Assembly: GCF_003058225.1 (NCBI RefSeq)
Contig: NZ_QBUG01000001.1
Location: forward strand, 1,116,001-1,180,000
Length of the DNA stretch: 64,000 nucleotides
Reading direction: 5' to 3'
From: Promicromonospora sp. AC04
GTDB taxonomy: Bacteria > Actinomycetota > Actinomycetes > Actinomycetales > Cellulomonadaceae
The translations under genes were made by a program, and so were the position numbers. Shown here piece after piece: positions 1 to 64,000 of the stretch (its first letter is position 1; each line of letters begins with the position of its first letter). The notes under the pieces are model-generated. The model ran no database searches. It saw only the letters and a list, made by a program, of their open reading frames with translations, and was not told the origin of the DNA.

Positions 1-553
1 GCTGGCCAGCGGCAAGATGGCAGTAGAGCGAGAGAGGGAGGCCCTGCACAACGCCGTAATCGCCAGAAGCGACCACGTACCAGCGGTGGTCGGCGATCGG
101 CGCCTCGAACTTGACGTCGAGCTGCAGCATGCTGACGTCCGGTACGCCTGTCTCCCACTGCTGTGCCTCCACAGTTGCGCGGAGCCCGACATACCTGCTG
201 CCGCCGTCTGTCTCGACGTGGTCGTGCATGATCAACACTCCACCAGCGACCTGTGGAGCATTCGGCACGGCCGCATAGCCCGGCCAGACGACGAAACCAG
301 CGACGACTGAGACAAGGAACAGCACGAGCCAGATGGCGGACCTGCTGAATCGGCGCCTGGATCGCCCACGATCACTCTTCGCTTCGGACGACCGATCCAC
401 CTCCGTGTCCGGATGCGGGGGTTGCACCGCTTCTGTTTGAGCCGCCGAACGGCCCTCAGTAAGGCGACGCAGCCCAGCACGGGCCGCAAGTGAGGCGGCC
501 ACCACCCCCGCGACCGCAGCGATGATTCGGAGGTTTCGGCGGAGTTTACTCAC
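1..553 (-). CDS. Membrane-anchored protein, 3' part cut by window edge
   Basis: The frame is open on the minus strand from a GTG at 553-551 to the left window edge, giving at least 184 residues. The first residues read VSKLRRNLRIIAAVAGVV, which is a basic start followed by a hydrophobic helix. A polar linker comes next, then a second strong membrane segment at about residues 70-92 (AIWLVLFLVSVVAGFVVW), then a hydrophilic, apparently extracytoplasmic domain with LDVKFEAPIADHRWYVV. I do not recognise the family. The lack of an early ATG makes the gene easy to miss; GTG is chosen because it immediately precedes the basic/hydrophobic N-terminus. The ribosome-binding site is weak. It is divergent from the gene at 739. 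Confidence 0.6.
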   Translation of the reverse strand, partial: MSKLRRNLRIIAAVAGVVAASLAARAGLRRLTEGRSAAQTEAVQPPHPDTEVDRSSEAKSDRGRSRRRFSRSAIWLVLFLVSVVAGFVVWPGYAAVPNAPQVAGGVLIMHDHVETDGGSRYVGLRATVEAQQWETGVPDVSMLQLDVKFEAPIADHRWYVVASGDYGVVQGLPLSLYCHLAAGQ

Positions 554-738
554 CCCGGGAGGCTACCCACGCCAGCCTATGCGAGCCCTTAGGCAATCGG
601 GTGAACGTCGTAGACCGGGCTCTGCATCCTCACACAACCGCGAGGAGGGCTCACTCGCATGCACCCCGAGGCGACCTCCCGAGCCGTCCCTCGGAATCGT
701 CGCCACCCCGCCACCCTTCCGTCGCTACGCTTACGGCC

Positions 739-1299
739 ATGGTGCGCGACTGGTCGATCCCTGTGGACGTCGTCTCCCCGCCAAGCGTCGTCGACTGGGT
801 GACCGCCATCGGCACGCTCGCCGCCGTCGGAGTCGCCGTATGGGTTGCGTGGCGAGAGCAGAAGCACGGCCGGGAGGACCGCGAGGAGAGACGCAGGGAG
901 AATCGGCAGGCGCAAGCCTCCCTGGTCAACGCGTGGATTGGTACGTTCCTTCGAACCGGCGACCCTCGGGACGACATGATGGGGTCCTACGTGGTTCACA
1001 ACGGATCGACAGCCCCCATCTACGAGTTCCGCGCCATCCTTCCGGCGGGCTTCGCGGGCATGAAGCCTTACCACACGAGCCCAATCATGCTGGTGCCGAC
1101 CGAAAGGCCGCGTGACTTGGGGTTCGAAGCAGAACCAGTGGAATTCTCAAGTGACGCCCCGGTCGAAATAACGTTCCGGGACGCGGCGGGAATATGGTGG
1201 CGCCGCACCACAGATGGCCTCTTGCGAGAGCTCGCGGGCAGACCAGAAGAGGACGCTGACGAGGTGGAAGCAACCCCTACGGGGTCCGCCGATTCGTGA
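739..1299 (+). CDS. Hypothetical single-pass membrane protein
   Basis: This is a 186-residue protein starting MVRDWSIPVDVV. A single membrane helix lies at about residues 18-38 (WVTAIGTLAAVGVAVWVAW) and is followed by a highly charged arginine/glutamate stretch (EQKHGREDREERRRENRQAQ) typical of a cytoplasmic stalk or short coiled coil. The rest is a beta-rich domain with NGSTAPIYEFRAILPAGFAG. This layout is common in actinobacterial proteins of unknown function. The frame is open further upstream to 601, but that part is Pro/Arg/His-rich and looks non-coding, so the ATG at 739 is preferred. No function can be assigned. Nothing recognisable lies in 1300-1543. Confidence 0.55.
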   Translation: MVRDWSIPVDVVSPPSVVDWVTAIGTLAAVGVAVWVAWREQKHGREDREERRRENRQAQASLVNAWIGTFLRTGDPRDDMMGSYVVHNGSTAPIYEFRAILPAGFAGMKPYHTSPIMLVPTERPRDLGFEAEPVEFSSDAPVEITFRDAAGIWWRRTTDGLLRELAGRPEEDADEVEATPTGSADS

Positions 1300-1543
1300 T
1301 ATCGAGCGGCTCAGAATCCACGTTGCGAGGTCCAGAACGACGGCGTTGATCTACGAGCACGTCATGCCTAGAACTTCGACGTTCGGTTGCCGCCACGGCA
1401 CGCGCAACTTGGATACGCGCACCGTGTGCTCGCACACACGCTGCGACACGTCGACGCGAGTCTCAATGAGGACGTGGTCGCCGCTGATCCACCGACGATC
1501 GTGATACCCCGCTCTCGCGCCGCGACGCGAGTTATGCCAGCAG

Positions 1544-2803
1544 CTACACAGCCCCCTGGTAGTTTGCGGCCGGAAAGACAGGTGTAGCGCGCCTCCAATA
1601 GGCGGTGTAGTCGACAGCCGGCATGGGAACGGCCAGAGCTGTTCCTGGATCGTCGATCCCGAGAATGACTCGAGCTGTCGGCAGGACGTAGCCGGAGCGC
1701 AGCGCCGGAAGAACGAGATGTCGGTCGTGGAGAGGCTTGCGGTCGAGACGATGCATGAACCGCACTTCAACGTTTTGCACGCCATCGAGAACTGACGAGA
1801 TGCTGCCCGGAAAGTTGGCGCGTTCACGGTCGTCGCTCACGAGGAGCCTAAGTCGGGCAGTCGTCGACGGCTGGAGGAGATCAAGGAACTCGCGAACCCG
1901 TGACGGCTCGGCGAGAAGATATCGATCAACCCAGAAAGCGTTCTCGGCTCCTACCAGGAGATCGGCGAACCGATGGACGGATTCGGCGAGCGAGCCGGGC
2001 CATCCGGGATTCTGAAGTCGAACCTCGTCCAGAAACTTCGACTCGCTGACGAGCGTGGCGGGTTCGAAGGCATCATCTGCGTCGAAGGCGCCGAGGCACA
2101 TGAGAGCTTCTCTGCTGATCGAGTCGACCGGCAGGCCAGTGCCGGCACCGGCGAGCACTTCTACGGCGCCAGGCGGCAGTGACTCAACGATTCGACGGCG
2201 ATCAAAGTTGAGGTGTTCCACCACGCCGACGCGGCCCTGCCGCGGTCCGGCGCTCATGAGGCGTCTTGCCAGCCATGTGGATTCGCCCGCAAGGTCTTGG
2301 AGTTCGGCGAGTTGGAAGCCGAGTTCGCTTGCGTCTGCCTCGGCGAGCGCAGGGAGCACGACGGTCTGCGCGCGGCTAATGAGAGGACTTCCTGCGAAAT
2401 TGAGATCCAACATGTCGCTCGGCCTTGCGATAAGCAGGGCTCCTGTATCTCGCGCCGTCGCGCTGTCGACTAGGAGCCGGTAAAGCATCGAGTGCAGGGT
2501 GCCACTCTGCGACCGTCGTATAGCACGACCGTAGTCGTCGAAAATGAGCTGGGCATAGCCGTTCGTCTCGATGGCAGACGCGACGTCGGTATCGAGCTTC
2601 TCTCGAATGGCCTTCTGGCTGGCCTCGGTGATCGAGCGCCCCTCGACGAACACGGCCGACTCGCCGAGTTCGGCGGCCAGGGTTTCGGCTGCTGTGGTGA
2701 GGCCCCAGCGCGGGATGGCGCGTATGAGGACGATGTCGCCTGTGAGCACCCGCTCGATTAGTCCGTCGAGCCAGGCGCGCTCGCTCGGAAGCCAGTCAGA
2801 CAC
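1544..2803 (-). CDS. ATPase-like protein with PLD-like C-terminal motif
   Basis: About 419 residues from a GTG at 2803, which overlaps the stop of the upstream ATPase gene by 8 bases, so the two are probably translationally coupled. Residues 22-37 (GDIVLIRAIPRWGLTT) look like a P-loop whose usual GK[ST] is replaced by GLT, and LIFDDYGRAIRR looks like a Walker B strand. The N-terminal half therefore resembles a degenerate STAND/AAA-type NTPase. Near the C-terminus, KPLHDRHLVL matches the HDR-type motif seen in PLD-like effector domains. A paired ATPase plus PLD-like protein suggests a defence role, but this is inference from architecture only. The frame extends to an ATG at 2860, which would give a 65-base overlap. 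Confidence 0.65.
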   Translation of the reverse strand: MSDWLPSERAWLDGLIERVLTGDIVLIRAIPRWGLTTAAETLAAELGESAVFVEGRSITEASQKAIREKLDTDVASAIETNGYAQLIFDDYGRAIRRSQSGTLHSMLYRLLVDSATARDTGALLIARPSDMLDLNFAGSPLISRAQTVVLPALAEADASELGFQLAELQDLAGESTWLARRLMSAGPRQGRVGVVEHLNFDRRRIVESLPPGAVEVLAGAGTGLPVDSISREALMCLGAFDADDAFEPATLVSESKFLDEVRLQNPGWPGSLAESVHRFADLLVGAENAFWVDRYLLAEPSRVREFLDLLQPSTTARLRLLVSDDRERANFPGSISSVLDGVQNVEVRFMHRLDRKPLHDRHLVLPALRSGYVLPTARVILGIDDPGTALAVPMPAVDYTAYWRRATPVFPAANYQGAV

Positions 2804-4403
2804 CGGTGCGCACAGACCGCTCGACCGCTCGGATGCGCGGAGTCGTGGTGCGATCGACAACGATGCCGTACGGAGCGGCGTGCGCTAGGCGGCTGTTGTC
2901 TTCATCGTAGAGCAGACTGCCGAACTCGCGCTCCTCGGGATCTGGCGACCACAACTCGCGCAACAGGCCAGCCTCATCGGGGAACCACTCGCTGAACGAA
3001 GTAAGGATTTCGCCTGCCTGTTGGAAGGGGGTGCCGTCACCGCGCTCTTGCGCGGCCGCTTCCACAGCTTCCAATGTCATATGCCACGGGATTTCGTCCT
3101 TGCTCCGGCGCTGAGCGGCCAGGGAACATGCCTTGCGGGTCAGCAGGGCATGCCCGCCATACTCGTCGAACAGGAAGTCGATGACCTTGTGGTCACGCAC
3201 ACGAACACCCATCCTTCGGCCCAGGTCGCGAACCATTTCTTGCATCTCGTCGCGCGTGAGTGGGGCGAGATACATGAGGCGTACGAGCTTGTATAGCAGG
3301 TTGTCAGATCCCGATCCGAGAAGCGGACGTTCGAAAAGTGCGGGGTCAACACCGGCGCAGATCAACACCATCCCGGAAACCGATTCAACGCTCTGGACCA
3401 TGCCTCTCAGTTGGGTAACAGCGACGAGCATTTTGTTCGCTTCCACGGCACCAAGGTGCGAGCGATCCGGGTGGATCTGGTCAATCTCGTCGATGAAGAC
3501 CTCGAATCGACCGTCGGCGTGTCGAGAGAGCACTTCAAGATCGCGCAGCCAGTGGAGGCGTAAGGCGTCGATGTCGACTTTGAGCTCGCCGACGCGATTC
3601 AGTGATCGCAGTCGGGGCATGCCATCAGGAGGATTGAGGCTGGCGACGGACTGCCAAGCTCCTTCGAGGAGCCGCACGCGGAAATCATCGGCGCTGGCGA
3701 GCCCACTGATGTCCACCCAAACTACAGGCCGCTGGGCGGCCCGGCGCCGTCCAGCCACGTAGTTGAGCAGAGACGTCTTGCCAGTCTTGCGCAGTCCGAA
3801 AACACCGACCGACTGGCCACGTTCGATAGCTGAGATGATCTGTTGGAACTCTTGGGTGCGACCGAAGAAGCCAGCAGGATCGTGAACCGGCCTGGTCATG
3901 TCGTAGTGATCGACGGAAGTGAGCACGTCAGTCATCCGGTGCCGGATGTCCGGGGCTCCAGTTCCCAGGTCACCAAGGTGAAGGTCAATGCCCGCGAACT
4001 CGCCACGTCGGCGGCGAAGCAGACGGTCAACCTTCTTATCGAGACTGGCGATCATAAATAGGCCGTGGTCGACTCGGGCGGCACTGCCGATCCGACGCTG
4101 AATCAGTTCAAGCAACCGGGGCTCCACCTGCTGGTACTCCGCGTAAACCAACTGGATCTCTAGGTGGGCATCGAACATCTCGGCGACGTTCGTCGGGAGA
4201 GTGACGTTGAGCCACCATCTCCTTAGGTCTACCTCATCCTGTTCGCAGCGCCATACCCCGCATTCCGAGCGCTCAAGATACCTGAGCAGGTCTTCTCCGG
4301 AGTTGGTCCTATCGCGGAATCTGGCCTTGAACTCCTCCAAGTCGTGTTGCCGAACCGTGTGCGGCGTGGAATCGCCCCTGCCGTAGCGGACTTCATTCGA
4401 CAC
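2796..4403 (-). CDS. AAA/STAND-type ATPase
   Basis: A 535-residue protein from a GTG at 4403, with GAGG about nine bases upstream. Walker A is GLRKTGKT at residues 203-210 and Walker B is FEVFIDEID at residues 300-308. The sequence before the P-loop (FFGRTQEFQQI) is the usual entry into archaeal-type/STAND ATPase domains. The 170-residue N-terminal part is charged and unassigned. The region after residue 360 has the helical character of a winged-helix sensor lid. It is the first gene of a two-gene unit with the downstream PLD-like protein. Such ATPases often sense or regulate a partner effector; that role is inferred, not shown. Confidence 0.75.
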   Translation of the reverse strand: MSNEVRYGRGDSTPHTVRQHDLEEFKARFRDRTNSGEDLLRYLERSECGVWRCEQDEVDLRRWWLNVTLPTNVAEMFDAHLEIQLVYAEYQQVEPRLLELIQRRIGSAARVDHGLFMIASLDKKVDRLLRRRRGEFAGIDLHLGDLGTGAPDIRHRMTDVLTSVDHYDMTRPVHDPAGFFGRTQEFQQIISAIERGQSVGVFGLRKTGKTSLLNYVAGRRRAAQRPVVWVDISGLASADDFRVRLLEGAWQSVASLNPPDGMPRLRSLNRVGELKVDIDALRLHWLRDLEVLSRHADGRFEVFIDEIDQIHPDRSHLGAVEANKMLVAVTQLRGMVQSVESVSGMVLICAGVDPALFERPLLGSGSDNLLYKLVRLMYLAPLTRDEMQEMVRDLGRRMGVRVRDHKVIDFLFDEYGGHALLTRKACSLAAQRRSKDEIPWHMTLEAVEAAAQERGDGTPFQQAGEILTSFSEWFPDEAGLLRELWSPDPEEREFGSLLYDEDNSRLAHAAPYGIVVDRTTTPRIRAVERSVRTGV

Positions 4404-4680
4404 GAGATCGCCTCAAATCCTTGGGTGAATCCGGAATGGCTGGTTTTTTGCATTCTCGGGCGCTCCACTAATACCCAAGTCAAGTCTTACAGCGCACCTC
4501 AGGCCATGACTACCAGCGGCATGTCGGTTTAGCCCCGTCGCGTCGAGATCGTCAGTCAGGCAACGGCTCGTCAACGAGTTCGTTGAAGCGATCGGTTAAT
4601 TGCGAGCGCTCGGGCGCAATAAAGGCGTTGTGAGTCGGCCCGAATCACAGCAGGGGCAGCTCTTCGCTCGCCACGACGAC

Positions 4681-4920
4681 TCAGCCCTTCGACCGTCGAG
4701 GATCGTTGCCCTTGGGGATGGTGTCTTGATTGCGGATCGCGCCGTCACGGCCGCGAGTCTGAAGTTCCCCACCTCCGTCGTTGCCGAGGATTTCACGCGC
4801 ACGCTTGACACCCTCGGCCTGCGTCGGTGCGATCGCGCTGGCCCTCGCGGCGCCAGGACGTCGAACTTCCCAGTCCCCGTCGTCGCGACGCTGCACGACA
4901 CGCTTATTCGGCTGGTTCAT
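4681..4920 (-). CDS. DUF2188 family protein
   Basis: A 79-residue protein. The segment VVQRRDDGDWEVRRPGA, followed by TQAEGVKRAREIL, GGGELQTRGRDG and ending in a D-rich tail, matches the DUF2188 pattern: a small two-strand, one-helix fold common in actinobacteria, of unknown biochemical role. The ATG at 4920 overlaps the stop of the upstream regulator-protease gene (ATGA), so it is the last gene of a three-gene operon. From 4404 to 4680 no gene is seen; that stretch should contain the promoter of the ATPase gene starting at 4403. Confidence 0.75.
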   Translation of the reverse strand: MNQPNKRVVQRRDDGDWEVRRPGAARASAIAPTQAEGVKRAREILGNDGGGELQTRGRDGAIRNQDTIPKGNDPRRSKG

Positions 4921-6158
4921 CGTTCTGCTCCTTTGGAGTGCGGTTCTAACTCTGGGTGGTGTTTCTGCTGCTCGGAAACCTTCCGGGCAGAGACACGGGG
5001 AAGTAGCGAGACCACATTGCGCGGGGCCGGTCCATGATCGTCAAATGTGGTGTTGGGAACTGCGACTTCGCTCGGCGTCCTAGCGGTCACGATCTCGAAT
5101 AACTCCGCGGGAACTCGGCTCTGATCGATGAGTTCGTCGGCCGAGATCCCCGCCCCTTGAAGAACATCGAGAGCGTGCGGGAGGAGCGAGGGTTGCTCGA
5201 TCACGGTGACGAGGCCGGGCTCATCTCTCCGCCACCCCTTACCTGACAGGCTGATCATGGCGTTCCTGTACGAGACGTCACCAAGCCGCCCGAGGTGGCG
5301 CGCCCGATACAGGAGCGCCTGGATGCTCACTCCCCACTGCTCTTTGAGCTGGCCGAATGTCGTCCATGCGTGACGCCCCATGCTGGTCGGCAGTAGTTCG
5401 GAGATCTCGTCGGCGGGCATGAGCAGCTCGGCCGCGAAGCGGTTCGCTTGCTCCTCGACCGTACGCCCGCCGGGCTCCGCGTCAGCGTGCATTACTAGAT
5501 GTCCAAGTTCGTGCGCGACGTCGAATCGTTGCCGGTAGTAGTCGCGCTTGACCGGGTTGAGAACGACAACAGGTCGCAGAGGGCAGTCGAAAGAGTAGGC
5601 ATCGACTGCGGATGTCTGTGGCGCGCTGAACACGACGAGCACGCCGTGGTTTTCGAGCAAGCGCACCAGGTGGCCGAGAGGGCCGGATTCGAGTGCCCAC
5701 GAGTCGCGGAGAGCACGCGCTGCTGCTTCGGGTGCGCCGTCGCCGTTGGCCGCCAGGTCCACGGGGAATGCAGGAATGTTGGCATCGGGAAACTCGACGT
5801 GCCGTTCGAACGCTGCCGCGATGTCGACCGCCAGCAGACCGTAGGCAGATGCCTGGTCTCGAGCCAGCTGACTCGTGGAGCGCAGGGATCTGAAGTGCGG
5901 CAGTGACGTCGATGAGGACAGGTCGACGGGACGGGCAGAGAAGAAACCCGGGTCCACTGACAGTCCCAGCGCCAACTGTGCAACGTTTGTCGGGGTGGGC
6001 CGCTTGGCACCAGACTCCCAGGCTGCAACCGCGGTTGGGCTCTTCTCGATGAGTTCGGCGAGCTGGCTCTTGCGGAGACCTGCCAGTTGCCGAGCGATCT
6101 TCAACCGTGAACCGTCGAAAAATGTTGAGGCCTCGACGACACGGCGCATATCGCTCAC
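4917..6158 (-). CDS. XRE regulator fused to ImmA/IrrE-type zinc protease
   Basis: A 413-residue protein. An XRE helix-turn-helix lies at about residues 17-70 (LKIARQLAGLRKSQLAELIE, then WESGAKRPT). A COG2856 / ImmA-IrrE peptidase domain follows, with the zinc motif HELGH at residues 216-220 and the downstream acidic helix TVEEQANRFAAELLMP supplying the third ligand. Members of this family cleave repressors and govern SOS-linked excision of mobile elements (ImmA of ICEBs1) or stress responses (IrrE). Here the DNA-binding and protease parts share one chain. Starts and stops overlap by ATGA with the genes on both sides, so the three genes are co-translated. Confidence 0.85.
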   Translation of the reverse strand: MSDMRRVVEASTFFDGSRLKIARQLAGLRKSQLAELIEKSPTAVAAWESGAKRPTPTNVAQLALGLSVDPGFFSARPVDLSSSTSLPHFRSLRSTSQLARDQASAYGLLAVDIAAAFERHVEFPDANIPAFPVDLAANGDGAPEAAARALRDSWALESGPLGHLVRLLENHGVLVVFSAPQTSAVDAYSFDCPLRPVVVLNPVKRDYYRQRFDVAHELGHLVMHADAEPGGRTVEEQANRFAAELLMPADEISELLPTSMGRHAWTTFGQLKEQWGVSIQALLYRARHLGRLGDVSYRNAMISLSGKGWRRDEPGLVTVIEQPSLLPHALDVLQGAGISADELIDQSRVPAELFEIVTARTPSEVAVPNTTFDDHGPAPRNVVSLLPRVSARKVSEQQKHHPELEPHSKGAER

Positions 6159-6955
6159 TGTCCTGCTCCGGTCTCACCGGCAGCCGCGGCCGGCCGCCGC
6201 AGCTTCACGGGCGCGTCTGGTACACCGTCAGGTGCCGACGGCATCGGGGTCGACGGGCGGATACGGCCACCATCGGGCGGCGGAGACTGGAGCAAGTCGT
6301 GCGACCACTGCCAAGCTTCACCACCACGAGGATTCAGGCGGGGGTGACCGAGCACAAGCTCTCGCACACCCGTCAACGCGTTGAGTGAGTGCGCGACCAC
6401 CAGCGTGGGCAAATCCAGCAAGTGCGCGTCCGTCAGAGCCTCGATACCGGCCTGCTCCTCGGGAGCGAGGTGGTCGAACAGCGTCTGCAGATCCGGGTCA
6501 GTGGACGGCTGCTGGGCGACCCGCTGCTTGGTCGGGCTCGCCTGCGTCCACGAGAAGTTGTTGACGCCCTTGCCAGGGGGAACCGACGCGACGAGCCACC
6601 GCAGATCCGCAGTCGCCCACCCCGGGCTGCCGGTGAGATCGTTTCGCACGACCGCATGCGGCGGGATCGACGGCATGGTCGCGACCTCACGCGCCGACAG
6701 CGCTGTTCGAACGACATCGAGGCTAGCCGTCGCATCAACGCCTGCACGGACGGCGTACCTGCCGCACGAGAACACACGATCGAGGCGATCCCGGAAGAGC
6801 GTGAACCGCGTCACGCCGAGCCAGACCGCGTCATGGCCGGCGTCCTCTGAATAGTCATCGAGCACCCGCAACGTCGCGGAGTCGTATGCCCAGCGGATCG
6901 CATCAAGGATCCCAGCTCCACCCAGTGCCTCGATGACATCGTCGCGTTCGCTCAT
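6155..6955 (-). CDS. Hypothetical protein, first gene of the XRE-peptidase operon
   Basis: A 266-residue soluble protein with no domain I recognise. The N-terminal half is mixed alpha/beta (DAVWLGVTRFTLFRDRLDRVF). The middle has an acidic helical stretch (TDPDLQTLFDHLAPEEQAGI) and the C-terminal 45 residues are Pro/Ala-rich and probably disordered. Its stop overlaps the ATG of the XRE-peptidase gene, so the products are likely made together and it may be a partner or substrate of that protease. Upstream, 6956-7400 contains no gene I can support. Confidence 0.6.
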   Translation of the reverse strand: MSERDDVIEALGGAGILDAIRWAYDSATLRVLDDYSEDAGHDAVWLGVTRFTLFRDRLDRVFSCGRYAVRAGVDATASLDVVRTALSAREVATMPSIPPHAVVRNDLTGSPGWATADLRWLVASVPPGKGVNNFSWTQASPTKQRVAQQPSTDPDLQTLFDHLAPEEQAGIEALTDAHLLDLPTLVVAHSLNALTGVRELVLGHPRLNPRGGEAWQWSHDLLQSPPPDGGRIRPSTPMPSAPDGVPDAPVKLRRPAAAAGETGAGQ

Positions 6956-7400
6956 GGCGCCATGATACCCCCGTAGTCAGTAAGTGCGTAGGCGAACAAA
7001 ACCGCGTGTCGTACATCCGCATAGTGACAGAACCACGACGGCGGGCATCGCCGATAGCCCTGAGGTCGAACACGACATGACTCGCGCCAAAGAGATCCCC
7101 CTGCGAGATTGTCTGGGCAGACAGCCGCCTCCGGCACCACCGCAATGCGCGTCGGACGGCCACCCGCACGGTCCCGCGGTCCCGTGCTTTAGCAGGGCGT
7201 TGATCGACGGTCGGGGGTCCGAGTTCCCTACAAAGCGGATGCTGCCATGAGCCACTGACAGTTGCCGACCTGCCGCACCTCATAGGCGGAGACCTTGCTC
7301 GGAGGACGCGGCGTCGGGACAGTTGCACGGATCGGTGCCATGCGGCGGGTCACTCGGGTGTTGCGCACCGTGCTGAGGCGCCAGATCGCGCTAAGGCTCT

Positions 7401-7871
7401 CTACCAACCTGGCCTTGCGTTTTCCCGTGGAGGAAAGCGAGCGGAGGTTCGACAGCCGGCCCCGACTGCACGCGCCAGGACAACCGCGAAGTCCACTGTC
7501 GATGCCCACTTCGGATCACGCAGGCCATCCTCCGCCAGCAGTTTGGTGAGGTGAGTCAGTACCCTGCGTACCGCGACGGGAGAAACCTGCACCCGCCTAA
7601 CGCACTCGTCGAGGCCGTGTTCAGTCGTCGTGACGGTCTCCACGACCTCGACAGCAACGGCCCCTGCCGTCGCCGCCCGGCGTTCTTCATATGCGGCGCG
7701 TCGGCACCGCTGCGAGCACCACCTCGCTGGCCTTCCCGTCGCCCTGGCCGAGATTGGTCTCCCACACCGAGGACACACACCGGAGACACCCGCACGCCCA
7801 GCCGGCTCGCGCTCGGTGGGCATAGGAGACCTGTTGTTCCCCAGCCCGGCAGAACTGTTGTCGACGCTCAT
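7401..7871 (-). CDS. Small Cys4 zinc-motif protein
   Basis: 156 residues from the ATG at 7871, with GGGAG about ten bases upstream. The N-terminal third has CPRCGRPISARATGRPARWC then SQRC, a CxxC...CxxxC arrangement seen in many small actinobacterial proteins that bind zinc and may bind nucleic acid. The rest is helical (VAVEVVETVTTT, VRRVLTHLTKLLAEDGL). The frame is open upstream to 8138, but the added 89 residues are Arg/Pro-rich and also contain one copy of a 22-base repeat, so they are probably untranslated. An ATG at 7823 is an alternative start. Confidence 0.55.
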   Translation of the reverse strand: MSVDNSSAGLGNNRSPMPTEREPAGRAGVSGVCPRCGRPISARATGRPARWCSQRCRRAAYEERRAATAGAVAVEVVETVTTTEHGLDECVRRVQVSPVAVRRVLTHLTKLLAEDGLRDPKWASTVDFAVVLARAVGAGCRTSARFPPRENARPGW

Positions 7872-7940
7872 ACGCCCACTCCCAAGTTTCGTACGGACGG
7901 AACCGCTCACAGCTTGTGCATTAGGTGTGTGGCCTTCGTC

Positions 7941-7962
7941 GGGCGGTCCGCGGGACCCGCTG
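7941..7962. repeat. 22-base direct repeat, copy 1
   Basis: GGGCGGTCCGCGGGACCCGC followed by TG occurs here and, identically, at 14501-14522. It contains the inverted repeat GGTCC-GCG-GGACC. Here it lies about 70 bases upstream of the start of the Cys4 gene, so it could be an operator or a duplicated regulatory/origin segment. Confidence 0.6.
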
Positions 7963-8148
7963 ACCTCTGCTCGCCCGCCCTTGCCACGCAGCCGCGTCCG
8001 TCGCGTCGCTGTGTCCGTCGCGCGCCTGTGTCGTCGCGCGCGTGTGCGTCGTCGCGTGTTCGTCGGCCGTGTGCCCGTGCTGCCGGGTACCGGGGCGAGG
8101 CAGGGGGATCCCTCCGGGTTGGCGCGCAACATCCCCAAGGCATGCGAA

Positions 8149-8182
8149 GAGGCCGCCTCCCCCGGGCGGGGAAAGCGGCCTC
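8149..8182 (-). terminator. Hairpin terminator after the HAD gene
   Basis: Arms GAGGCCGC (8149-8156) and GCGGCCTC (8175-8182) enclose a further TCCCC/GGGGA stem. It sits 50 bases beyond the stop of the minus-strand HAD gene. There is little U-tract, as is common in high-GC actinobacteria. Confidence 0.55.
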
Positions 8183-8231
8183 GTAACGTCAGGACAGGGG
8201 TGCGCCCGGCCGCGAGATCTGGGGGAAGCGC

Positions 8232-9353
8232 CTACAGGTCACTCAGGGATAGTTCGAACCCTGCCGGGCCGTCCCCGGTGACGCTGCGCCACTGCGCGCG
8301 ACGGCGGCCTTCGTCCCCGCGCGGGTAGGGCAGTCCGGCCTCCAGGGCCGCCGACTCGATCGCGCGCATCGTGGTGCCGACGCCGGACGGAATTGGTGCG
8401 TGCCTGACCCAACGGCCGTTCTGGAGGGTCCAGGCCTCGCACCGCGCCAGGTCTGGTCCGATGCCGTGCCACACCCTCAGGACCACCGGACCAGGTGCGG
8501 TCCGTTCGGCGGTAGCGAGTTGCGCGGCCAACGGCGAATGAGCGCTGTCTACGCCCGGGAGGAGGGAGCGCAGCACGGGCAGGGCTCCTGCCTGGTCGAT
8601 GGTGTCGGTGGTCTGGTCCGCGGCGCTGCGCACGATCGCAGGTGCCTGGCCCATGGCGACTGAGCGTGTCGCCCAGGCGAGCATGTCCAGGTCGTTGACG
8701 CCATCCCCGACCGCCACGGTGCGACCGGTGGGGATGCCGAGGTGGGTGCGGACGACATCGAGAGCGACTGCTTTGTTCACGCCCTGCGCGGTGACGTCGA
8801 GCCAGTCCGCGCCCTGCGGTGTCGCAGTGACTCCAGTTGCGCGCAAGGTGTCGGCGTATCGGCGGATGCCCGGGGCGGTGAGCGCGATTCGGGTCGCGGG
8901 CTCTGCCATCAGGTCGGCCAGCAGGACAGTCTTCTGCTGCCCGTTGAGTTCACCAGGTTCGAACGGGCTGCTGGTGCGCCAGCCCCACCCGATCTCCTCG
9001 ATCGCCACTCGGACGCTGGGGGCGACGTCCAGGGCGCGGCGGATCACGGGTCCGGGATCGAACGAGCGGGCCTCGACCACGTCGTAGCCCGACGGCGCGG
9101 TCCGGTCCAGGTGAATGGTCAGGGCGCCGTTGGAGCACACCGCCCATCCGGTCGTCAGTCCCAGCCGGGTCGCGATCGGCAGCAGCCCGGCCAGCGATCG
9201 GCCGGTGGCCAGGATGACTTCATGCCCAGCGGCGCGGACCAGGTCCAGTGCTTCGACCGTGCCGGACGGAATGCGTCGGTCACTGTCGATCAGGGTGCCG
9301 TCGATATCGAGGGCAACGAGCATGCGCATGCAGGTCGTCGCCGCCGTGTTCAT
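8232..9353 (-). CDS. HAD-superfamily phosphatase, Cof type
   Basis: A 373-residue protein. HAD motif I is DIDGT at residues 16-20 (D16 nucleophile, D18 acid/base), motif II includes T50 in ATGRS, Lys194 is motif III and GDGVNDLDM at 216-224 is motif IV. The cap between motifs II and III is the type IIB cap of Cof/sugar-phosphatase enzymes, so it should hydrolyse small phosphorylated metabolites. About 100 residues after the HAD fold (from residue 265) form an extension not usual for Cof enzymes. It overlaps the preceding small gene by ATGA. Alternative starts are the methionines at residues 9 and 11. Confidence 0.85.
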   Translation of the reverse strand: MNTAATTCMRMLVALDIDGTLIDSDRRIPSGTVEALDLVRAAGHEVILATGRSLAGLLPIATRLGLTTGWAVCSNGALTIHLDRTAPSGYDVVEARSFDPGPVIRRALDVAPSVRVAIEEIGWGWRTSSPFEPGELNGQQKTVLLADLMAEPATRIALTAPGIRRYADTLRATGVTATPQGADWLDVTAQGVNKAVALDVVRTHLGIPTGRTVAVGDGVNDLDMLAWATRSVAMGQAPAIVRSAADQTTDTIDQAGALPVLRSLLPGVDSAHSPLAAQLATAERTAPGPVVLRVWHGIGPDLARCEAWTLQNGRWVRHAPIPSGVGTTMRAIESAALEAGLPYPRGDEGRRRAQWRSVTGDGPAGFELSLSDL

Positions 9354-9661
9354 CGGACCACCATCTGGCGGAGGGCCGACCGGACCTGGACCTCGAGACC
9401 GTCGCGCTCACCGGTCCACAGAGTGTGCCCGGGAACGAACATGCGGTGGTCCAACGGGGAGTTGCATCCCAGGGTGCGCGCGATCTGCTCTCCTCGACTG
9501 ATGTCCACGGGCTGGAAACAGATCCGACCGCGAGTCAGCGTGACGATCTCGATCCGGTCCGAGCCCACCGCCCGCACAGCATCGGTAGCGACAGCCATCG
9601 CGAACATCAGCTGATCCATGGCAGTGAGTGCCCCGTCATCGAGGCTCGACCGAACTCTCAT
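9350..9661 (-). CDS. Small hypothetical protein upstream of the HAD gene
   Basis: 103 residues from the ATG at 9661 (MRVRSSLDDGALTAMDQLMF). The frame continues upstream to 9712 but the extra residues look untranslated. No known domain is recognised. The central part is alternating hydrophobic (RIEIVTLTRGRICFQPVDI) and suggests a small alpha/beta fold. Its stop overlaps the start of the HAD phosphatase (ATGA), so the two are co-expressed and possibly form a complex. Confidence 0.6.
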   Translation of the reverse strand: MRVRSSLDDGALTAMDQLMFAMAVATDAVRAVGSDRIEIVTLTRGRICFQPVDISRGEQIARTLGCNSPLDHRMFVPGHTLWTGERDGLEVQVRSALRQMVVR

Positions 9662-9755
9662 CGCGTTCTCCTCTGTCCGATACAGGGGCGGCAGGCTGCG
9701 CCCTCGGCTCATGGCTCGGGAGCCGACTGTCGGGTCCGAGCAACTTCTCGCACCT

Positions 9756-9771
9756 TACTGCCTTTTCAGTA
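9756..9771. promoter_or_regulatory. Inverted repeat between divergent genes
   Basis: TACTG-CCTTTT-CAGTA lies between the minus-strand small gene (start 9661) and the plus-strand UTRA gene (start 9899). GntR regulators bind short inverted repeats in such positions, and a GntR gene is two genes away. The arms are only 5 bp, so this is a weak candidate. Confidence 0.3.
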
Positions 9772-9898
9772 CGGTGCCAAGGAATCAGTTAGGACGGGAG
9801 GCAGGGGAACGGTGGTCCTGCGACGTAGAGTGAGTGCGCGCGTCGGCTCTTTGCGCAGGCTGGAGCAGGTGTGAAATGGAGCAGAGGAGCGATCGAGG

Positions 9899-10432
9899 AT
9901 GAGCAGCGACGGGCAGTGGACGAGCGTGTCTCTGCCGTACGTAACCGGCGAGCCAGGCGATGCCTGGGCTGCAGAGGCCGAGGCTCATGGCGGCAAGGGC
10001 ACTCAGCGGCTCGTAACTGTGGACACGCGGCCCGCCCCCGAGGCGGTCGCCAGCGCCATGCGGCTTCAGCCCGGCGAGCAGGTAGTGCTCCGCTCCCGCG
10101 TGATGCTTCTGGACGATCGACCGGTCGAGCTGGTCGACTCGTACTACCCGGCCATGATCGCCCGCGACACTCGCCTTGCGGAGATGAGCAAGATTCCCGG
10201 CGGTGCCGTCGCGCACCTGGCGTCTCTGGGCTACCCGCCTCGACGCGTCGTCGAGGACGTCACTGCGCGGCTCGCGACCCCGGTGGAGGCCGAGGAGTTC
10301 GGCCTGGAGCTCCCGGCAGCCGTGGTCGAGCTTTCCCGAGTGATCTTCTCCGACGACGACCGACCGGTTGAGGCCAGCGTGATGCTCTCGCCGGCCGATG
10401 CCCGCAGACTGCGCTACGAGATCACCCCGTGA
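9899..10432 (+). CDS. UTRA-domain protein lacking the GntR helix-turn-helix
   Basis: A 177-residue protein that is essentially one UTRA ligand-binding domain. It has the typical EQVVLRSRVMLLDDRPVEL, then DSYYPAMIA and, near the end, SDDDRPVEASVM. The usual GntR winged helix is absent, and an in-frame TGA shortly upstream shows it is not simply outside a misplaced start. It is clearly paralogous to the C-terminal domain of the next gene (both share SDDDRPVEAS). It may form a mixed dimer with the full regulator and modulate ligand response, or it may be a decayed regulator. Confidence 0.75.
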   Translation: MSSDGQWTSVSLPYVTGEPGDAWAAEAEAHGGKGTQRLVTVDTRPAPEAVASAMRLQPGEQVVLRSRVMLLDDRPVELVDSYYPAMIARDTRLAEMSKIPGGAVAHLASLGYPPRRVVEDVTARLATPVEAEEFGLELPAAVVELSRVIFSDDDRPVEASVMLSPADARRLRYEITP

Positions 10433-10459
10433 CCCGTCGGACATGTGCGGGAGCAGGCC

Positions 10460-11194
10460 ATGCCCCGCGGAACTGATCAGCGGCCTCGCCACGAGCAGGT
10501 CGCCGCTGAGCTGCGCGAGCAGATCCTCAGCGGTGATCTGGCGCCCGGGGCGCAGCTACCGTCGACCGCCCAGCTCATGGCGCGGTTCGACGCGGCGAAC
10601 GCGACCATCCAGCGCGCACTGAGGTCCCTGAAGGACGAAGGGTTCCTCAACAGCCGTGTCGGCAAGGGCGTCTACGTCCGCAACCAGCCGCCACTGGTCA
10701 TCGACACCGGCGCCTACCTCCCACCGGACGGCTCGTTCTCCTACGAGCTGCTCGACGTCGAGACCGTCAGCCCGCCCGCCGACGTCGCCAGCGCGCTGGG
10801 ACTTGCCGATGGAGAACAGACGGTGCGGCGCCGCAGGATCCTGCTCCACGACGGGCAGCCCCTTGAGCTGTCGGCCTCGTACTACCCGGCAAGCATCGCC
10901 GAGGGCACACCGCTATCCGGACCGGGCAAGATCGCCGGCGGTGCGCCCAAGGTCTTCGCGAACCTTGGTCTACCTCCCCGGGCCTTCGTCGATCGCGTCT
11001 CAGCAAGGCCTCCGACACGAGAAGAGGTCGAGATGCTCGACCTGCCCGTGCGTGCGCCGGTGATCCGCCAGCTGCGAGTCGTGCTCTCCGACGACGACCG
11101 GCCGGTCGAAGCATCGGTACTGATCAAGGGAGCGCACCTGTACGAGCTCCAGTTCCGGCGCCTGGTGCCCGAACCGGACCAAGCCCAGCCCTGA
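10460..11194 (+). CDS. GntR-family transcriptional regulator with UTRA domain
   Basis: 244 residues from the ATG at 10460, preceded by GGGAG; a GTG at 10445 in the same frame is also possible. The winged HTH occupies residues 9-70: HEQVAAELREQILSGDLAPG, then LPSTAQLMARF, ATIQRALRSLKDEGFL and GKGVYV. The UTRA domain follows from about residue 95 to 235. UTRA regulators bind small effectors (sugars, amino acids) and release DNA. GntR proteins such as KorSA also control transfer of actinobacterial integrative plasmids, so a role in controlling this island is possible. Confidence 0.88.
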   Translation: MPRGTDQRPRHEQVAAELREQILSGDLAPGAQLPSTAQLMARFDAANATIQRALRSLKDEGFLNSRVGKGVYVRNQPPLVIDTGAYLPPDGSFSYELLDVETVSPPADVASALGLADGEQTVRRRRILLHDGQPLELSASYYPASIAEGTPLSGPGKIAGGAPKVFANLGLPPRAFVDRVSARPPTREEVEMLDLPVRAPVIRQLRVVLSDDDRPVEASVLIKGAHLYELQFRRLVPEPDQAQP

Positions 11195-11294
11195 CCCAAG
11201 CCGTCCCCGTGCGTCGGGCCTCTAGGCCATGGCCGATCTACCAGGCCAGAGCTCAAGTTGCGCTCGTAGCGCCAGGGCACCAGATCGCGCTAAT

Positions 11295-11335
11295 TGGTGT
11301 GCGCACTCTGACCTGCTGATATACCGCGCACACCA
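11295..11335. promoter_or_regulatory. Inverted repeat TGGTGTGCGC / GCGCACACCA
   Basis: Two perfect 10-base arms at 11295-11304 and 11326-11335 are separated by 21 bases that include CTGACCTGCTGATA. A closely similar block occurs at 14763-14802. The site is 220 bases upstream of the nucleotidyltransferase gene in an otherwise empty 360-base gap, and could be an operator or part of an attachment or origin region. Confidence 0.5.
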
Positions 11336-11555
11336 GTAGGGATGCGGTTACTCGGCGCAGACGGCGCTACGGCAGAGTGGACCGTCGTCCATTCGGCCAT
11401 GCCGCGACCTGTCGACTATCCGCGCAGCGGTCCCGTCAAGAGCCGCCCGGGGGTGACGTTTGCGGACTTTGATGGGCTTAGCGGCCCGCTGGTGCTAGAC
11501 AGGCCCTGATTGCGCGTTGACACCGGCAACGCCAGCAGTACGAAGGGACACTTCC

Positions 11556-12359
11556 ATGCAAGTAGACCAACTGAGGCAAGACCTTGCCGCCATATTTCCC
11601 GACTATGTTGGCCTGTTATTGTACGGCGGTCGCGCAAGTGACACACTCGAAAGGATCGCAGGAGATTGGGACTTAGTCGTCGTCACGCGAACCCTCTACT
11701 CGCCACGACGATTCCACAGTGAACGCGTGGATCTCAATATCCTTCCACTGTCAGCACTAGAGGCGGTGTTGCAAAGACTTCTGGCGAACGAGGAGCGGCC
11801 GTGGGACGGAATGTTCGCGCAGATCCAGGTGCTGGACACCACCTCCGCTGAGCTGGATCAGATAGTGGGTGCAATCTCCCTCGCGTACCGGAGGGAACGC
11901 TCGCCTGAGGCATCCGAGATCGACGCCCTCCGCTACTCGGTCTCAAGAACGATAGGCGACGTAGAGTCCGCCAGTTCGCCGCTTGGCCTTCATTTGATCA
12001 CGGGCCAGGCCATTTCGGCCATCTTGTTCGCGTGGACTGCTGTGGTCGGGAAACGTTGGTCCGGCCTTCGGGATGCCTTACGGCAGCTTTCCGTTTCAGA
12101 ACCTCTACAAGTGCAGCGGTCCGAAGCCATCATCCGTGAGAGGAATCCTCAACAGCGCCTCCTCATGCTTCGTGAGCTGGAAAGCTGGGTGTTTCGCGCA
12201 GTTGGAGGGGCCTGGCGCGATGAAGTTCTTGTACTGAAGACGGGGATCGATGCGGGGCAAACACGCTCAGGCTCGATCGCGATGACGAACGAACAACGGG
12301 CGGGCTTGCAAAGATTCCTTCTCGACCCGCCGGGGAGTCCGACAAAGCCCAGCGTGTAA
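11556..12359 (+). CDS. Pol-beta-type nucleotidyltransferase-like protein
   Basis: 267 residues from the ATG at 11556, with GAAGGGA upstream. YGGRASDTL at residues 23-31 followed by GDWDLVVVT at 36-44 fits the G-G/S ... DxD core of DNA polymerase-beta-like nucleotidyltransferases (Asp37 and Asp39 as metal ligands). The C-terminal half is helical. It is shorter than typical CD-NTases and lacks their usual surroundings, so its product is unknown. It is the first of three genes with lower GC content than the flanks, suggesting recent acquisition. By position it could synthesise a signal or nucleotidylate a target for the downstream membrane protein. Confidence 0.65.
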   Translation: MQVDQLRQDLAAIFPDYVGLLLYGGRASDTLERIAGDWDLVVVTRTLYSPRRFHSERVDLNILPLSALEAVLQRLLANEERPWDGMFAQIQVLDTTSAELDQIVGAISLAYRRERSPEASEIDALRYSVSRTIGDVESASSPLGLHLITGQAISAILFAWTAVVGKRWSGLRDALRQLSVSEPLQVQRSEAIIRERNPQQRLLMLRELESWVFRAVGGAWRDEVLVLKTGIDAGQTRSGSIAMTNEQRAGLQRFLLDPPGSPTKPSV

Positions 12360-12558
12360 GTGCTCCATTCGGACCAATGGACGTCGCCTTTCGGCACTGA
12401 AAAGATCGACACCGGCAGTTTTCGTTTGACTGGGAACGTCCGAGTCGTCCGAGAATCCCATCTGCGAGGGAAAACCCGTTTATGCAAACGAACAGGTTGT
12501 CAACGGTGCCACCTCCTGGGACTGGGAGCGCCCCATAGAAAGTCCGGCGCGACTCCCA

Positions 12559-13767
12559 TTGTTAGACGATTTCCGTGCCACGAAGCGTCGCGGCAACTTC
12601 GCTGATTGGGAGGTACTGCTGATTCAGCACCACCTTGGGACTTTTGTTCCTTTGGTCGATGCCCTGAGCCACGACGGGATGAGCGCCGAAACGTCATGGC
12701 ACATTGACATTCCGTACTCCACGAGCAGCGAGGCACAGAAATATTTTCGCCAACGATGGCCAGATGACCATCTATTGCCGTTGTTTACGGACCCATTAGC
12801 GCACTATTCTGAGGCACAGTTGCTCAGAGTCAGCGTCATGTTGTCGCGGATATGGCAAAAGCAGGGAACACGACCACTGCTAGTGATCGATGACGGTGCA
12901 TACTTCTTTCGATGCCTTCTGGCGCTTGAGCGCATTGGAGCCATACCACCGCTGGGGAATCGACGGATAGCCCTTGTAGAACAGACCACGCGAGGACACC
13001 GGTATCTCGCCGCGCGACAATCGGATCTGGTTCGACTCGGCATCCCGGCGGTAAGTGTGGCCCGAACACGTACCAAGATGCACGTGGAAGGCCCCTGCAT
13101 CGGTGTGGCAGTTGCGGCTGCCGTGAGTCGGTACGCGCTTTCGAAGAAGCGCGTGGCCGTTCTTGGGTATGGAGTGATCGGGGAGGCAACTGCCAAGAGC
13201 CTTCGACATGCTCTTCCGAATGCCGAGATCTTCGTCGTTGAGAAGTGGGATATGGCACGCCAGCGTGCTCATTCAGACGCTCGGGGAAGCTGGACGGTTC
13301 TCGACAGCTTGAGCTCGGGGCATGAATTCGATCTCGTAATGGGGTGCACGGGGCGCACTGCTCTGCGGGTGGAGGATAGGCACGTGCTCGCGGACGGCGC
13401 AATCTTAGCGAGCGGATCCTCGGCGGCTCTAGAGTTGGACCGTGAGGGATTCGTCGAACTCGCCGATCACTATGAAGCCGGAGACTTGCAGATAATTGAT
13501 CGCGACGCCACGATGCAGGAGGGCATTCACGCGAGTATAAGGTTTCTCGTCGGCGCTTCACGTGAGATTAAGTTCGTCAATGCAGGGTTCCCCGTCAACT
13601 TCGATGGACGGAGTTGTTCGCTGCCCGCGCACATGGTCCAAGGAACGCGAGCGCTCCTATACGGAGCCGCCACGCAGGTTATCGACGAGGGGAGTGTTGG
13701 GTTAAATGTCCTGGATGCGCAGGTTGATGAATGGATCTTTAAGAACGCCGTCAAGTACTTCGATTAG
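12559..13767 (+). CDS. AdoHcy-hydrolase-like NAD-binding protein, 5' end uncertain (possible frameshift)
   Basis: From a TTG at 12559 the frame gives 402 residues. The middle has the Rossmann motif KRVAVLGYGVIGEATAKSL and VVEKWD, then DLVMGCTGRTAL and GAILASGSS, in the order and spacing seen in the NAD domain of S-adenosylhomocysteine hydrolase. RTKMHVEGPCIGVAVAAAVS matches the helix before it. The N-terminal substrate domain is not recognisable as SAHH. Protein-like sequence continues upstream in this frame (SWDWERPIESPARLPLLDDF) to about 12451. Before that it continues in another frame from a GTG at 12360, right after the previous stop. A one-base indel near 12450 may have split the gene. 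Genuine catalysis is uncertain. Confidence 0.6.
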   Translation: MLDDFRATKRRGNFADWEVLLIQHHLGTFVPLVDALSHDGMSAETSWHIDIPYSTSSEAQKYFRQRWPDDHLLPLFTDPLAHYSEAQLLRVSVMLSRIWQKQGTRPLLVIDDGAYFFRCLLALERIGAIPPLGNRRIALVEQTTRGHRYLAARQSDLVRLGIPAVSVARTRTKMHVEGPCIGVAVAAAVSRYALSKKRVAVLGYGVIGEATAKSLRHALPNAEIFVVEKWDMARQRAHSDARGSWTVLDSLSSGHEFDLVMGCTGRTALRVEDRHVLADGAILASGSSAALELDREGFVELADHYEAGDLQIIDRDATMQEGIHASIRFLVGASREIKFVNAGFPVNFDGRSCSLPAHMVQGTRALLYGAATQVIDEGSVGLNVLDAQVDEWIFKNAVKYFD

Positions 13768-14332
13768 GCCTTCAGTTAGTACGGCGAACAGTCTAGAGGC
13801 ACTCGATTATGCACGGAACCTCCACGCCGAAATCCTCGAATCCAATCGGGATCTCTATACGCGCGCTCAAGTTGTTCTTACTTTGGATGGACTCATAGTC
13901 GGCGTAGTAGGATCCAGGGTCCTCTCGGAACCAGGCGATCTGAGGCGCGTAGCGGAGGTGTTTTCAACGCTCACCTGGCTGTTGCTGGTTTCGAGCGTCG
14001 TCGCAATTCTCATGTCTCTGATTTTCGCAACTATCTCGCTGATGTCGTTGCATAGGAAGGGGCCCCGCGTTGCGCCTAGTGCTAGCCCCTGGCCATCGGA
14101 GCGACTATGGTACTACGGACACATCGCGGCCATGCCTGCAGATGTATTTGTCGGTCGGGCAAGCACAGCCACCGCTGAGTGGGAGATAAGGGCGCGCTTG
14201 ACCCAGGCGGCCATAATGGCGCCCCTGATGGTCCGGAGGGCGAACTGGCTTAATAGGTCTTTTGCCGCTACTACGCTATCTTTCGTCTCGCTCGCCTTGA
14301 CCGCGACCGACTACGTCGCTCGGCTGGTGTGA
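13727..14332 (+). CDS. Multi-TM protein resembling Pycsar/CBASS-type membrane effectors
   Basis: About 201 residues. After a helical segment (ALDYARNLHAEILESNRDLY) come hydrophobic stretches VVLTLDGLIVGVVG, LTWLLLVSSVVAILMSLIF and, at the C-terminus, FAATTLSFVSLALT. A soluble loop lies between the second and third. An N-terminal helix running straight into a TM pair is the layout of PycTM and 2TM effectors that disrupt the inner membrane on binding a cyclic nucleotide. The gene overlaps the preceding one; ATG 13727 is chosen, 13706 is possible. The effector role rests on topology and neighbourhood only. Confidence 0.55.
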   Translation: MNGSLRTPSSTSIRPSVSTANSLEALDYARNLHAEILESNRDLYTRAQVVLTLDGLIVGVVGSRVLSEPGDLRRVAEVFSTLTWLLLVSSVVAILMSLIFATISLMSLHRKGPRVAPSASPWPSERLWYYGHIAAMPADVFVGRASTATAEWEIRARLTQAAIMAPLMVRRANWLNRSFAATTLSFVSLALTATDYVARLV

Positions 14333-14500
14333 CTCCGTTCGGGAAATGCGGCTCCGCTGCACAGGCAACAGCCAACCACCCCCAGGTACCTGCTCTAGTT
14401 GTTGCGGGTCGTGAAGAGTCGGACACCCCGAGAGGGATGACTCAACGCCTACTCCGGCCTAGCCTGCTCCCCCGATCTGCGAGAGGCGTGACCCGATCTT

Positions 14501-14522
14501 GGGCGGTCCGCGGGACCCGCTG
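14501..14522. repeat. 22-base direct repeat, copy 2
   Basis: Identical to 7941-7962. In both places short words recur downstream in the same order (TGTGCGTCGT, then CCGTGTG, then CCGTGCTGC), which suggests duplication of a longer non-coding segment that has diverged. The 14333-15100 stretch holds no gene that I can support. Confidence 0.6.
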
Positions 14523-14763
14523 TCCGTCAACCACTCGGCTGCTCCGGCTGCGCAGTCGCAACATCGTGTCAACTGCGCTGCTGTGCGTCGTGCCCGTCAG
14601 CCGTGTGTGGCTCGTGTGTGTTGACCGTGCTGCGTGACGTGTCTCGCGCTAGTGGGGACGCGGGGTGCCGGTCCACCTCACCGACACCGCCCGCCCCCCG
14701 TCAGCAGCGCACCACGGACGCGGTCACGACGCACCCGTGCCGCACCAGTAGCCGCTGCGAGTT

Positions 14764-14830
14764 GGTGCGCGCAGCTGACCTGCACTGATACGTGCGCACA
14801 CCTTGGTGTGCGGGCGACTTGGTGTGCGCA
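14764..14830. promoter_or_regulatory. Cluster of GGTGTGCG-type sites
   Basis: GGTGCGCGC (14764-14772), GCGCACACC on the opposite strand (14794-14802), GGTGTGCG (14805-14812) and GGTGTGCG (14821-14828). The first pair encloses CTGACCTGC and TGATA, as at 11295-11335. Reiterated sites in an empty region suggest an operator cluster or iteron-like array. Confidence 0.45.
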
Positions 14831-15102
14831 GAGCGCGCGCTCCGTCATCATCCTCGACGTATGGATGTTTATCCGCGCGCAGACAGCACGCTGGGGCCGG
14901 CGGCTGGAGTCCGCTGGCCAAGCTGCGGGGTCATGCCCAGGGAGTTGGGGGACATGCGTTCACCCTGCTCGCCGCCATGTCCCCCATCAGGAACACACCC
15001 GAAATGTCCGCACGGGGGACGTCAACGAGTACCTCGAGAGGTACAGCTGGCGTGAACACTCGCAAGGATGGGGCAGGCACGTGCAGACGTGTGCGGGCTA
15101 AC

Positions 15103-15439
15103 TCGGACATGCGCGGTGGTGGCAAATTGCCACCACCGCGCCACGTGCGGGTTCGCTCTCGCATGCCGCGGTCACAGCTGGGCGGTCGCCGGCCTCGGGG
15201 GCTAATCCGGACATCCGCGGTGGTGCCAATTTGGCACCACCGCGTGGCCTGGGGTTCTACCGAACCATCGACGTGCCACTGGCCCGTTCCGGGCCTGGAG
15301 AACAAACCGGACAACAATGGTTCTGCCAAATTGGCAGAACCATATGACCTGGGCAGATGCCCTAGGCCCCTTCGCCCCCGACCGACTGCCGAGAAACAAA
15401 CCGGACAAGTACGGTCCCGCCAATTTGGCGGGACCGTAC
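15103..15439. repeat. Array of four spaced hairpins, each preceded by CGGACA
   Basis: Perfect palindromes lie at 15112-15140 (14-base arms), 15216-15244 (14), 15317-15343 (13) and 15409-15439 (15). Their centres are at 15126, 15230, 15330 and 15424, about 94-104 bases apart. The arms differ between copies (for example CGCGGTGGTGGCAA, ATGGTTCTGCCAA, GTACGGTCCCGCCAA), yet both arms of a copy always change together, while the core CAAATTG or its complement is kept. CGGACA precedes every palindrome with its first base exactly 22 bases from the centre. The conserved core, conserved spacing and compensatory arms point to function as a structured RNA or single-strand DNA hairpin. The array lies between the excisionase stop and the GGTGTGCG cluster. 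Confidence 0.8.
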
Positions 15440-15476
15440 GACCTGCGCAAACGCTCCGGCGCCAATCGCGCACGCA

Positions 15477-15728
15477 TCAGTGTGCCGAGCGGATCTTCAC
15501 CACCAGCGCCGCCCGGAGCTCGTCCAGGTCCACACGGATCAGCGTGCCGATCCGGTAGCCGGTCACTGTTCCGTCGGCAATCCGACGACGGATCGTCTTG
15601 ACGGAAACGCCGAACACTTCAGCGGCGTCACGGAGCGAGACAAGCCGTGTTGCGCTCGGACCAGCCTGTCGTGGCGTCTGTGGAGCCGGGACCGTGCTGC
15701 TTTCTCGCGCTGAACGATGCGTTGCCAT
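15477..15728 (-). CDS. xis: Excisionase / MerR-type HTH DNA-binding protein
   Basis: 83 residues from the ATG at 15728. After a short polar leader, RLVSLRDAAEVFGVSVKTIR, then RRIADGTVTGYRIGTLIRVDLDEL, is the classic winged-helix excisionase pattern: helix-turn-helix, then a basic wing, then a D/E-L helix. It lies 90 bases downstream of the integrase on the same strand, the usual order in actinobacterial integrative elements. It should bind arm sites and direct the integrase towards excision. The frame extends upstream but only antisense to the integrase, so the short start is right. Confidence 0.85.
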   Translation of the reverse strand: MATHRSARESSTVPAPQTPRQAGPSATRLVSLRDAAEVFGVSVKTIRRRIADGTVTGYRIGTLIRVDLDELRAALVVKIRSAH

Positions 15729-15817
15729 GTCGAACCTCCGGTGTGCGGCGAACCCTCTGGCCTCACAGGTGTGCACCATGCTCCGCGCGCAACCGCCCTG
15801 GGCCCCGTGCGTCACAG

Positions 15818-17095
15818 TCAGCCCGAAGCCTGCGTCCCGTTCTTGGTGTCGGATTGCGGGGTCCGCAGTGCCCGGCGTTCGGCCAGATCGTCCTTGAACG
15901 CGGCCCCGAGCTTCTCGGCGATCGTGTGCCGCCGTTCCTCGTCCCCGAGGTGCTGGTAGTGCAGCACGACGGTCGGGTTGCTGTGCCCGGCGATCGCCAT
16001 CAGCTCTGCCAGTGTCGCGCCGGAGCGGGCAGCCCACGTCAGCGCGGTGTGCCGCAGATCGTGGAAGTGCAGTTCGTCTAGCCCGACGGCCTTTCGGACG
16101 ACAGTCCACTTGCGCTGGATGATCTGGCGGTGCATCACTCCCCCGCGCGCCGCCCGGAAGACGATCCCGTCCGCTCCAGGTTCGGAGAACTTCTTCAGGT
16201 GCTCCCGGAGCATGGGGACCACGAAGGGCGGGATCGCGATCTCTCGGTAGGACGCATCCGTCTTCGGCTCACCGATCTCCGTGAACTTGCCGCGCTCCCG
16301 ATGATCGGCCGCCGTGCCACGCACGGTGACCGTCGCACGTGACGGATCGGCAAGGTCCAGGTGCCTGCGCTTGAGCGCACGCAGCTCCCCGTTGCGCAGA
16401 CCCGTGGTCACGGCCAGCGGCACGATGGCCTGGAGGTAGTCCGGCATCAGTTCCGTCATCCGCCACATCTGGTCGGTCGTGACGACGATCGGTTCGTGCA
16501 CGGCTTTGTACCGCAGCGCACCCTTGACCTTCGCCGGCGAGGCATTCAACAGCTCGTGGTCCACGGCGTCGTTCAGGATCGATGAGAGGACCTGGTAGGC
16601 AGAGTAGGCGGCGCCGCGCCCGTCGGGCTTCTCCTGGCCGTGCCACGTCCTGCCGCGTGCTTCCTCGGCCAGCACGACGCGCAGCTTCGTGTACCAGGTG
16701 GCTACGTCCAGGCGGGTGAGGTCCTTCAAGGGGATGTCGCCCAGCACGGGCAGGATCCGCTTCTCCAGCGCGGTCTTGTAGCGGTACAAGGTGCCCGGTC
16801 GCAGGGTCTTGCCCTCGATCGACCGGTACGCCCACTCGCGGAGCGTCACGGACCGCTGCTCAGCCAGGCGCGCCTCCAGCTCGCGCACCTTCGGCGGCTT
16901 CCACTCGCCTCGGTCGATCAGGATGCGCTCGGCGTTGAGCCACGACTCGGCGGCCATCTTGTCGCCGAACGTCTTCGGGTGCCGCTCCAGATCCGGGCCG
17001 GTATAGCGCGCACGCCAGCCGGTCACCTTGCCGGTCGTGGCGCTCCTGCGCTTCTCCAGCTCTCCAAAGACTCGCTTGCCTGGTGTGGCTGCCAT
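15818..17095 (-). CDS. int: Tyrosine integrase
   Basis: A 425-residue site-specific recombinase. The N-terminal arm-binding domain includes GWRARYTGPDLERHPKTF. A SAM-like core-binding domain lies around residues 82-190 and the catalytic domain has Arg234 (TTGLRNGEL), His345/Arg348 (HDLRH), His371 (GHSN) and the nucleophile Tyr380 (VLHYQH). All catalytic residues are present. Its start lies about 245 bases from a YchF-tail repeat at 17341-17369, which is the probable attachment site. An excisionase follows it. It most likely integrated the island that extends leftwards from 17.35 kb. Confidence 0.92.
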   Translation of the reverse strand: MAATPGKRVFGELEKRRSATTGKVTGWRARYTGPDLERHPKTFGDKMAAESWLNAERILIDRGEWKPPKVRELEARLAEQRSVTLREWAYRSIEGKTLRPGTLYRYKTALEKRILPVLGDIPLKDLTRLDVATWYTKLRVVLAEEARGRTWHGQEKPDGRGAAYSAYQVLSSILNDAVDHELLNASPAKVKGALRYKAVHEPIVVTTDQMWRMTELMPDYLQAIVPLAVTTGLRNGELRALKRRHLDLADPSRATVTVRGTAADHRERGKFTEIGEPKTDASYREIAIPPFVVPMLREHLKKFSEPGADGIVFRAARGGVMHRQIIQRKWTVVRKAVGLDELHFHDLRHTALTWAARSGATLAELMAIAGHSNPTVVLHYQHLGDEERRHTIAEKLGAAFKDDLAERRALRTPQSDTKNGTQASG

Positions 17096-17136
17096 GGGTG
17101 GTCCTCTCCACCCGTCAGGTGTCCCACCCGCTCCCT

Positions 17137-17225
17137 GTGGGGGAACGACACACCTGGCACACCCTCAGACGCGAGCACTCACCTGCGGAAACACCCCGGA
17201 TCCCGTGGGGGAACCATGGGGGAAT
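17137..17225. repeat. Three RTGGGGGAA direct repeats upstream of int
   Basis: GTGGGGGAAC at 17137-17146 and 17205-17214 and ATGGGGGAAT at 17216-17225 lie between the integrase start and the att-like sequence. Directly repeated short words in this position are candidates for arm-type integrase or excisionase binding sites, or for the int promoter region. Confidence 0.4.
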
Positions 17226-17340
17226 GGGTGGCCCCTGGAGGCCATTCCTGTCCACCACTGCCCCTAGGGCTCATAAGCGTTACCGCAGGTCAACCGGCAT
17301 CCGGCCTGGTCAGAGGACCAGACCGAAACCGGGGTGATGC

Positions 17341-17369
17341 TCAGACGTTGAACCTGAACTCCACGACAT
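17341..17369 (-). other. att-like copy 1: YchF C-terminal tail
   Basis: On the minus strand this reads NVVEFRFNV followed by TGA. Actinobacterial YchF (OLA1-type GTPase) ends in GDVVEFRFNV, so this is the 3' end of that gene without the rest. The AbiEii gene stops five bases further on. It is one of three copies in the window and probably marks an attachment core. Confidence 0.7.
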
Positions 17370-17373
17370 TCAG

Positions 17374-18252
17374 TCAGGGAGTGACCTCAGCGCCGACTGG
17401 CGGTTGGTCGTTGTCCTCGGCCACCACCCAGCTGGCTGCTGCGATGCGTTGCACGAAGTCGTTAGCCCAAGCGGCGGCCTCTTCGACGGAAGGCAAGACG
17501 TCCAGGCCTTCTGCTGCTTCGACGTAGAGGGTGTCCCAACGGTTACCCGCGACGATTTGCGGCGGCCACGCCTGTTGCCGCCGGTAGTCAAAGAGCCGAA
17601 CGCACGTCGCGCCAACCTGTCCAAGGTCGAGATCCTCACCCTTGTCGAGAAGTTGGAGATCGGCGAGATCGCGAGCACGTTCGCTGCCCTCACTGGAAAC
17701 GGCGTGGAGCTTCTGTGCGACCTGGTGGTCTGCGCGCATCACCGGCACCGGCTTCGGCGCTTCGAGGCCGACCTCAGTAAAGAGCCTGGCCAAGTCGTCG
17801 GCGAGCTGGAACTCGGGCTCGTCCGCGTCGCCGATCTCGTTGTGCCCAAGTTCGAACTTTACGGTGCACCATGGCCTGCCTCGATAGTCGAGCTTCACCT
17901 CGAAGGGCTGCATGACGTACGCAGTCGGTACGGCCGGCGGTCGGGGTGCGGCTTTCTCGACCAGTCGGCCGGTGAATCCGACCCAGCCGTCCGCCAGAGA
18001 CTTCTCGAAGTCACTGCGAAATCTGGCGAGCGTCTGAACTCGTGCGGCATCAAGATCTTTGGTGAACCGCGTCCCGCGCCCGTAACGCAGCGCCATTGCG
18101 CTGCCGCCCTCGACCACTCCCTCGGGGAGCATCTGGCCGACGACGACTAGCGCCATGCTGACCCTGCGACGCTGAGCCAATCCGTCGTCACCTTCGAGGT
18201 TGCGGATGCGCTGCTCCAAGGAGCGCACGCTCGACGGCGTGCCGGTGTACAT
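17374..18252 (-). CDS. abiEii: AbiEii-type toxin, nucleotidyltransferase
   Basis: 292 residues from the ATG at 18252, whose A is the last base of the antitoxin stop (TGATG), so translation is coupled. EGGSAMALRYGRGTRFTKDLD carries the G-G-x-A-L ... T-x-D-L-D motif of the DUF1814 / AbiEii nucleotidyltransferases, which modify tRNA and cause abortive infection when not neutralised. MRADHQVAQKLHAV is the usual lysine-containing helix. The frame is open further upstream but inside the antitoxin gene. The pair is exactly bracketed by two att-like YchF-tail copies. Confidence 0.88.
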   Translation of the reverse strand: MYTGTPSSVRSLEQRIRNLEGDDGLAQRRRVSMALVVVGQMLPEGVVEGGSAMALRYGRGTRFTKDLDAARVQTLARFRSDFEKSLADGWVGFTGRLVEKAAPRPPAVPTAYVMQPFEVKLDYRGRPWCTVKFELGHNEIGDADEPEFQLADDLARLFTEVGLEAPKPVPVMRADHQVAQKLHAVSSEGSERARDLADLQLLDKGEDLDLGQVGATCVRLFDYRRQQAWPPQIVAGNRWDTLYVEAAEGLDVLPSVEEAAAWANDFVQRIAAASWVVAEDNDQPPVGAEVTP

Positions 18253-18794
18253 CACGACCGAATTCCTTTCCTCAGCCTCTGCCACTCGGCGGTCGTAAGT
18301 AGCCCTTCCGCTCGCGCCTGCCTGGTGGCATCCAGTAGACGCTCGGTTTCGATGCGTCCACGACACTCAAGGAGGGCATCCGCAACGGATTGAGACTCAA
18401 GACCCTCGTAGAACGTCGTACGCACATCGCCTCTCACCTGCGTCAGTTCGATGAATGCCGGCAGCTTCGGGCGCGCGCGCCGACGAATGGCCACCTTGAT
18501 CTGTCGAGGGTTCACGTCGGCGAGCCCGAACAAGGCCAGCACCGACTCGCCGTGCAGGTACGCACCCTCGCCAGCCCGTAGGAGCGCCTCGGCGAACTGG
18601 TCATACCGGGTAGGAGGAACGTCGGGCACGCGGTACAGCCCGTACGCGACATTCTCTAATCCGCCTCGGGCAGCCAGCTTAGGGAGCTCAACGGCAGGAA
18701 CGCCTGCCTCAACCGCATCCCGCGTGGACACATACCCGTAGTGATCGAGCGCTATCTCGCGAACGATGTCGCGGTACTTGACTTCGACAGCCAT
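18252..18794 (-). CDS. abiEi: AbiEi-type antitoxin and autorepressor
   Basis: A 180-residue protein. The N-terminal winged HTH (VREIALDHYGYVSTRDAVEAG, then ELPKLAARGGLENVAYGLYRV) matches AbiEi antitoxins. The C-terminal domain (YLHGESVLALFGLADVNP) is the antitoxin part. In studied systems AbiEi represses its own operon by binding inverted repeats at the promoter and counteracts AbiEii without forming a stable complex. A matching inverted repeat abuts the start codon here. Confidence 0.88.
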   Translation of the reverse strand: MAVEVKYRDIVREIALDHYGYVSTRDAVEAGVPAVELPKLAARGGLENVAYGLYRVPDVPPTRYDQFAEALLRAGEGAYLHGESVLALFGLADVNPRQIKVAIRRRARPKLPAFIELTQVRGDVRTTFYEGLESQSVADALLECRGRIETERLLDATRQARAEGLLTTAEWQRLRKGIRS

Positions 18795-18828
18795 GTCACA
18801 ACTATACCGAATACGGTAGTGTTGTGAC
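18795..18828. promoter_or_regulatory. Probable AbiEi operator
   Basis: GTCACAACTATACC (18795-18808) and GGTAGTGTTGTGAC (18815-18828) form an inverted repeat with 12 of 14 positions complementary. It is immediately next to the abiEi ATG and contains AT-rich promoter-like bases. It is well placed for negative autoregulation. Confidence 0.7.
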
Positions 18829-18844
18829 AGGCGATCCGAACTCA

Positions 18845-18860
18845 GCTAGACGTTGAAGCG
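18845..18860 (-). other. att-like copy 2: end of YchF tail
   Basis: GCTAGACGTTGAAGCG reads RFNV-stop on the minus strand and is identical over 16 bases to copy 3 at 20080. Similarity stops immediately beyond, as expected where a recombination core meets element DNA. From 18861 to 19139 I see no gene. Confidence 0.6.
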
Positions 18861-19139
18861 TGTCATGTGGGCCTGACCTGGTGGTTCTCCGTTCGGCGGG
18901 GCGCCTTGGGGGGAATCGGGCCGGCGTGCTGCTCCCCGCTGGTGGGGAACGTCTTGGAAACGGACTCCATTTGCCGCGCCCAGACGTGGGCATGCAGGAA
19001 GGAGTCCGTGCTGCCGAGCATCTCCACGCCCCCGGCGATAACGGCGGATCACATGATCCTGGCCAAGGTCATCGCCAGCACCGCGGCACCGATTCCCCTG
19101 CACGCCAAGCGCGGCAGCTCGGCCTGATCCGCAGGGTCG

Positions 19140-20012
19140 CTACTTGGAAGGGTTCACTGAGCGGGTAACCCGCAGCCAAAACCTCTTCATACGACCTGAA
19201 GTTCGCAGCGGATCGACTTCAGGACTCTGGACAACGATCGGACTGCCGATGACAATGCGAGAAACCACTGGTGGAGGCCCCTCACTCCACTCCGCCAAAG
19301 GAGAGATCTGGCGGCCCTCAGGTGGTACAAACTCGTCGTAATGGACTCGGAACAGGGATTCGATATTTGTTCTGCGCCACTCCCGCTCTGACCCGATCAT
19401 CCAGACACACACTTCCGCGACTCGCGCAGGACTGTAGGAAGGACTCGGGAAATCTTCCAACGCGAGTCCTCTATTCTGCGACCAAAGGTACTCAAAGATC
19501 ATGTCCGTACCAGACCCGGATCGATCCTCAGGCAGCCCGTCCAGGTCCAGCCCTTGCAAATTTCCGTCGGCGGTCCCGTGAAGAACCAGGAGCGTGAAAG
19601 TCCCGTCCTGATTAGGCGACTGAGAGACCCACAGTGCAATTTTTGGAGCGACCACTTGCGTCGATACCCGATAGTCGTCGTGCCCTCGAATAGCGTGCGC
19701 TGATACACCCGACCAGCTACACCAATTCCCTTCGCATGATTCGAGCGAGCTATCGAATACGTGCGCAGTGCTACTGATCTCGCGTATTTTTTTCTTCGCC
19801 AGATCCCGTAGCTGAAGCTTGTTGACGCCACCTTGCAAGGGGAGATCCTTGACCTTCTCAAACCCCACACCAGAAGAATAACCTGGGATCGAGGTACCGA
19901 AGTTCGCGGAAACCTTGAAACTGATCTTTTTGAAATCTCTAATGTTCGACAGCTGATATATCTTCCAGTATCCTAGATATATCAGCCGCTTAAGATCCAA
20001 ATCCATACCCAT
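19140..20012 (-). CDS. Hypothetical protein between att-like repeats
   Basis: A 290-residue protein without a recognised domain. The N-terminal region (LKRLIYLGYWKIYQLSNIRDF) is basic and AT-rich in codon use, unlike the neighbours. The middle (ISSTAHVFDSSLESCEGNWCSW) and the segment KIALWVSQSPNQDGTFTLLVLHGTADG look like a beta-rich fold; SSTAHVFD resembles the start of proteins with a SAVMAR-like or perforin-type repeat, but not convincingly. It lies alone between att-like copies 2 and 3. Its base composition and position suggest recent transfer, perhaps as island cargo. Confidence 0.6.
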   Translation of the reverse strand: MGMDLDLKRLIYLGYWKIYQLSNIRDFKKISFKVSANFGTSIPGYSSGVGFEKVKDLPLQGGVNKLQLRDLAKKKIREISSTAHVFDSSLESCEGNWCSWSGVSAHAIRGHDDYRVSTQVVAPKIALWVSQSPNQDGTFTLLVLHGTADGNLQGLDLDGLPEDRSGSGTDMIFEYLWSQNRGLALEDFPSPSYSPARVAEVCVWMIGSEREWRRTNIESLFRVHYDEFVPPEGRQISPLAEWSEGPPPVVSRIVIGSPIVVQSPEVDPLRTSGRMKRFWLRVTRSVNPSK

Positions 20013-20079
20013 CCCCCTGAACTTGGCGCTTCCTAGGCTTCAGATGGAGGCATCCTTAGTTTCAGTCGGTGTCCAGACG

Positions 20080-20104
20080 GCTAGACGTTGAAGCGGAACT
20101 CCAC
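20080..20104 (-). other. att-like copy 3: YchF C-terminal tail
   Basis: On the minus strand this reads VEFRFNV followed by TAG. It matches copy 1 in AGACGTTGAA and GAACTCCAC and copy 2 over 16 bases. The rest of ychF is not present to the right, so the intact gene should be outside the window or elsewhere. Confidence 0.65.
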
Positions 20105-20198
20105 CGAGTTTCGACGGTTACAAACCTATAACGCCGCGGCCACACTGAGTGAGGCACTCGCTGCGAATGATGGTCGAGCCAGCCGAGGCCCGGGAGCC

Positions 20199-20414
20199 TC
20201 ACCATGCAGAGCCGGGCCCCTCCAGGGCCGTGGGAAGCAAGCCAGCCATCAACTCATCAACTAACCAGAGCACGCCCTCAGCCGACCACCGAACACGCCT
20301 CCCAGGCCAGGCAATCGACTCCAGACCGGCTAGCACGGCCGACGCCACAGCGGCGACCTCTAGCATTGTGCTAATCGCAACTGCACCGCTCTTGCCTGTT
20401 GGAATCGCAGCCAC
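20199..20414 (-). CDS. Possible small hypothetical protein
   Basis: A 71-residue frame starting MAAIPTGKSGAVAISTML with an alanine-rich hydrophobic stretch (LEVAAVASAVLAGLESIAW) and a second amphipathic part (LWLVDELMAGLLPTALEG). Codon bias is intermediate and no family is recognised. It is the only plausible coding sequence in 20105-20584 and may not be real. Confidence 0.28.
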   Translation of the reverse strand: MAAIPTGKSGAVAISTMLEVAAVASAVLAGLESIAWPGRRVRWSAEGVLWLVDELMAGLLPTALEGPGSAW

Positions 20415-20584
20415 TCCCGGCTATCGTGGAGGACAAGGTTGCATCCGGGATGCCACCGATCCAGGCAGACGCCAGACCGCTTTTGCCCACCGTGGCCTGC
20501 GGGACGAGGGACGGACTCGAACGGGGCTCGCCGCGGAAAACGCGGGAAGAACGAGACAGCTCATCGACACCTGTGAGGTCGACG

Positions 20585-20890
20585 ATGTCGGTTGTTTCAT
20601 CGCTCGAGCGGCCGTACGGCGTTCATGAACCGCAGGACGCAAACTACGGCCACCCGAACGCGATGCGTGAGCGCGTCGCCGGTGGCGAGATTCCCGCCGT
20701 TCGTGTCGAGGATGAGCTGAAGATTCGTGAATCGGATTTGCCTCTATTGGCGGAGCCAGCCCACCCACCAAGGACGGGCGCGATGGCCAGACGGGACCTC
20801 CAGGCCCTGGCCGCCAGGATGGTCGCAGACTGGCCGCGCGTCCCCGAGGCGGGCAAGATCGAGATCGGACGGCTTCTCAGCGTTACCTGA
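20585..20890 (+). CDS. Excisionase-like HTH protein
   Basis: 101 residues from the ATG at 20585, with GTGAGGTC just upstream. AMRERVAGGEIPAVRVEDEL followed by KIRESDLPLL matches the MerR/excisionase pattern (helix, then A/V-RV, then a wing, then the final DL helix). The C-terminal extension (RRDLQALAARMVADWPRVPE) is not part of the core excisionase fold. It may act with the tyrosine recombinase at 26119, 5 kb away, or be an orphan regulator of this island. Confidence 0.6.
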   Translation: MSVVSSLERPYGVHEPQDANYGHPNAMRERVAGGEIPAVRVEDELKIRESDLPLLAEPAHPPRTGAMARRDLQALAARMVADWPRVPEAGKIEIGRLLSVT

Positions 20891-20959
20891 CACACGAGAC
20901 GGTTCGGTATTGAAGCTCGCCGTCCGACGTTGTGGACGCGCCTGTCCCCGACACTCCGC

Positions 20960-21121
20960 CTACCGGTCCACGGCCCCTTCTTGCTCCATACCAACCGGGA
21001 CCGGCCCGCTGTAGCCCGCATAGGAGTCGTCGCGGTCGATGTGCTGCGAAACCACATCATCGTAGGCCTCGGCCACGCCGGTGCCGCTGGTGTCGAGGAT
21101 GCTCTCCCAGTCGAATCCCAT
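20960..21121 (-). CDS. Small acidic hypothetical protein
   Basis: 53 residues from the ATG at 21121 (MGFDWESILDTSGTGVAEAY). It follows the preceding gene's stop by ten bases on the same strand, so it is probably co-transcribed. It is acidic, with VVSQHIDRDDSYAGYSGPVP and no cysteine or membrane segment. No family is recognised. Confidence 0.45.
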   Translation of the reverse strand: MGFDWESILDTSGTGVAEAYDDVVSQHIDRDDSYAGYSGPVPVGMEQEGAVDR

Positions 21122-21131
21122 GGGTGCGACT

Positions 21132-21974
21132 CTATCCGTACTCGTTGAGGATCCTGGTGATCCGTGCGTTGAGCTCGTCAGCTCGGGCAAGGATCGCGGC
21201 CTCCTCTTCCGGGGTGACGTAGCGCGTGGGTGAACGCCGCACTGGCGTAGCTGGCACGTAGGCCGGGGGCGAACTTTCGACCATGGTCGTCACGGTCCGA
21301 ACGACGGCCGAGAGCGATGACGGGTGCATCGAGGCGTGGCGGCTGATGTAACCCCACTGATCGATGCATGGCAGAAGACCCGGATGATCGGGCCAGTCGG
21401 CCCAGCCTGGGCTCGGGTCATTGCGCTGATGGCGGTGTGTCGACCCGGCAGGTTCGTCGCGCTGATGGGCCAGAGCGCGCACGGATCGGTGTGTCCAAGT
21501 GCCGTTCGTGCCGAGGACATCGAGCCAGGACCACACGGCGCATGCCGGACACGCAGGTTCGTCTGGTGTTTGCCGAATCTGCGGCCGAAGGTCTTGCAGC
21601 CCCCGCGGGGTGAGGCCGAGCGCTTCGGTCCGGGTGAGTCCAAGGCCTCCGTGGCCCACCGGGGCGAGCAGTGTGGCGGCGAACAGCAGCCGGCGCAGTC
21701 TCAGTCGCGTCACCCAGTGGGTAGCTGGGTTCTCGATGCGGGCGGAGCCGTGTCGCACGAGGCGCTCGAGAGAGGTGGAGTCGGCGCGTAGTTCCGCCGG
21801 CCATGCGGACGCCACATGCTCCTCAGTCTCCCTGGGCCGCAACGTGCCCAGCAGCGCGTGCGACGGGCTGGCCTGGCGGGAGAACTGGTCCAGTGTCGCC
21901 TGGTCGCGGCGGCCGACCGGCGTCCCGGTGACGGCGCACCAGTCGAGCCAGAGATCGGGCAGCGTGCTGGTCAT
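21132..21974 (-). CDS. Hypothetical island protein
   Basis: A 280-residue protein starting MTSTLPDLWLDWCAVTGTPV. It has a CPAC pair (DEPACPACAVWSWLDVLGTN) and a long charged C-terminal helix (TPEEEAAILARADELNARIT). Arg/Thr-rich segments in the middle (VTRLRLRRLLFAATL) suggest a helical fold. Proteins of this kind occur with integrative elements of actinobacteria but I know no function. It is divergent from the OLD-family gene at 22162; the promoters of both must lie in 21975-22161. Confidence 0.6.
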   Translation of the reverse strand: MTSTLPDLWLDWCAVTGTPVGRRDQATLDQFSRQASPSHALLGTLRPRETEEHVASAWPAELRADSTSLERLVRHGSARIENPATHWVTRLRLRRLLFAATLLAPVGHGGLGLTRTEALGLTPRGLQDLRPQIRQTPDEPACPACAVWSWLDVLGTNGTWTHRSVRALAHQRDEPAGSTHRHQRNDPSPGWADWPDHPGLLPCIDQWGYISRHASMHPSSLSAVVRTVTTMVESSPPAYVPATPVRRSPTRYVTPEEEAAILARADELNARITRILNEYG

Positions 21975-22161
21975 CTCCCCAGCCTGTCACGCGACGGGCA
22001 CGCATCTTCATGCCGTGATAAGAGCCCTTACCAGGAACCCAGCCCGCGTGTGCGCCCCCCATGAGGTGAAGTCCCCAGGCTTACGACGGGACCTACCCGG
22101 CAGTGTCGGTGGCTCCCAGTACGCTCGCCTCGCAGTGCCCACCATTCGGGGAGGATGCTCG

Positions 22162-24096
22162 ATGAAGCTGACGTCGTTCCGGGTTCGCCGGTACAGGAAC
22201 GTGCTCGACTCGACTGATGTGAAGGTCGAGGACGACGTGACGACCCTCGTCGGGATGAACGAGTCGGGTAAGTCGGCGATGCTCGACGCGCTCTACCGGC
22301 TGAACCCGGTGTACGGCGACACGTTCGTCGAGCGTGACGACTACCCGCGGTGGCGCTGGAAGCGCGACGGCAGGAATGAAGATCTCTCAGAGGTATCGCC
22401 GATCGAGGCGACCTTCGAACTGGACAAGCACGACCTGGCAGCGCTGAGCAATGCGCTGGGCGAGGGCGTCGCTGCACCGAAGACCGTGACAGCTGGCCGG
22501 CAGTACGACGATGAGCTCTGGATCGATGTCCCGGTCGACGTTGATCGCTTCATGCGGAACGTCCTCCAAGACCACCCCGAGGCGGACGGGCTGTTGAAGA
22601 CGCATGGCACTGTCGCCGCGCTCAGGGAAGCCCTTACCCCCGTGCCTACGCCCGCTGTGAGCGACGACGTTGAACTGAGTGACTCCGCGGACGACGAAGA
22701 CTCCGAAGTCGAGAGGGCCGCGGCAGATGCCGCCGCGCTGGAGAGAATCAAGACCCTCGTCGACGCCAAGAACGACCTCGGAGCGATTGCGCGCACGATC
22801 ATCCGCACGCGGCTGCCACAGTTCTTTCGCTTCGCTGCCTATCAGAACCTTGAGGGCCGGGTCGACGTCGCGGCGCTACGCACCCAGGAGGACGAGGAAC
22901 CCGGCGCGTCGTCCAAGCAGACTGCCCGTGCGCTCTTGCGCCTGGCTGAGACCGATGTCGATTCGGTGACCGACGCTGAGTTCGAGTCACGCACCGCCGA
23001 GCTCGAAGCCGTCTCCAGCGACCTCTCTCGCGAGATGGCTAAGTACTGGAGCACCAACCCTGAACTCAGGATCAAGGTCGAGATCGAAGCGGAGACCGTG
23101 ACGCTGCCGCAGGGTGAGACGACCGTGGCGCGCTACCTCAACTTCCGCGTAGAAGATCGCAAGCATGACTTCACCAACAACTTCTCACTGCGCTCATCGG
23201 GCTATCAGTGGTTCTTCTCGTTCCTCGCCGCGTTCAGCGAGTTTGAGGAACGAGATGACGACGTTGTGATCCTGCTCGACGAGCCTGCGCTCACTCTCCA
23301 TGCGAAGGCTCAGCGGGATTTCCTGCGCTTCATCAACGACCGCCTCGCCCCATCGGGCCAGGTCATCTACACGACGCACTCCCCCTTCATGGTCGAGCAG
23401 ATCGAGCGTGTGCGCGTCGTGGAGGACCGCGGCGAGGAGGTTGGTTCGATCACCTCGTCTGACGCGCTGGAGGTCGGGGAGGACAGCGCGTTCCCCCTAC
23501 AGGCTGCGCTCGGCTACGACCTGTCGCAGAACCTGTTCATCGGGGAACGGAACCTGCTGGTCGAGGGCCCCTCGGATCTCGCCTACCTCGACGTGATCAG
23601 TCGCTACCTCCACGACCAAGGGCGCGACGGACTCGACGATCGCTGGCGCGTCCTCCCCGCGGGAGGAGCCTCGAACGTTCCAGCGTTCGTCTCTCTTCTA
23701 GGGCGCAAGGTCTCCGTCACCGTTTTGCTCGACTCGGGCACCGAGGGCGGCGGGAAGGTCGAGGCCGCGATCAAGGCAAACAAGATCGACGGCGGACGGG
23801 TCATCTTCGTCGGTGCGGTCCTCGACCAGAAGCACAGCGACATCGAGGATCTGTTCACCGCGGGCGACTACCTCGTGCTGTACAACGCCGCGTTCAACAA
23901 GAAGCACAAGGTCAGCGACTTGCCAGATCATCCTGACCGCCTACTCCTGCGGCTGGAGGCGCTCGACGGCAAGTTCGACCACTGGCGCCCCGCCGAGGTG
24001 TTACTTCGGGACCCGACGAAGGTCGAGAAACTCTCACAGACGACGCTGAACAACTTCGAAGCGCTGGCACGCAAGATCAACGCCACCCATACGTAA
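22162..24096 (+). CDS. OLD-family ATPase-TOPRIM nuclease
   Basis: 644 residues from the ATG at 22162, with GGGGAGG upstream. It has an SMC/ABC-type ATPase with Walker A GMNESGKS at residues 31-38, a signature-like SSGYQ near 344, Walker B with D-loop (VVILLDEPALTLH) near 368 and the switch TTHS. It is followed by a TOPRIM domain with LLVEGPSDLAYL near 465 and VTVLLDSG near 520. OLD proteins are ATP-dependent DNA nucleases; GajA of Gabija is a relative, but no GajB helicase gene adjoins it. A lone anti-phage or element-stability function is plausible. Confidence 0.88.
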   Translation: MKLTSFRVRRYRNVLDSTDVKVEDDVTTLVGMNESGKSAMLDALYRLNPVYGDTFVERDDYPRWRWKRDGRNEDLSEVSPIEATFELDKHDLAALSNALGEGVAAPKTVTAGRQYDDELWIDVPVDVDRFMRNVLQDHPEADGLLKTHGTVAALREALTPVPTPAVSDDVELSDSADDEDSEVERAAADAAALERIKTLVDAKNDLGAIARTIIRTRLPQFFRFAAYQNLEGRVDVAALRTQEDEEPGASSKQTARALLRLAETDVDSVTDAEFESRTAELEAVSSDLSREMAKYWSTNPELRIKVEIEAETVTLPQGETTVARYLNFRVEDRKHDFTNNFSLRSSGYQWFFSFLAAFSEFEERDDDVVILLDEPALTLHAKAQRDFLRFINDRLAPSGQVIYTTHSPFMVEQIERVRVVEDRGEEVGSITSSDALEVGEDSAFPLQAALGYDLSQNLFIGERNLLVEGPSDLAYLDVISRYLHDQGRDGLDDRWRVLPAGGASNVPAFVSLLGRKVSVTVLLDSGTEGGGKVEAAIKANKIDGGRVIFVGAVLDQKHSDIEDLFTAGDYLVLYNAAFNKKHKVSDLPDHPDRLLLRLEALDGKFDHWRPAEVLLRDPTKVEKLSQTTLNNFEALARKINATHT

Positions 24097-24183
24097 CGGG
24101 CCGATCCGTGCTCGGCCGTGACCCAGGGGCGGCCGCTTTGGCATGCTGGATGGCCGGTCTGGCGCACCGGCTTGCCGCAATCG

Positions 24184-25062
24184 CTATCGACGCCAGACGT
24201 GCACGTAATCGCTCGTCTTCAGCGGAGCTCCCGCGGGCCCCTTGGTGTAGGACGGAACCCAGATCGGTCGACGCAGTGCCTGGCGAGGTCCGTGAGCTTG
24301 TTGGCGCCAGTGGCCGCGCACGATCCACCGGTGACGGTACGTACGCCCGCTGATGCCAGGTGCCGTGTCGACGTGCTTCATGCGGCGCAGGTCAATCACC
24401 GTCACGCCCGGGTCCGCGCCCGCCCGGCGTCGTGCGGCTTTGCTGCCCGGCTGTACCCGGCGCGTGCTAGCGACCGTCGATTGCTGCATAAGCGTCCACG
24501 CAGCCCCGAGCATCGCGACCAGGGCGCCGTTCCCGCTGTGCTGCCACACATCAGGGCTCACAGGATCAGCCGACGGGATCCCCGTCACCGCGCCTACCGG
24601 CTCCAGGACCGTTCGAGACGGGAGGCCAGTGGCCGGTATCCGCTCGTTCATGTGCTCGGATCGGGCGACCTTGACCAGTTGCAGCAGGCCTTCGTCGAGC
24701 GTCCACAACACGGCGGACAGCGGCACAGTCGGCTGGGTCGGCTGTCCGTCTGGATCGGTGCGCCACAGCGAGCGAGGAAGCCCGTAGACGATGACGTCGG
24801 GCATGGGGTCGGCGAACGCGATGAGCCCGGTCGCGGCCGGCAGGACGCTGGCAGGGGTCCACTCGGGCATGTCTGTCGATGCGTCCAGGGCGACGCGGCC
24901 CATGTCGGCGCTGACCCACCACAGGGACGCGTCCTCAGCACGCCGCGCGTTTGATCGCCAATAGGCGGCGGCGTCAGAGGTCTCGTCCGGGTGCCCCGGC
25001 TGGCGAAACTGGCGAACGAGATCCTGGCGCATCTCAGGCAGGTGCGTGGGGCTCCACCTCAT
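24184..25062 (-). CDS. Hypothetical accessory-element protein with RHRW-RGHWR C-terminus
   Basis: A 292-residue protein. The C-terminal 50 residues (YRHRWIVRGHWRQQAHGP, then RPIWVPSYTKGPAGAPL, then VHVWRR) match a C-terminal signature that I have seen often in actinobacterial plasmid, phage and AICE proteins. The N-terminal 180 residues are alpha/beta (GLIAFADPMPDVIVYGLPRS). A nucleic-acid-related role is guessed from the basic, aromatic tail. It starts a minus-strand group of small genes. Confidence 0.65.
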   Translation of the reverse strand: MRWSPTHLPEMRQDLVRQFRQPGHPDETSDAAAYWRSNARRAEDASLWWVSADMGRVALDASTDMPEWTPASVLPAATGLIAFADPMPDVIVYGLPRSLWRTDPDGQPTQPTVPLSAVLWTLDEGLLQLVKVARSEHMNERIPATGLPSRTVLEPVGAVTGIPSADPVSPDVWQHSGNGALVAMLGAAWTLMQQSTVASTRRVQPGSKAARRRAGADPGVTVIDLRRMKHVDTAPGISGRTYRHRWIVRGHWRQQAHGPRQALRRPIWVPSYTKGPAGAPLKTSDYVHVWRR

Positions 25063-25123
25063 CAGGCACCTTTCAGGTCGATACGGATCTGTGGCGGCCA
25101 GGCCTCGTCTACCGGTGGACGGC

Positions 25124-25585
25124 TCATCGTGCCGTGTGCTCGTCTAGCCAGTCCTGAAGGGTTTGTTCGTCCCACTCGGCGATAGGCCGCGGAGGTTTGC
25201 TGGGGGATGATCGCTGTGGATCCACCGTCCGATTGGTTACTGCCCGCATGTAAGCGGCTCGTCCAGAGAAGTGTGCGGACACGCTGCCATCGGTATAGGT
25301 GACGATCGTCGGGTTGTGGCCGGTCGCATGATCAGCCACCCTCAGGCCCTGCTCCTCTGCGACTGCTCGCACTTGTTCACGCAGGACGACGAGGCGTGCC
25401 GCAGCCTCGTCTGCCGCGTCCGCCTTGAACTGGGACTTGGAGCCTGCGAGGCCGGTACGGCAGGCGGCCGCCAGGGGTTTGATGATCCACTTGATCACCG
25501 CGAGGACAGCGGCCAGGATCACGCCGCCGAGGACGACGTAGATGATCTCGTCGAACTCAAATCCGCCCGTGGGAACGGCTGCCAT
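25124..25585 (-). CDS. Hypothetical single-TM protein
   Basis: 153 residues from the ATG at 25585 (MAAVPTGGFEFDEIIYVVLG). A membrane helix at about residues 13-38 (IIYVVLGGVILAAVLAVIKW) is followed by a cationic region, then a charged helix (DEAAARLVVLREQVRAVAEE) and an acidic end. The frame is open another 25 codons upstream but ATG 25585, five bases after the previous stop, fits better. Function unknown. Confidence 0.6.
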   Translation of the reverse strand: MAAVPTGGFEFDEIIYVVLGGVILAAVLAVIKWIIKPLAAACRTGLAGSKSQFKADAADEAAARLVVLREQVRAVAEEQGLRVADHATGHNPTIVTYTDGSVSAHFSGRAAYMRAVTNRTVDPQRSSPSKPPRPIAEWDEQTLQDWLDEHTAR

Positions 25586-25590
25586 GAGGG

Positions 25591-25794
25591 TTACTGGTCG
25601 ATCCAGCCGAAGCCTGCGTTGCCGGTCTCGTGCATCCACCTCGAACCGCACGCACTGCACTCATAGTCCTGCTCATCCGCGCGCGACGGTCCGTTCGTCA
25701 TCTCGCGAAGGTCGCCGACTTTGACGAGGTCAGCATGTCCGGAACCTCGTCGATTGCTGTCCTCGAGCGCCATACACGCTTCGCACTTTGCCAT
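25591..25794 (-). CDS. Small zinc-ribbon protein
   Basis: 67 residues from the ATG at 25794 (MAKCEACMALEDSNRRGSGH). CEAC near the start and CSAC near the end form two CxxC knuckles about 50 residues apart. EQDYECSACGSRWMHETGN resembles small zinc ribbons that bind nucleic acid or act as regulatory adaptors. It is tightly spaced with the membrane-protein gene downstream. Confidence 0.55.
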   Translation of the reverse strand: MAKCEACMALEDSNRRGSGHADLVKVGDLREMTNGPSRADEQDYECSACGSRWMHETGNAGFGWIDQ

Positions 25795-25831
25795 GGTGAT
25801 GACCGTAGTGGCCAGCGCAGGCCGCGGGCTA

Positions 25832-25954
25832 TCACCACCCGTCAAACTCGACTCCTGACCGGGTGAAGCACCGGACGTGCGCCGGGCAGCGCCAGGCCTT
25901 CCGATCGATGGCGTGCCACCCAGCCAACGGTGAGCGCTTGTCGTCGGCGGTCAC
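25832..25954 (-). CDS. Small protein with WRCPAHVRC motif
   Basis: A 40-residue frame from a GTG at 25954 to the TGA at 25834-25832. It reads GWHAIDRKAWRCPAHVRCF in the middle; short proteins with this W-R-C-P-A-H pattern are frequent in actinobacterial mobile elements and may bind zinc through the Cys/His residues. It lies just upstream of the zinc-ribbon gene on the same strand. No strong ribosome-binding site is seen. Confidence 0.4.
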   Translation of the reverse strand: MTADDKRSPLAGWHAIDRKAWRCPAHVRCFTRSGVEFDGW

Positions 25955-26118
25955 GTCAGGGCTGGGCACCTGGCCGCTGCAGGGTATGACGATCGCTCCC
26001 CCGTAGATGAGATGGCAGGTCGATCACCATCACTCCGTCGGCACGTGGAGCTCCAAGAATCCGACCTCGTTTGCCCACCGGTTTCAGCGGGGACGTAAAC
26101 GACACTAGAGCGGTGACG

Positions 26119-27303
26119 ATGGTGAACGGACTGGGACGTAGGGCGCATCTCGCGGCCGCCGATGCGCCGCCGGAGGTCGTCGACTCCGACATCGACGAGG
26201 AGCTGCACGAGCTCGAAGCAGTCTCCCGGAATCTCGAGACCCACACCCTGTCGGCGAACACGCGGCGGGCCTACGAGAAGGCGTGGCGATCATTCGCCGG
26301 CTTCTGCGAAGCCTACGGCTTCGAACCGCTGCCCGTGCACCCGCAGGTCGTGCGGTGGTATGTGGCCTGGATGTCGACCCAGGTCGACGACTGGGGTCGC
26401 CCCCGCTTTGCGCTGTCCACGATCCGTCAACATCTGGCTGGTGTGGCGGACCGGCACCTACGCGACGGCTACCTCGATCCGACCGGCCACCGGGCGGTGG
26501 GCGATCTCGTCAGGGGTTTGGCGAAGCTGCGGGCCACAAGGCCTGTCCGCAAGCGGCCACTGATGCTTGACGACGTAACGCGGGTCATCGACGCGATGCC
26601 GCACGACGTCTACCCCGCGGGTGTCTCGGCGACGCGGGACGCGGCTGCGCTGTGGCTCGGTTTCGCTGGTGCGCTGCGGCGCAGCGAGGCCGCCGCTCTG
26701 CGGCTGAGCAGTCTTGAGCTCCACCCGGTCGACGGTATCCACCTTCGTGTGGGTCGCTCCAAGGCGGACCAGGACAACACACTTCCCGACGTCGTCGTCC
26801 TGCCGTTCGGCCGGACGCCGAGGACCTGTGCACCCTGTGCGGTGCACCGATGGGTCGCGCTGCTGCGTACTTCGGCGCCCGCCGAGCCGCGGACGCGCCG
26901 CCAGCTCGCCATGCGGCAGCTCTACGGGCACCAGCTCGACACGCACGTGTGCGGAGCCCATGGGAGTGACCCGCTCATCGACGGGTCGGACCTGGCGCTG
27001 CCCGCTCCCCTGCTGCGCGCCACGTACCGCAACCGGAAGGACGCGCGGATCCATGAGGTCGGCGTCAGCGGCGACGCCCTGCATACGATGCTGCGCAGAC
27101 GCATGGCAGAGGCCGGGATGGACCCGTCGGCCTACGGCTTCCACAGTCTGCGCGCCGGTCACGTCACGCAGGCAAGGCGCAACGGTGCGAGCACAGAGGA
27201 GATCATGCGGGCCGGCCGGTGGCAGAAGGCGGAGACGGTGAACGTCTACGACCGAGAGTTCAACCCGGCGGCCCGCAACAGCGTCATGCGCCTGGGTCTT
27301 TGA
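26119..27303 (+). CDS. Second tyrosine recombinase (XerC/phage type)
   Basis: About 394 residues from the ATG at 26119; a TTG at 26071 extends the frame. A SAM-like N-terminal domain (NTRRAYEKAWRSFAGFCEAYG) precedes a catalytic domain with Arg in GALRRSEAAAL (near residue 185), HSLRAGH (near 342), Trp in GRWQ (near 367) and Tyr in VNVYDRE (near 377). All catalytic positions are present. It is only distantly like the 15818 integrase. Its end overlaps the convergent XRE gene by 20 bases. It may move the 20-28 kb island or the conjugative element itself. Confidence 0.87.
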   Translation: MVNGLGRRAHLAAADAPPEVVDSDIDEELHELEAVSRNLETHTLSANTRRAYEKAWRSFAGFCEAYGFEPLPVHPQVVRWYVAWMSTQVDDWGRPRFALSTIRQHLAGVADRHLRDGYLDPTGHRAVGDLVRGLAKLRATRPVRKRPLMLDDVTRVIDAMPHDVYPAGVSATRDAAALWLGFAGALRRSEAAALRLSSLELHPVDGIHLRVGRSKADQDNTLPDVVVLPFGRTPRTCAPCAVHRWVALLRTSAPAEPRTRRQLAMRQLYGHQLDTHVCGAHGSDPLIDGSDLALPAPLLRATYRNRKDARIHEVGVSGDALHTMLRRRMAEAGMDPSAYGFHSLRAGHVTQARRNGASTEEIMRAGRWQKAETVNVYDREFNPAARNSVMRLGL

Positions 27304-27760
27304 CCCGGGCGTCGATAGCAGCCTTGTGCTCTGGATCGAGCTCGTAGTCACCGTCAGCAGCCGGGGCGATTCGGGCGCTGTGGTCGTCCAGTTGCATCTG
27401 CTCGGCGGTCAGCAGCTGGACCTCCCGAGACAGTCGAACGACGTCTTGACCCTGCTGGTCCCACCGTTGCTCGGCCGCCGCGAGCTCAGCGATGCGCTCG
27501 CGGAGCGCGGACGCGTTCTCCTGCGTCGCGTCTTCACTCACGAGCGCGATCAGGGGCACGCCAAGGGCAGCGGCGGCGGCGACCGCCTCGTCGAGCCGGA
27601 CCGCGCGGGTCTGCTGCTCGATCCGAGTGATGGCCGAGTTGTCGACGTTCATGCCGAGCCTCTCGCCCATGCGCCTGGCCAGCTCCGCTTGGCTGATGCC
27701 GAGGCGCAGGCGGGTCTGACGCAGTGCGCGGGCGAACAGATCTCCGGGCAGTGAGTTCAT
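27284..27760 (-). CDS. XRE-family transcriptional regulator
   Basis: A 158-residue protein. The HTH is at residues 12-75 (LRQTRLRLGISQAELARRMG, then AITRIEQQTRAVRLDEAVAA). A coiled-coil stretch (ALRERIAELAAAEQRWDQQG, then VVRLSREVQLLTAEQMQL) probably mediates dimerisation. It lies next to, and divergent from, the conjugative operon starting at 28173, the usual place for a transfer-region repressor. Inverted repeats in the intervening gap could be its operators. Confidence 0.8.
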   Translation of the reverse strand: MNSLPGDLFARALRQTRLRLGISQAELARRMGERLGMNVDNSAITRIEQQTRAVRLDEAVAAAAALGVPLIALVSEDATQENASALRERIAELAAAEQRWDQQGQDVVRLSREVQLLTAEQMQLDDHSARIAPAADGDYELDPEHKAAIDARVKDPGA

Positions 27761-27806
27761 TAGGGTCGTTGCTCCTGGTCAGGTGAGCTGGCACGTGGTC
27801 TCGTAC

Positions 27807-27866
27807 GGGTCGGAGCCGACCCTGCCACAGCAGTGCTGGAACAGCAGGTTACACAGGTAGCACTGC
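27807..27866. promoter_or_regulatory. Inverted repeats in the xre-transfer operon gap
   Basis: GGGTCGG-AG-CCGACCC at 27807-27822 is a perfect inverted repeat. GCAGTGCT (27830-27837) pairs with AGCACTGC (27859-27866) across 21 bases. They lie within 110 bases of the XRE start and may be repressor operators or part of an origin of transfer. Confidence 0.45.
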
Positions 27867-27939
27867 GTATTCCACAGATCCGATGTTGGCTGCGACACCT
27901 TGCCCCCGCCCATGGCCGACGCAACAGAGGAACCATTCA

Positions 27940-27980
27940 CCTATGTCATAGATCATTCGCATGGTGTATGTTAATTGCCG
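27940..27980 (+). promoter_or_regulatory. AT-rich promoter-like island P1
   Basis: In otherwise GC-rich DNA, CCTATGTCATAGATCATT followed by CGCATGGTGTATGTTAATTG stands out. GTCATAGATCATT (27945-27957) has relatives at 37871-37883 and 47508-47520, each upstream of a block of plus-strand genes. It precedes the first transfer gene by 216 bases. The rest of 27761-28172 holds no gene. Confidence 0.55.
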
Positions 27981-28172
27981 GAGACGTGCACGCATGCGAG
28001 GAGACTCGGGTCCGGCCGGCGGATCGTCGGCCCGTCCGGTCTTCGAGGCTCCTGGCCAGGGTGCGTGCCGGTCCGTCTCAGCGATAGGTATTCGCGCCCT
28101 CTCAGCATCCGTTCGTGCTCGTTGTCTTGTGGCTCGGCGTCACGTCACGAGCGATCCGAGAGGTGAAGATCG

Positions 28173-28595
28173 ATGACGAAGATCCACGAGGCAGCAGTTC
28201 TCATACCAGCCCCGCTACCGAGCGCCGCCTGGGACCTCACCAGCTTTCTCGAGAACGCCAGGGCCCAGATCCAGCTCTGGGGTGGTCTTGTGCTCATGCT
28301 CCTGGGGGCCGTCGGCTTGGTCTGGGGCGGGGTGCTCCTGATCAGGAAGCTCATCGCCAGCCCGCAGACTGCCGGTCAACAGTCGAGCTGGGGCACCGTC
28401 GCCCTGCTCATCCTGTGCGGAGGCGCCCTGGGGACCGGCGGATGGCAGTTCATCGAGACAGTCGGCTCCGGTGGCCAGCAGACCATCGAGGACCTTGGCG
28501 GCGGCACGATCATCGTTCAGACCGTCGCGGACGGTGCCGCGGTTCGGGACGACCTCTACGGCGGGCAGGCCAGGACAGGTAGTGGTCCGACATAA
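28173..28595 (+). CDS. Two-TM pilin-like (VirB2/TrbC-like) protein
   Basis: 140 residues from the ATG at 28173, with GAGAGGTG upstream. After a 28-residue leader come two membrane helices, LWGGLVLMLLGAVGLVWGGV and WGTVALLILCGGALGTGG, separated by a short polar loop (ASPQTAGQQSS), and a Gly-rich tail. This is the topology of T4SS major pilins and of the small first-gene products in Gram-positive transfer operons. Primary sequence similarity is weak, so the assignment rests on size, topology and position as the first gene of the operon. Confidence 0.6.
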   Translation: MTKIHEAAVLIPAPLPSAAWDLTSFLENARAQIQLWGGLVLMLLGAVGLVWGGVLLIRKLIASPQTAGQQSSWGTVALLILCGGALGTGGWQFIETVGSGGQQTIEDLGGGTIIVQTVADGAAVRDDLYGGQARTGSGPT

Positions 28596-28725
28596 GGCCC
28601 ATCAAGCCTGACGTGACCAAGGCGACCGATGGGTGCAGGAGGCATCACCCCGATCTCGGCCGCCCTCATCCCGGCTCGGAGGCATCGCCCGAGCACGAAC
28701 GAGCGCACGAGCGGCAGGTGGGGAC

Positions 28726-30030
28726 ATGAGCATCCAGGACAAGGCGCTGGCCCTGAGCAGGAAGTTCAAGCTCGACGCGCATCACGCGATCGAACGTTTC
28801 GGAGTGTTCGTCGGCATCTTCGCGGTCACCGGCGCGGCCGTGCTCGCAGGGTCGGGGGTCGCGTCCTTCACCACGGGACGCGATGCGTTGTCGCAGACGG
28901 CCCTGTACACCCAGGGCTTCGTCACCTCGAAGACAGATCTCGGCGGTGACGTCGACGGGGTCTACACCAACACGAACCGTGACAAGGCCTTGGTGATGAT
29001 GCATTTCGACAAGCGTGCGCAGATCTCGTACAACGCGGCCGACTACCAGGCGTTCCTGCTCGGTTCGGACACCTCGCTCAACAGCGAGGCCGTGAGCACC
29101 GAAGGGATCCAGGGCTCCTTCCACGTCTTCGGCTCGACGGGATACGTCGGTGTCCTGCTCGATGCCACACAGCCGTTCGACCGCCAGGTCCTGAATCTGA
29201 CGGTCCGGGCGAACGCGGAGCTGTCCGTCGCCCAGCAGGACGAGACGGCGAACCCTGATGAGCTGGGCGGTGACCAGACCTTCGCCAGGCACGACCAATG
29301 GCGCGTCTTCGTCAATCCCGGAGCATCGGGCGCTGAGGAGATTCCCGCGCTGGACTCGCTGGTCTTCGACCCCGCCCGGGCCTACTACGACGTCGTGCTC
29401 AAGGCACAGGAGACCGTTGCCCGCGGCCCGCTGGACCAGAAGCTCGTCGAGATGCGCACGAGCCTGGCCCAGATCGAGGCCTACACGACCGATCTGAGCA
29501 TGACGAAAGTCGACGGCCTGTTCCTCCGCCCACCACCAGCGCCCGCGTCGCTGGCCGGCGACGAGGTCACGGGGGTGTCGTCCGCCGAGGCCAAGGACGG
29601 CGTCTCCACACTGACGTTGGAGACGGACCACGTCGTCCCGGGCGGCTTCGACCTCGACTGGCGCTCGGGCAACGTCTACGACGGATATCTCGATGCCCTG
29701 GTGCCCTCCGGACAGAGCTATGCCGAGCTCCTCGCGGCGAAGCTCGAGGAAGGCCGAGATATTGCGAACGACCAGGTCGGGGACATGCAGTGGACCCTCT
29801 CGGACGGCTCCAGCCTCACCGAGGACTACCAGCCCTCGGACCTGACGATGCGGCCGCTGACGAACGTGATGAACAACTTGTCCCGCGCGTACCAGGACTA
29901 CGCCACGGGCAAGGCGGAGTACCAGTCCGAGCTCCTGCTCGAGCTCCTGCGGCTGGAGGTCGAGCTGCGCGATGTGCGGTCCAACAGCACCGTCCGCGAC
30001 GACCCGGCCTTCCTGACGACGCTCTACTGA
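28726..30030 (+). CDS. Membrane-anchored transfer-operon protein
   Basis: 434 residues from the ATG at 28726, preceded by AGGTGGGG. One membrane helix lies at about residues 24-46 (FGVFVGIFAVTGAAVLAGSG); the remaining 390 residues should be outside the cell. They look beta-rich (FHVFGSTGYVGVLLDATQPF), with helices near the C-terminus (LARAYQDYATG-like NNLSRAYQDYATGKAEYQSE and LLELLRLEVELRD). No known domain is recognised. A structural component of the mating channel is likely from the operon context. Confidence 0.6.
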   Translation: MSIQDKALALSRKFKLDAHHAIERFGVFVGIFAVTGAAVLAGSGVASFTTGRDALSQTALYTQGFVTSKTDLGGDVDGVYTNTNRDKALVMMHFDKRAQISYNAADYQAFLLGSDTSLNSEAVSTEGIQGSFHVFGSTGYVGVLLDATQPFDRQVLNLTVRANAELSVAQQDETANPDELGGDQTFARHDQWRVFVNPGASGAEEIPALDSLVFDPARAYYDVVLKAQETVARGPLDQKLVEMRTSLAQIEAYTTDLSMTKVDGLFLRPPPAPASLAGDEVTGVSSAEAKDGVSTLTLETDHVVPGGFDLDWRSGNVYDGYLDALVPSGQSYAELLAAKLEEGRDIANDQVGDMQWTLSDGSSLTEDYQPSDLTMRPLTNVMNNLSRAYQDYATGKAEYQSELLLELLRLEVELRDVRSNSTVRDDPAFLTTLY

Positions 30031-30086
30031 GCGCACGCGGGGCGATGAACACGGCGTCCAGGCCTCGAGCCGGGAAGGAAGACCTC

Positions 30087-32264
30087 ATGGCCACCAACAA
30101 GCCGAGCAAGCTGGACGGCACGGCCCGCTCCAGCACGCCGGACCCCGCCCAGGGCAACTCGTCGACGGCCAGCGCACCAGGCGATGAGGCAAATTACCTG
30201 AACACCGCGGCCCCAGAAACGGACGACCCTGGACGCGCCGATACCGGTACAGACGGATCGGGTGTGAGCCAGCGACGCCCGTTGGGCGCCAGCGACGGGC
30301 GCGGCGTGCGCAAGCACCTGCCGGTCCCGGCGCCCGCGGAGAGGGGGCGCGGACCCGGCCGGTCACCGGACGACGCTCAAGGCCGGACGGATGGCGCCGG
30401 CAGGGTGGGCAGCCTGACGGCCCCGGACACAAGAGATGGCTCCGTGCGCCGCGATGCGGGCAAGGCTCTCGCCAGCGGCCTCGACAGTGACCTACGGGGT
30501 GGCCAACACGGCCTACCCGCCGCAGCGGTGCAAGGCGTCGGCATCGACGCCGCCAAGAACCGTGCCAGTGAATTTGCCACGGTCACCGACGCCGGCCGAG
30601 ATGCCGGGCCGGCGGGCGGGCGCCACCTGGGCGCCGGCGGCACCGGCTATCGAACCGGTCCTCGCAACGGGCAGGACGGCGCAGGTGGCAAAGTGATCAA
30701 GGCAGCCGCTGTCGGCGGCGGGGCCATGGCCGCGCCTCCGGCCATGGGCGTACTCATGACGATGGCGCTGCTCAAGTGGCTGAAGTCGATGTTCTTCGCG
30801 TCCGTTGCGCTGGCGGCCAATGCCGCGAACGCGATGTGGATGTTCGTCGTCAACCTCGCCAAGACGGTCGGTCACGCACTCGCCGCACCCTTCATGGCCA
30901 TCGGTGGATTCGTCGCCAACACGGTCGGTGCGGTCCTGGGTGTGACCGCCGGTGCCACGGTCGCACCGGTGGCGGCTGTGGCATCGGGCGTAGCCACCTC
31001 GTTGGCCGCGATCGCGCTCGTGGGCACGGTCGTCTCCGGTGTCATCGACCAGCGAGCTCTCACCGACGGTCACGCGGCCTCTGGCCTATCAGGTTGCGTG
31101 ATCGACACCGGTCACGGTGCCGGGTCCGGTGCTGCAGTCTCGGCGACCACAGAGGCCAATGCGAAGGCCGTCTACTCCGTACTGAGCAGCTGGGGGATGC
31201 CAGAGGAGAACATCGCGGGCGTCCTGGGCAACTGGTCACAGGAGTCGGGCATCGACCCGACCTCCGTCGAGGCCGTCTTCGACGAGCCCTACCGGATCGG
31301 CCCGCGCAAGCAAGCAGCATGGGACACGGACTTCACTCACATCGCCGGCCAGGCCCACGGTGGTATCGGGCTGGGCCAGTGGTCGAACGGGCGCACGTTG
31401 ATGCTGCTCGACTACGCCCAGAGCAAGGGGCTGGACTGGTACACGGTCCAAGCGCAGCTGGCGTTCATGGTCGAGGGCGACAATCCGGGCGACGTCGCGG
31501 TCTTCAGGGACATGATCACCACCTCACAGGGCTCGCCGAGCGCGGCAGCGGTCCACTTCCACGATCGGTGGGAGCGTTCCGCCGACAACGCCGCGATGGT
31601 GGCTGAGCGTTCCGCCGACGCCGAGATGTGGTTCGGCAAGATGAGTGGCTGGGCGGCCGACGACTCCGTCGTCGGGGACGTCGAGGAGATCGTCGGCAGC
31701 ATCCTCGACAGGGTCAGCAACGAGATCAGCACGGTCCTGGGCCGATGCACCGCCGTCGGCGAGAACGCCGGCCTCACCGCCGGGGGGATGTCCGAAGATC
31801 ACGCCCAGGCGCTCGTCGACCTCTACAACGCAGAGGGTGACCAGGTGCTGCGGGACGCCTTCCGGGGCGGCGGTCCCGGGCAGTGCAACGGCAGCTACAT
31901 CGAGAACTGCGTGAGCTTTTCCTGGTACTTCGTCGTGAAGTACACCTCCTACCAGGGCGGCTACACGCCGGGCAACGGCGTCGACGTAGCCGGGGCCATG
32001 GCGGGCGTGATGGGCAAGCAGACCACGAACACTCCGGCGCCGTATTCGGTCTTCTCGCACGGCAACACGTCCGTGGCCGGGCACACGGGCGTCGTCCTGG
32101 CCGTCGCGGGCGACCGGATCCTCATCGGTGAGGCCGCGTACTGCCAGTTTCCCGGCCGGGTGCGCTGGGTCGAGGTCTCCGAGTGGAAGGACGGCGGGTG
32201 GGAGTTCGTCGACGTCTCGGACATGGTCGAGAACGACCAGATCGCGGCCCAGGTCAGGACCTGA
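30087..32264 (+). CDS. Bifunctional cell-wall hydrolase of the transfer system (VirB1/CwlT-like)
   Basis: 725 residues from the ATG at 30087, with GGAAGGA upstream. Residues 1-200 are polar and disordered; about 205-325 is strongly hydrophobic with several membrane helices. Residues about 352-520 form a phage-tail-lysozyme-like glycosidase domain (ENIAGVLGNWSQESGIDP, then GGIGLGQWSNGR). About 588-718 is a CHAP/NlpC-type peptidase, with Cys in ENCVSFSW near 607 and His in GHTGVVLAV near 665. Such muralytic pairs open the wall for the conjugation channel, as CwlT does for ICEBs1/Tn916. An upstream ATG at 30045 in the same frame is possible. Confidence 0.85.
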   Translation: MATNKPSKLDGTARSSTPDPAQGNSSTASAPGDEANYLNTAAPETDDPGRADTGTDGSGVSQRRPLGASDGRGVRKHLPVPAPAERGRGPGRSPDDAQGRTDGAGRVGSLTAPDTRDGSVRRDAGKALASGLDSDLRGGQHGLPAAAVQGVGIDAAKNRASEFATVTDAGRDAGPAGGRHLGAGGTGYRTGPRNGQDGAGGKVIKAAAVGGGAMAAPPAMGVLMTMALLKWLKSMFFASVALAANAANAMWMFVVNLAKTVGHALAAPFMAIGGFVANTVGAVLGVTAGATVAPVAAVASGVATSLAAIALVGTVVSGVIDQRALTDGHAASGLSGCVIDTGHGAGSGAAVSATTEANAKAVYSVLSSWGMPEENIAGVLGNWSQESGIDPTSVEAVFDEPYRIGPRKQAAWDTDFTHIAGQAHGGIGLGQWSNGRTLMLLDYAQSKGLDWYTVQAQLAFMVEGDNPGDVAVFRDMITTSQGSPSAAAVHFHDRWERSADNAAMVAERSADAEMWFGKMSGWAADDSVVGDVEEIVGSILDRVSNEISTVLGRCTAVGENAGLTAGGMSEDHAQALVDLYNAEGDQVLRDAFRGGGPGQCNGSYIENCVSFSWYFVVKYTSYQGGYTPGNGVDVAGAMAGVMGKQTTNTPAPYSVFSHGNTSVAGHTGVVLAVAGDRILIGEAAYCQFPGRVRWVEVSEWKDGGWEFVDVSDMVENDQIAAQVRT

Positions 32265-32304
32265 GTGCCGACGAAGCAAGTACATCAAGGAGGGAGCTTG
32301 TACC

Positions 32305-33294
32305 GTGACGACACCCCAGGACCAGAACGAGGCGAGCCCGGAGCAGGGCCGTACTGGCTCGGCGCCCCGAGACGAGGCCGCCGCTGCGGTGCCGTGTCGC
32401 CACCGCACCGCAGCTGAGCTCGAAGCACGCTTCGACGACTGGGTGATGCGCCAGCGGCGGGGGGCTACGGCACGCACCTCGCAGGATCGGAGCGGGTCGC
32501 TGCGGCGTGTCTTCGCCGCGACCATGGGTGTGGGAATGGTTGCCCTCGCCGTCGCGATGGGCGTGACAGGCGAGAGCTACGACGCGAGCCGCGCACGCAA
32601 CGAGGCCCGGCTCGTCGAGCTCGGAAGGCAGGCGGCCGCGGCCGAGACGATCGCCCAGGACAGGGACCACGCGGGACAGGTGCCGGCTCTGAGCAAGGCG
32701 GCGGCCTCGGACGCCGAAGAAGTCGTGACGGCGCAACAGGCCTTCGCTGGGCTGTACCGCGCGGCGAGCAGACAACCGAGCCCGAACAACGGCACACCGA
32801 ACCGGACCATGCGCGACCTCGCCGAGCATCGTCGAGAGCTCGCCCCGCTGTTCCGCACGTCCGCATATCTGGTCGGGGACCAGGAGGCGTACAGCTGGTC
32901 GACGGCAGCTTCGTTCGACGCAGCGTCGGAGATCGACCCCCGATACGCCTGGTACGTGCGCTACGACGGCCGGGTCCCCGCTGACCCGCGTACGTACACC
33001 TGGAGCCTGGCGACAGTGATGCCAGACCTCGAGTCGCTCTACGCCTCGGGCACGACGAACCAGGCACAAGTCGTCTGGCTCTGCCGGGACACGGTGACGG
33101 ACAAGGTCCTCGCCTGGGCCAGTGCTCGCTACACGCACGACGGCACGGCAGGGGTCTTCGACAAGCTCGAGGTCACGACGACCACCACCGGCATGCAGTA
33201 CCAACGCACCTCAAGCACTGCTCTGGGCGCGCCGTCGATCCCCCAGATCGAGCAGTTTGCCGGACCGGGCGAGAACGACGGCGGTAACCGATGA
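32305..33294 (+). CDS. Membrane-anchored protein of the transfer operon
   Basis: 329 residues from a GTG at 32305 with the strong site AAGGAGGGA eight bases upstream. The N-terminal 70 residues are cytoplasmic and charged, then one membrane helix (FAATMGVGMVALAVAMGVTG) and a large outer domain beginning with a coiled-coil-like region. The outer domain (DPRYAWYVRYDGRVPADPRT, then KVLAWASARYTHDGTAGVFD) is alpha/beta; VirB8/TcpC-like proteins have this single-pass layout, but sequence evidence is lacking. Its stop overlaps the next start by ATGA. Confidence 0.6.
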   Translation: MTTPQDQNEASPEQGRTGSAPRDEAAAAVPCRHRTAAELEARFDDWVMRQRRGATARTSQDRSGSLRRVFAATMGVGMVALAVAMGVTGESYDASRARNEARLVELGRQAAAAETIAQDRDHAGQVPALSKAAASDAEEVVTAQQAFAGLYRAASRQPSPNNGTPNRTMRDLAEHRRELAPLFRTSAYLVGDQEAYSWSTAASFDAASEIDPRYAWYVRYDGRVPADPRTYTWSLATVMPDLESLYASGTTNQAQVVWLCRDTVTDKVLAWASARYTHDGTAGVFDKLEVTTTTTGMQYQRTSSTALGAPSIPQIEQFAGPGENDGGNR

Positions 33295-33983
33295 ACGAAG
33301 GATCGACCCAGGGTAGGTCTGTCCGACGGGGCCTCTGGTTCCCGGTGGTCGCAGCGGCATTCGTGCTGCTCTCGGTCGTTGCCGGCGTGACCTGGAGCAG
33401 CCAGCGCGCGGACCTCGCCGGGCAGGAGGCCCAGGTCGAAGAGCTCGTCGGGCGACTGGCCGACCTCCGACAGCAGCATGAAGAGCGGCTCCAGGCGGAC
33501 GTCCTCGCGTCTCTCGGCATCAGCCGGTCCCGGGTGGACGTCGATACCGCGGTCATCGAGTCGCTGCTCGGTGTGGCCTTCACGTGGGACTCGGGACCTG
33601 CGTACGAGACGGCCCGGGACCGCCTCAAGGACCGCTACGGCCTCAGCGAGGACGACGAGTTCCTGCAGGAGTTCATGTCGCCGCCCCGGTTCAACGAGGA
33701 CGTCGACGGCCAGAGGTACTACTACGTCGACGCAGCCGGGCTGAACTCGGCGCTCGGGGAGGATCCCGACATCGAGGTCGCCCAGGTGCGGGCGAGCGAC
33801 TACAGCTACGTCGTCCTGGTGGACGTCGAGATCACCTCCGACGTCGTGACCCAGAACGACTCCAGCAGCGAGAGCGTCACGGCGCACCGACCGGTGCTGC
33901 TCTTCGTCACCGTCGACGCCACCCAGACAGTCTCGGACCTCCGCGGCGTCCCCGCAGGCGCAGCGACCCTGCGCTCCCACTGA
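33291..33983 (+). CDS. Single-pass membrane protein with outer domain
   Basis: A 230-residue protein. A membrane helix at about residues 16-36 (WFPVVAAAFVLLSVVAGVTW) is followed by a coiled coil (QEAQVEELVGRLADLRQQHE). The C-terminal part (DYSYVVLVDVEITSDVVT, then RPVLLFVTVDATQTVSDL) is a beta-rich outer domain with VirB8/TcpC-like size and order. It is co-translated with the gene before it. Together they look like a channel scaffold pair. Confidence 0.6.
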   Translation: MNEGSTQGRSVRRGLWFPVVAAAFVLLSVVAGVTWSSQRADLAGQEAQVEELVGRLADLRQQHEERLQADVLASLGISRSRVDVDTAVIESLLGVAFTWDSGPAYETARDRLKDRYGLSEDDEFLQEFMSPPRFNEDVDGQRYYYVDAAGLNSALGEDPDIEVAQVRASDYSYVVLVDVEITSDVVTQNDSSSESVTAHRPVLLFVTVDATQTVSDLRGVPAGAATLRSH

Positions 33984-34034
33984 CCACCGGTTCCTTTCAC
34001 AACCCTCTGTAAGACCTCAACGAAGGGCGAGACG

Positions 34035-34532
34035 ATGGGCAACAACTCGACACTGAACGCGACCAGTCCGCCGCGCGCGCCCGCGGCGAAGCCGGCGGCT
34101 CGGAAACGGGGCCAGGCGCTGCCAGCGTTGCTGCGGCGGCTGGCCGCGAAGAGGCACCACCGCGGCACGCTCCCGCTCGCCGTGTGGGCCGGGCTCTTGC
34201 GCGCAGTCGCGCTTGCCGCGGACTACCTGATCGCGTTCATCACGGCTGTCGTCGTCGTCCCCACGCTGGGCGCCTGGCTGCACGCGCAGTCCGGCGCCTC
34301 GCAGGGCACCTTGACAGGTGCCGGGACGCTCGCGATGTGGCTGGTCCCGTTCCTCTTCCTGGTCGCGCTGCTCGCCGCCGGCGAGATCGCCCTCATGCGC
34401 GAGATCTGGCGCTGGTCGACGCGGACGATCGGTCGCGTGCGGAGCGCCCGTGCCGAGGGCAACCCGGCCGCCTCGAAGCCCACCGGTACCCCCGACCGCA
34501 GGAGCAACAAGATCCCCACGAGGAGCACGTGA
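34035..34532 (+). CDS. Two-TM membrane protein
   Basis: A 165-residue protein. A basic N-terminus (RKRGQALPALLRRLAAKRHH) precedes two long hydrophobic helices, VALAADYLIAFITAVVVVP and LAMWLVPFLFLVALLAAGEI, followed by a basic tail. Both ends are likely cytoplasmic. Small two-TM proteins (VirB3-like, PrgI-like) are common in T4SS operons, but this one is not recognisable. The stop overlaps the next ATG (TGATG). Confidence 0.6.
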   Translation: MGNNSTLNATSPPRAPAAKPAARKRGQALPALLRRLAAKRHHRGTLPLAVWAGLLRAVALAADYLIAFITAVVVVPTLGAWLHAQSGASQGTLTGAGTLAMWLVPFLFLVALLAAGEIALMREIWRWSTRTIGRVRSARAEGNPAASKPTGTPDRRSNKIPTRST

Positions 34533-35500
34533 TGCGAACCGCAGGCCTGACGATGAACGACGTGTGGGCGCACCGCGTCCTTCGCGAACGAGGAGTCGAG
34601 ACGTACCGGATCGAGGGCGTGGCCGCCGAGATCGGCGTTCTGGTCGAGTCTCTCGACCTCGAACACCGCAGCAAGGAGGAGAACTACCGCCCGTACCTGC
34701 ACCTGACCGGCGAGCTGCGCTCGATCACCCCCGACCGTGCGCTGCCGTATGAGGTAACGCAGGTGACCTACTCCCCCGGCCACGGCGAGAGAGTTGACGC
34801 GTTCTACGAGTTCAGCGACACGCAACTGGTCGCGCTCGCCACCAAGGGCTACTTCACCGCCGCATTCGCGGTGCCTGAGCAGGTCACGGGGATCGAGTGG
34901 GAGCTGCCGACCACGGTGGACGTCCTCGTGCTCGCTCCGTCCGGAGAGCCGACCGACGGCGACGCACCCGTGGTCTTCACCCGGGTGCACGACATCGCAG
35001 GTCTCGAGATCGATCGCGAGTCGTGCGGCTACGATCTCGCCGAGTACTTCGCGAACCACTTCGCGGATCGCCCCTCCCCAGCGCACGGCCTGGCTGACGA
35101 GCGAGCCCTGCTGGCACGATCCGAAGCGGTCAACTCGCTGTTCACCCAGGACGAGCTGGACACGGACGCCGAGACCGGCCCGGCCGCGTCGCCTGACGCT
35201 CACATGGACCAGGCTGCCGACGGCGTGACCTTGCAGCTGCAGCAGGTCGAGGCGGAGATCGCCGAGGAGTCCGCCCACCTGCGGGCCGAGCGCGAACGTA
35301 TCGAGGGCACCTTCGAGTACCTGTATCAGGAGAGAGTGGCTCAGGTGCTGCGCGCGTCCGACGACCACACGGAGCGCACCAGGGACCCGCGGCGCGCTCA
35401 GACACAACCGCCGGCGCTCGACGAGCTCGGACGTCAGCAGGCCGACCGAGGGGCGGACCTTGAGCACGACGATGTGGGCGAGCCAAGCCTGGAGTCCTGA
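34532..35500 (+). CDS. Hypothetical cytoplasmic transfer protein with C-terminal coiled coil
   Basis: 322 residues from the ATG at 34532, with AGGAG six bases upstream. The first 180 residues are alpha/beta (TYRIEGVAAEIGVLVESL, then YEVTQVTYSPGHGERVDAF). About residues 235-275 form a coiled coil (QLQQVEAEIAEESAHLRAER). No family is recognised. It is directly upstream of the relaxase gene, so it may be a relaxosome accessory protein. Confidence 0.55.
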   Translation: MRTAGLTMNDVWAHRVLRERGVETYRIEGVAAEIGVLVESLDLEHRSKEENYRPYLHLTGELRSITPDRALPYEVTQVTYSPGHGERVDAFYEFSDTQLVALATKGYFTAAFAVPEQVTGIEWELPTTVDVLVLAPSGEPTDGDAPVVFTRVHDIAGLEIDRESCGYDLAEYFANHFADRPSPAHGLADERALLARSEAVNSLFTQDELDTDAETGPAASPDAHMDQAADGVTLQLQQVEAEIAEESAHLRAERERIEGTFEYLYQERVAQVLRASDDHTERTRDPRRAQTQPPALDELGRQQADRGADLEHDDVGEPSLES

Positions 35501-35586
35501 AGACGATCGACCGGGCGGGGCGCGCCGCCCCTGTCGCAGATCGACGCAGACCGGGGCCGCACCGACGGTCGAAGGAGTGATCCCTC

Positions 35587-37878
35587 ATGGGCCTCAAGCA
35601 GGACATCGTCGTCGTCAACGAGTTCTCCGTGCTCCGGAGCGACGGCAGCGGATCCCGGGGCGCGACACCAGGTCGGTACGTCGAGCGGTACATGGCCCGC
35701 GAGCAGGCGACAGAGCCGCTCGCACCGATCCAGCGTCTGCGCACGGACGACTTCGTCGTGCGCTACATGGCTCGCGAGTCCGCCGTCGAGCGCGCCGGCG
35801 GCTCGCGACGCACGGTCAAGACCACGATGCGCCAGGCCCAGGGCCATGGCGGCGTGGCCTTCGGCTACGGCTCGGTCTCCCTGTCGGACGAACAGCTCAC
35901 AACGGCCTCGAAGGATCTCCAGCAGCACTTCGAGAGCGGCAAGACCGTGCTCAAGTCGGTGCTGAGCTTCGACGAGGCGTTCCTGAAGAGACACGGCATC
36001 GTCGACCGAGACTTCCGCTGCACCGGTCCGGGCGCTTACCGCGGCCACATCGACCAGATGAAGCTGCGCATGGCGATCATGCACGGACTGGACCGGATGA
36101 GCTCGGGCACGAGCGGCTTCGACGACCTGCGCTACGTCGGGGTCATCCAGGTGGACACCGAGCACGTGCACTGCCACCTGGCGATGGTCGACGCTGGCCG
36201 AGGCCAGCTGACGAAGGACGGGACCCAGCGCGGCAAGCTGCTCGACCGCCACAAGTCACGCCTGCGTCGCGGCATCGACGCCTGGCTCGACCAGAAGCAG
36301 GCAGTGGCGCACTTGTCCAGCGCCGTCGGCTACGAGCGCCGCAACGTGACGACGTACATCAAGCGGTGGGCGCACGAGCAGATCCGAGCTGACTCCCTGC
36401 CTCAGTTCCTGCTGGCGTGTCTGCCGGCGGAGCGCCGTCTGTGGCGCGCCGGCAGCAAGGACCGCCGCATGCGCAAGGCGAACCAGCTCGTCGCCGAGCT
36501 GGTGGTCGAGCAGCTGGAGCGCTCCACCTCCCCCTTGCCGGAGGCGATGAACCGGATCACCGACTACGCCGACCAGCGGCGCGAGAAGGAGGGCCTGTCC
36601 ACCGACCAGTGGCAGGCACTCGTCGACCACGGGCGGGCCCGCATCATCGAACGCGCGGTCAACGGCGTCTACCAGATCCTGCGGGCGCTCCCCGCTTCGG
36701 AGCTGACCGTGCGCACGCCGATGCTGCAGATCATGGGGACGGACTACGAGCAGATCGCGTTGCTCGCCGCCGACCAACAGCGCACCGGCGCCGCGGCCGG
36801 TGACGACCTCGTTTCCTTCGGCTTCCGGCTGCGCAGCTATGCCACACGCCTGCAGCACCACCGGGACAAGGCCGGCACCTATCGCAACCTCGCACACCAG
36901 TGGGAACGAGCCGAGCAGGCAGGCGTCGCCGCGGAGGACTCCCGAGCGCTCCATGCCTTCTATCGCTTCGAGGAGGACTACCACAGGCGGGTGATGGGCA
37001 AGTACCAGCACTTCCTGCCCTTCGTCACGGATACCGGGCGGTGGAACGACCGCCACCAGCAGGTCGCGGCCTACGGCCAGCGGCTGCTTTCTCTGATGGC
37101 GTTGCGCGGGGACGCGTCGTTGCAGCGGATGAAGGACCCCGACCAGGCCGAGCGTCTTGGACGCGCGATCTACGACCAGGCCGGCGCGAGATACCTCACC
37201 ACGGGCGCCAGCGGCCGGGCGGTGCTCGACCAACGCATCCGGGCGATGAAGAGGTCCTATGACGAGCACCTCGACGACCTGCGCACCGACCTCGCAGCGT
37301 CCGGACTGGTCCTGCGCGCAGGCCAGATCACCGAGGACGGCCGCACGACCGCGAACCCCGGCGCCACCCGAGCGATAGGTCCGGAGCTGGAGATCGTCCA
37401 GGGCGTCGCGCACGACTTCGACGAGGTCAAGGCCTTGGACCTGCACCACATGGGCTACGACTTCGCCCACGAAATCGAGGTCGGGCCGAAGGCCGCACAC
37501 AGCTTCATGGAGATGACCGCTGAGCGTCGCAGGCTGCTGCTGGCAGCGATGAGCTACCTCGATGAGTCGGACCAGGCCGAAGCGATCTCGGACCTGCCGG
37601 TGGACGACGTGGCGACGATGACGCGGGTCTCGCGCGCGCTGTCCGCGCAGCACGAGGAAGACGGAACGTACGTGCTGCGCTCACGGATCGCGGAGCTGGG
37701 TGCCGAGCACGATCGAGACCGGCCCGTGCGGCGGTCGAACGCTTCTTCGCTGGACGCCGGCCTGGTCGTGCGCATCCAGGCCGAGGTCGACAAGGCCACC
37801 ACCAGCATTGACGCCGCCACCGCGCTGGGGCCAGGGCGCGACGAGCGGCCGACCGAGTCTGAGCACGAACGTCAATGA
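35587..37878 (+). CDS. Conjugative relaxase, MobL-like
   Basis: A 763-residue protein. The N-terminal half has the order seen in MobL relaxases: GRYVERYMAREQA (Y-x-x-Y-x-x-R-like), GKTVLKSVLSFDEAFLKRHG, then DLRYVGVIQVDTEHVHCHL, with the HxH metal-binding motif near residues 193-197. MobL enzymes (type: RelL of pLS20) nick oriT and pilot the strand into the recipient. The C-terminal 450 residues are helical and unassigned. The motif GTCAATGATCATT overlaps its stop codon. The origin of transfer was not identified. Confidence 0.8.
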   Translation: MGLKQDIVVVNEFSVLRSDGSGSRGATPGRYVERYMAREQATEPLAPIQRLRTDDFVVRYMARESAVERAGGSRRTVKTTMRQAQGHGGVAFGYGSVSLSDEQLTTASKDLQQHFESGKTVLKSVLSFDEAFLKRHGIVDRDFRCTGPGAYRGHIDQMKLRMAIMHGLDRMSSGTSGFDDLRYVGVIQVDTEHVHCHLAMVDAGRGQLTKDGTQRGKLLDRHKSRLRRGIDAWLDQKQAVAHLSSAVGYERRNVTTYIKRWAHEQIRADSLPQFLLACLPAERRLWRAGSKDRRMRKANQLVAELVVEQLERSTSPLPEAMNRITDYADQRREKEGLSTDQWQALVDHGRARIIERAVNGVYQILRALPASELTVRTPMLQIMGTDYEQIALLAADQQRTGAAAGDDLVSFGFRLRSYATRLQHHRDKAGTYRNLAHQWERAEQAGVAAEDSRALHAFYRFEEDYHRRVMGKYQHFLPFVTDTGRWNDRHQQVAAYGQRLLSLMALRGDASLQRMKDPDQAERLGRAIYDQAGARYLTTGASGRAVLDQRIRAMKRSYDEHLDDLRTDLAASGLVLRAGQITEDGRTTANPGATRAIGPELEIVQGVAHDFDEVKALDLHHMGYDFAHEIEVGPKAAHSFMEMTAERRRLLLAAMSYLDESDQAEAISDLPVDDVATMTRVSRALSAQHEEDGTYVLRSRIAELGAEHDRDRPVRRSNASSLDAGLVVRIQAEVDKATTSIDAATALGPGRDERPTESEHERQ

Positions 37879-37960
37879 TCATTCACATCCTTGTGGAATG
37901 ACCAACCGCGCCTTATTGTCAATGGTGTTCGGTGCGTATCCAATGATCTATGTCAATGGT
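37871..37960 (+). promoter_or_regulatory. AT-rich promoter-like island P2
   Basis: GTCAATGATCATT (37871-37883) is followed by CACATCCTTGTGG, then CTTATTGTCAATGG (about 37911-37925) and CCAATGATCTATGTCAATGG (about 37940-37959). It shares TGTCAAT/GTCAWWGATYATT words with P1 and P3 and precedes the 38021 gene by about 60-140 bases. Confidence 0.55.
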
Positions 37961-38020
37961 TCGCCCGGTCATGGCCGACCTGTCGGAAGGGCAGGCGGAT
38001 CGACGAAAGGACGAGAGACG

Positions 38021-38554
38021 ATGGCACTCCTCAAGGGCAAGGGCGCGATGACCGGGGTCAACCTCATCGCGAAGGTCTACAAGAACGGGCGGACCAAGGA
38101 CGGCAAGACGCAGTACGCGGACGTTCAGGTCGACTCCCGCGACAACCGCGGCCCGGAGCAGACGAACCTCCACCTGCGTTCCGAGCGCTACACGGACGGA
38201 GAGGGCAAGACCCGCTACCAGAACGGCGCCCCGTACTCGGTCAGCCAGGTGGATGAGATCGCCCGGGCCGCAGGTCCGAACACCGAGCCGATCGTCGACA
38301 AGGACGGCAACGAGGTCGGCACCCTCTACGGCTTCAAGGGCAACGTGATGCCGGCCTCGCGGGGCACGGGGCTGGTAGTCAACACCAAGTCGGTCCAGGC
38401 CAGCGAGTTCAAGGTCGATGCCACGACCCTGGACAACCAGTTCGTGTCGATGCGCGAGGCACGGACCACGCAGGCGGCGGCCCGGGAGAACCAGGCTGCC
38501 GCGGTGCAGGAAGCCGAGCAGGTGGCCCAGGTCGACGAGCCTGCAGTCGGCTGA
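38021..38554 (+). CDS. Hypothetical protein, single-gene unit after P2
   Basis: 177 residues from the ATG at 38021, with GAAAGGA upstream. The N-terminal 130 residues are beta-rich (GVNLIAKVYKNGRTKDGKTQ, then YADVQVDSRDNRGPEQTNLH, then EVGTLYGFKGNVMPASRGT), suggesting an OB-fold-like or other small beta barrel; this is compatible with a single-strand DNA-binding protein but not proof. The C-terminus is an Ala/Gln/Glu-rich helix ending acidic. It is flanked by its own promoter-like island and a terminator, so it may be made in larger amounts than its neighbours. Confidence 0.6.
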   Translation: MALLKGKGAMTGVNLIAKVYKNGRTKDGKTQYADVQVDSRDNRGPEQTNLHLRSERYTDGEGKTRYQNGAPYSVSQVDEIARAAGPNTEPIVDKDGNEVGTLYGFKGNVMPASRGTGLVVNTKSVQASEFKVDATTLDNQFVSMREARTTQAAARENQAAAVQEAEQVAQVDEPAVG

Positions 38555-38570
38555 ACTGGCTCCCCCGCCG

Positions 38571-38601
38571 AGAGGCCCCTGGAGAGCATCCAGGGGCCTC
38601 T
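38571..38601 (+). terminator. Hairpin terminator after the 38021 gene
   Basis: AGAGGCCCCTGGA (38571-38583) and TCCAGGGGCCTCT (38589-38601) form a perfect 13-base stem with loop GAGCA. It lies 17 bases after the stop. There is no U-tract, so it may act as an attenuator that lowers expression of the following genes. Confidence 0.65.
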
Positions 38602-38623
38602 GCGCTCAGAACGGACAGTGGAC

Positions 38624-39298
38624 ATGGCAGATCTCAGCAGGAGCCCTAGCCGGTCGAACGGACAGGTGAGGCTGAAGGCGCCCACCGCACGACGCACCGC
38701 CGAGCCGAGCCGCTCCCAGACGCCCGAGGCGTCCCACCGGCAGTACGCCCACGGCCAGCCAGCCGCTGCGGACGAGGGTGCGGCACGAGCGATCGAGCCT
38801 AGTTCACCTGGCGGGGGCAGCTCCCAGGCGGGCCTGGCCGCGGCTCGCCGCCTGGTGCGGTGGGTCCCCTCGTCCCCTCCTCCGGGTGAGAAGGGTTCAC
38901 CGTTCAACCCTGAAGTGCCCGACAGCGGCGGGCCTGTCCCTGAGCGGCTGGATCCGTCGATGATCACCTCGCGGGACGTGCCGAAGAACCGTCGCGCGCA
39001 CCGGGGAGCCGCAACGTCGTCTCGGCCGCGAGCCGTCCCCGGGCAGCACCCAGCACAGGACCAGGCGGTAGGGGAAAGCCCGCGCGGCCGGTCCGGAGAC
39101 ACCACGCCGGACGACGACGAGCGCCTGTCGCGCCACGCGTACGGTGCGACGCTTCTCGCACAGGTCGGTGCGGTCGTCCACCCGCCGGGCTCCCGGACCA
39201 CGACAGGTGCCGCACGGCCGTCCGGCACTGCCCTGGACCGACCGGAGTTCGAGCAACCGGAGACGTCGTCGGCAGCTGAGCGCGGGTATGACGGATGA
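38624..39298 (+). CDS. Disordered hypothetical protein
   Basis: 224 residues from the ATG at 38624 (MADLSRSPSRSNGQVRLKAP). It is rich in Ser, Pro, Arg and Gly with no clear fold (SSPGGGSSQAGLAAARRLVR). Codon usage is consistent with coding, and the stop overlaps the ATG of the AAA+ gene (ATGA), so it is probably a translated adaptor or partner of that ATPase. Confidence 0.5.
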   Translation: MADLSRSPSRSNGQVRLKAPTARRTAEPSRSQTPEASHRQYAHGQPAAADEGAARAIEPSSPGGGSSQAGLAAARRLVRWVPSSPPPGEKGSPFNPEVPDSGGPVPERLDPSMITSRDVPKNRRAHRGAATSSRPRAVPGQHPAQDQAVGESPRGRSGDTTPDDDERLSRHAYGATLLAQVGAVVHPPGSRTTTGAARPSGTALDRPEFEQPETSSAAERGYDG

Positions 39299-41193
39299 CG
39301 TCATCCCGCATCGGCCAACGAGACGGCCACGATCCGCAGCCACGGCAGCTACACGGCGGGGCGCTGGTGGCTCCGACCGAAAGTCGGCCCGTCGAACCGG
39401 GTCCCCACCGGGCCAGCCGTCACTGCGCGCCCCGCGACGCGCACCTGTGTGAGAAGTATGAGCTCCTGTCGAGCTTGTCGGCTCCGCTGCGGCAGGCCGA
39501 GCGTGCCATCGTCGGACGCGAGCAGGAGATGCAGCAGCTGCTGGCCGCGTTGAGCCGACCTGAGCTGTGCAACGCCCTCCTGTTGGCGGAAGCAGGGACC
39601 GGAAAGACAGCTCTCGTCCAGGCGACGATGCTCGCGGACCCGCGGCGGCTCTACCTCGAGCTGGACCCTGCCCGGATGATCTCACAGGCGGGCGACGCGG
39701 CGAACATGGCTTCGATGCTCAAGGCCCTCTTCGACGAGGCCGAGCGTTTCGTCCTGGACGAGGGGCGCGAGCTGGTGCTGTTCATCGACGAGTTCCACCA
39801 GATCGTCCAGCTCTCCGACGCGGCGGTCGAAGCGATCAAGCCCGTCCTGGCCTCATCGGGCGCGCGTGGCATCAGGATCATCGGGGCTACGACCTACGAC
39901 GAGTTCCACCAGCACATCTCGCGCAACCAGGCCCTGGTCGAGCGCCTGCAGCGCATCAACGTCAGCCCTCCGGACCAGGACACGACGGTGCGGATCCTGG
40001 CTGGGATGGCCCAGCGGTACGGCGTGGCCGACCAGTTTCGCGACGACCACATCTTCCGGCAGATCTACGACTACACCCAGCGGTACATGCCGGCCAGCGC
40101 CCAGCCACGCAAGGCGATCCTCGTGCTCGACAGCATGGTCGGCTGGCACCGGTACACGAAACGGCCGCTGGATCGCGCCCTGCTCGCGGACGTGCTCCAC
40201 GAGTCCCTCGGCGTCAACGTCGCGTTCCAGGTCGACGGCGCGAACATCAAACAACAGCTGGACGCACGGGTCCTCAGCCAGGACCTCGCGACGGGCGCCG
40301 TGGCCCGGCGCCTGCAACTGTCCGTGGCAAACCTCAACGACAAGACACGGCCCGAGGCAAGTTTTCTGTTCACCGGGTCGACGGGGGTCGGCAAGACCGA
40401 GCTGACCAAGCAGCTCGCCCGACTGCTATTCGGTGACGACCAGCGCCACCTGATCCGCTTCGACATGACGGAGTACGCCGAGGACTCGTCGTTCACGAGC
40501 TTCCGATCAGAGCTCACCAAGCGCGTGTGGGACGTCTCGCACGCCGTGCTGCTCTTCGACGAGATCGAGAAGGCCTCGCCGATGGTCACACGGGTGCTGC
40601 TGCAGGTGCTCGACGACGGGAGGCTGTCCGACGACAACAACCGGAAGGTGAGCTTCCTCAACACCTACATCGTGCTCACCACGAACGCGGGCTCCGAGAT
40701 CTACCGGACGATCGCGCAGTACGCCGCGGACGACACCGGCTCAGGCAGACAGCTGCTGGAGTACGAGAAGCTCATCCGGCGGTCGATCTCCTCGACCACC
40801 GGTGACAACAGGTTCCCCCCGGAACTGCTCGGCCGTTTCGACGTGATCGTGCCCTTCCAGCCTCTGTCCCGGCAGACACAGACCACGATCGTTCGCAACA
40901 AGCTGCGCCAGCTGGTCCAGGAAGTCTTCGTCAAGCACAACGTGCGCGTCGAGATCGACGAGCGGGTCCTGCGCTATCTCACCGAGGACAAGGGCGACAC
41001 CGACTCCGATGCAGGCGGCGCCCGCGCAGCCGTGGCGAGACTGACCAACGAGGTCACCACAGCGGTAGCGACGTTCATCAACGAGCACCGCGCGCAGCGG
41101 CAGATCCGTGTCGACGTCGCCGGTGAGCTGGTCAGCGACGACAAGACCCTCCTGAGGCCGGCCGCCCGCATCGTGGTCAGCGCGATGCGATGA
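39295..41193 (+). CDS. Two-domain Clp/Hsp104-type AAA+ ATPase lacking D2 pore loop
   Basis: A 632-residue protein. Domain 1: EAGTGKTALV near residues 98-108, LVLFIDEFHQ near 161-170 and IIGATTYDEFHQ, as in ClpA/ClpB D1. Domain 2: GSTGVGKTEL near 362, LLFDEIEKASP near 419, LLQVLDDGRLSD and TTNAGS near 462. The N-terminal substrate domain and the ClpB middle domain are absent. The aromatic pore loop that precedes Walker B in Clp D2 domains (GAPPGYVG) is missing; that position reads EDSSFTSFRSEL. Threading activity may therefore be lost or altered. A remodelling role in the transfer or polymerase complex is inferred. Confidence 0.82.
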   Translation: MTSSRIGQRDGHDPQPRQLHGGALVAPTESRPVEPGPHRASRHCAPRDAHLCEKYELLSSLSAPLRQAERAIVGREQEMQQLLAALSRPELCNALLLAEAGTGKTALVQATMLADPRRLYLELDPARMISQAGDAANMASMLKALFDEAERFVLDEGRELVLFIDEFHQIVQLSDAAVEAIKPVLASSGARGIRIIGATTYDEFHQHISRNQALVERLQRINVSPPDQDTTVRILAGMAQRYGVADQFRDDHIFRQIYDYTQRYMPASAQPRKAILVLDSMVGWHRYTKRPLDRALLADVLHESLGVNVAFQVDGANIKQQLDARVLSQDLATGAVARRLQLSVANLNDKTRPEASFLFTGSTGVGKTELTKQLARLLFGDDQRHLIRFDMTEYAEDSSFTSFRSELTKRVWDVSHAVLLFDEIEKASPMVTRVLLQVLDDGRLSDDNNRKVSFLNTYIVLTTNAGSEIYRTIAQYAADDTGSGRQLLEYEKLIRRSISSTTGDNRFPPELLGRFDVIVPFQPLSRQTQTTIVRNKLRQLVQEVFVKHNVRVEIDERVLRYLTEDKGDTDSDAGGARAAVARLTNEVTTAVATFINEHRAQRQIRVDVAGELVSDDKTLLRPAARIVVSAMR

Positions 41194-41234
41194 GACGGAT
41201 GGAACGTGACTCACTACCGAAAGGACTGGCACTC

Positions 41235-43307
41235 ATGGGCATTCTGGGAACCAGAACGGGCCGGCGGGTGGAGCGCCGCAAGAAGCACGACGAGCTCCTG
41301 TCCTCCGTGGTGCGGGAGACGCCCGTCCCCGCGGCCGTCGAGCTGCTGCGCTCGAACTCGCGGTTCGTCTTCCCCAGCGGCACGGCATGGGTCATCCTCG
41401 TGCTCACCGCCGACGCGATCGGAGGCCTGAGCCGGCGGCACGGCCGAGACGAGGCGAAGGGCTCGATCATCGAGCTCATCGGATCCGACCAGATCCACAC
41501 CGTGGCGACCGCTGAGATGCTCCAGGAGCAGGTCTTCGGCATCATCCCCACCGACGAGACACTCGCACGGATGGACGAGTACTCGTTGCTGACCGGTGCC
41601 GAGTACGCCTGGGCCGTCGTCTGGCAGAAGAACAGCGGCGAGCTGCTGGTCGACCTGGTCAACCCGGCAACCTTCGCCCAGGCCCGCGCGGTCGCCGGCG
41701 GCACCAGCAACCTCCAGGACGCCGTCGGCAGGCAAGCCTGGGCCGAGCACAGCGGCCTGGTCGACCCGGACGACGACGATCAGGGCAATGATCCCGCCGA
41801 CGCGAGCACGGCGGGCGCGGACGCAGAGGGCTTACGGGAGAAAGGCGTCGACGAGGACGAGATCTTCGACCCGCTCCCCGGGCAGGCAGCGGCCGAGGCC
41901 GACGAGCCGGTCTTCAGCGACACGCCCGATGAGGACGAGGCCGCCGGCACACCGGTGTTCGACGATGACACCGGCGCCCAGGCCCCTGTCGACGATCTGG
42001 GCGGCGCCCAGGTCGACGCTGGCACAGTTCTCCACGAGGCCGACCACGACGACGGCTACCTGAGCGACGACGTCGCGGGCCCCGAAGACGTCGTGTCGTT
42101 GGCCGACCAGGACCAGGTGCGCGAGGTGATCGCCCGCCGGTTCCTGACCGAGGACCTCGACCTCACGATCCGGCTCGACGAGTTCGACGCGACCTTCGCC
42201 ATCGGCGCGCCCGTCGTACAGATCGCCTTGCCCGACGGTGCCACCGAGTGGCTCGGTGACCAGCTCGCCCAGCTCGGCCGGCAGGCGAACGCGGACCTGA
42301 CTCGCCTGCGTTTCGCACACGAGGACGAGCTACGTGCGCTGTACGTCAACCTCATGTCGACACATGCTGAACAGGTCATCCGGGAGGTCGCCACCGACCG
42401 CGAAGGCGCCCGGTACACGCTCCTGAACGAGGCGGCGGAGGCCGAGCACCAGGAACGGCTCGCCGAGAAGGACCACCGGATCCGCGCTCGCAGGACGGAG
42501 ATCCTCGAGGACTACGAGGAGCAGGCAGCCAAGCACGCACGGCAGGCGGCGATGCAGGCCGAGATCCACTACAAGGAGCGCAACCGCCCGAAGATGGAGC
42601 GGGCGCAGGCTGACGCGGTCGCCGAGATCGAACGGGGCCTGGAGGACGACCGCTCACGCGACCAGCAGGAGATCCTACGGATCCGTCGCCAGCATGCGGC
42701 GTTGAAATTGCAGACCGGGCAGACACGGATCTTTGAGGTGCTGCAAGAACACCAGTCTCGGTACCTCGCCGAGGAGGAGGCATGCCTGACCCGGTGGAAG
42801 GTCGAGATCCAACACGTCGTCGACGACTACCGCAAGGCCGACATCGCTCAGGCCGAGACCCTGGCCGAGCACCACCGCATCACGGACGAGATCGGTGAGC
42901 TGCGTCAACAGCAGGAGAGCCTCCTGCAGTCGATGCGTACCGAGCACGCCGGCCGGATCCAGCGCATGGAGGACGAGCTCGAGCGAGACCGGAACGACAC
43001 CGTCGCACGGATGACGGCCCGTGACGAGGAGTGGCAGCACAGCCTCAACCTCGAACGGGAGAAGACCAGGTCCCAGACGGCACGGGTCGCAGACCTGCTG
43101 CGGCAGGTGGAGACCACCGAGGATGCGGTCGGCCGGCGTTACGAGGCACGCGTCACCGAGCTGACGGCCGACAAGGAGTCCTACGCCAACGCCATGGCTC
43201 GGACCGCTGAGATCCACGGCCGCTCGGGCAAGGCCTACGCGGTCCTTGCCGTCGCGATCTCGCTGCTGACGAGCATCGCGGGGTTCATCGTCGGCACCCA
43301 GGTGTAG
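41235..43307 (+). CDS. Long coiled-coil protein with C-terminal membrane anchor
   Basis: 690 residues from the ATG at 41235, with AAAGGA upstream; an ATG at 41190 overlapping the AAA+ stop is also possible. A 170-residue globular start is followed by an extremely acidic linker (residues about 175-290). A long coiled coil runs from about 340 to 640 (ARQAAMQAEIHYKERNRPKM, then ELRQQQESLLQSMRTEHAGR) and ends in a single membrane helix (YAVLAVAISLLTSIAGFIVG). It would project a long rod from the inner membrane. No function is known; a tether or scaffold for DNA processing is possible. Confidence 0.65.
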   Translation: MGILGTRTGRRVERRKKHDELLSSVVRETPVPAAVELLRSNSRFVFPSGTAWVILVLTADAIGGLSRRHGRDEAKGSIIELIGSDQIHTVATAEMLQEQVFGIIPTDETLARMDEYSLLTGAEYAWAVVWQKNSGELLVDLVNPATFAQARAVAGGTSNLQDAVGRQAWAEHSGLVDPDDDDQGNDPADASTAGADAEGLREKGVDEDEIFDPLPGQAAAEADEPVFSDTPDEDEAAGTPVFDDDTGAQAPVDDLGGAQVDAGTVLHEADHDDGYLSDDVAGPEDVVSLADQDQVREVIARRFLTEDLDLTIRLDEFDATFAIGAPVVQIALPDGATEWLGDQLAQLGRQANADLTRLRFAHEDELRALYVNLMSTHAEQVIREVATDREGARYTLLNEAAEAEHQERLAEKDHRIRARRTEILEDYEEQAAKHARQAAMQAEIHYKERNRPKMERAQADAVAEIERGLEDDRSRDQQEILRIRRQHAALKLQTGQTRIFEVLQEHQSRYLAEEEACLTRWKVEIQHVVDDYRKADIAQAETLAEHHRITDEIGELRQQQESLLQSMRTEHAGRIQRMEDELERDRNDTVARMTARDEEWQHSLNLEREKTRSQTARVADLLRQVETTEDAVGRRYEARVTELTADKESYANAMARTAEIHGRSGKAYAVLAVAISLLTSIAGFIVGTQV

Positions 43308-43436
43308 AGGCACGCCTCACAGCATCCACGAGCCGGGCACGCGGCAGGCCCCTCGGGACCAGAGGGCGGGCAGTGCGGGGCCGCGAGCCGGCGGCACACA
43401 GCAGGACGGCAGGAGCGACGGGAGTGAGGAATCACC

Positions 43437-46400
43437 ATGGCTGTGAACAAGCGCAGGGCAGCCCGGCCGAAGGCGAACAGCTGGGACAAGATCTCGGCTC
43501 GCGAACCCGGCGAGACGCTGACGAACCGAGATGTCCACCAGGGCCAGCAGCTGGACCGCGGAAAGCTCCGCACCCGACGCTCGCGGACGCCCGTCGTCCT
43601 GGCCTCCGTCGTGATTGGTGCGATCGTGGCGGCCGCCGTCTGGGTCCTGTACTCGGTCATCGCCGTGGCGCTGACGTCCGTGGGCACGTCCCTCGGAGCT
43701 GCACCACACGCCACCGAGCCGGGCGCGTACTACATGGAGACCACCACCACCGGACAGGGCGGGGCGGTCGTGACCTGCTACCGGCCTCTGACCGAGGACG
43801 GCGAACCTGACCCACTGGCCACGTGCTACGACCACGCCGCGGACGTGCCGCTCCCCGACGGCTCCAGCGATGTGCGGGGCGACACGACCGCACAGGGCTC
43901 CACGACTGTCGTCAAGCAGCTGACCTCGGTCTCCCCGTTCAAGCTCTTCGTCGCGCTCGCCTCAGGGCTGCTGGTCACGCTCGTGCTCGGTACGTGGTCG
44001 GCTCGGGGGGTCGGTGCGGCGAACCTGATGAGCACGACGAGCGACATCAACCAGTACCCGAACGACCAGCACATCGCCCTGCCCGAGGAGATCCAGCGAA
44101 GTTTCGACTGGTTCCCGGACGCCGGCGCGCACTCGGACGTGCAGGTCAGCTCGGTGATCAGCCACGTGATGCTCAAGCAGAAGGGCCTGGGGACCGTCGA
44201 CGTGACCCAGCGTGCCCCGAAGGACCTCGTCGACGAGAACGGTGATGTCACCTACTACGCCGGCGAGGCTGTCGAGGACGACGAGGGCGAGCCGGTCACC
44301 AGATCCCTGCCGATCATTGACGAGGCGTTCGGGAACGATCTGTTCGAGGCCTCGGGTCTGCCGCAGGACAAGGCGCTGCGCAAGGCGTACGACACCACGG
44401 CCATCCCCTACAACCCGGACGGCAAGGACCGCGCCAAGCTCGGGACGTACAAGACGGTCGCCGACCTCATCAAGACCGACTGGTCCTTCCCGGACTACGA
44501 GGTTCAACGCCCGGCCGGGGCTTACCTGGTCGACACCGCACCCGTGAACACGATGGTGCTGGCCATCACCCGGGCTGGCAAGGGCCAGACCTACATCGAG
44601 CCGCAGATCGACATGTGGTCGCGCGAGAAGAACCCGTCGAACATGGTCATCAACGACCCCAAGGGTGAGCTGCTGGTCAAGTTCTACGTCCCGCTGGTGA
44701 TGCGGGGTTACGAGCCGGTGCAGTTCAACCTCATCAACCCCTTGGCCACCGACATCTACAACCTCCTGGGCCTGGCCGCCGAGGCCGCTCGCGAGGGCGA
44801 CGCGACCAAGTGCGCGGTCTACGTGGAGAACATCGCGGACGTCTTCTTCCCGCTCGACGGCGGCGAGGACCCGGTATGGCCGCACGCGGCGAACAACGCG
44901 TTCAAGCGTGCCGCCTACGGCCTGATCGACTTCTACCTCGAAGAAGAGCGTGAGCTGCGCGCCGCCGCGGCAGCCACCGGCATGGACCCGGAGAGCCTGA
45001 ACAAGCGGCTGGACGACATGTGGGGTGCGTCCACGCTGTACAACTGTTACCAGCTGTTCGTGCAGCTGACGTCGAAGAAGGTCAAGAACCCCGAGGCGGA
45101 GCTGGAGAAGAAGGTCAAGGCCGGCCAGTTCAACGACGACGAGCCGGGACTGGCCGAAGAGCAGGAGAAAGCCGCCGCGCAGGCGTTCCTGTGGGAAGGC
45201 AAGGCGGAGCAGGACATGCTCACGCTCTACTTCAACGCGACCGAGGCGCTGCCGCGCAACACGATGCGCACGCTGATCGGCAACGCCAACAACGCCCTGC
45301 GTGCCATGGCCGGCGCCGAGAAGATGCTCGCCTCCGTGTACGGCATCGCGATCACGGCCATGTCGTTCTTCACCGACCCGACGATCTCGACCCTCACCTC
45401 CGGCAAGCCCTCGCAGAACACGGATCTGGGTGGCCTGAGCTTCCCGCGCCGGTTCGGTGTGCGGTTCGCGGCGAACTACCTCAAGCGCGACCACCTCAAG
45501 GGCTTGCAGGCCCGGTGGTCGGCGTACGGGGACGACATGTTCAGCCACGACCTCGGCGAGGACTTCGAGCACTCCGACATCGTCGGCCGCGAGGGGTGGG
45601 CACGCTACTACTTCAAGGGGAAGTTCCCCACCGACCAGGCGTGGATCAAGCTCGAGCTGGTCAACCCGCAGACCAAGATGCTGGTGCGCACCTTCTATCT
45701 GCACTTCAAGAAGAGCTACCAGGTCTCGCTCAGCGGCCGGCACTACGTCACCGAGCCGGTCACCGGCAAGAAGGTCGTCAAGAACGGCGTTCTGCGCGAG
45801 CTGAGGCCGGTGCGCGAGGGCACGGGGAAGGACGCGACGATCGTCTCGTTCGAGCCAGCCGACACGACCTACCCCCAAGCTCGGCTGGACTTCGCCGGCG
45901 GTGGCAATCCCGAGATCGTCGAGGACGCCGCCCGAGCGATCACGCAGACGATGGTGCGCTACTCCGAGCTGCCAAAGGCCGTCTTCCTGGTGACCCCTCC
46001 ACACCTGATGAAGTACGCCAAGCTGATCCTGATCCTGGTCAAGCAGCTCGTCGACCTGAACTTCGACAAGTCGTACATGACCAAGTCGGACCAGAAGCCC
46101 CTGTACAAGACCAGGTTCATGCTCGACGAGCTGGGCAACCTCCAGTCAGAAGGTCACGGCATCGCCGGGTTCGAGACGATGCTCTCGATCGGGCTCGGGC
46201 AGGAGCAGCAGTTCACGCTCATCCTCCAGACCCTGCAACAGCTGAGAGACGTCTACGGCGAGAGCGTGGACAAGATCGTGCAGGGAAACACCTCCAACAT
46301 CGTGTTCCTCAAGTCGATCGACGACTCGATGATCGAGACGCTCGAGAAGATGTCGGGCAAGACGCACAGGTCCTACATCGACTCCAAGCAGGTCAGCCAG

Positions 46401-47438
46401 GACGTCGACCGGGTCGTCGGAGGCAAGACGGAGGGCCGCGTCACCTACACGATGAACACCAAGGAGGAGCCACTGATCTCCTACAACGACATGGCGTTCA
46501 TCCCACCACGAAACTCGATCGTCTTCCGGGCCGGTGACGCGCCCGTCTGGAACAGGAACGAGACGATCTTGCCGATGTCGTGGCGCCTGCTGAAGGACAC
46601 GATCACCCACCCCGGGCACGACTACACGCTGCAGGACATCCCCACGCTGTCCTCGGCCATCGACTTCGACGTGCGCAACAACCAACCCGACTTCGTCAGG
46701 ATGCTCGACAAGCGCATGCGCCAGGCGGTCCGCGCCGCAGACGCCAAGACGCTCTACCAGGAGACCTACCGCTACCGAGACGTCGACATCGAACGCCTCG
46801 ACCCCGACGTCTACTCCGACGAGGTGATGGAGATCATCACCCTGATGACCGCAGCCGACGAGGGACACGACCCAGGTGCTCCGACCGTCGTGGACCCCGA
46901 GGCCTACGAGGCCACGATGATGCTGGACGAGGACCAGTTCATCGAGAACGTCGAGCTGGCCAGGCAGGTCGCCGAACGCGAGACGGCCCGCGCCGAGCGG
47001 GAGCGCCTGGTCTACGCCGAGGAGACGATCAGCAAGGAGATGCTGATCAACCCCGACGGCTCGGCGAAGATCAAGACGCTGGACGCCGAGATCAGCGAGG
47101 CCTACAGGTCAACACAGACCGACCTCGAGCAGGACCGCGAGCACTTCCGCGTCGGCGGTGACGGCGAGCTGCGCAGCGCCGACGGATCGCAGACCTACAT
47201 CAGCCAGGTCCGTTCGAGCGCGTACACCAGGGCTGCCCGCCAGATCAACGACCAGGCCACGAGACAGCGATCGCGGGTCTTCGCCGAGGCCGACATCACC
47301 GAGGAAGACATCGAGTCCCTGTCGACCGTGCAGGTTCACGCTGCCTTCTACCAGTACCTGGCCTCGCTGCCGAGCTGGGAGATGCTCGCCGACGGTCAGT
47401 TCGACCGGGCGATGGCCATCGAGATGCGATCGAAGTAG
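43437..47438 (+). CDS. VirD4/TraG-type coupling ATPase (large)
   Basis: A 1333-residue protein. Two membrane segments lie near residues 52-80 (VVIGAIVAAAVWVLYSVIAV) and 168-190 (FKLFVALASGLLVTLVLG), separated by an outer loop. Walker A is AITRAGKGQT near 380, followed by VINDPKGELL; Walker B is FMLDELGNLQSEG near 893, followed by the Q-rich sensor LILQTLQQLRDVYGE. This set is diagnostic of T4SS coupling proteins that dock the relaxosome. It is about twice the length of VirD4, with insertions between the Walker motifs and a long charged C-terminal tail. Confidence 0.88.
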   Translation: MAVNKRRAARPKANSWDKISAREPGETLTNRDVHQGQQLDRGKLRTRRSRTPVVLASVVIGAIVAAAVWVLYSVIAVALTSVGTSLGAAPHATEPGAYYMETTTTGQGGAVVTCYRPLTEDGEPDPLATCYDHAADVPLPDGSSDVRGDTTAQGSTTVVKQLTSVSPFKLFVALASGLLVTLVLGTWSARGVGAANLMSTTSDINQYPNDQHIALPEEIQRSFDWFPDAGAHSDVQVSSVISHVMLKQKGLGTVDVTQRAPKDLVDENGDVTYYAGEAVEDDEGEPVTRSLPIIDEAFGNDLFEASGLPQDKALRKAYDTTAIPYNPDGKDRAKLGTYKTVADLIKTDWSFPDYEVQRPAGAYLVDTAPVNTMVLAITRAGKGQTYIEPQIDMWSREKNPSNMVINDPKGELLVKFYVPLVMRGYEPVQFNLINPLATDIYNLLGLAAEAAREGDATKCAVYVENIADVFFPLDGGEDPVWPHAANNAFKRAAYGLIDFYLEEERELRAAAAATGMDPESLNKRLDDMWGASTLYNCYQLFVQLTSKKVKNPEAELEKKVKAGQFNDDEPGLAEEQEKAAAQAFLWEGKAEQDMLTLYFNATEALPRNTMRTLIGNANNALRAMAGAEKMLASVYGIAITAMSFFTDPTISTLTSGKPSQNTDLGGLSFPRRFGVRFAANYLKRDHLKGLQARWSAYGDDMFSHDLGEDFEHSDIVGREGWARYYFKGKFPTDQAWIKLELVNPQTKMLVRTFYLHFKKSYQVSLSGRHYVTEPVTGKKVVKNGVLRELRPVREGTGKDATIVSFEPADTTYPQARLDFAGGGNPEIVEDAARAITQTMVRYSELPKAVFLVTPPHLMKYAKLILILVKQLVDLNFDKSYMTKSDQKPLYKTRFMLDELGNLQSEGHGIAGFETMLSIGLGQEQQFTLILQTLQQLRDVYGESVDKIVQGNTSNIVFLKSIDDSMIETLEKMSGKTHRSYIDSKQVSQDVDRVVGGKTEGRVTYTMNTKEEPLISYNDMAFIPPRNSIVFRAGDAPVWNRNETILPMSWRLLKDTITHPGHDYTLQDIPTLSSAIDFDVRNNQPDFVRMLDKRMRQAVRAADAKTLYQETYRYRDVDIERLDPDVYSDEVMEIITLMTAADEGHDPGAPTVVDPEAYEATMMLDEDQFIENVELARQVAERETARAERERLVYAEETISKEMLINPDGSAKIKTLDAEISEAYRSTQTDLEQDREHFRVGGDGELRSADGSQTYISQVRSSAYTRAARQINDQATRQRSRVFAEADITEEDIESLSTVQVHAAFYQYLASLPSWEMLADGQFDRAMAIEMRSK

Positions 47439-47500
47439 GACGCACGGCACCCACGAGGCCGCTGCCACTCACGCCGGGCTGACCACCAGCCATCGAGCCG

Positions 47501-47585
47501 CACCTTTGTCATTGATTATTAGATAGGTCATCGACACCTTTGTCATACGTGGCATACGATCAATTCACTACCTATGACATCCGAG
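47501..47585 (+). promoter_or_regulatory. AT-rich promoter-like island P3 before the polymerase gene
   Basis: CACCTTTGTCAT occurs twice (47501 and 47537), the first within GTCATTGATTATT (47508-47520), the P1/P2 motif. GATCAATTCAC (47558-47568) resembles GATCATTCAC of P2, and CCTATGACAT is the near complement of ATGTCATAGG at P1. It is the only stretch without a gene between 43437 and 53151 apart from short spacers, and lies 25-105 bases before the polymerase start. Confidence 0.6.
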
Positions 47586-47607
47586 CGTCCGCAGGGGGCT
47601 GATCAGC

Positions 47608-50600
47608 ATGAGGAAGGCACACGGTCTGCGCAGGTACTTCTACGAGTACGTCTTCTACAAGGCCGTCGAACGGGCGAGAGACCAGACCAACCAGGTCATC
47701 CCGATCTCTCAGGCCAAGGCGATCCGCGCGCGCGTCGACGAGATCCTCGCGGCGCAGGGCACGGCGGTGGCTGATCCGCAGCTCGGGGTGCCCGCCTGCC
47801 TCACCGCCGTCGACCGCGCGCTCGGCGAGCGGGTGCCGGGGTACGTCGACCAGTTCGGTGACCACTCCTCGGGTGACGAGCGCTACCAGCAGCTCCAACG
47901 AGAGTTCACCCAGCAGACCGGCGTCGGGTCCCCGAGCGCCACGGCGTCGGCCCGGCTTCCGATCAGCCCGTACGACCCGGCCTGGTCGGCACGCGCGAGC
48001 GTGAAGCGTGCGGGAACCGGCCTGCTGTATCTCCCCGACGAGACGATCACCCGAGTGGCCGGCGGTGCGGTGGAGACCCTGGCCGACCCGCGACGGGGCA
48101 ACATGGTGCTCTGGCGTATCGATGACGAAGGCCGTCCCTACGAGGCAGGCCGTGCCATGACCAACGACGATGCGGCAGGGCTCACCGCGCTCATGGACAA
48201 GATGAGCCAGCAAGAGTACGCGCAGGTTCGTGAGTGGGTCATCGACGGTGGCCGGGACCCGCGCACCGGCCGGGTCGACCACAACCGCTTCATGTCGCCG
48301 AAGGCCGTGGCCCGTGCGGCGGCCCTGCTCGAGGAGCTCAAGGCCCAGGGACTGACCTACCAAGTGGTGCGCGACCGTGAACCGGGCCAGATCAAGGCGA
48401 AGATCGCAGGAACAGGCATGGAGATCCGGTTGACCGACAGCCGCCAGGAGGACTACGCGGGTGCTCGGATCTACGACAACGGCACCGTGCTGCGCTACTC
48501 GACCAACCATCGGGTCCCCGGCGGTATGGCGGTCCACTCCCCCACGCCGGCCGAGGCCGTGCAGCTGCTGCGTTTCGCCCAGGGCCGGCGGATCGAGCGC
48601 ACCGACCTGCCGGGACGGGCAGTCGGTGAGATCGGCACGACACACCCGGAGCAGAGCCGCGGTCGCACCGTCGTGGACGTCCCCGATGCCTACCACGTCG
48701 ACCGGGAGTCGATGTTCGTGGTGGGCGACTACGTCGCCCCCGGCCCGTCCGGCTCGCGGCGCGGGTCGAAGATCATGCTGCGCCGCGACGCGAAGAACAG
48801 GTCGCTGGCGACGTTCTTCGTCGACGTCGAGCCCGCACAGAGCTATGTGCAGGAGGCCGTGCGCAGCGCCCGGGAGAACCTGCTGGGCGCCCTCGGTGTC
48901 GAGAGTCTCATCGCCCACGCACAGGCAGAGCACGAGCGCACCGGCGGCCAGATCGACGCGATGCAGCTTCCGGGCTACTCCCCTGACCCGGAGATCGCCG
49001 CGATCCAGCGTTCGTACTGGGACGTGCTCACGGGAGCACGCAGCGATCTGTTGCGCCCGGGCGCGACGCAGGAGATGTACCAGGATCGGCTGGATGCGAT
49101 CGGCGAGCTGCAGTCGGGCGAAGAGCCCCAGCTGGGCAACCTCGTCTACGGCGGCACGAGCGCCGAGAAGGTCCGCGCACACGCCGAAGACGTACCCTTC
49201 GAGCTCGTCGGGACCTGGCAGCCGCAGCTGCACGACGTCGACGGCGAGTGGGTCGAGCAGCGCTTCGACCCTGGCCGGGTGGCGAAGTACATGACCAGTC
49301 CGACCGGGCAATGGTCGAACCTCGACAACTTGGCCGCTGCCCTGCGGCGTTGCGAGGTCTCCCCGAGCGAGATGATGGGATCTGACTTCCAGACCACCCG
49401 GTTCAAGGATCGCCTCGTACGCTTCGACGCCGACCGTGCCGTCCCGATCGCCGAGCACCACTCGCAGTTCCTGCGCCGTATCGGAGACACCGTGCGAGAG
49501 AGCCTCGAGCGAAATGCGGTGCGGCCGTCCGCGATCCTGGTCGACGGCCAGGGCGTCATCCGGTGGCAAGGCGCCAAGCTGCGTCGTGACGGGCGGTCCA
49601 CGGAGATCTCCGGCGAGCTCGGGCAGGTCTTCGACATCGGCCGGCACGGTGAGATCACCACCGCCCTCGCCAGCGGGGAGAACGCTCTGATCGTCCCCGG
49701 CTACGAGGCCCGGATCGCGGCGCAGACCCCCGGCACGGCGCCGGCCTCGGTCGAGGAACGCACGCGGCTGCGCGGCTACGAGCAGCTCATGCACGAACGG
49801 ATCCAGTACCAGATCGCCGGCGACCTCGTCACGGGACGCAGTCAGACCGGTGAGCCGGCCTCGCTCAACACGGTCTACTCGCAGCTGTACGGCACGAAGC
49901 ACCCGGTCGATTTCATCGAGCGCGCCACGACGTACGAGATAGAAGAGACCACCGGTGAGGTCCGCGCGCACCTGGACGCATGGACGGTCTCGATCCTGGC
50001 CACCGAGGCACGTCGGGTGCGCTACTCCAGCGAGATCAAGCACGGATCGACCATCTACGCGGAGTACCGCGCCGACCGCGACCGCACAGATCCAGCTGAC
50101 GATAACCACTTTGACGCCTGGCAGCTGACCGGCGGACGGAACATGGCGGTGCTCACCGGCACGGGCCGGGACAACGCCCCGACCCCGGGTGGGTACTTCG
50201 ACCCGGTGATGACCGGTGGCGCGACCAACCAGGGCATCGTGCGCTACCTGACGCAGGACGCGGCGGTCGCCCCGGACGGCTCCATCCGCCCGGGCGACCC
50301 CGCGACCCTGACGGGTTCGCGGGCGCCGCTGATGTGCCGGCCTGAGCTCGAGACCCTGCGCTACGACCCGTTCGACCGCCAGCAGATGACGGCCTCGACG
50401 ATCATGCAGTCCTCACAGGTCACCCGACCCACCGGCACAGCGCTGATGACGTTCGGCGGGTGGACGGCTGACGACCCGATCGTGATCAGCTCGCGGTTCG
50501 CTCAGGCGCACAAGATCCGAGGCATTGGTGGCCGGCTGCGCGACCTCGTCGTCGGGGACAAGATCAGTGACCTGCACGGCAACAAGGGCGTCGTCTCCCT

Positions 50601-53151
50601 GATCGTCGACCGCGACATGCCGCCAAGCACGGCACGTCAGCAGGGCATCGAGGACGAGGTCGCGTGGTTCCGTCAGAACCCTGGACTGGACGTGGTGATG
50701 AGCCCGTTCTCCCTGATCTCGCGACGCAACGCGGGTTCCGCCCGGGAGCTCATGGCGGGGCGGCTGGACGACCTGCGTTCTCCCGGTGGCCAGGTACAGC
50801 CCGGCGGCCTGGGCCAGATGCGGTTCGTGGTCACCCACATGGCGGTCGACGAGAAGACGAAGATCTACGACGAGGCTCAGCTGCGCGCCGGCAGGGGCCG
50901 CAAGGCCTCCTCGCAGCTCGCGTGGGCGCTGCAGGCTCAGGGCTGCCCGGCGATCATGCGGGAGTTCTACGGGCACAACTCGGGCGCCGAGTCGAACCTG
51001 CGCGAGTACCTGCTGGTGGTGGGTATGGACATGGAGGCGGACGGCACCCTACGGGTGGTCGGTCAGGCCGAGGCCGTCGACGAGCGTCCCGAGCGCCGGA
51101 TGATCACCATGCCCGAGCTGCTGCGCACGCAGCCGCGCAGCCCGGGGCAGCGCCCGGGGCTGAACACCACGGGGATGCGCAGGTCGTTCGGCCAGCTGAT
51201 CGGGGACCGGGGCGGAGACATGGAGATCCCGTTCCCCCTGAGGTACCCGACCGGTGAGGAGACCGAGACGGCCAGCGAGGTCTCGTGGAGGTTGCCGGTG
51301 ATGTCCTCGCACCTGCGCAGCGGCCAGGAGTTCGACGACGGCGCCTCGGTCACCCACGACTACACCCGCAGCTATCAGGACGTGTTCGTCGAAGCCTGCC
51401 GCTACCGGTACATGGCCGAGCAGCTCGAGGGCGGCGGCGGCCTGCCCGCGCAGAAGCGCAGCGAGATCCAGCAGAGCATGCGGGATGCGGTCTCTCGGGC
51501 TCAGCGAGCCTTCGAGGCGATCACGACGGACGTCGCCAGCCGGGTCCTGACGGGGAAGAACAACACCTTCAAGACCGGTCTGATGTCCTCGCGGCTGTCC
51601 GACTCGGCGACGATGGTGTGGACCGCGGACCCGCGGCTCGATGTCGACCAGGTCGCGCTGAGCTCGGTCAAGGCCCGTCAGCTCGGGCTGGCCGAGGGTG
51701 ACCACGCTCTCGTCTGGCGTGATCCGGTGCTGCGCGACGCGGGTGTGCGCTACCTGCGGGTCGCGATCGACGACCGGCTCACCGGCGCCGCGATCAACCC
51801 GGTGATGGACAAGTGCTTCGACGGCGACTTCGACGGCGACGCGGTCGCCGTGGTCAAGCTGCACAGCGACGCGGCACGGGCTGAGGCGATGGACAAGCTC
51901 TCGGTGCCCGCGAACCTGCTCGACACCGGCGTCACCGGTCCGGACGGGACGCACCCGCTGGCTATGCAGGTATCGCTGGACACCCAGGTCGCCGTCTCGA
52001 AGCACCCGGTCCTCGCCGAAGACCTGAACAGTGCACGCAAGGAGGCCAACCGGCTGCGGTTCGTCGACTACGAGCCCGCGGAGCTGCGCGCGTGCCGGGA
52101 GAACGTCACCGAGGAGCTGAGCGCCTTCTACCGGACGGCGCAACGCTCGGAGTTCGGCGCCGCGCTCGTCTTCGGTGACCGGCAGTCGCATCTGCGCAGC
52201 GTGCGGCAGGTCTGCGTCGAGACCGGCGCCAAGGGCAACCAGCAGAAGTTGGCCGACTACGCACGGAACCTGGGCGACGAGCGGGGTGTACCCGGCATCA
52301 CCCAGGCCGATCAGGAAGCGTCGATGTTCGCCACGGCGATCAAGGCTCACGGCACGGGGCTGGGCGGCTCATTCAGCCAGCGCGCGGTGCGGGCCCTGCG
52401 CGGCCAGGACCTGAAGGCGGTCCTGGAGCTGACCTATCCGGTCACGCAGTCGATCCTGCAGGCCAAGCACGACGCCGCAGAGGCTCGCCACAAGTACGCG
52501 ATGCTCCAGGGGCCCGGCCGTGACCTGTGGCGGGGTCGCCGGCTCGAGCACGTGGGCCCAGGCCAGTGGCGCACCCCGCTGACCGACGGCGAGCCGGTCC
52601 AGGCCACGGTCGAGGAGTGGGAAGCGCAGTTCTGCGACTTCTACACCTCCACAGAAGGCTTCGGCGTCGAGGTGAATCCCGCCTACGTCACCCGTATCGC
52701 CCACGCGCTGGAAGACCGCGGCACGGGGCTGGTCCGCAACCTCGAAGAGGACCCGTCGCTGCGCGGCACCGTCATGGACCGGATGGCCTACGGCGGGACG
52801 TTCGCCGACCTGGTCGAGGCGGCCAAGAACCGCGAGAACGTCTACGACGGGCAGATGAACGAGCAGTTCGCAGCCACCGGCACCCGCACAGCACGCGCCG
52901 AGACGGACCGACAGCTCGCCGCGCTCGACGTCTACGGCCCGGACGGGATCGACAGCCACCCGATCGTCGTCGACGACTCGCTGATCAAGGCCGACGTGAT
53001 GGTCCCTGAGGACCAGGGGCACCGGACGCGGGGCGCCGGCCGGCGGTCGCGGCATGCGGTGGTCGTCGGGGCACCCCGCCCGGTCTATGCACCGAGCATC
53101 GAGGTCGAGCAGCAGCGGACCAGTACAGACGACTACGGGATGGGGTACTGA
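47608..53151 (+). CDS. Single-chain two-barrel DNA-directed RNA polymerase (RpoB-RpoC-like fusion)
   Basis: An 1847-residue protein. RpoB landmarks appear in order: DPFDRQQMTASTIMQSSQ from about 920, GGWTADDPIVISSRF near 950-964, GDKISDLHGNKGVVS from 983 with both catalytic-centre lysines (985, 993), and LDVVMSPFSLISRRNAGS near 1027. RpoC landmarks follow: GKNNTFKTGLMSSRLSD near 1316, DPVLRDAGVRYLRV near 1372, and DGDFDGDAVAV at 1405-1415 with the metal-binding aspartates D1407, D1409 and D1411. Thus both double-psi barrels sit in one chain, beta part first. The 900 residues before and 430 after are not recognisable. The size is well below beta plus beta-prime, so many host-polymerase lineage domains are missing. 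Relatives are known in phages and prophages (YonO, crAss-type, C. glutamicum NCgl1702). Confidence 0.93.
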   Translation: MRKAHGLRRYFYEYVFYKAVERARDQTNQVIPISQAKAIRARVDEILAAQGTAVADPQLGVPACLTAVDRALGERVPGYVDQFGDHSSGDERYQQLQREFTQQTGVGSPSATASARLPISPYDPAWSARASVKRAGTGLLYLPDETITRVAGGAVETLADPRRGNMVLWRIDDEGRPYEAGRAMTNDDAAGLTALMDKMSQQEYAQVREWVIDGGRDPRTGRVDHNRFMSPKAVARAAALLEELKAQGLTYQVVRDREPGQIKAKIAGTGMEIRLTDSRQEDYAGARIYDNGTVLRYSTNHRVPGGMAVHSPTPAEAVQLLRFAQGRRIERTDLPGRAVGEIGTTHPEQSRGRTVVDVPDAYHVDRESMFVVGDYVAPGPSGSRRGSKIMLRRDAKNRSLATFFVDVEPAQSYVQEAVRSARENLLGALGVESLIAHAQAEHERTGGQIDAMQLPGYSPDPEIAAIQRSYWDVLTGARSDLLRPGATQEMYQDRLDAIGELQSGEEPQLGNLVYGGTSAEKVRAHAEDVPFELVGTWQPQLHDVDGEWVEQRFDPGRVAKYMTSPTGQWSNLDNLAAALRRCEVSPSEMMGSDFQTTRFKDRLVRFDADRAVPIAEHHSQFLRRIGDTVRESLERNAVRPSAILVDGQGVIRWQGAKLRRDGRSTEISGELGQVFDIGRHGEITTALASGENALIVPGYEARIAAQTPGTAPASVEERTRLRGYEQLMHERIQYQIAGDLVTGRSQTGEPASLNTVYSQLYGTKHPVDFIERATTYEIEETTGEVRAHLDAWTVSILATEARRVRYSSEIKHGSTIYAEYRADRDRTDPADDNHFDAWQLTGGRNMAVLTGTGRDNAPTPGGYFDPVMTGGATNQGIVRYLTQDAAVAPDGSIRPGDPATLTGSRAPLMCRPELETLRYDPFDRQQMTASTIMQSSQVTRPTGTALMTFGGWTADDPIVISSRFAQAHKIRGIGGRLRDLVVGDKISDLHGNKGVVSLIVDRDMPPSTARQQGIEDEVAWFRQNPGLDVVMSPFSLISRRNAGSARELMAGRLDDLRSPGGQVQPGGLGQMRFVVTHMAVDEKTKIYDEAQLRAGRGRKASSQLAWALQAQGCPAIMREFYGHNSGAESNLREYLLVVGMDMEADGTLRVVGQAEAVDERPERRMITMPELLRTQPRSPGQRPGLNTTGMRRSFGQLIGDRGGDMEIPFPLRYPTGEETETASEVSWRLPVMSSHLRSGQEFDDGASVTHDYTRSYQDVFVEACRYRYMAEQLEGGGGLPAQKRSEIQQSMRDAVSRAQRAFEAITTDVASRVLTGKNNTFKTGLMSSRLSDSATMVWTADPRLDVDQVALSSVKARQLGLAEGDHALVWRDPVLRDAGVRYLRVAIDDRLTGAAINPVMDKCFDGDFDGDAVAVVKLHSDAARAEAMDKLSVPANLLDTGVTGPDGTHPLAMQVSLDTQVAVSKHPVLAEDLNSARKEANRLRFVDYEPAELRACRENVTEELSAFYRTAQRSEFGAALVFGDRQSHLRSVRQVCVETGAKGNQQKLADYARNLGDERGVPGITQADQEASMFATAIKAHGTGLGGSFSQRAVRALRGQDLKAVLELTYPVTQSILQAKHDAAEARHKYAMLQGPGRDLWRGRRLEHVGPGQWRTPLTDGEPVQATVEEWEAQFCDFYTSTEGFGVEVNPAYVTRIAHALEDRGTGLVRNLEEDPSLRGTVMDRMAYGGTFADLVEAAKNRENVYDGQMNEQFAATGTRTARAETDRQLAALDVYGPDGIDSHPIVVDDSLIKADVMVPEDQGHRTRGAGRRSRHAVVVGAPRPVYAPSIEVEQQRTSTDDYGMGY

Positions 53152-53152
53152 G

Positions 53153-54913
53153 ATGGCGCAGCGCAAGGATCTGGGGACGGGTCCGGCGGGCCGGTCCCGC
53201 GCGAGCAGGGCACTGCCGGTCAGTTCGGACGGCACCGTGCACCTCGACCATGCTCAGGCGGCCGACGATCCCGTACGGGGCGCAGAGCCGGACGCCGGAG
53301 AACCGGTGGACACGGATGACTCGCAGCCCTGGCACGAGAAGCTGCGAGACAGCGTCCGCGGGTTCTTCGGTGCGACAGCCCGGGAGCGGATGAGTGACCG
53401 TGACGAGGTGCACCGCATCGACGTCGAGCGTGCGCAGGATGAGCGCGAGGGCATGGACGAGCGTGAGCAGCTGCTGAAGCTGCGCGCGGAGACGCGGCTT
53501 GCGGGCGAGGCGTACATGGCTTCGCTGCGGGCGTCCAACCTGCTCGTGCCCGGGTTCAACGACGACGAGCGCGACAAGGAGCTCGACGTCATGCATCACG
53601 TGTACATGCAGATGATGATGCAGTCGTGCCTGAAGCCTCTCGCTCGTGGCGTCAGCACGGGCACGGTCGTGCAGGCTGCAGGGATGATGGTGGCGATGCG
53701 GATGCTCGCGCCTGACTTCAGGCAGGAGATGGACACCTATCTCCAGCCGTTCAAGGACATGGTGCAAGAGCGCATCGACCGCCGAACGAGGTACGTGGGT
53801 GACTGGGCCGAGGGCCAATCCCGGTCGTACAACCGGCGGATCGACGACCGCGCCCGTGCGCTGGTGCGTGAGAGGCCGTCGGCGGCTGCGGCCGCCCGTT
53901 CGGTACACGGCCAGGAGGGTCACAAGGCCAGCCGAAGTTCCTTTCTGTCGAGACGGTGGCAGCGCAGGCTGGACGACCTCGAGCGGCGTGAACGGGGCAA
54001 CAGGGAGCTGTACACCCCGGACTCCGCGGCGATGACGGAGGTCGCCCTCATGGAGAACGCCTTCTGGAGGATGCGTGAGCCAGACGCCGACGCCGGCCAG
54101 ATCTTCGACAGCTACCGTGCGATGCGCAAGCGGCTGCGCGACCAGATGGACCACGACGGCGTGGAGCGCTCGGAGATGGTCACCCGCGCACGGATGATCA
54201 TCGGTGAGCGAATGGAGTACGAGCCGGAGCTACGCACGATGTTCAACGGCATCGCCCACGGCCGCATCGTCAAGGCTGCCCCGCGTCAGGAGCGGATCGG
54301 GGGAACGGACCACGTGCGTGCGGTCTGGAGCGGCCAGTTCGAGGACCAGCTCGGCCAGCGCCTGCCCGATGACGGGATGTTCACGCTGCGCCGCCCGATG
54401 GACGCGACCTCTCATCAGGTGCAGCTCGCCGAGACGATGACGACCGCCTTGCTCCATGCACTGGACCGAGAGGACCAGGAGGCTTTCGCGGCCAACGTGC
54501 AGGGCTACATGGTCGGCTTCGCTGCCCGCAGGCACGGGTTGAACACCCGCGGACTGCCCGGCACGCTCGGAGACCGCCTGGACCAGTGCGAGGTGATGAT
54601 CGCGAGCATGGCCATCGACGGCCTGACGCCCGAGGAGCAGCAACGCGTGTACTCCAACGCCTACGTCGACGCGATGGAAGCGGCCGGCGAGAAGCATCCC
54701 GACCTGGCACACGAGCTCCGGCTGGCCCTGGGGGACGGCTGGCAGCAGACCCTGCAGAGAGCGGTCGACGACCCACAGGCCTTCTACGAGGAGCAACGGC
54801 TCAGACCACGGCCCTACCGAGCGGGTCCTGGACCTTCCAGCGAGCAGGCCGATGACTTCGACCCCGAGACCCCGGACCAGAGGCCCGGCACCGCCGGGTA
54901 CCAGCACTCATGA
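53153..54913 (+). CDS. Hypothetical partner of the polymerase
   Basis: 586 residues from the ATG at 53153, one base after the polymerase stop, so translation is tightly coupled. The sequence is almost entirely helical and charged: GMDEREQLLKLRAETRLAGE, ELDVMHHVYMQMMMQ, then AMTEVALMENAFWRM and RSEMVTRARMIIGERMEYEP. No sigma-factor region 2 or 4 signature, zinc finger or catalytic motif is visible. Because of the gene order, a polymerase accessory or DNA-recognition factor is the first hypothesis; a structural transfer protein is the alternative. Confidence 0.6.
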   Translation: MAQRKDLGTGPAGRSRASRALPVSSDGTVHLDHAQAADDPVRGAEPDAGEPVDTDDSQPWHEKLRDSVRGFFGATARERMSDRDEVHRIDVERAQDEREGMDEREQLLKLRAETRLAGEAYMASLRASNLLVPGFNDDERDKELDVMHHVYMQMMMQSCLKPLARGVSTGTVVQAAGMMVAMRMLAPDFRQEMDTYLQPFKDMVQERIDRRTRYVGDWAEGQSRSYNRRIDDRARALVRERPSAAAAARSVHGQEGHKASRSSFLSRRWQRRLDDLERRERGNRELYTPDSAAMTEVALMENAFWRMREPDADAGQIFDSYRAMRKRLRDQMDHDGVERSEMVTRARMIIGERMEYEPELRTMFNGIAHGRIVKAAPRQERIGGTDHVRAVWSGQFEDQLGQRLPDDGMFTLRRPMDATSHQVQLAETMTTALLHALDREDQEAFAANVQGYMVGFAARRHGLNTRGLPGTLGDRLDQCEVMIASMAIDGLTPEEQQRVYSNAYVDAMEAAGEKHPDLAHELRLALGDGWQQTLQRAVDDPQAFYEEQRLRPRPYRAGPGPSSEQADDFDPETPDQRPGTAGYQHS

Positions 54914-54943
54914 ACGCCACACCGACGAGGACGAGGAGATGTC

Positions 54944-55306
54944 ATGAGCGATGACCAGCAGGCTGCCGAGACCCGGTACGGGTCACGTCTGGCGCGGATG
55001 TTCGGCTTCGTCACGGCTGAGGACCGCAGCCGGTGGGAGCAGGAACGGTCGCAGAACAAGGGTCACGTCAACGCCGTGAAGAAGGCCGCGAAGACGTCGC
55101 TGAGCTCGATGATGGAGTTCGGGGAGCGCAACATCGGCTCGAGGCTCGACGCAGCCCATCGCGTGGCGGCGCAGACCCGGTTCGAGGAGTCTCACGAGAG
55201 GGTCGTGAGCACGCATCGCGACCCGCGAACTCGTTCGATCGTGGAGACGGTCGACTACGAGCCCAAGGACGACCGCCAGGAGATCGAACCGGACGTCGAG
55301 ATCTAG
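54944..55306 (+). CDS. Small charged hypothetical protein
   Basis: A 120-residue protein with GAGGAG five bases before the ATG. It is highly charged and helical (EDRSRWEQERSQNKGHVNAV, then KKAAKTSLSSMMEFGERN) with an acidic tail (DDRQEIEPDVEI). It is the last gene of the polymerase transcription unit, followed by a strong terminator. No family is recognised. Confidence 0.55.
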   Translation: MSDDQQAAETRYGSRLARMFGFVTAEDRSRWEQERSQNKGHVNAVKKAAKTSLSSMMEFGERNIGSRLDAAHRVAAQTRFEESHERVVSTHRDPRTRSIVETVDYEPKDDRQEIEPDVEI

Positions 55307-55332
55307 GACCAGACCCAGGCCGCGCGGGAAAA

Positions 55333-55373
55333 GAACAACCCCGGTGATGCACACGGCATCACCGGGGTTGTTC
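55333..55373. terminator. Bidirectional terminator
   Basis: GAACAACCCCGGTGATGC (55333-55350) and its complement (55356-55373) form a perfect 18-base stem with a 5-base loop. It lies between convergent genes ending at 55306 and 55387, with A-rich and T-containing flanks. Confidence 0.85.
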
Positions 55374-55386
55374 GCGATCGACGTGG

Positions 55387-55815
55387 TCAGTGTTCGGTCT
55401 CAGCGAGCCTGTGCTGCAGCTTCGCGTCGAGCTTGCGCCGCAGCTCGATCGTCTCGGGCGACGGGTCAGCGGCCTGGACGTGGTCAGCAGCCTGTCGGCC
55501 GGACTCGAACAGGTCGGCGTCGGTGCGGTAGCTCAGCAGTTCGTCGTACTGGTCACTGGTCAGGTGCCCGGTCATCAGAGCCATGCGGGCGCCGAGGTTG
55601 TGCTCCATCGGGTGGCAACTGGCCCAGCCGGAGCAGATCCGACCGTTCTCCTGGTGGCACAGGAACAGTTTGCCCGGTTGCTCCCATGTCTCCGCATCGT
55701 ATTCGGACAGGATCGCGGCCTCCTCCGGGTGCCATAGGCCGACGGGAGCGTCCCGGCGGTAGGGGCACGACCCACACGGGCTCCGCGCCGGCAGCGGCGG
55801 GGGCTGGTTGCTCAT
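55387..55815 (-). CDS. DUF6283 family protein
   Basis: A 142-residue protein. SPCGSCPYRRDAPVGLWHPE, then LFLCHQENGRICSGWASC, is the pattern of DUF6283 (a CxxC plus C...C cluster likely to bind zinc or an Fe-S centre). These proteins occur on actinobacterial phages and mobile elements and have no assigned role. The C-terminus is a charged helix. Confidence 0.75.
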   Translation of the reverse strand: MSNQPPPLPARSPCGSCPYRRDAPVGLWHPEEAAILSEYDAETWEQPGKLFLCHQENGRICSGWASCHPMEHNLGARMALMTGHLTSDQYDELLSYRTDADLFESGRQAADHVQAADPSPETIELRRKLDAKLQHRLAETEH

Positions 55816-55879
55816 GCGGGCTCCAAGCGATCGGCGACACGGTGACGGGACACGGCGGCAGGACGAACCGCCGCCGATC

Positions 55880-56917
55880 TTACGGACCGACGACGCTCTT
55901 GGTCAGCGGGTCGACCTGCGTGCTGATGGCCGAGGTGAGCCAGTACGTCTCGCTGGGGCGGACGATGCCGCCTTGGTGACCCTGGCATGCCAGGTCATGG
56001 GCGCCGTCCCAGGTGAGCGGCCCGTGGGAGATGACCGCGTTGGTAGGTGCGTCGAGGCCAGGGTGGGTGTGGTGATGGAGGCCGCGGCAGGCCGAGTCAT
56101 CGTCCTTGTCCAGCTTGAGGGCACAGCACTCGCAGAGTATGAGCGTCTTGTCCGCTGCACCGGTCCCACCGGTCTGCGAGGGCGCGTCGGCCCCGGAGAC
56201 GACATGGCCGGCAGGGTGGTTGGCGGTAGGAGGCTCGGAGCTGGTGAGCCCATCGGCACCGCGGGGGCGCAGTTTCGCATGCCAGCCCCCGAGGACGTGC
56301 GCGGGCGTGGGCCAGATGTCGCGCCGCTCCATGGTCAGGGTGTTGCCGTGCACGACGATCGCGGGGACGTGCAGCAGCGCCAGCTGGATGTACGTCATGT
56401 GCACGGCCGTGCTGTCGATGTCCTGAGCGGTCACGTGCATGGACGTCTGGTAGTTCACCCCGGCGTCGCGCAGGGCCTCAGCGGTCGCGATGACCATCCC
56501 GCCCGATCCACAGGTGGGCTCGCCGACCGTCACGAACTCCTGGGTCTGCAGGCGCTGGACCAGGTCCCCAGCGGTTATCCTCGCGGCGAGCACGCTGACC
56601 TCGTACGGCGTGAAGAACTGCCCGAGGCGCTGGTTGCCGAGATCGAGGCTCATGTACAGCGTCCCGAGGACGTCCGACAGGCGGGCCTGCAGCTCCAGCG
56701 TGAGGTACGCCAGTGCGGTGGCGAACCGGTCCATCTCCTCGGGCGTGTAGGTCGCGGCGATGGAGAGATACCGGTCCTCGCGCTCATCGAAACCACGTCG
56801 CTGGACAACGTTGCGGATCGCGAGAGCGCCCAGCTCGCAGAAGTCCTGGAAGACCTGCGTCACGCGCCGCCGCCCCGACCCGGTGTTCGCTTCCAGGAGC
56901 TTCTTCAGGGTCGTCAT
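55880..56917 (-). CDS. N6-adenine methyltransferase-like protein without NPPF/Y motif
   Basis: A 345-residue protein. GQFFTPYEVSVLAARI followed by VGEPTCGSGGMVIATAEAL are the motif X and SAM-binding motif I of type I-like (HsdM) N6-adenine methylases, and MHVTAQDIDSTAVHM is motif II. The expected catalytic NPPF/NPPY that should follow is absent: HGNTLTMERRDIWPTPAHVL occupies that place. The C-terminal part has CECCALKLDKDD, a CxCC cluster. It may bind SAM without methylating DNA, or act on another substrate. No restriction enzyme gene adjoins it. Confidence 0.7.
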   Translation of the reverse strand: MTTLKKLLEANTGSGRRRVTQVFQDFCELGALAIRNVVQRRGFDEREDRYLSIAATYTPEEMDRFATALAYLTLELQARLSDVLGTLYMSLDLGNQRLGQFFTPYEVSVLAARITAGDLVQRLQTQEFVTVGEPTCGSGGMVIATAEALRDAGVNYQTSMHVTAQDIDSTAVHMTYIQLALLHVPAIVVHGNTLTMERRDIWPTPAHVLGGWHAKLRPRGADGLTSSEPPTANHPAGHVVSGADAPSQTGGTGAADKTLILCECCALKLDKDDDSACRGLHHHTHPGLDAPTNAVISHGPLTWDGAHDLACQGHQGGIVRPSETYWLTSAISTQVDPLTKSVVGP

Positions 56918-56932
56918 GGCGCGGGCGCTCCT

Positions 56933-57640
56933 TTACTCTCGGTCGTTGTCCGTCCCTGCGTCGTGGCTGACGTACTGCGCGAGAAAGTCGCTGCTGGTCG
57001 GGTCGAAGGCGTGCTGCTCGGTGAAGGCCCGCAGGTACTGGGCCGGCTCGGTGCTCCCGGGCCGCTCGCGGACGGCACCGACCGCGTCTGCGATCCACTG
57101 GAGCTCATCCGCGCCGGACCACTGCGGCTGGGTGCCGAGTCCCAGTGCGATCGCGTCGACGACGTCGGTGTCGGTGACGTGTCCCGGGTTGCCGTTCTTC
57201 CGGGCGAGCGGCTTGCTGTAGTCGCGGATGAAGCCCATGGCCAGCAGCACAGGTTCGGGCAGCTTGTCGGCGTCCCACATCGCGTCGGCGGCGTCCGTGG
57301 GCGCGCCTCCCCAGGACCGGCCGGCGGAGAAGTAGATCTCGTAGCCGGCTACGACCAGGAAGCTGGTCTGGTTGGACGCAAGCGCTTCCTCCAGGCTGTC
57401 GATGATCGCGGCACCCGCCTGCTGCGCGTACGCCAGGATCGGCTGACCGTGGTCATCAGTGACCTCGACGGTGTGGTGGAGATCGGGCAGGAGGTCGCGG
57501 ATCTCGTTATCGGGGTCGTCGAAGGTGAACTGGGAGACGTCGTCGGTCTCCTCAAGCGTCCGGCGGCCGTGGTCAAAGTCTGGCGGTTCGATGCGGTCGG
57601 CCGGGACGGCGAGGGTCCCGATGAGCATGGACGAGCTCAT
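56933..57640 (-). CDS. Hypothetical acidic protein
   Basis: 235 residues from the ATG at 57640, with AAGGAG upstream. It is acidic and alpha/beta (AAIIDSLEEALASNQTSFLV, then AGYEIYFSAGRSWGGAPTD). It has the flavour of an anti-restriction (ArdA/DUF-type) or other acidic mobile-element protein, but without a recognisable motif. It lies 15 bases upstream of the methyltransferase-like gene. Confidence 0.55.
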   Translation of the reverse strand: MSSSMLIGTLAVPADRIEPPDFDHGRRTLEETDDVSQFTFDDPDNEIRDLLPDLHHTVEVTDDHGQPILAYAQQAGAAIIDSLEEALASNQTSFLVVAGYEIYFSAGRSWGGAPTDAADAMWDADKLPEPVLLAMGFIRDYSKPLARKNGNPGHVTDTDVVDAIALGLGTQPQWSGADELQWIADAVGAVRERPGSTEPAQYLRAFTEQHAFDPTSSDFLAQYVSHDAGTDNDRE

Positions 57641-57697
57641 GGTGGTGGCTCCTTGCGGGGTGGCAGGTATGGAATCGGGACGCGTAGGCGTCGAGGG

Positions 57698-58069
57698 TCA
57701 GTTGCCGGCGCGAACCCACCCCAGGACGTCATCGACCGAATCGCTGTAGTTGGCTGCCACGGCTGCCTCGAGGTCGGCGTCGGGCGACTCGAGGAACGTC
57801 AGCGTCGCGTTGACGACGAGGTTGATCGCGTCACCGACACGGTCGTCCTGTGCTGCGAGGTCTGTGACGGCGTCGGCAGCACGGTTGAGCGCGCCGCTGA
57901 TCTGGTCGCGGGAGAAGGCACGAGGGCCGTTTGCGGCGCACTTTCCGGACTCGTGCTCTTCGGCCCATCGGCGCTGGTCACGCTCCTGGTTAGCTGGCGA
58001 GGTGTAGTTCCCAGAGGTGTCGCGCTTCTCGCCGCAGTTCGGGCAGTCGACGTAGCGGGGTGTGGCCAT
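57698..58069 (-). CDS. Small zinc-ribbon protein
   Basis: 123 residues from the ATG at 58069 (MATPRYVDCPNCGEKRDTSG). The N-terminal CPNC and a later HESGKC form a probable zinc site; the remaining helices (GALNRAADAVTDLAAQDDRV) are acidic. No family is assigned. Confidence 0.55.
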   Translation of the reverse strand: MATPRYVDCPNCGEKRDTSGNYTSPANQERDQRRWAEEHESGKCAANGPRAFSRDQISGALNRAADAVTDLAAQDDRVGDAINLVVNATLTFLESPDADLEAAVAANYSDSVDDVLGWVRAGN

Positions 58070-58218
58070 GGTGCGCTCCTGGGTCGGGGTGGGTTCGGGA
58101 CGTCGCGCCGCCAGCCAGGGCACGCCGAGCGGGACCCCTCGGGGTCTGCCCGGCGCGAGCGCGGTGCAGGTCGGCGGGCAACCACGGCCGGCGGTCGTGC
58201 GCGCCGACAGACGTCGCT

Positions 58219-59301
58219 TCAGAAGTCGATCGAGCGTCGCTGTGGGCGGCGCAGCACGACGGAGACCGCGGCGCGAGTTCCAGCGCCCTCGCCCTTGCGG
58301 TCCGCTTCGCGGGTCTCGACGAGCTCGAAGGTCCCGGCCGGCAGGAGGTAGCCGTTATCGGTCGGCACGGCGTCGCGCACCCGGAACCTCAGGTTCGCTT
58401 CGAGGTCCCAGTCGTAGATCGACTGTGTGCTGTCCCGGTCGAAGAGGTCGACGGGACCGGCCATGGTGTCCGTATCACCGGTGTCCCAGGTGATGTGCGC
58501 CTCGACGTGCGCACCCGAGCGCTCGGTGCGCTTGATGTTGAGGTCGCCGATGACCTCGGTGAACGATGCCCCCAGCCGGACCTCGAAGGCGATGGCTCGC
58601 AGGTGGTCGAAGTTCACGTCGTACTTGTGGGAGAAGTCGACGACCTGGTCCACCTGGGTGTCCAGGATCCCGGGGACCTGGTCGCGCAGGTAGGTGGCGA
58701 CCGTCTCGGGCTCCGGGTAGGCGAACCGCATGTGGTAGTGGAACCGTCCGGGGCGGTTGAGCATGAAGTCGTTGACGCGGCCGAGCTCATTGACCGAGAG
58801 GACGTAGAGGCGCTTGGTCGTGCTCAGGCCGTCGAACAGGCTCAGGAACTGGTTCTGCGACTCGTCCTCGCCCTCGTTGGCGAACACCTTCTCGAACTCG
58901 TCGAAGACCACCACCGCCTCTCCGAGCTCGTCCAGGAACGAAGCCAGGCCGGGTGTGGAGTGCTGCACGAGGATCGTCGGGAGGCCGTGCTGCTCGCGCA
59001 TGCGCTCGGCGAGCATGCGGATCATGAGGCTCTTGCCCATGCCCTTGTCGCCGGAGAGGATGACGCCAAGGGACCTGTTCATCGCCGCGTAGCCGGTGAT
59101 GATGCGCTGCACACGGGCGGCATGGTTGCCGTAGACGGTCTCCTCGCCCGGGGCGAGGGGCTCGGCCCGGTGAAGGCTGTACCCGCTCAGCTGCGAGAAC
59201 GCGATGGTGTAGGTGCCCACGGGCAGTTCGGTGTAGGTCTGCACGGAGTCGCCGTACAGTCGCAGCGCGCCTCCGGAGGCGACGATCGTCGATGCGGGCA
59301 T
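58219..59301 (-). CDS. AAA+ ATPase (Cdc48/FtsH-like core)
   Basis: A 360-residue protein. Walker A SGDKGMGKSL near residues 83-92, Walker B AVVVFDEFEKVF near 128-139, sensor 1 in LYVLSVNELG and the arginine-finger segment FMLNRPGRFHYHM near 178-190 are those of classical AAA proteins of the Cdc48/FtsH/phage type. A C-terminal extension of about 90 residues is unassigned. Only one AAA domain is present. A role in replication or transfer-complex remodelling is inferred from neighbours (helicase, Clp-like). Confidence 0.82.
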   Translation of the reverse strand: MPASTIVASGGALRLYGDSVQTYTELPVGTYTIAFSQLSGYSLHRAEPLAPGEETVYGNHAARVQRIITGYAAMNRSLGVILSGDKGMGKSLMIRMLAERMREQHGLPTILVQHSTPGLASFLDELGEAVVVFDEFEKVFANEGEDESQNQFLSLFDGLSTTKRLYVLSVNELGRVNDFMLNRPGRFHYHMRFAYPEPETVATYLRDQVPGILDTQVDQVVDFSHKYDVNFDHLRAIAFEVRLGASFTEVIGDLNIKRTERSGAHVEAHITWDTGDTDTMAGPVDLFDRDSTQSIYDWDLEANLRFRVRDAVPTDNGYLLPAGTFELVETREADRKGEGAGTRAAVSVVLRRPQRRSIDF

Positions 59302-59366
59302 GTGTGGGTCTCGCTTTCGCTGGAGTCGTGGGTGGCAGTGGTGCCAGTGCGTCGACGGCTGGGTGC

Positions 59367-59984
59367 TCAGCGGATCGGTAGCGACTGGCCGGCGGGCCGG
59401 TACGTGCCGTGGTCCTCGTCAAGCACGGACTCCGTCAGGCAGACGGTGGCCGGCATGAGGAAGGTCGCCACCAGCGCTGCCAGGCGCTGTTCGTCGTCGA
59501 GCACGCTGTCAGGGATGTGGCCCGGGGCGGCGAAGAACTGCTGGGCGCGCTCGATGAGGCTCGTGGTGCGGCCGGCCCGGTCGGCGAAGTGCTCGGCGAC
59601 CATCTGGCCTGGGCCGTACTCGGTGATGACCGAGTAGAGCGTCCGGGGTGCCGCAGTCCTCTTCTCGGTGGTGCTCACGTACACCTGGATGCCCCAGGCG
59701 CGGCAGAGCTTGGCGATGGCGTTGACGACCGAGTCGGGATCGGTACGCCACTGCGAGACGTGCGCGTGGTGGAGGTCGTGGACGCGGCCGGCGCGGTCGG
59801 AGGTGATCGTGTCGGCCAGGATGTCCGAGGCGGTGAGGATCCCGACGCACACGTTCAGGCGCTGTTCGGCCGTGGCGTAGTGGTCGTGGAAGACGACGCG
59901 GTCGTCGTGGCAGACGATCAGGTCGTAGGTCGTGCAGGGGCCCGGGGCGAGCTCGCCGGAGTCCCGGATGCTGGGCGCGTTCAT
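59367..59984 (-). CDS. Hypothetical protein
   Basis: 205 residues from the ATG at 59984. It is alpha/beta (TYDLIVCHDDRVVFHDHYAT, then LNVCVGILTASDILADT) and ends LPIR. No catalytic motif is recognised. It lies between the AAA+ and helicase genes on the same strand, so it may be their partner. Confidence 0.55.
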   Translation of the reverse strand: MNAPSIRDSGELAPGPCTTYDLIVCHDDRVVFHDHYATAEQRLNVCVGILTASDILADTITSDRAGRVHDLHHAHVSQWRTDPDSVVNAIAKLCRAWGIQVYVSTTEKRTAAPRTLYSVITEYGPGQMVAEHFADRAGRTTSLIERAQQFFAAPGHIPDSVLDDEQRLAALVATFLMPATVCLTESVLDEDHGTYRPAGQSLPIR

Positions 59985-60098
59985 CGGTGTGCTCCTTCGG
60001 GCTGCGTCCCTAGGCCGGGAGAGGGGGAAGACCACGGCCGCGGGCGCACCTGAGCAGTGCGAGACGCCCGCGGCCGTGGGTCTGGGGGACGGTGGTCG

Positions 60099-62897
60099 TC
60101 AGCCGGCCTGGCCGGCCGGGCGGCCGGTGTCGACGCCGGGGCTGCCGTCGTCGTCGCTGTCGTCCACGAGGTCCGGGTCGATGCCCTGAGCCAGGAGCGC
60201 ACTTCTCTTGTCGCGCTCGGTCAGGGTGTTGACGATCCGCTCGTAGCTGCTCTGGATCGGCGGATTTTTCGCCGTTCCGTAGGACAGGACGTACTGGCTG
60301 TTCATCGCCCGGGTGAACGCGACGTAGTACATCCGCTTGGTGTCCTGGCTCATCGTCGTGTCTTCCTTGTACAGGACGACGACGTTGTCGAACTCGAGGC
60401 CCTTGGCACCGTGGATCGTCGAGACGACGAGGTCTGCCTTGGACTCGAGGTTCTTCCGCTTGCGCTCCTGGTTCTTCTGCTTGTTGACGTTCAGCTTCTT
60501 CTGGTTGCGCTGGATCTCGAAGGACAGGAGGTTGTCCCGGAGTTGGTCGAAGAACACCGTGTGCGCGAGAGCACCCTGGTTGTAGAGCGCGACCCACCCG
60601 TTGATGGTGAGGCTGTTCTCGACCCACCACTCGGAGATGGTGCGCAGGATCGCCTTCTCGACGTTCGTGGCGCCGGCGTTCCTGGTCAGCTTGTCCATGT
60701 TGTCCTTGATCCCCTGGGAGACCACGAACGCCGCGTTGCCCGGCTGGACCTGCAGGACGTCGTTCCAGTAGAGCTTGATGTACTTGGAGAAGATGTCGGT
60801 CGCATAGACCTTTTCGCTGACCAGGGACGCGACGTGCTTGCTCGGGTACCTCTTCTCGAGCGCCTTCTGGATCTGGGCCACCTCACGGCGTGAGTAGGCC
60901 AGGAAGGCGACCTGCTCGCCCCGGCTGAGGCAGCTGTCCACGTACGTGGGCACGACGACGTTGTGGACGAGCGGTTGCAGGTCCTGGGGTACGAAGTCCG
61001 TGATCCTGGTGACCGGGCGGTAGTCCAGTGTGACCTTCTGCCGGAACGAGTCCGCCGTGGGGACCACGAGCGAGTTCGCCTGCAGCTGGATGTTGGCGAA
61101 CTGGTTGGTCTCCAGGCCGCCCAGCACGACATTGGCGAAGTCCAGGATCTCCTGGTTGCTGCGGTAGTTGGTCGTGAGCCGGAACGTCGTGAAGACTCCG
61201 GAGCTCTCCAGCGTGTTCAGGGCCCTCGGGTTCGCCGAGCGGAACTCGTACAGGGTCTGGGAGGCGTCTCCGACGATGAACAGGCTCTGGGCGTGCTTGG
61301 TGATGTACTTCAGCACGTAGATGAACTCGAACACGCTGTTGTCCTGGACCTCGTCGATGATGAGGTACTTCGAGGCCACGTGCGCGGGCTCGGCCATGGT
61401 GTCGATGCGCTGGTAGCAGATGATGATCTGCAGCTCCAGGGAGGTCTGTTCGATACGGTCGAGCAGCGCGATCACCGCGTCGAAGTGGATCTCGACGAAG
61501 GTGTTCAGTGCTGTGAAGGCGCCGGTCTTGTTCTTGTCGACCTCCAGCAGGCGCATCCGGAACTGTGCTGCGAGCTGGTCGTTCGGGTAGAAGATGTCGA
61601 TCGAGTTGATGATCGTGTCGATCGCGGAGACCTTGTGGGTCGGGTGGTTCAGCGCGTAGATGTCGATGATCTTCCGGGCGATCGTCATCGAGCCGACGTT
61701 CGGGTTCTTTTCTGTGATGTTGTCGGCTGCCGCGTTGGTGAAGCTCAGCACCGTGATGTCGCTGGCCGGGACCCCGCAGGCTTCGAGGTACTTGATGCGC
61801 TCGAGGATGACGGTGGACTTGCCCGTGCCGGCACCGGCCTGCGTCATGACCAAGGGCTCGTGCGTGGTTAGTGCGTCGAGCTGCTGCTTGGAAAGGTGCC
61901 CCGGCAGCGCCGGAGGCGAGGCCGGCACTGTGGGGACCGTCAACTGGGGCTTCATCTGCTCCAGGTGCGCGAGCGTGTGGTTCATCAGGAGGCTGAGGTT
62001 CTGCTTCGAGAGGGTCGCGGCGACCTGGTCGGAGAAGGTCTGCCCGAGCTGGCGGTGGATCGAACGGTAGGCCTCGAGCGGGACGTTGTAGTTCTCCAGG
62101 TAGCGCAGCTGGACGGCGAGCATGTTCAGTTGTTCCTGCGTCGGGCCGGCGGGCATGTCCCGGACGTACCGGCAGACCTCGTCGGCGATCGTCTCGGAGT
62201 CCCAGATCTCGGCCAGGCGCGTGATCCGCTCGTAGACCGGGTACTCCCGCAGCCACTGGTCGAGCTCGTCGGCCAGGTTCGAGCCCGTCAGCCCGGCGTT
62301 GAGCAGGGCCTCCTGGATGAAGGCGCGGGCGTTGTCCAGCGGGCTGGTGTCCCACTGGAGGAACACCGCGGCGTCGTGGTTGCCGTAGCCGGCGGTCAGC
62401 GACACCGCTGTGACGTGCGCCGGCTCGGGCAACCCCTTCTTGAGGAAGGACAGCTCCATCCGGTACTGGATGACCAGGTCACGCGCGGGCCGGTCGCCGG
62501 ACCTGTCCTCGTAGAGCACGAGCGCCTGCGGGGTCATGTCGAAGACGACGTCCCAGTCGTCGTGCCGGCTGGCCGAGGTGTCCACGGCGAAACGGTCGTC
62601 GACGTGCGGGGTCGGCAGGGTGAAGGACCCACCAGCGTTCAGGGACCGGCGGGTGATCGGCGCGAGCGGGACGTGCGAGGTCGTGATGTCGTGCTGCGTC
62701 GAGCTGTGCTTGACCTCGATGTCGTTCGTCATGGCGTAAGCCGTGTTGGTGGTCGTGTTGACCGGCCGGAGGCTCTCGTTGAGCAGGCCGGTCTTCTTGC
62801 CGGACCCGGTCAGCTTCGAGGAGAAGAACTTCGGGTCGACTCTCTTGCTCGCCATGGCGGCCGTCGAGAGGTCGATGTCATCGAGCAGGATAGGCAT
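60099..62897 (-). CDS. Superfamily 1 (UvrD/Rep-like) DNA helicase
   Basis: 932 residues from the ATG at 62897. About 340 residues of unassigned N-terminal sequence precede the helicase core: motif I AGAGTGKST near 350, Ia LSFTNAAADNI, II LIIDEVQDN near 514, III GDASQTLYEFRSA near 543, IV TTNYRSNQEIL, V STIHGAKGLEFDN near 827 and VI YYVAFTRAMN near 859. All motifs are complete. It could drive strand displacement for element replication or recombination, or act in defence; the long N-terminus is not that of UvrD. Confidence 0.9.
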   Translation of the reverse strand: MPILLDDIDLSTAAMASKRVDPKFFSSKLTGSGKKTGLLNESLRPVNTTTNTAYAMTNDIEVKHSSTQHDITTSHVPLAPITRRSLNAGGSFTLPTPHVDDRFAVDTSASRHDDWDVVFDMTPQALVLYEDRSGDRPARDLVIQYRMELSFLKKGLPEPAHVTAVSLTAGYGNHDAAVFLQWDTSPLDNARAFIQEALLNAGLTGSNLADELDQWLREYPVYERITRLAEIWDSETIADEVCRYVRDMPAGPTQEQLNMLAVQLRYLENYNVPLEAYRSIHRQLGQTFSDQVAATLSKQNLSLLMNHTLAHLEQMKPQLTVPTVPASPPALPGHLSKQQLDALTTHEPLVMTQAGAGTGKSTVILERIKYLEACGVPASDITVLSFTNAAADNITEKNPNVGSMTIARKIIDIYALNHPTHKVSAIDTIINSIDIFYPNDQLAAQFRMRLLEVDKNKTGAFTALNTFVEIHFDAVIALLDRIEQTSLELQIIICYQRIDTMAEPAHVASKYLIIDEVQDNSVFEFIYVLKYITKHAQSLFIVGDASQTLYEFRSANPRALNTLESSGVFTTFRLTTNYRSNQEILDFANVVLGGLETNQFANIQLQANSLVVPTADSFRQKVTLDYRPVTRITDFVPQDLQPLVHNVVVPTYVDSCLSRGEQVAFLAYSRREVAQIQKALEKRYPSKHVASLVSEKVYATDIFSKYIKLYWNDVLQVQPGNAAFVVSQGIKDNMDKLTRNAGATNVEKAILRTISEWWVENSLTINGWVALYNQGALAHTVFFDQLRDNLLSFEIQRNQKKLNVNKQKNQERKRKNLESKADLVVSTIHGAKGLEFDNVVVLYKEDTTMSQDTKRMYYVAFTRAMNSQYVLSYGTAKNPPIQSSYERIVNTLTERDKRSALLAQGIDPDLVDDSDDDGSPGVDTGRPAGQAG

Positions 62898-63203
62898 GAT
62901 GTCGTCTTTCGTCGGCCGGGTAGGAGGCGGATCGCGAAGAGGGAGAGACCTTTGACCGCGCGGTCTTGACGCGGTCCGAACGGCCGGTCGACTGCCGCAG
63001 GCTGGCGCATCAGCCACGGTGGGTGGCGCCTGGTCAGACGTGCAGATTCCGGCACGGACGCGGCCCGTCACAGATGCCGGACCGCGTCCGTGTTTCTCTC
63101 GACCCACCCGTCAGGGGGCGTCAGACCCCTGAGCTCGGCAGTGGCGCAGCCATGCGGAGCCACCACGCGCTACCCGGGCGCGTGAGCGTCCGTCACCGTG
63201 GCT

Positions 63204-64000
63204 TCACTCCGTGGGTGAAGCGGGGGCAGGGGACGTCGACGACGACGCGGGATCGGCTGCGGGGATGCTGCTCGATAGGTCCTGCGGAGCGGGCGGGGAC
63301 ACGTTGACGTTGTGGGCCGTCATGAGCTGGTCCTCGATCCAGGCTCGGACGGCCCGACGAGCCGGACGTGCGCCCTGGGAGGCGACGTAGGTGGCCTCGG
63401 CGATGGCTCTCAGCTCGTCGTCGGGCATCTGGGCGGGCAGCCCCTGGGCAGCGCGGGGCTTCAGGGTGAGGATCCGCTCCCGCTGACGTAGGTAGTCGGC
63501 CGCCATGACGTCGCGGTAGGTGGGCTCGTCGATCGGGTTGAATCCCACGACGAGGGAGAACCGGGCCAGGAGCTCAGCGTCGAAGAAGTCGGCCAGCGCC
63601 TTGGTCAGGCTCTTGTTGGACACAGTCGTGGGCGCCGACCCGAATCCGGTGCGGTTACCGCTGAGCGACTCTCGTGCGGCGTTGGTCGTGCAGATGACCA
63701 GTGCCTTGGAGAAGTCCAGGAGCTTGCCGTGCGCGTTGCGGATGTAGCCCTCGTCGAAGGCAGACAGGAAGAGCCGTTGCACGGCCCTGTCGGCCTTCTC
63801 GAACTCGTCGAGCAGGACCACCCTGTGAGGGTTGGACTCCAGCGTGTCGAACGGGAGCTCCTGGTTGGAGTCCGAGCCGATGTAACCGGGAGGCGCGCCG
63901 ATGATCTTCGACGAGGACCACTGGGTGTGGTACTCGGCCATGTTGAGGATGATCGGCTCCATACCGGTCATCTGCTCGGCGATGATCTTCGCGGTCTCTG
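63204..64000 (-). CDS. Clp-type AAA+ ATPase, 5' part beyond window
   Basis: The frame is open to the right edge, reading ETAKIIAEQMTGMEP at its first visible codons, which would directly follow a Walker A. Visible are the pore loop GAPPGYIGSDS, Walker B VVLLDEFEKAD, sensor TTNAARESLSG and the C-terminal D2 small domain (ILTLKPRAAQGLPAQMPDDE). This matches the ClpA/ClpX-like second AAA domain, unlike the 39295 protein, which has no pore loop. The last 40 residues are Ser/Pro/Ala-rich. Confidence 0.8.
   Translation of the reverse strand, partial: ETAKIIAEQMTGMEPIILNMAEYHTQWSSSKIIGAPPGYIGSDSNQELPFDTLESNPHRVVLLDEFEKADRAVQRLFLSAFDEGYIRNAHGKLLDFSKALVICTTNAARESLSGNRTGFGSAPTTVSNKSLTKALADFFDAELLARFSLVVGFNPIDEPTYRDVMAADYLRQRERILTLKPRAAQGLPAQMPDDELRAIAEATYVASQGARPARRAVRAWIEDQLMTAHNVNVSPPAPQDLSSSIPAADPASSSTSPAPASPTE

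Follow-up and report, generated by a model that had tools for sequence, protein, structure and literature searches.

Single-chain RNA polymerases with two barrels are a known kind of enzyme, encoded by phages, plasmids and other mobile elements (available sections of PMC10770324 and PMC7824862). YonO of SPbeta, a chain of about 100 kDa, transcribes the late genes of its prophage (PMC5467207, in excerpt). The virion RNA polymerase gp96 of P23-45 (PDB 8h2n) transcribes pre-early genes, proposedly while the DNA enters, and is fused to the phage tail tape measure protein, as far as the available sections of PMC10770324 describe it. In the NCgl1702-like polymerases, which are found in mobile elements, the flap insert is absent (PMC7824862, available sections).

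Here, a putative polymerase of this type was identified among conjugation genes of Promicromonospora sp. AC04, in a stretch of 64,000 nucleotides analyzed as a whole (hereafter the window). Its gene (47608-53151, plus strand) is one stop-free frame of 1847 amino acids, as a preliminary description of this DNA had claimed, and the motifs named there (DDPIVIS, GDK...HGNKG, SRRNAG, GKNNTFKTGLM and DFDGD) are indeed all carried by the one chain. In a single-sequence Pfam search, residues 977-1056 (50536-50775, plus strand) match Rpb2_6 over the cut-off (E=3.5e-7). This RpoB-type barrel segment contains GDK...HGNKG, with K985 and K993, as well as SRRNAG. The RpoC-type barrel segment (residues 1361-1429; 51688-51894, plus strand) contains DFDGD (D1407/D1409/D1411) and matches Rpb1_2 with E=1.1e-4 and 23.0 bits, below the cut-off of 25.3. 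At E<=1, Pfam-A gives nothing else in the polymerase, and no T7-like polymerase domain.

Profile comparison, a kind of check proposed in the preliminary description, matched both barrel families. A profile of the RpoB half (residues 860-1215) finds RpoB (1iw7_C) with E=2.9e-11, while the whole-family profile, made from 17 aligned sequences, finds Rpb1 (E=1.6e-14) and bacterial beta' (E=2.7e-12). In all 17 rows, whose identity to the window protein goes down to 23%, residues K985, K993, D1407, D1409 and D1411 are unchanged. Together, these profile matches and catalytic residues support a single-chain polymerase of the two-barrel type. Recognizable stretches are also kept outside the barrels in the family alignment, for instance GKNNTFKTGLMSSRL and GAKG. 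The latter belongs, with HGTGLGG, to a conserved region (residues 1539-1587; 52222-52368, plus strand) that we take, by eye, to be bridge-helix/trigger-loop-like. The N-terminal 640 residues (47608-49527, plus strand), which align with 10 actinobacterial relatives, have no convincing PDB match (best E=0.54). PHROGs gives weak matches at most, the best of them with a family of RNA polymerase beta (E=0.0014), and the defense library has no match for the polymerase or its downstream neighbor. The dN/dS ratio of the polymerase gene is 0.19-0.30 in the 10 pairs computed; hence, the gene is under purifying selection. Protein alignments and dN/dS exclude the near copies L002, L008 and L009 as well as L016 and L017, whose polymerase frame is shortened; L003 and L021 are further excluded from alignment A1.

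AlphaFold2 was run twice on 14 sequences, for residues 640-1765 and 855-1465, and yielded models of low confidence (mean pLDDT 57.4 and 59.5, respectively). The RpoC-type barrel region is middling in the longer model, with ten-residue pLDDT means of about 50-88; the RpoB-type region is poor there and mixed in the shorter model (about 27-83). In Foldseek, the best 50 rows for each of these low-confidence models appear RpoC/Rpb1-like, as judged by chain letters, the listing giving entry titles. The best E-values are 1.7e-10 (640-1765) and 6.6e-8 (855-1465), with low TM-scores of 0.16-0.32 by query length. The predicted structures thus support the RpoC barrel only. Since the models are of low confidence and the matches shown look to be on the RpoC side, it is the sequence and not the structure that supports two barrels.

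A further feature of the polymerase is found just upstream of its RpoB-type barrel segment, where the flap insert is missing. In the 14 of 17 rows measured by the pattern used, the two RpoB-type segments are separated by 21 residues (13 rows) or by 24 (the Lactococcus row). At the same position, the host's own RpoB has 143 residues, and in the RpoB of 1iw7_C the two matched barrel segments, at chain positions 714 and 823, are about 110 residues apart. The predicted RpoB-type barrel therefore has no SBHM flap. In cellular enzymes, the RpoB flap holds sigma. As the flap is missing, the enzyme should not engage host sigma in the usual way. Independence from host sigma factors, put forward in the preliminary description, is made more plausible by this absence, itself read from sequence. 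That the polymerase may transcribe the transfer or early-entry genes, also put forward there, gained no support from a simple k-mer search, which gave no shared non-host promoter motif.

Judged by its absent flap and single chain, the enzyme is built like the members of the flap-less single-chain group (YonO, NCgl1702-like), and it can be placed by its motifs and profile matches among the known single-chain two-barrel polymerases of mobile elements. Cellular RpoB/RpoC are its strongest profile matches; however, they form two chains with a sigma-binding flap, where the element polymerase has one chain and no flap. Among solved structures, the best single-sequence match is 8h2n (E=2.4e-5). This is gp96 of P23-45, which has DFDGD in common with the element polymerase but differs from it in being fused to a tail tape measure protein (PMC10770324, available sections). 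The P23-45 companion gp64 aligns weakly to the family, with an hhalign probability of 4.9-14% (alignments A1 and A5). Going by its description, YonO is likewise a single chain with two barrels serving a mobile element, but its size contrasts with the 1847 residues found here (PMC5467207, in excerpt). The NCgl1702-like enzymes share the flap absence and the mobile-element setting, a likeness drawn from their description in the available sections of PMC7824862. Of 14 control genomes, Corynebacterium glutamicum alone carries MobL, and it is one of the six with a VirD4-domain match, five of these six being over the cut-off. We take NCgl1702 to be a protein of this species. The two matches hint that NCgl1702 sits in an element of the same kind, to which it may belong.

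The genes that surround the polymerase gene on the plus strand are those of a transfer cluster. On the upstream side are a tyrosine-type integrase (26071-27303), a cell-wall hydrolase with Phage_lysozyme2 and CHAP domains (29790-32264), a MobL relaxase of 763 residues (35587-37878) and a small ORF conserved in 9 of 23 loci (37700-38554), which has no Pfam match and for which the label SSB-like is a mere guess. These are followed by a ClpA/B-like double AAA+ ATPase of 632 residues (39295-41193), a conserved 705-residue protein with no family over the cut-off (41190-43307) and a VirD4-type coupling ATPase of 1333 residues (43437-47438). On the downstream side, a candidate partner of the polymerase is encoded by a 619-residue ORF opening at 53054. 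That position had been taken as its start and is corrected here: the likely start is at 53153, one base past the polymerase stop, which gives a protein of 586 residues (53153-54913, plus strand) with no convincing PDB match (best E=1.1). A small protein of 120 residues, conserved in 17 of 23 loci, comes next (54944-55306, plus strand).

In tblastn searches, every one of 20 actinobacterial loci (L001-L017, L019, L021 and L022) has the genes for the ATPase, the 705-residue protein, VirD4, the polymerase and the 619-residue ORF in collinear order. Some matches are partial in L016 and L017, which are included in this count. In these loci the polymerase gene therefore generally has the coupling ATPase gene before it and a conserved gene behind it, the arrangement noted in the preliminary description. 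A Clostridia contig (L018) starts within the polymerase gene, and a homologue of the 619-residue ORF comes next there too.

The ends of the element were not located: ARAGORN predicts no tRNA across 115 kb surrounding the window, and the best direct repeat shared by the left and right parts of the window has 23 bases at 96%. Two tyrosine integrases are encoded on opposite strands, at 15818-17095 and 26071-27303. An opposing cluster occupies 55387-63971 on the minus strand, with DUF6283, an N6 adenine methylase-like protein, an AAA ATPase, a UvrD/GajB-like helicase of 1002 residues and a second Clp-like AAA protein; it could be a leading region or defense cargo. At 21499-24096, an OLD/AriA-like ATPase with a weak TOPRIM match is defense-like.

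The association between polymerase and transfer genes is also observed on plasmids. A search of 72,556 plasmid records with the polymerase gives 13 matches, from Streptomyces (1), Gordonia (1), Rhodococcus (1), Staphylococcus (5) and Lactococcus (5), all of them annotated as hypothetical protein. The ten Staphylococcus and Lactococcus matches cover 31-43% of the polymerase length. The window VirD4 matches 687 plasmids, of which the best 12 (325-1942 bits) are all polymerase plasmids; within the best 60, the top of the 48 rows below them has 146 bits. The Lactococcus polymerase plasmid pJM4A (NZ_CP122373) has no VirD4 among these best 60 of 687 matches, nor was one found in its 43.9-90.8 kb stretch; this plasmid, which carries the polymerase and a Clp-like ATPase, is perhaps a decayed element. 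In the Lactococcus plasmid pJM1A, the polymerase gene and virD4 are about 32 kb apart. MobL and VirD4 are present in the five plasmids searched whole. Hence, a predicted relaxase and a predicted VirD4 coupling protein are both found in the window and in plasmid relatives. The 705- and 619-residue neighbors were undetected in the Staphylococcus and Lactococcus stretches examined. What appears new, judged from predicted gene content, is that one polymerase lineage is a conserved gene of a conjugation system of the MobL/VirD4/ClpA/B type, in both Actinomycetota and Bacillota. Among the papers listed in a literature search, none was seen to describe such a polymerase in a conjugation cluster, with the likeliest source, Iyer and Aravind 2012, lying outside its coverage. 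The Gordonia plasmid pGKT2, which carries the module, was transferred to three recipients (review PMC5640721, available sections); such transfer may not have required the polymerase, and some of the functions could have come from outside pGKT2.

No VirB4 was detected among the window proteins scanned. On plasmids, the VirB4 domain P-loop_TraG was found in 0 of 5 and AAA_10 in 0 of 3, searches that a diverged VirB4 could escape. An AAA_10 match above the cut-off does occur elsewhere in the host genome, on contig C3, and this protein could serve in trans. Homologues of the ClpA/B-like ATPase are carried by one Gordonia, two Staphylococcus and two Lactococcus plasmids, and this ATPase may stand in for VirB4. 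The combination of no VirB4 yet a ClpA/B-like double AAA+ ATPase was observed in window 28000-55300, NC_018580, NZ_CP007602, NZ_CP109461, NZ_CP016746 and GQ900386.

How the polymerase itself might be expressed was examined in the leader of its gene. The VirD4 and polymerase genes are separated by 169 bp (47439-47607, plus strand) with a -10-like block recognized by eye, a correction to the preliminary description; they need not, therefore, share one transcript. The gap is 156-264 bp in the 11 elements measured. In most of the 14 aligned elements a -10-like block can again be made out by eye, as can leader sequence conserved close to the start codon. A sigma-70-like scan of 43.2-55.5 kb gave one site, at 47531-47560 in this leader, against 0.6 expected, which is chance level; the same scan of a Streptomyces plasmid (L021, 5800-25600), including the equivalent leader, gave none with 1.2 expected. 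Together, the -10-like block and the sigma-70-like site weakly suggest that the polymerase would be made by the host polymerase, separately from virD4.

A promoter shared by the transfer genes and foreign to the host was searched for with upstream k-mers, a simple and weak test; in the window, in Streptomyces and in Gordonia, shared k-mers were about as frequent as after shuffling. A Staphylococcus excess looks like a ribosome-binding site. Among the repeat families listed for 28-64 kb, the largest seem to reflect similarity of coding sequence, and Rfam has no match in 26-64 kb. Terminator-like sites number 6 in 43.2-55.5 kb, all on the minus strand (3.6 expected, sd 2.3), and 7 in L021 5800-25600 (7.6 expected, i.e. 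chance). Several gaps between transfer genes in L021 5871-20000 and in L022 form strong GC-rich hairpins, as though terminators kept the genes apart; strong hairpins were seen in some Streptomyces and Gordonia gaps.

With a probability of about one half, we propose that the one-chain polymerase is a core component of this conjugation system and works, free of sigma, on element DNA around the time of transfer. The constant company of relaxase, coupling protein and ATPase makes it more likely a part of the transfer program than a passenger. The flap-less enzyme would start RNA without host sigma factors, perhaps with help from its N-terminal 640 residues and, where the element is actinobacterial, from the product of the gene one base downstream. 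In the new host, it would make the first transcripts, or an RNA primer for the second strand, and the element would thereby be freed from dependence on the sigma factors of the recipient. Transcripts are made from single-stranded promoters in the leading regions of plasmids. By analogy with this precedent and with virion polymerases proposed to act as DNA enters (P23-45 gp96; PMC10770324, available sections), we favor a polymerase that works on the element once it is in the new host, through first transcripts or a primer. Relatives of the enzyme accompany these transfer genes in soil actinobacteria, staphylococci and lactococci alike, which suggests that transfer of this kind comes with a transcription machine of its own. 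One can also imagine, although we find it unlikely, a conjugative counterpart of a virion RNA polymerase: the polymerase passes the channel with or ahead of the DNA, transcribes the entering strand and possibly helps to draw it in, the ClpA/B-like ATPase taking the place of VirB4.

If our proposal is correct, conjugation of this type would be independent of the recipient's sigma factors, which could explain how one type of element works in actinobacteria, staphylococci and lactococci. It would also open a direct route to studying how the genes of a conjugative element are switched on at arrival. In that case, finders that require VirB4 may moreover miss a family of conjugative elements; ICEscreen, for instance, uses VirB4 as a marker (PMC9513070, available sections).

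The main rival to action in the new host is transcription of the transfer genes in the donor. The polymerase would then be a regulator acting on the transfer operons there, as YonO does for late genes (PMC5467207, in excerpt), and never in the recipient. The promoter-like block seen by eye ahead of the polymerase gene, apart from virD4, fits such a scheme, since the host polymerase could make the element polymerase first. On the other hand, in three relatives from Streptomyces (L001, L004 and L021) the AAA ATPase gene also shows, by eye, a -10 block of the host type, and the weak k-mer test gave no common non-host motif upstream of the transfer genes. Overall, we regard donor-side regulation as possible but doubtful. 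The polymerase might also be primase-like only, laying down the RNA primer for the second strand after single-strand transfer and transcribing no genes. No primase family occurs among the element proteins scanned, and rolling-circle plasmids of Gram-positive bacteria prime their second strand with RNA polymerase. However, host enzymes usually suffice for this step, and a protein of 1847 residues with conservation beyond its barrels is large for a primer maker, so that we judge this restricted role improbable. That the protein has ceased to be a polymerase, and keeps barrel sequences in a structural or DNA-handling role, would agree with a first barrel not established in the low-confidence models but is hardly credible given catalytic residues invariant in every aligned row.

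Returning to the family as a whole, the polymerase is found in 1 of 13 genomes of the genus (E<=1e-5) and in 1 of 394 of the class sample (E<=1e-25). Matches at E<=1e-5 occur in 269 of the 296 genomes that sample the phylum, with a full-length match in G000 alone and 9.4e-15 as the next best; among those listed, the remaining matches are short segments consistent with cellular RpoC. Exact-peptide seeds recovered at least 19 loci, a lower bound. A phage origin was considered and rejected: searches of 50,697 phage records with the window protein and with the Staphylococcus member stayed empty at E<=1e-5. Alignment A1 gave 73 weak hits in IMG/VR, with E=2e-6 at best; 68 of these are confined to the RpoB side. 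When exact peptides of the Clostridia and Staphylococcus members were used to scan IMG/VR, no relative came up. The sole IMG/VR match spanning both sides (L044) was discarded, because a fused polymerase with full RpoB/RpoC domains, on a contig with a terminase-like gene, represents another family.

Weak similarity to the Staphylococcus member (E=2e-6) is seen over a short stretch of 12 Clostridioides difficile plasmid records, NZ_CP149712 among them; this stretch carries the annotation rpoB in 11. A close relative (L001, 78%) lies on a 717-kb contig of Streptomyces turgidiscabies Car8, the strain in which the mobile island PAISt is known (PMC4057263, available sections).
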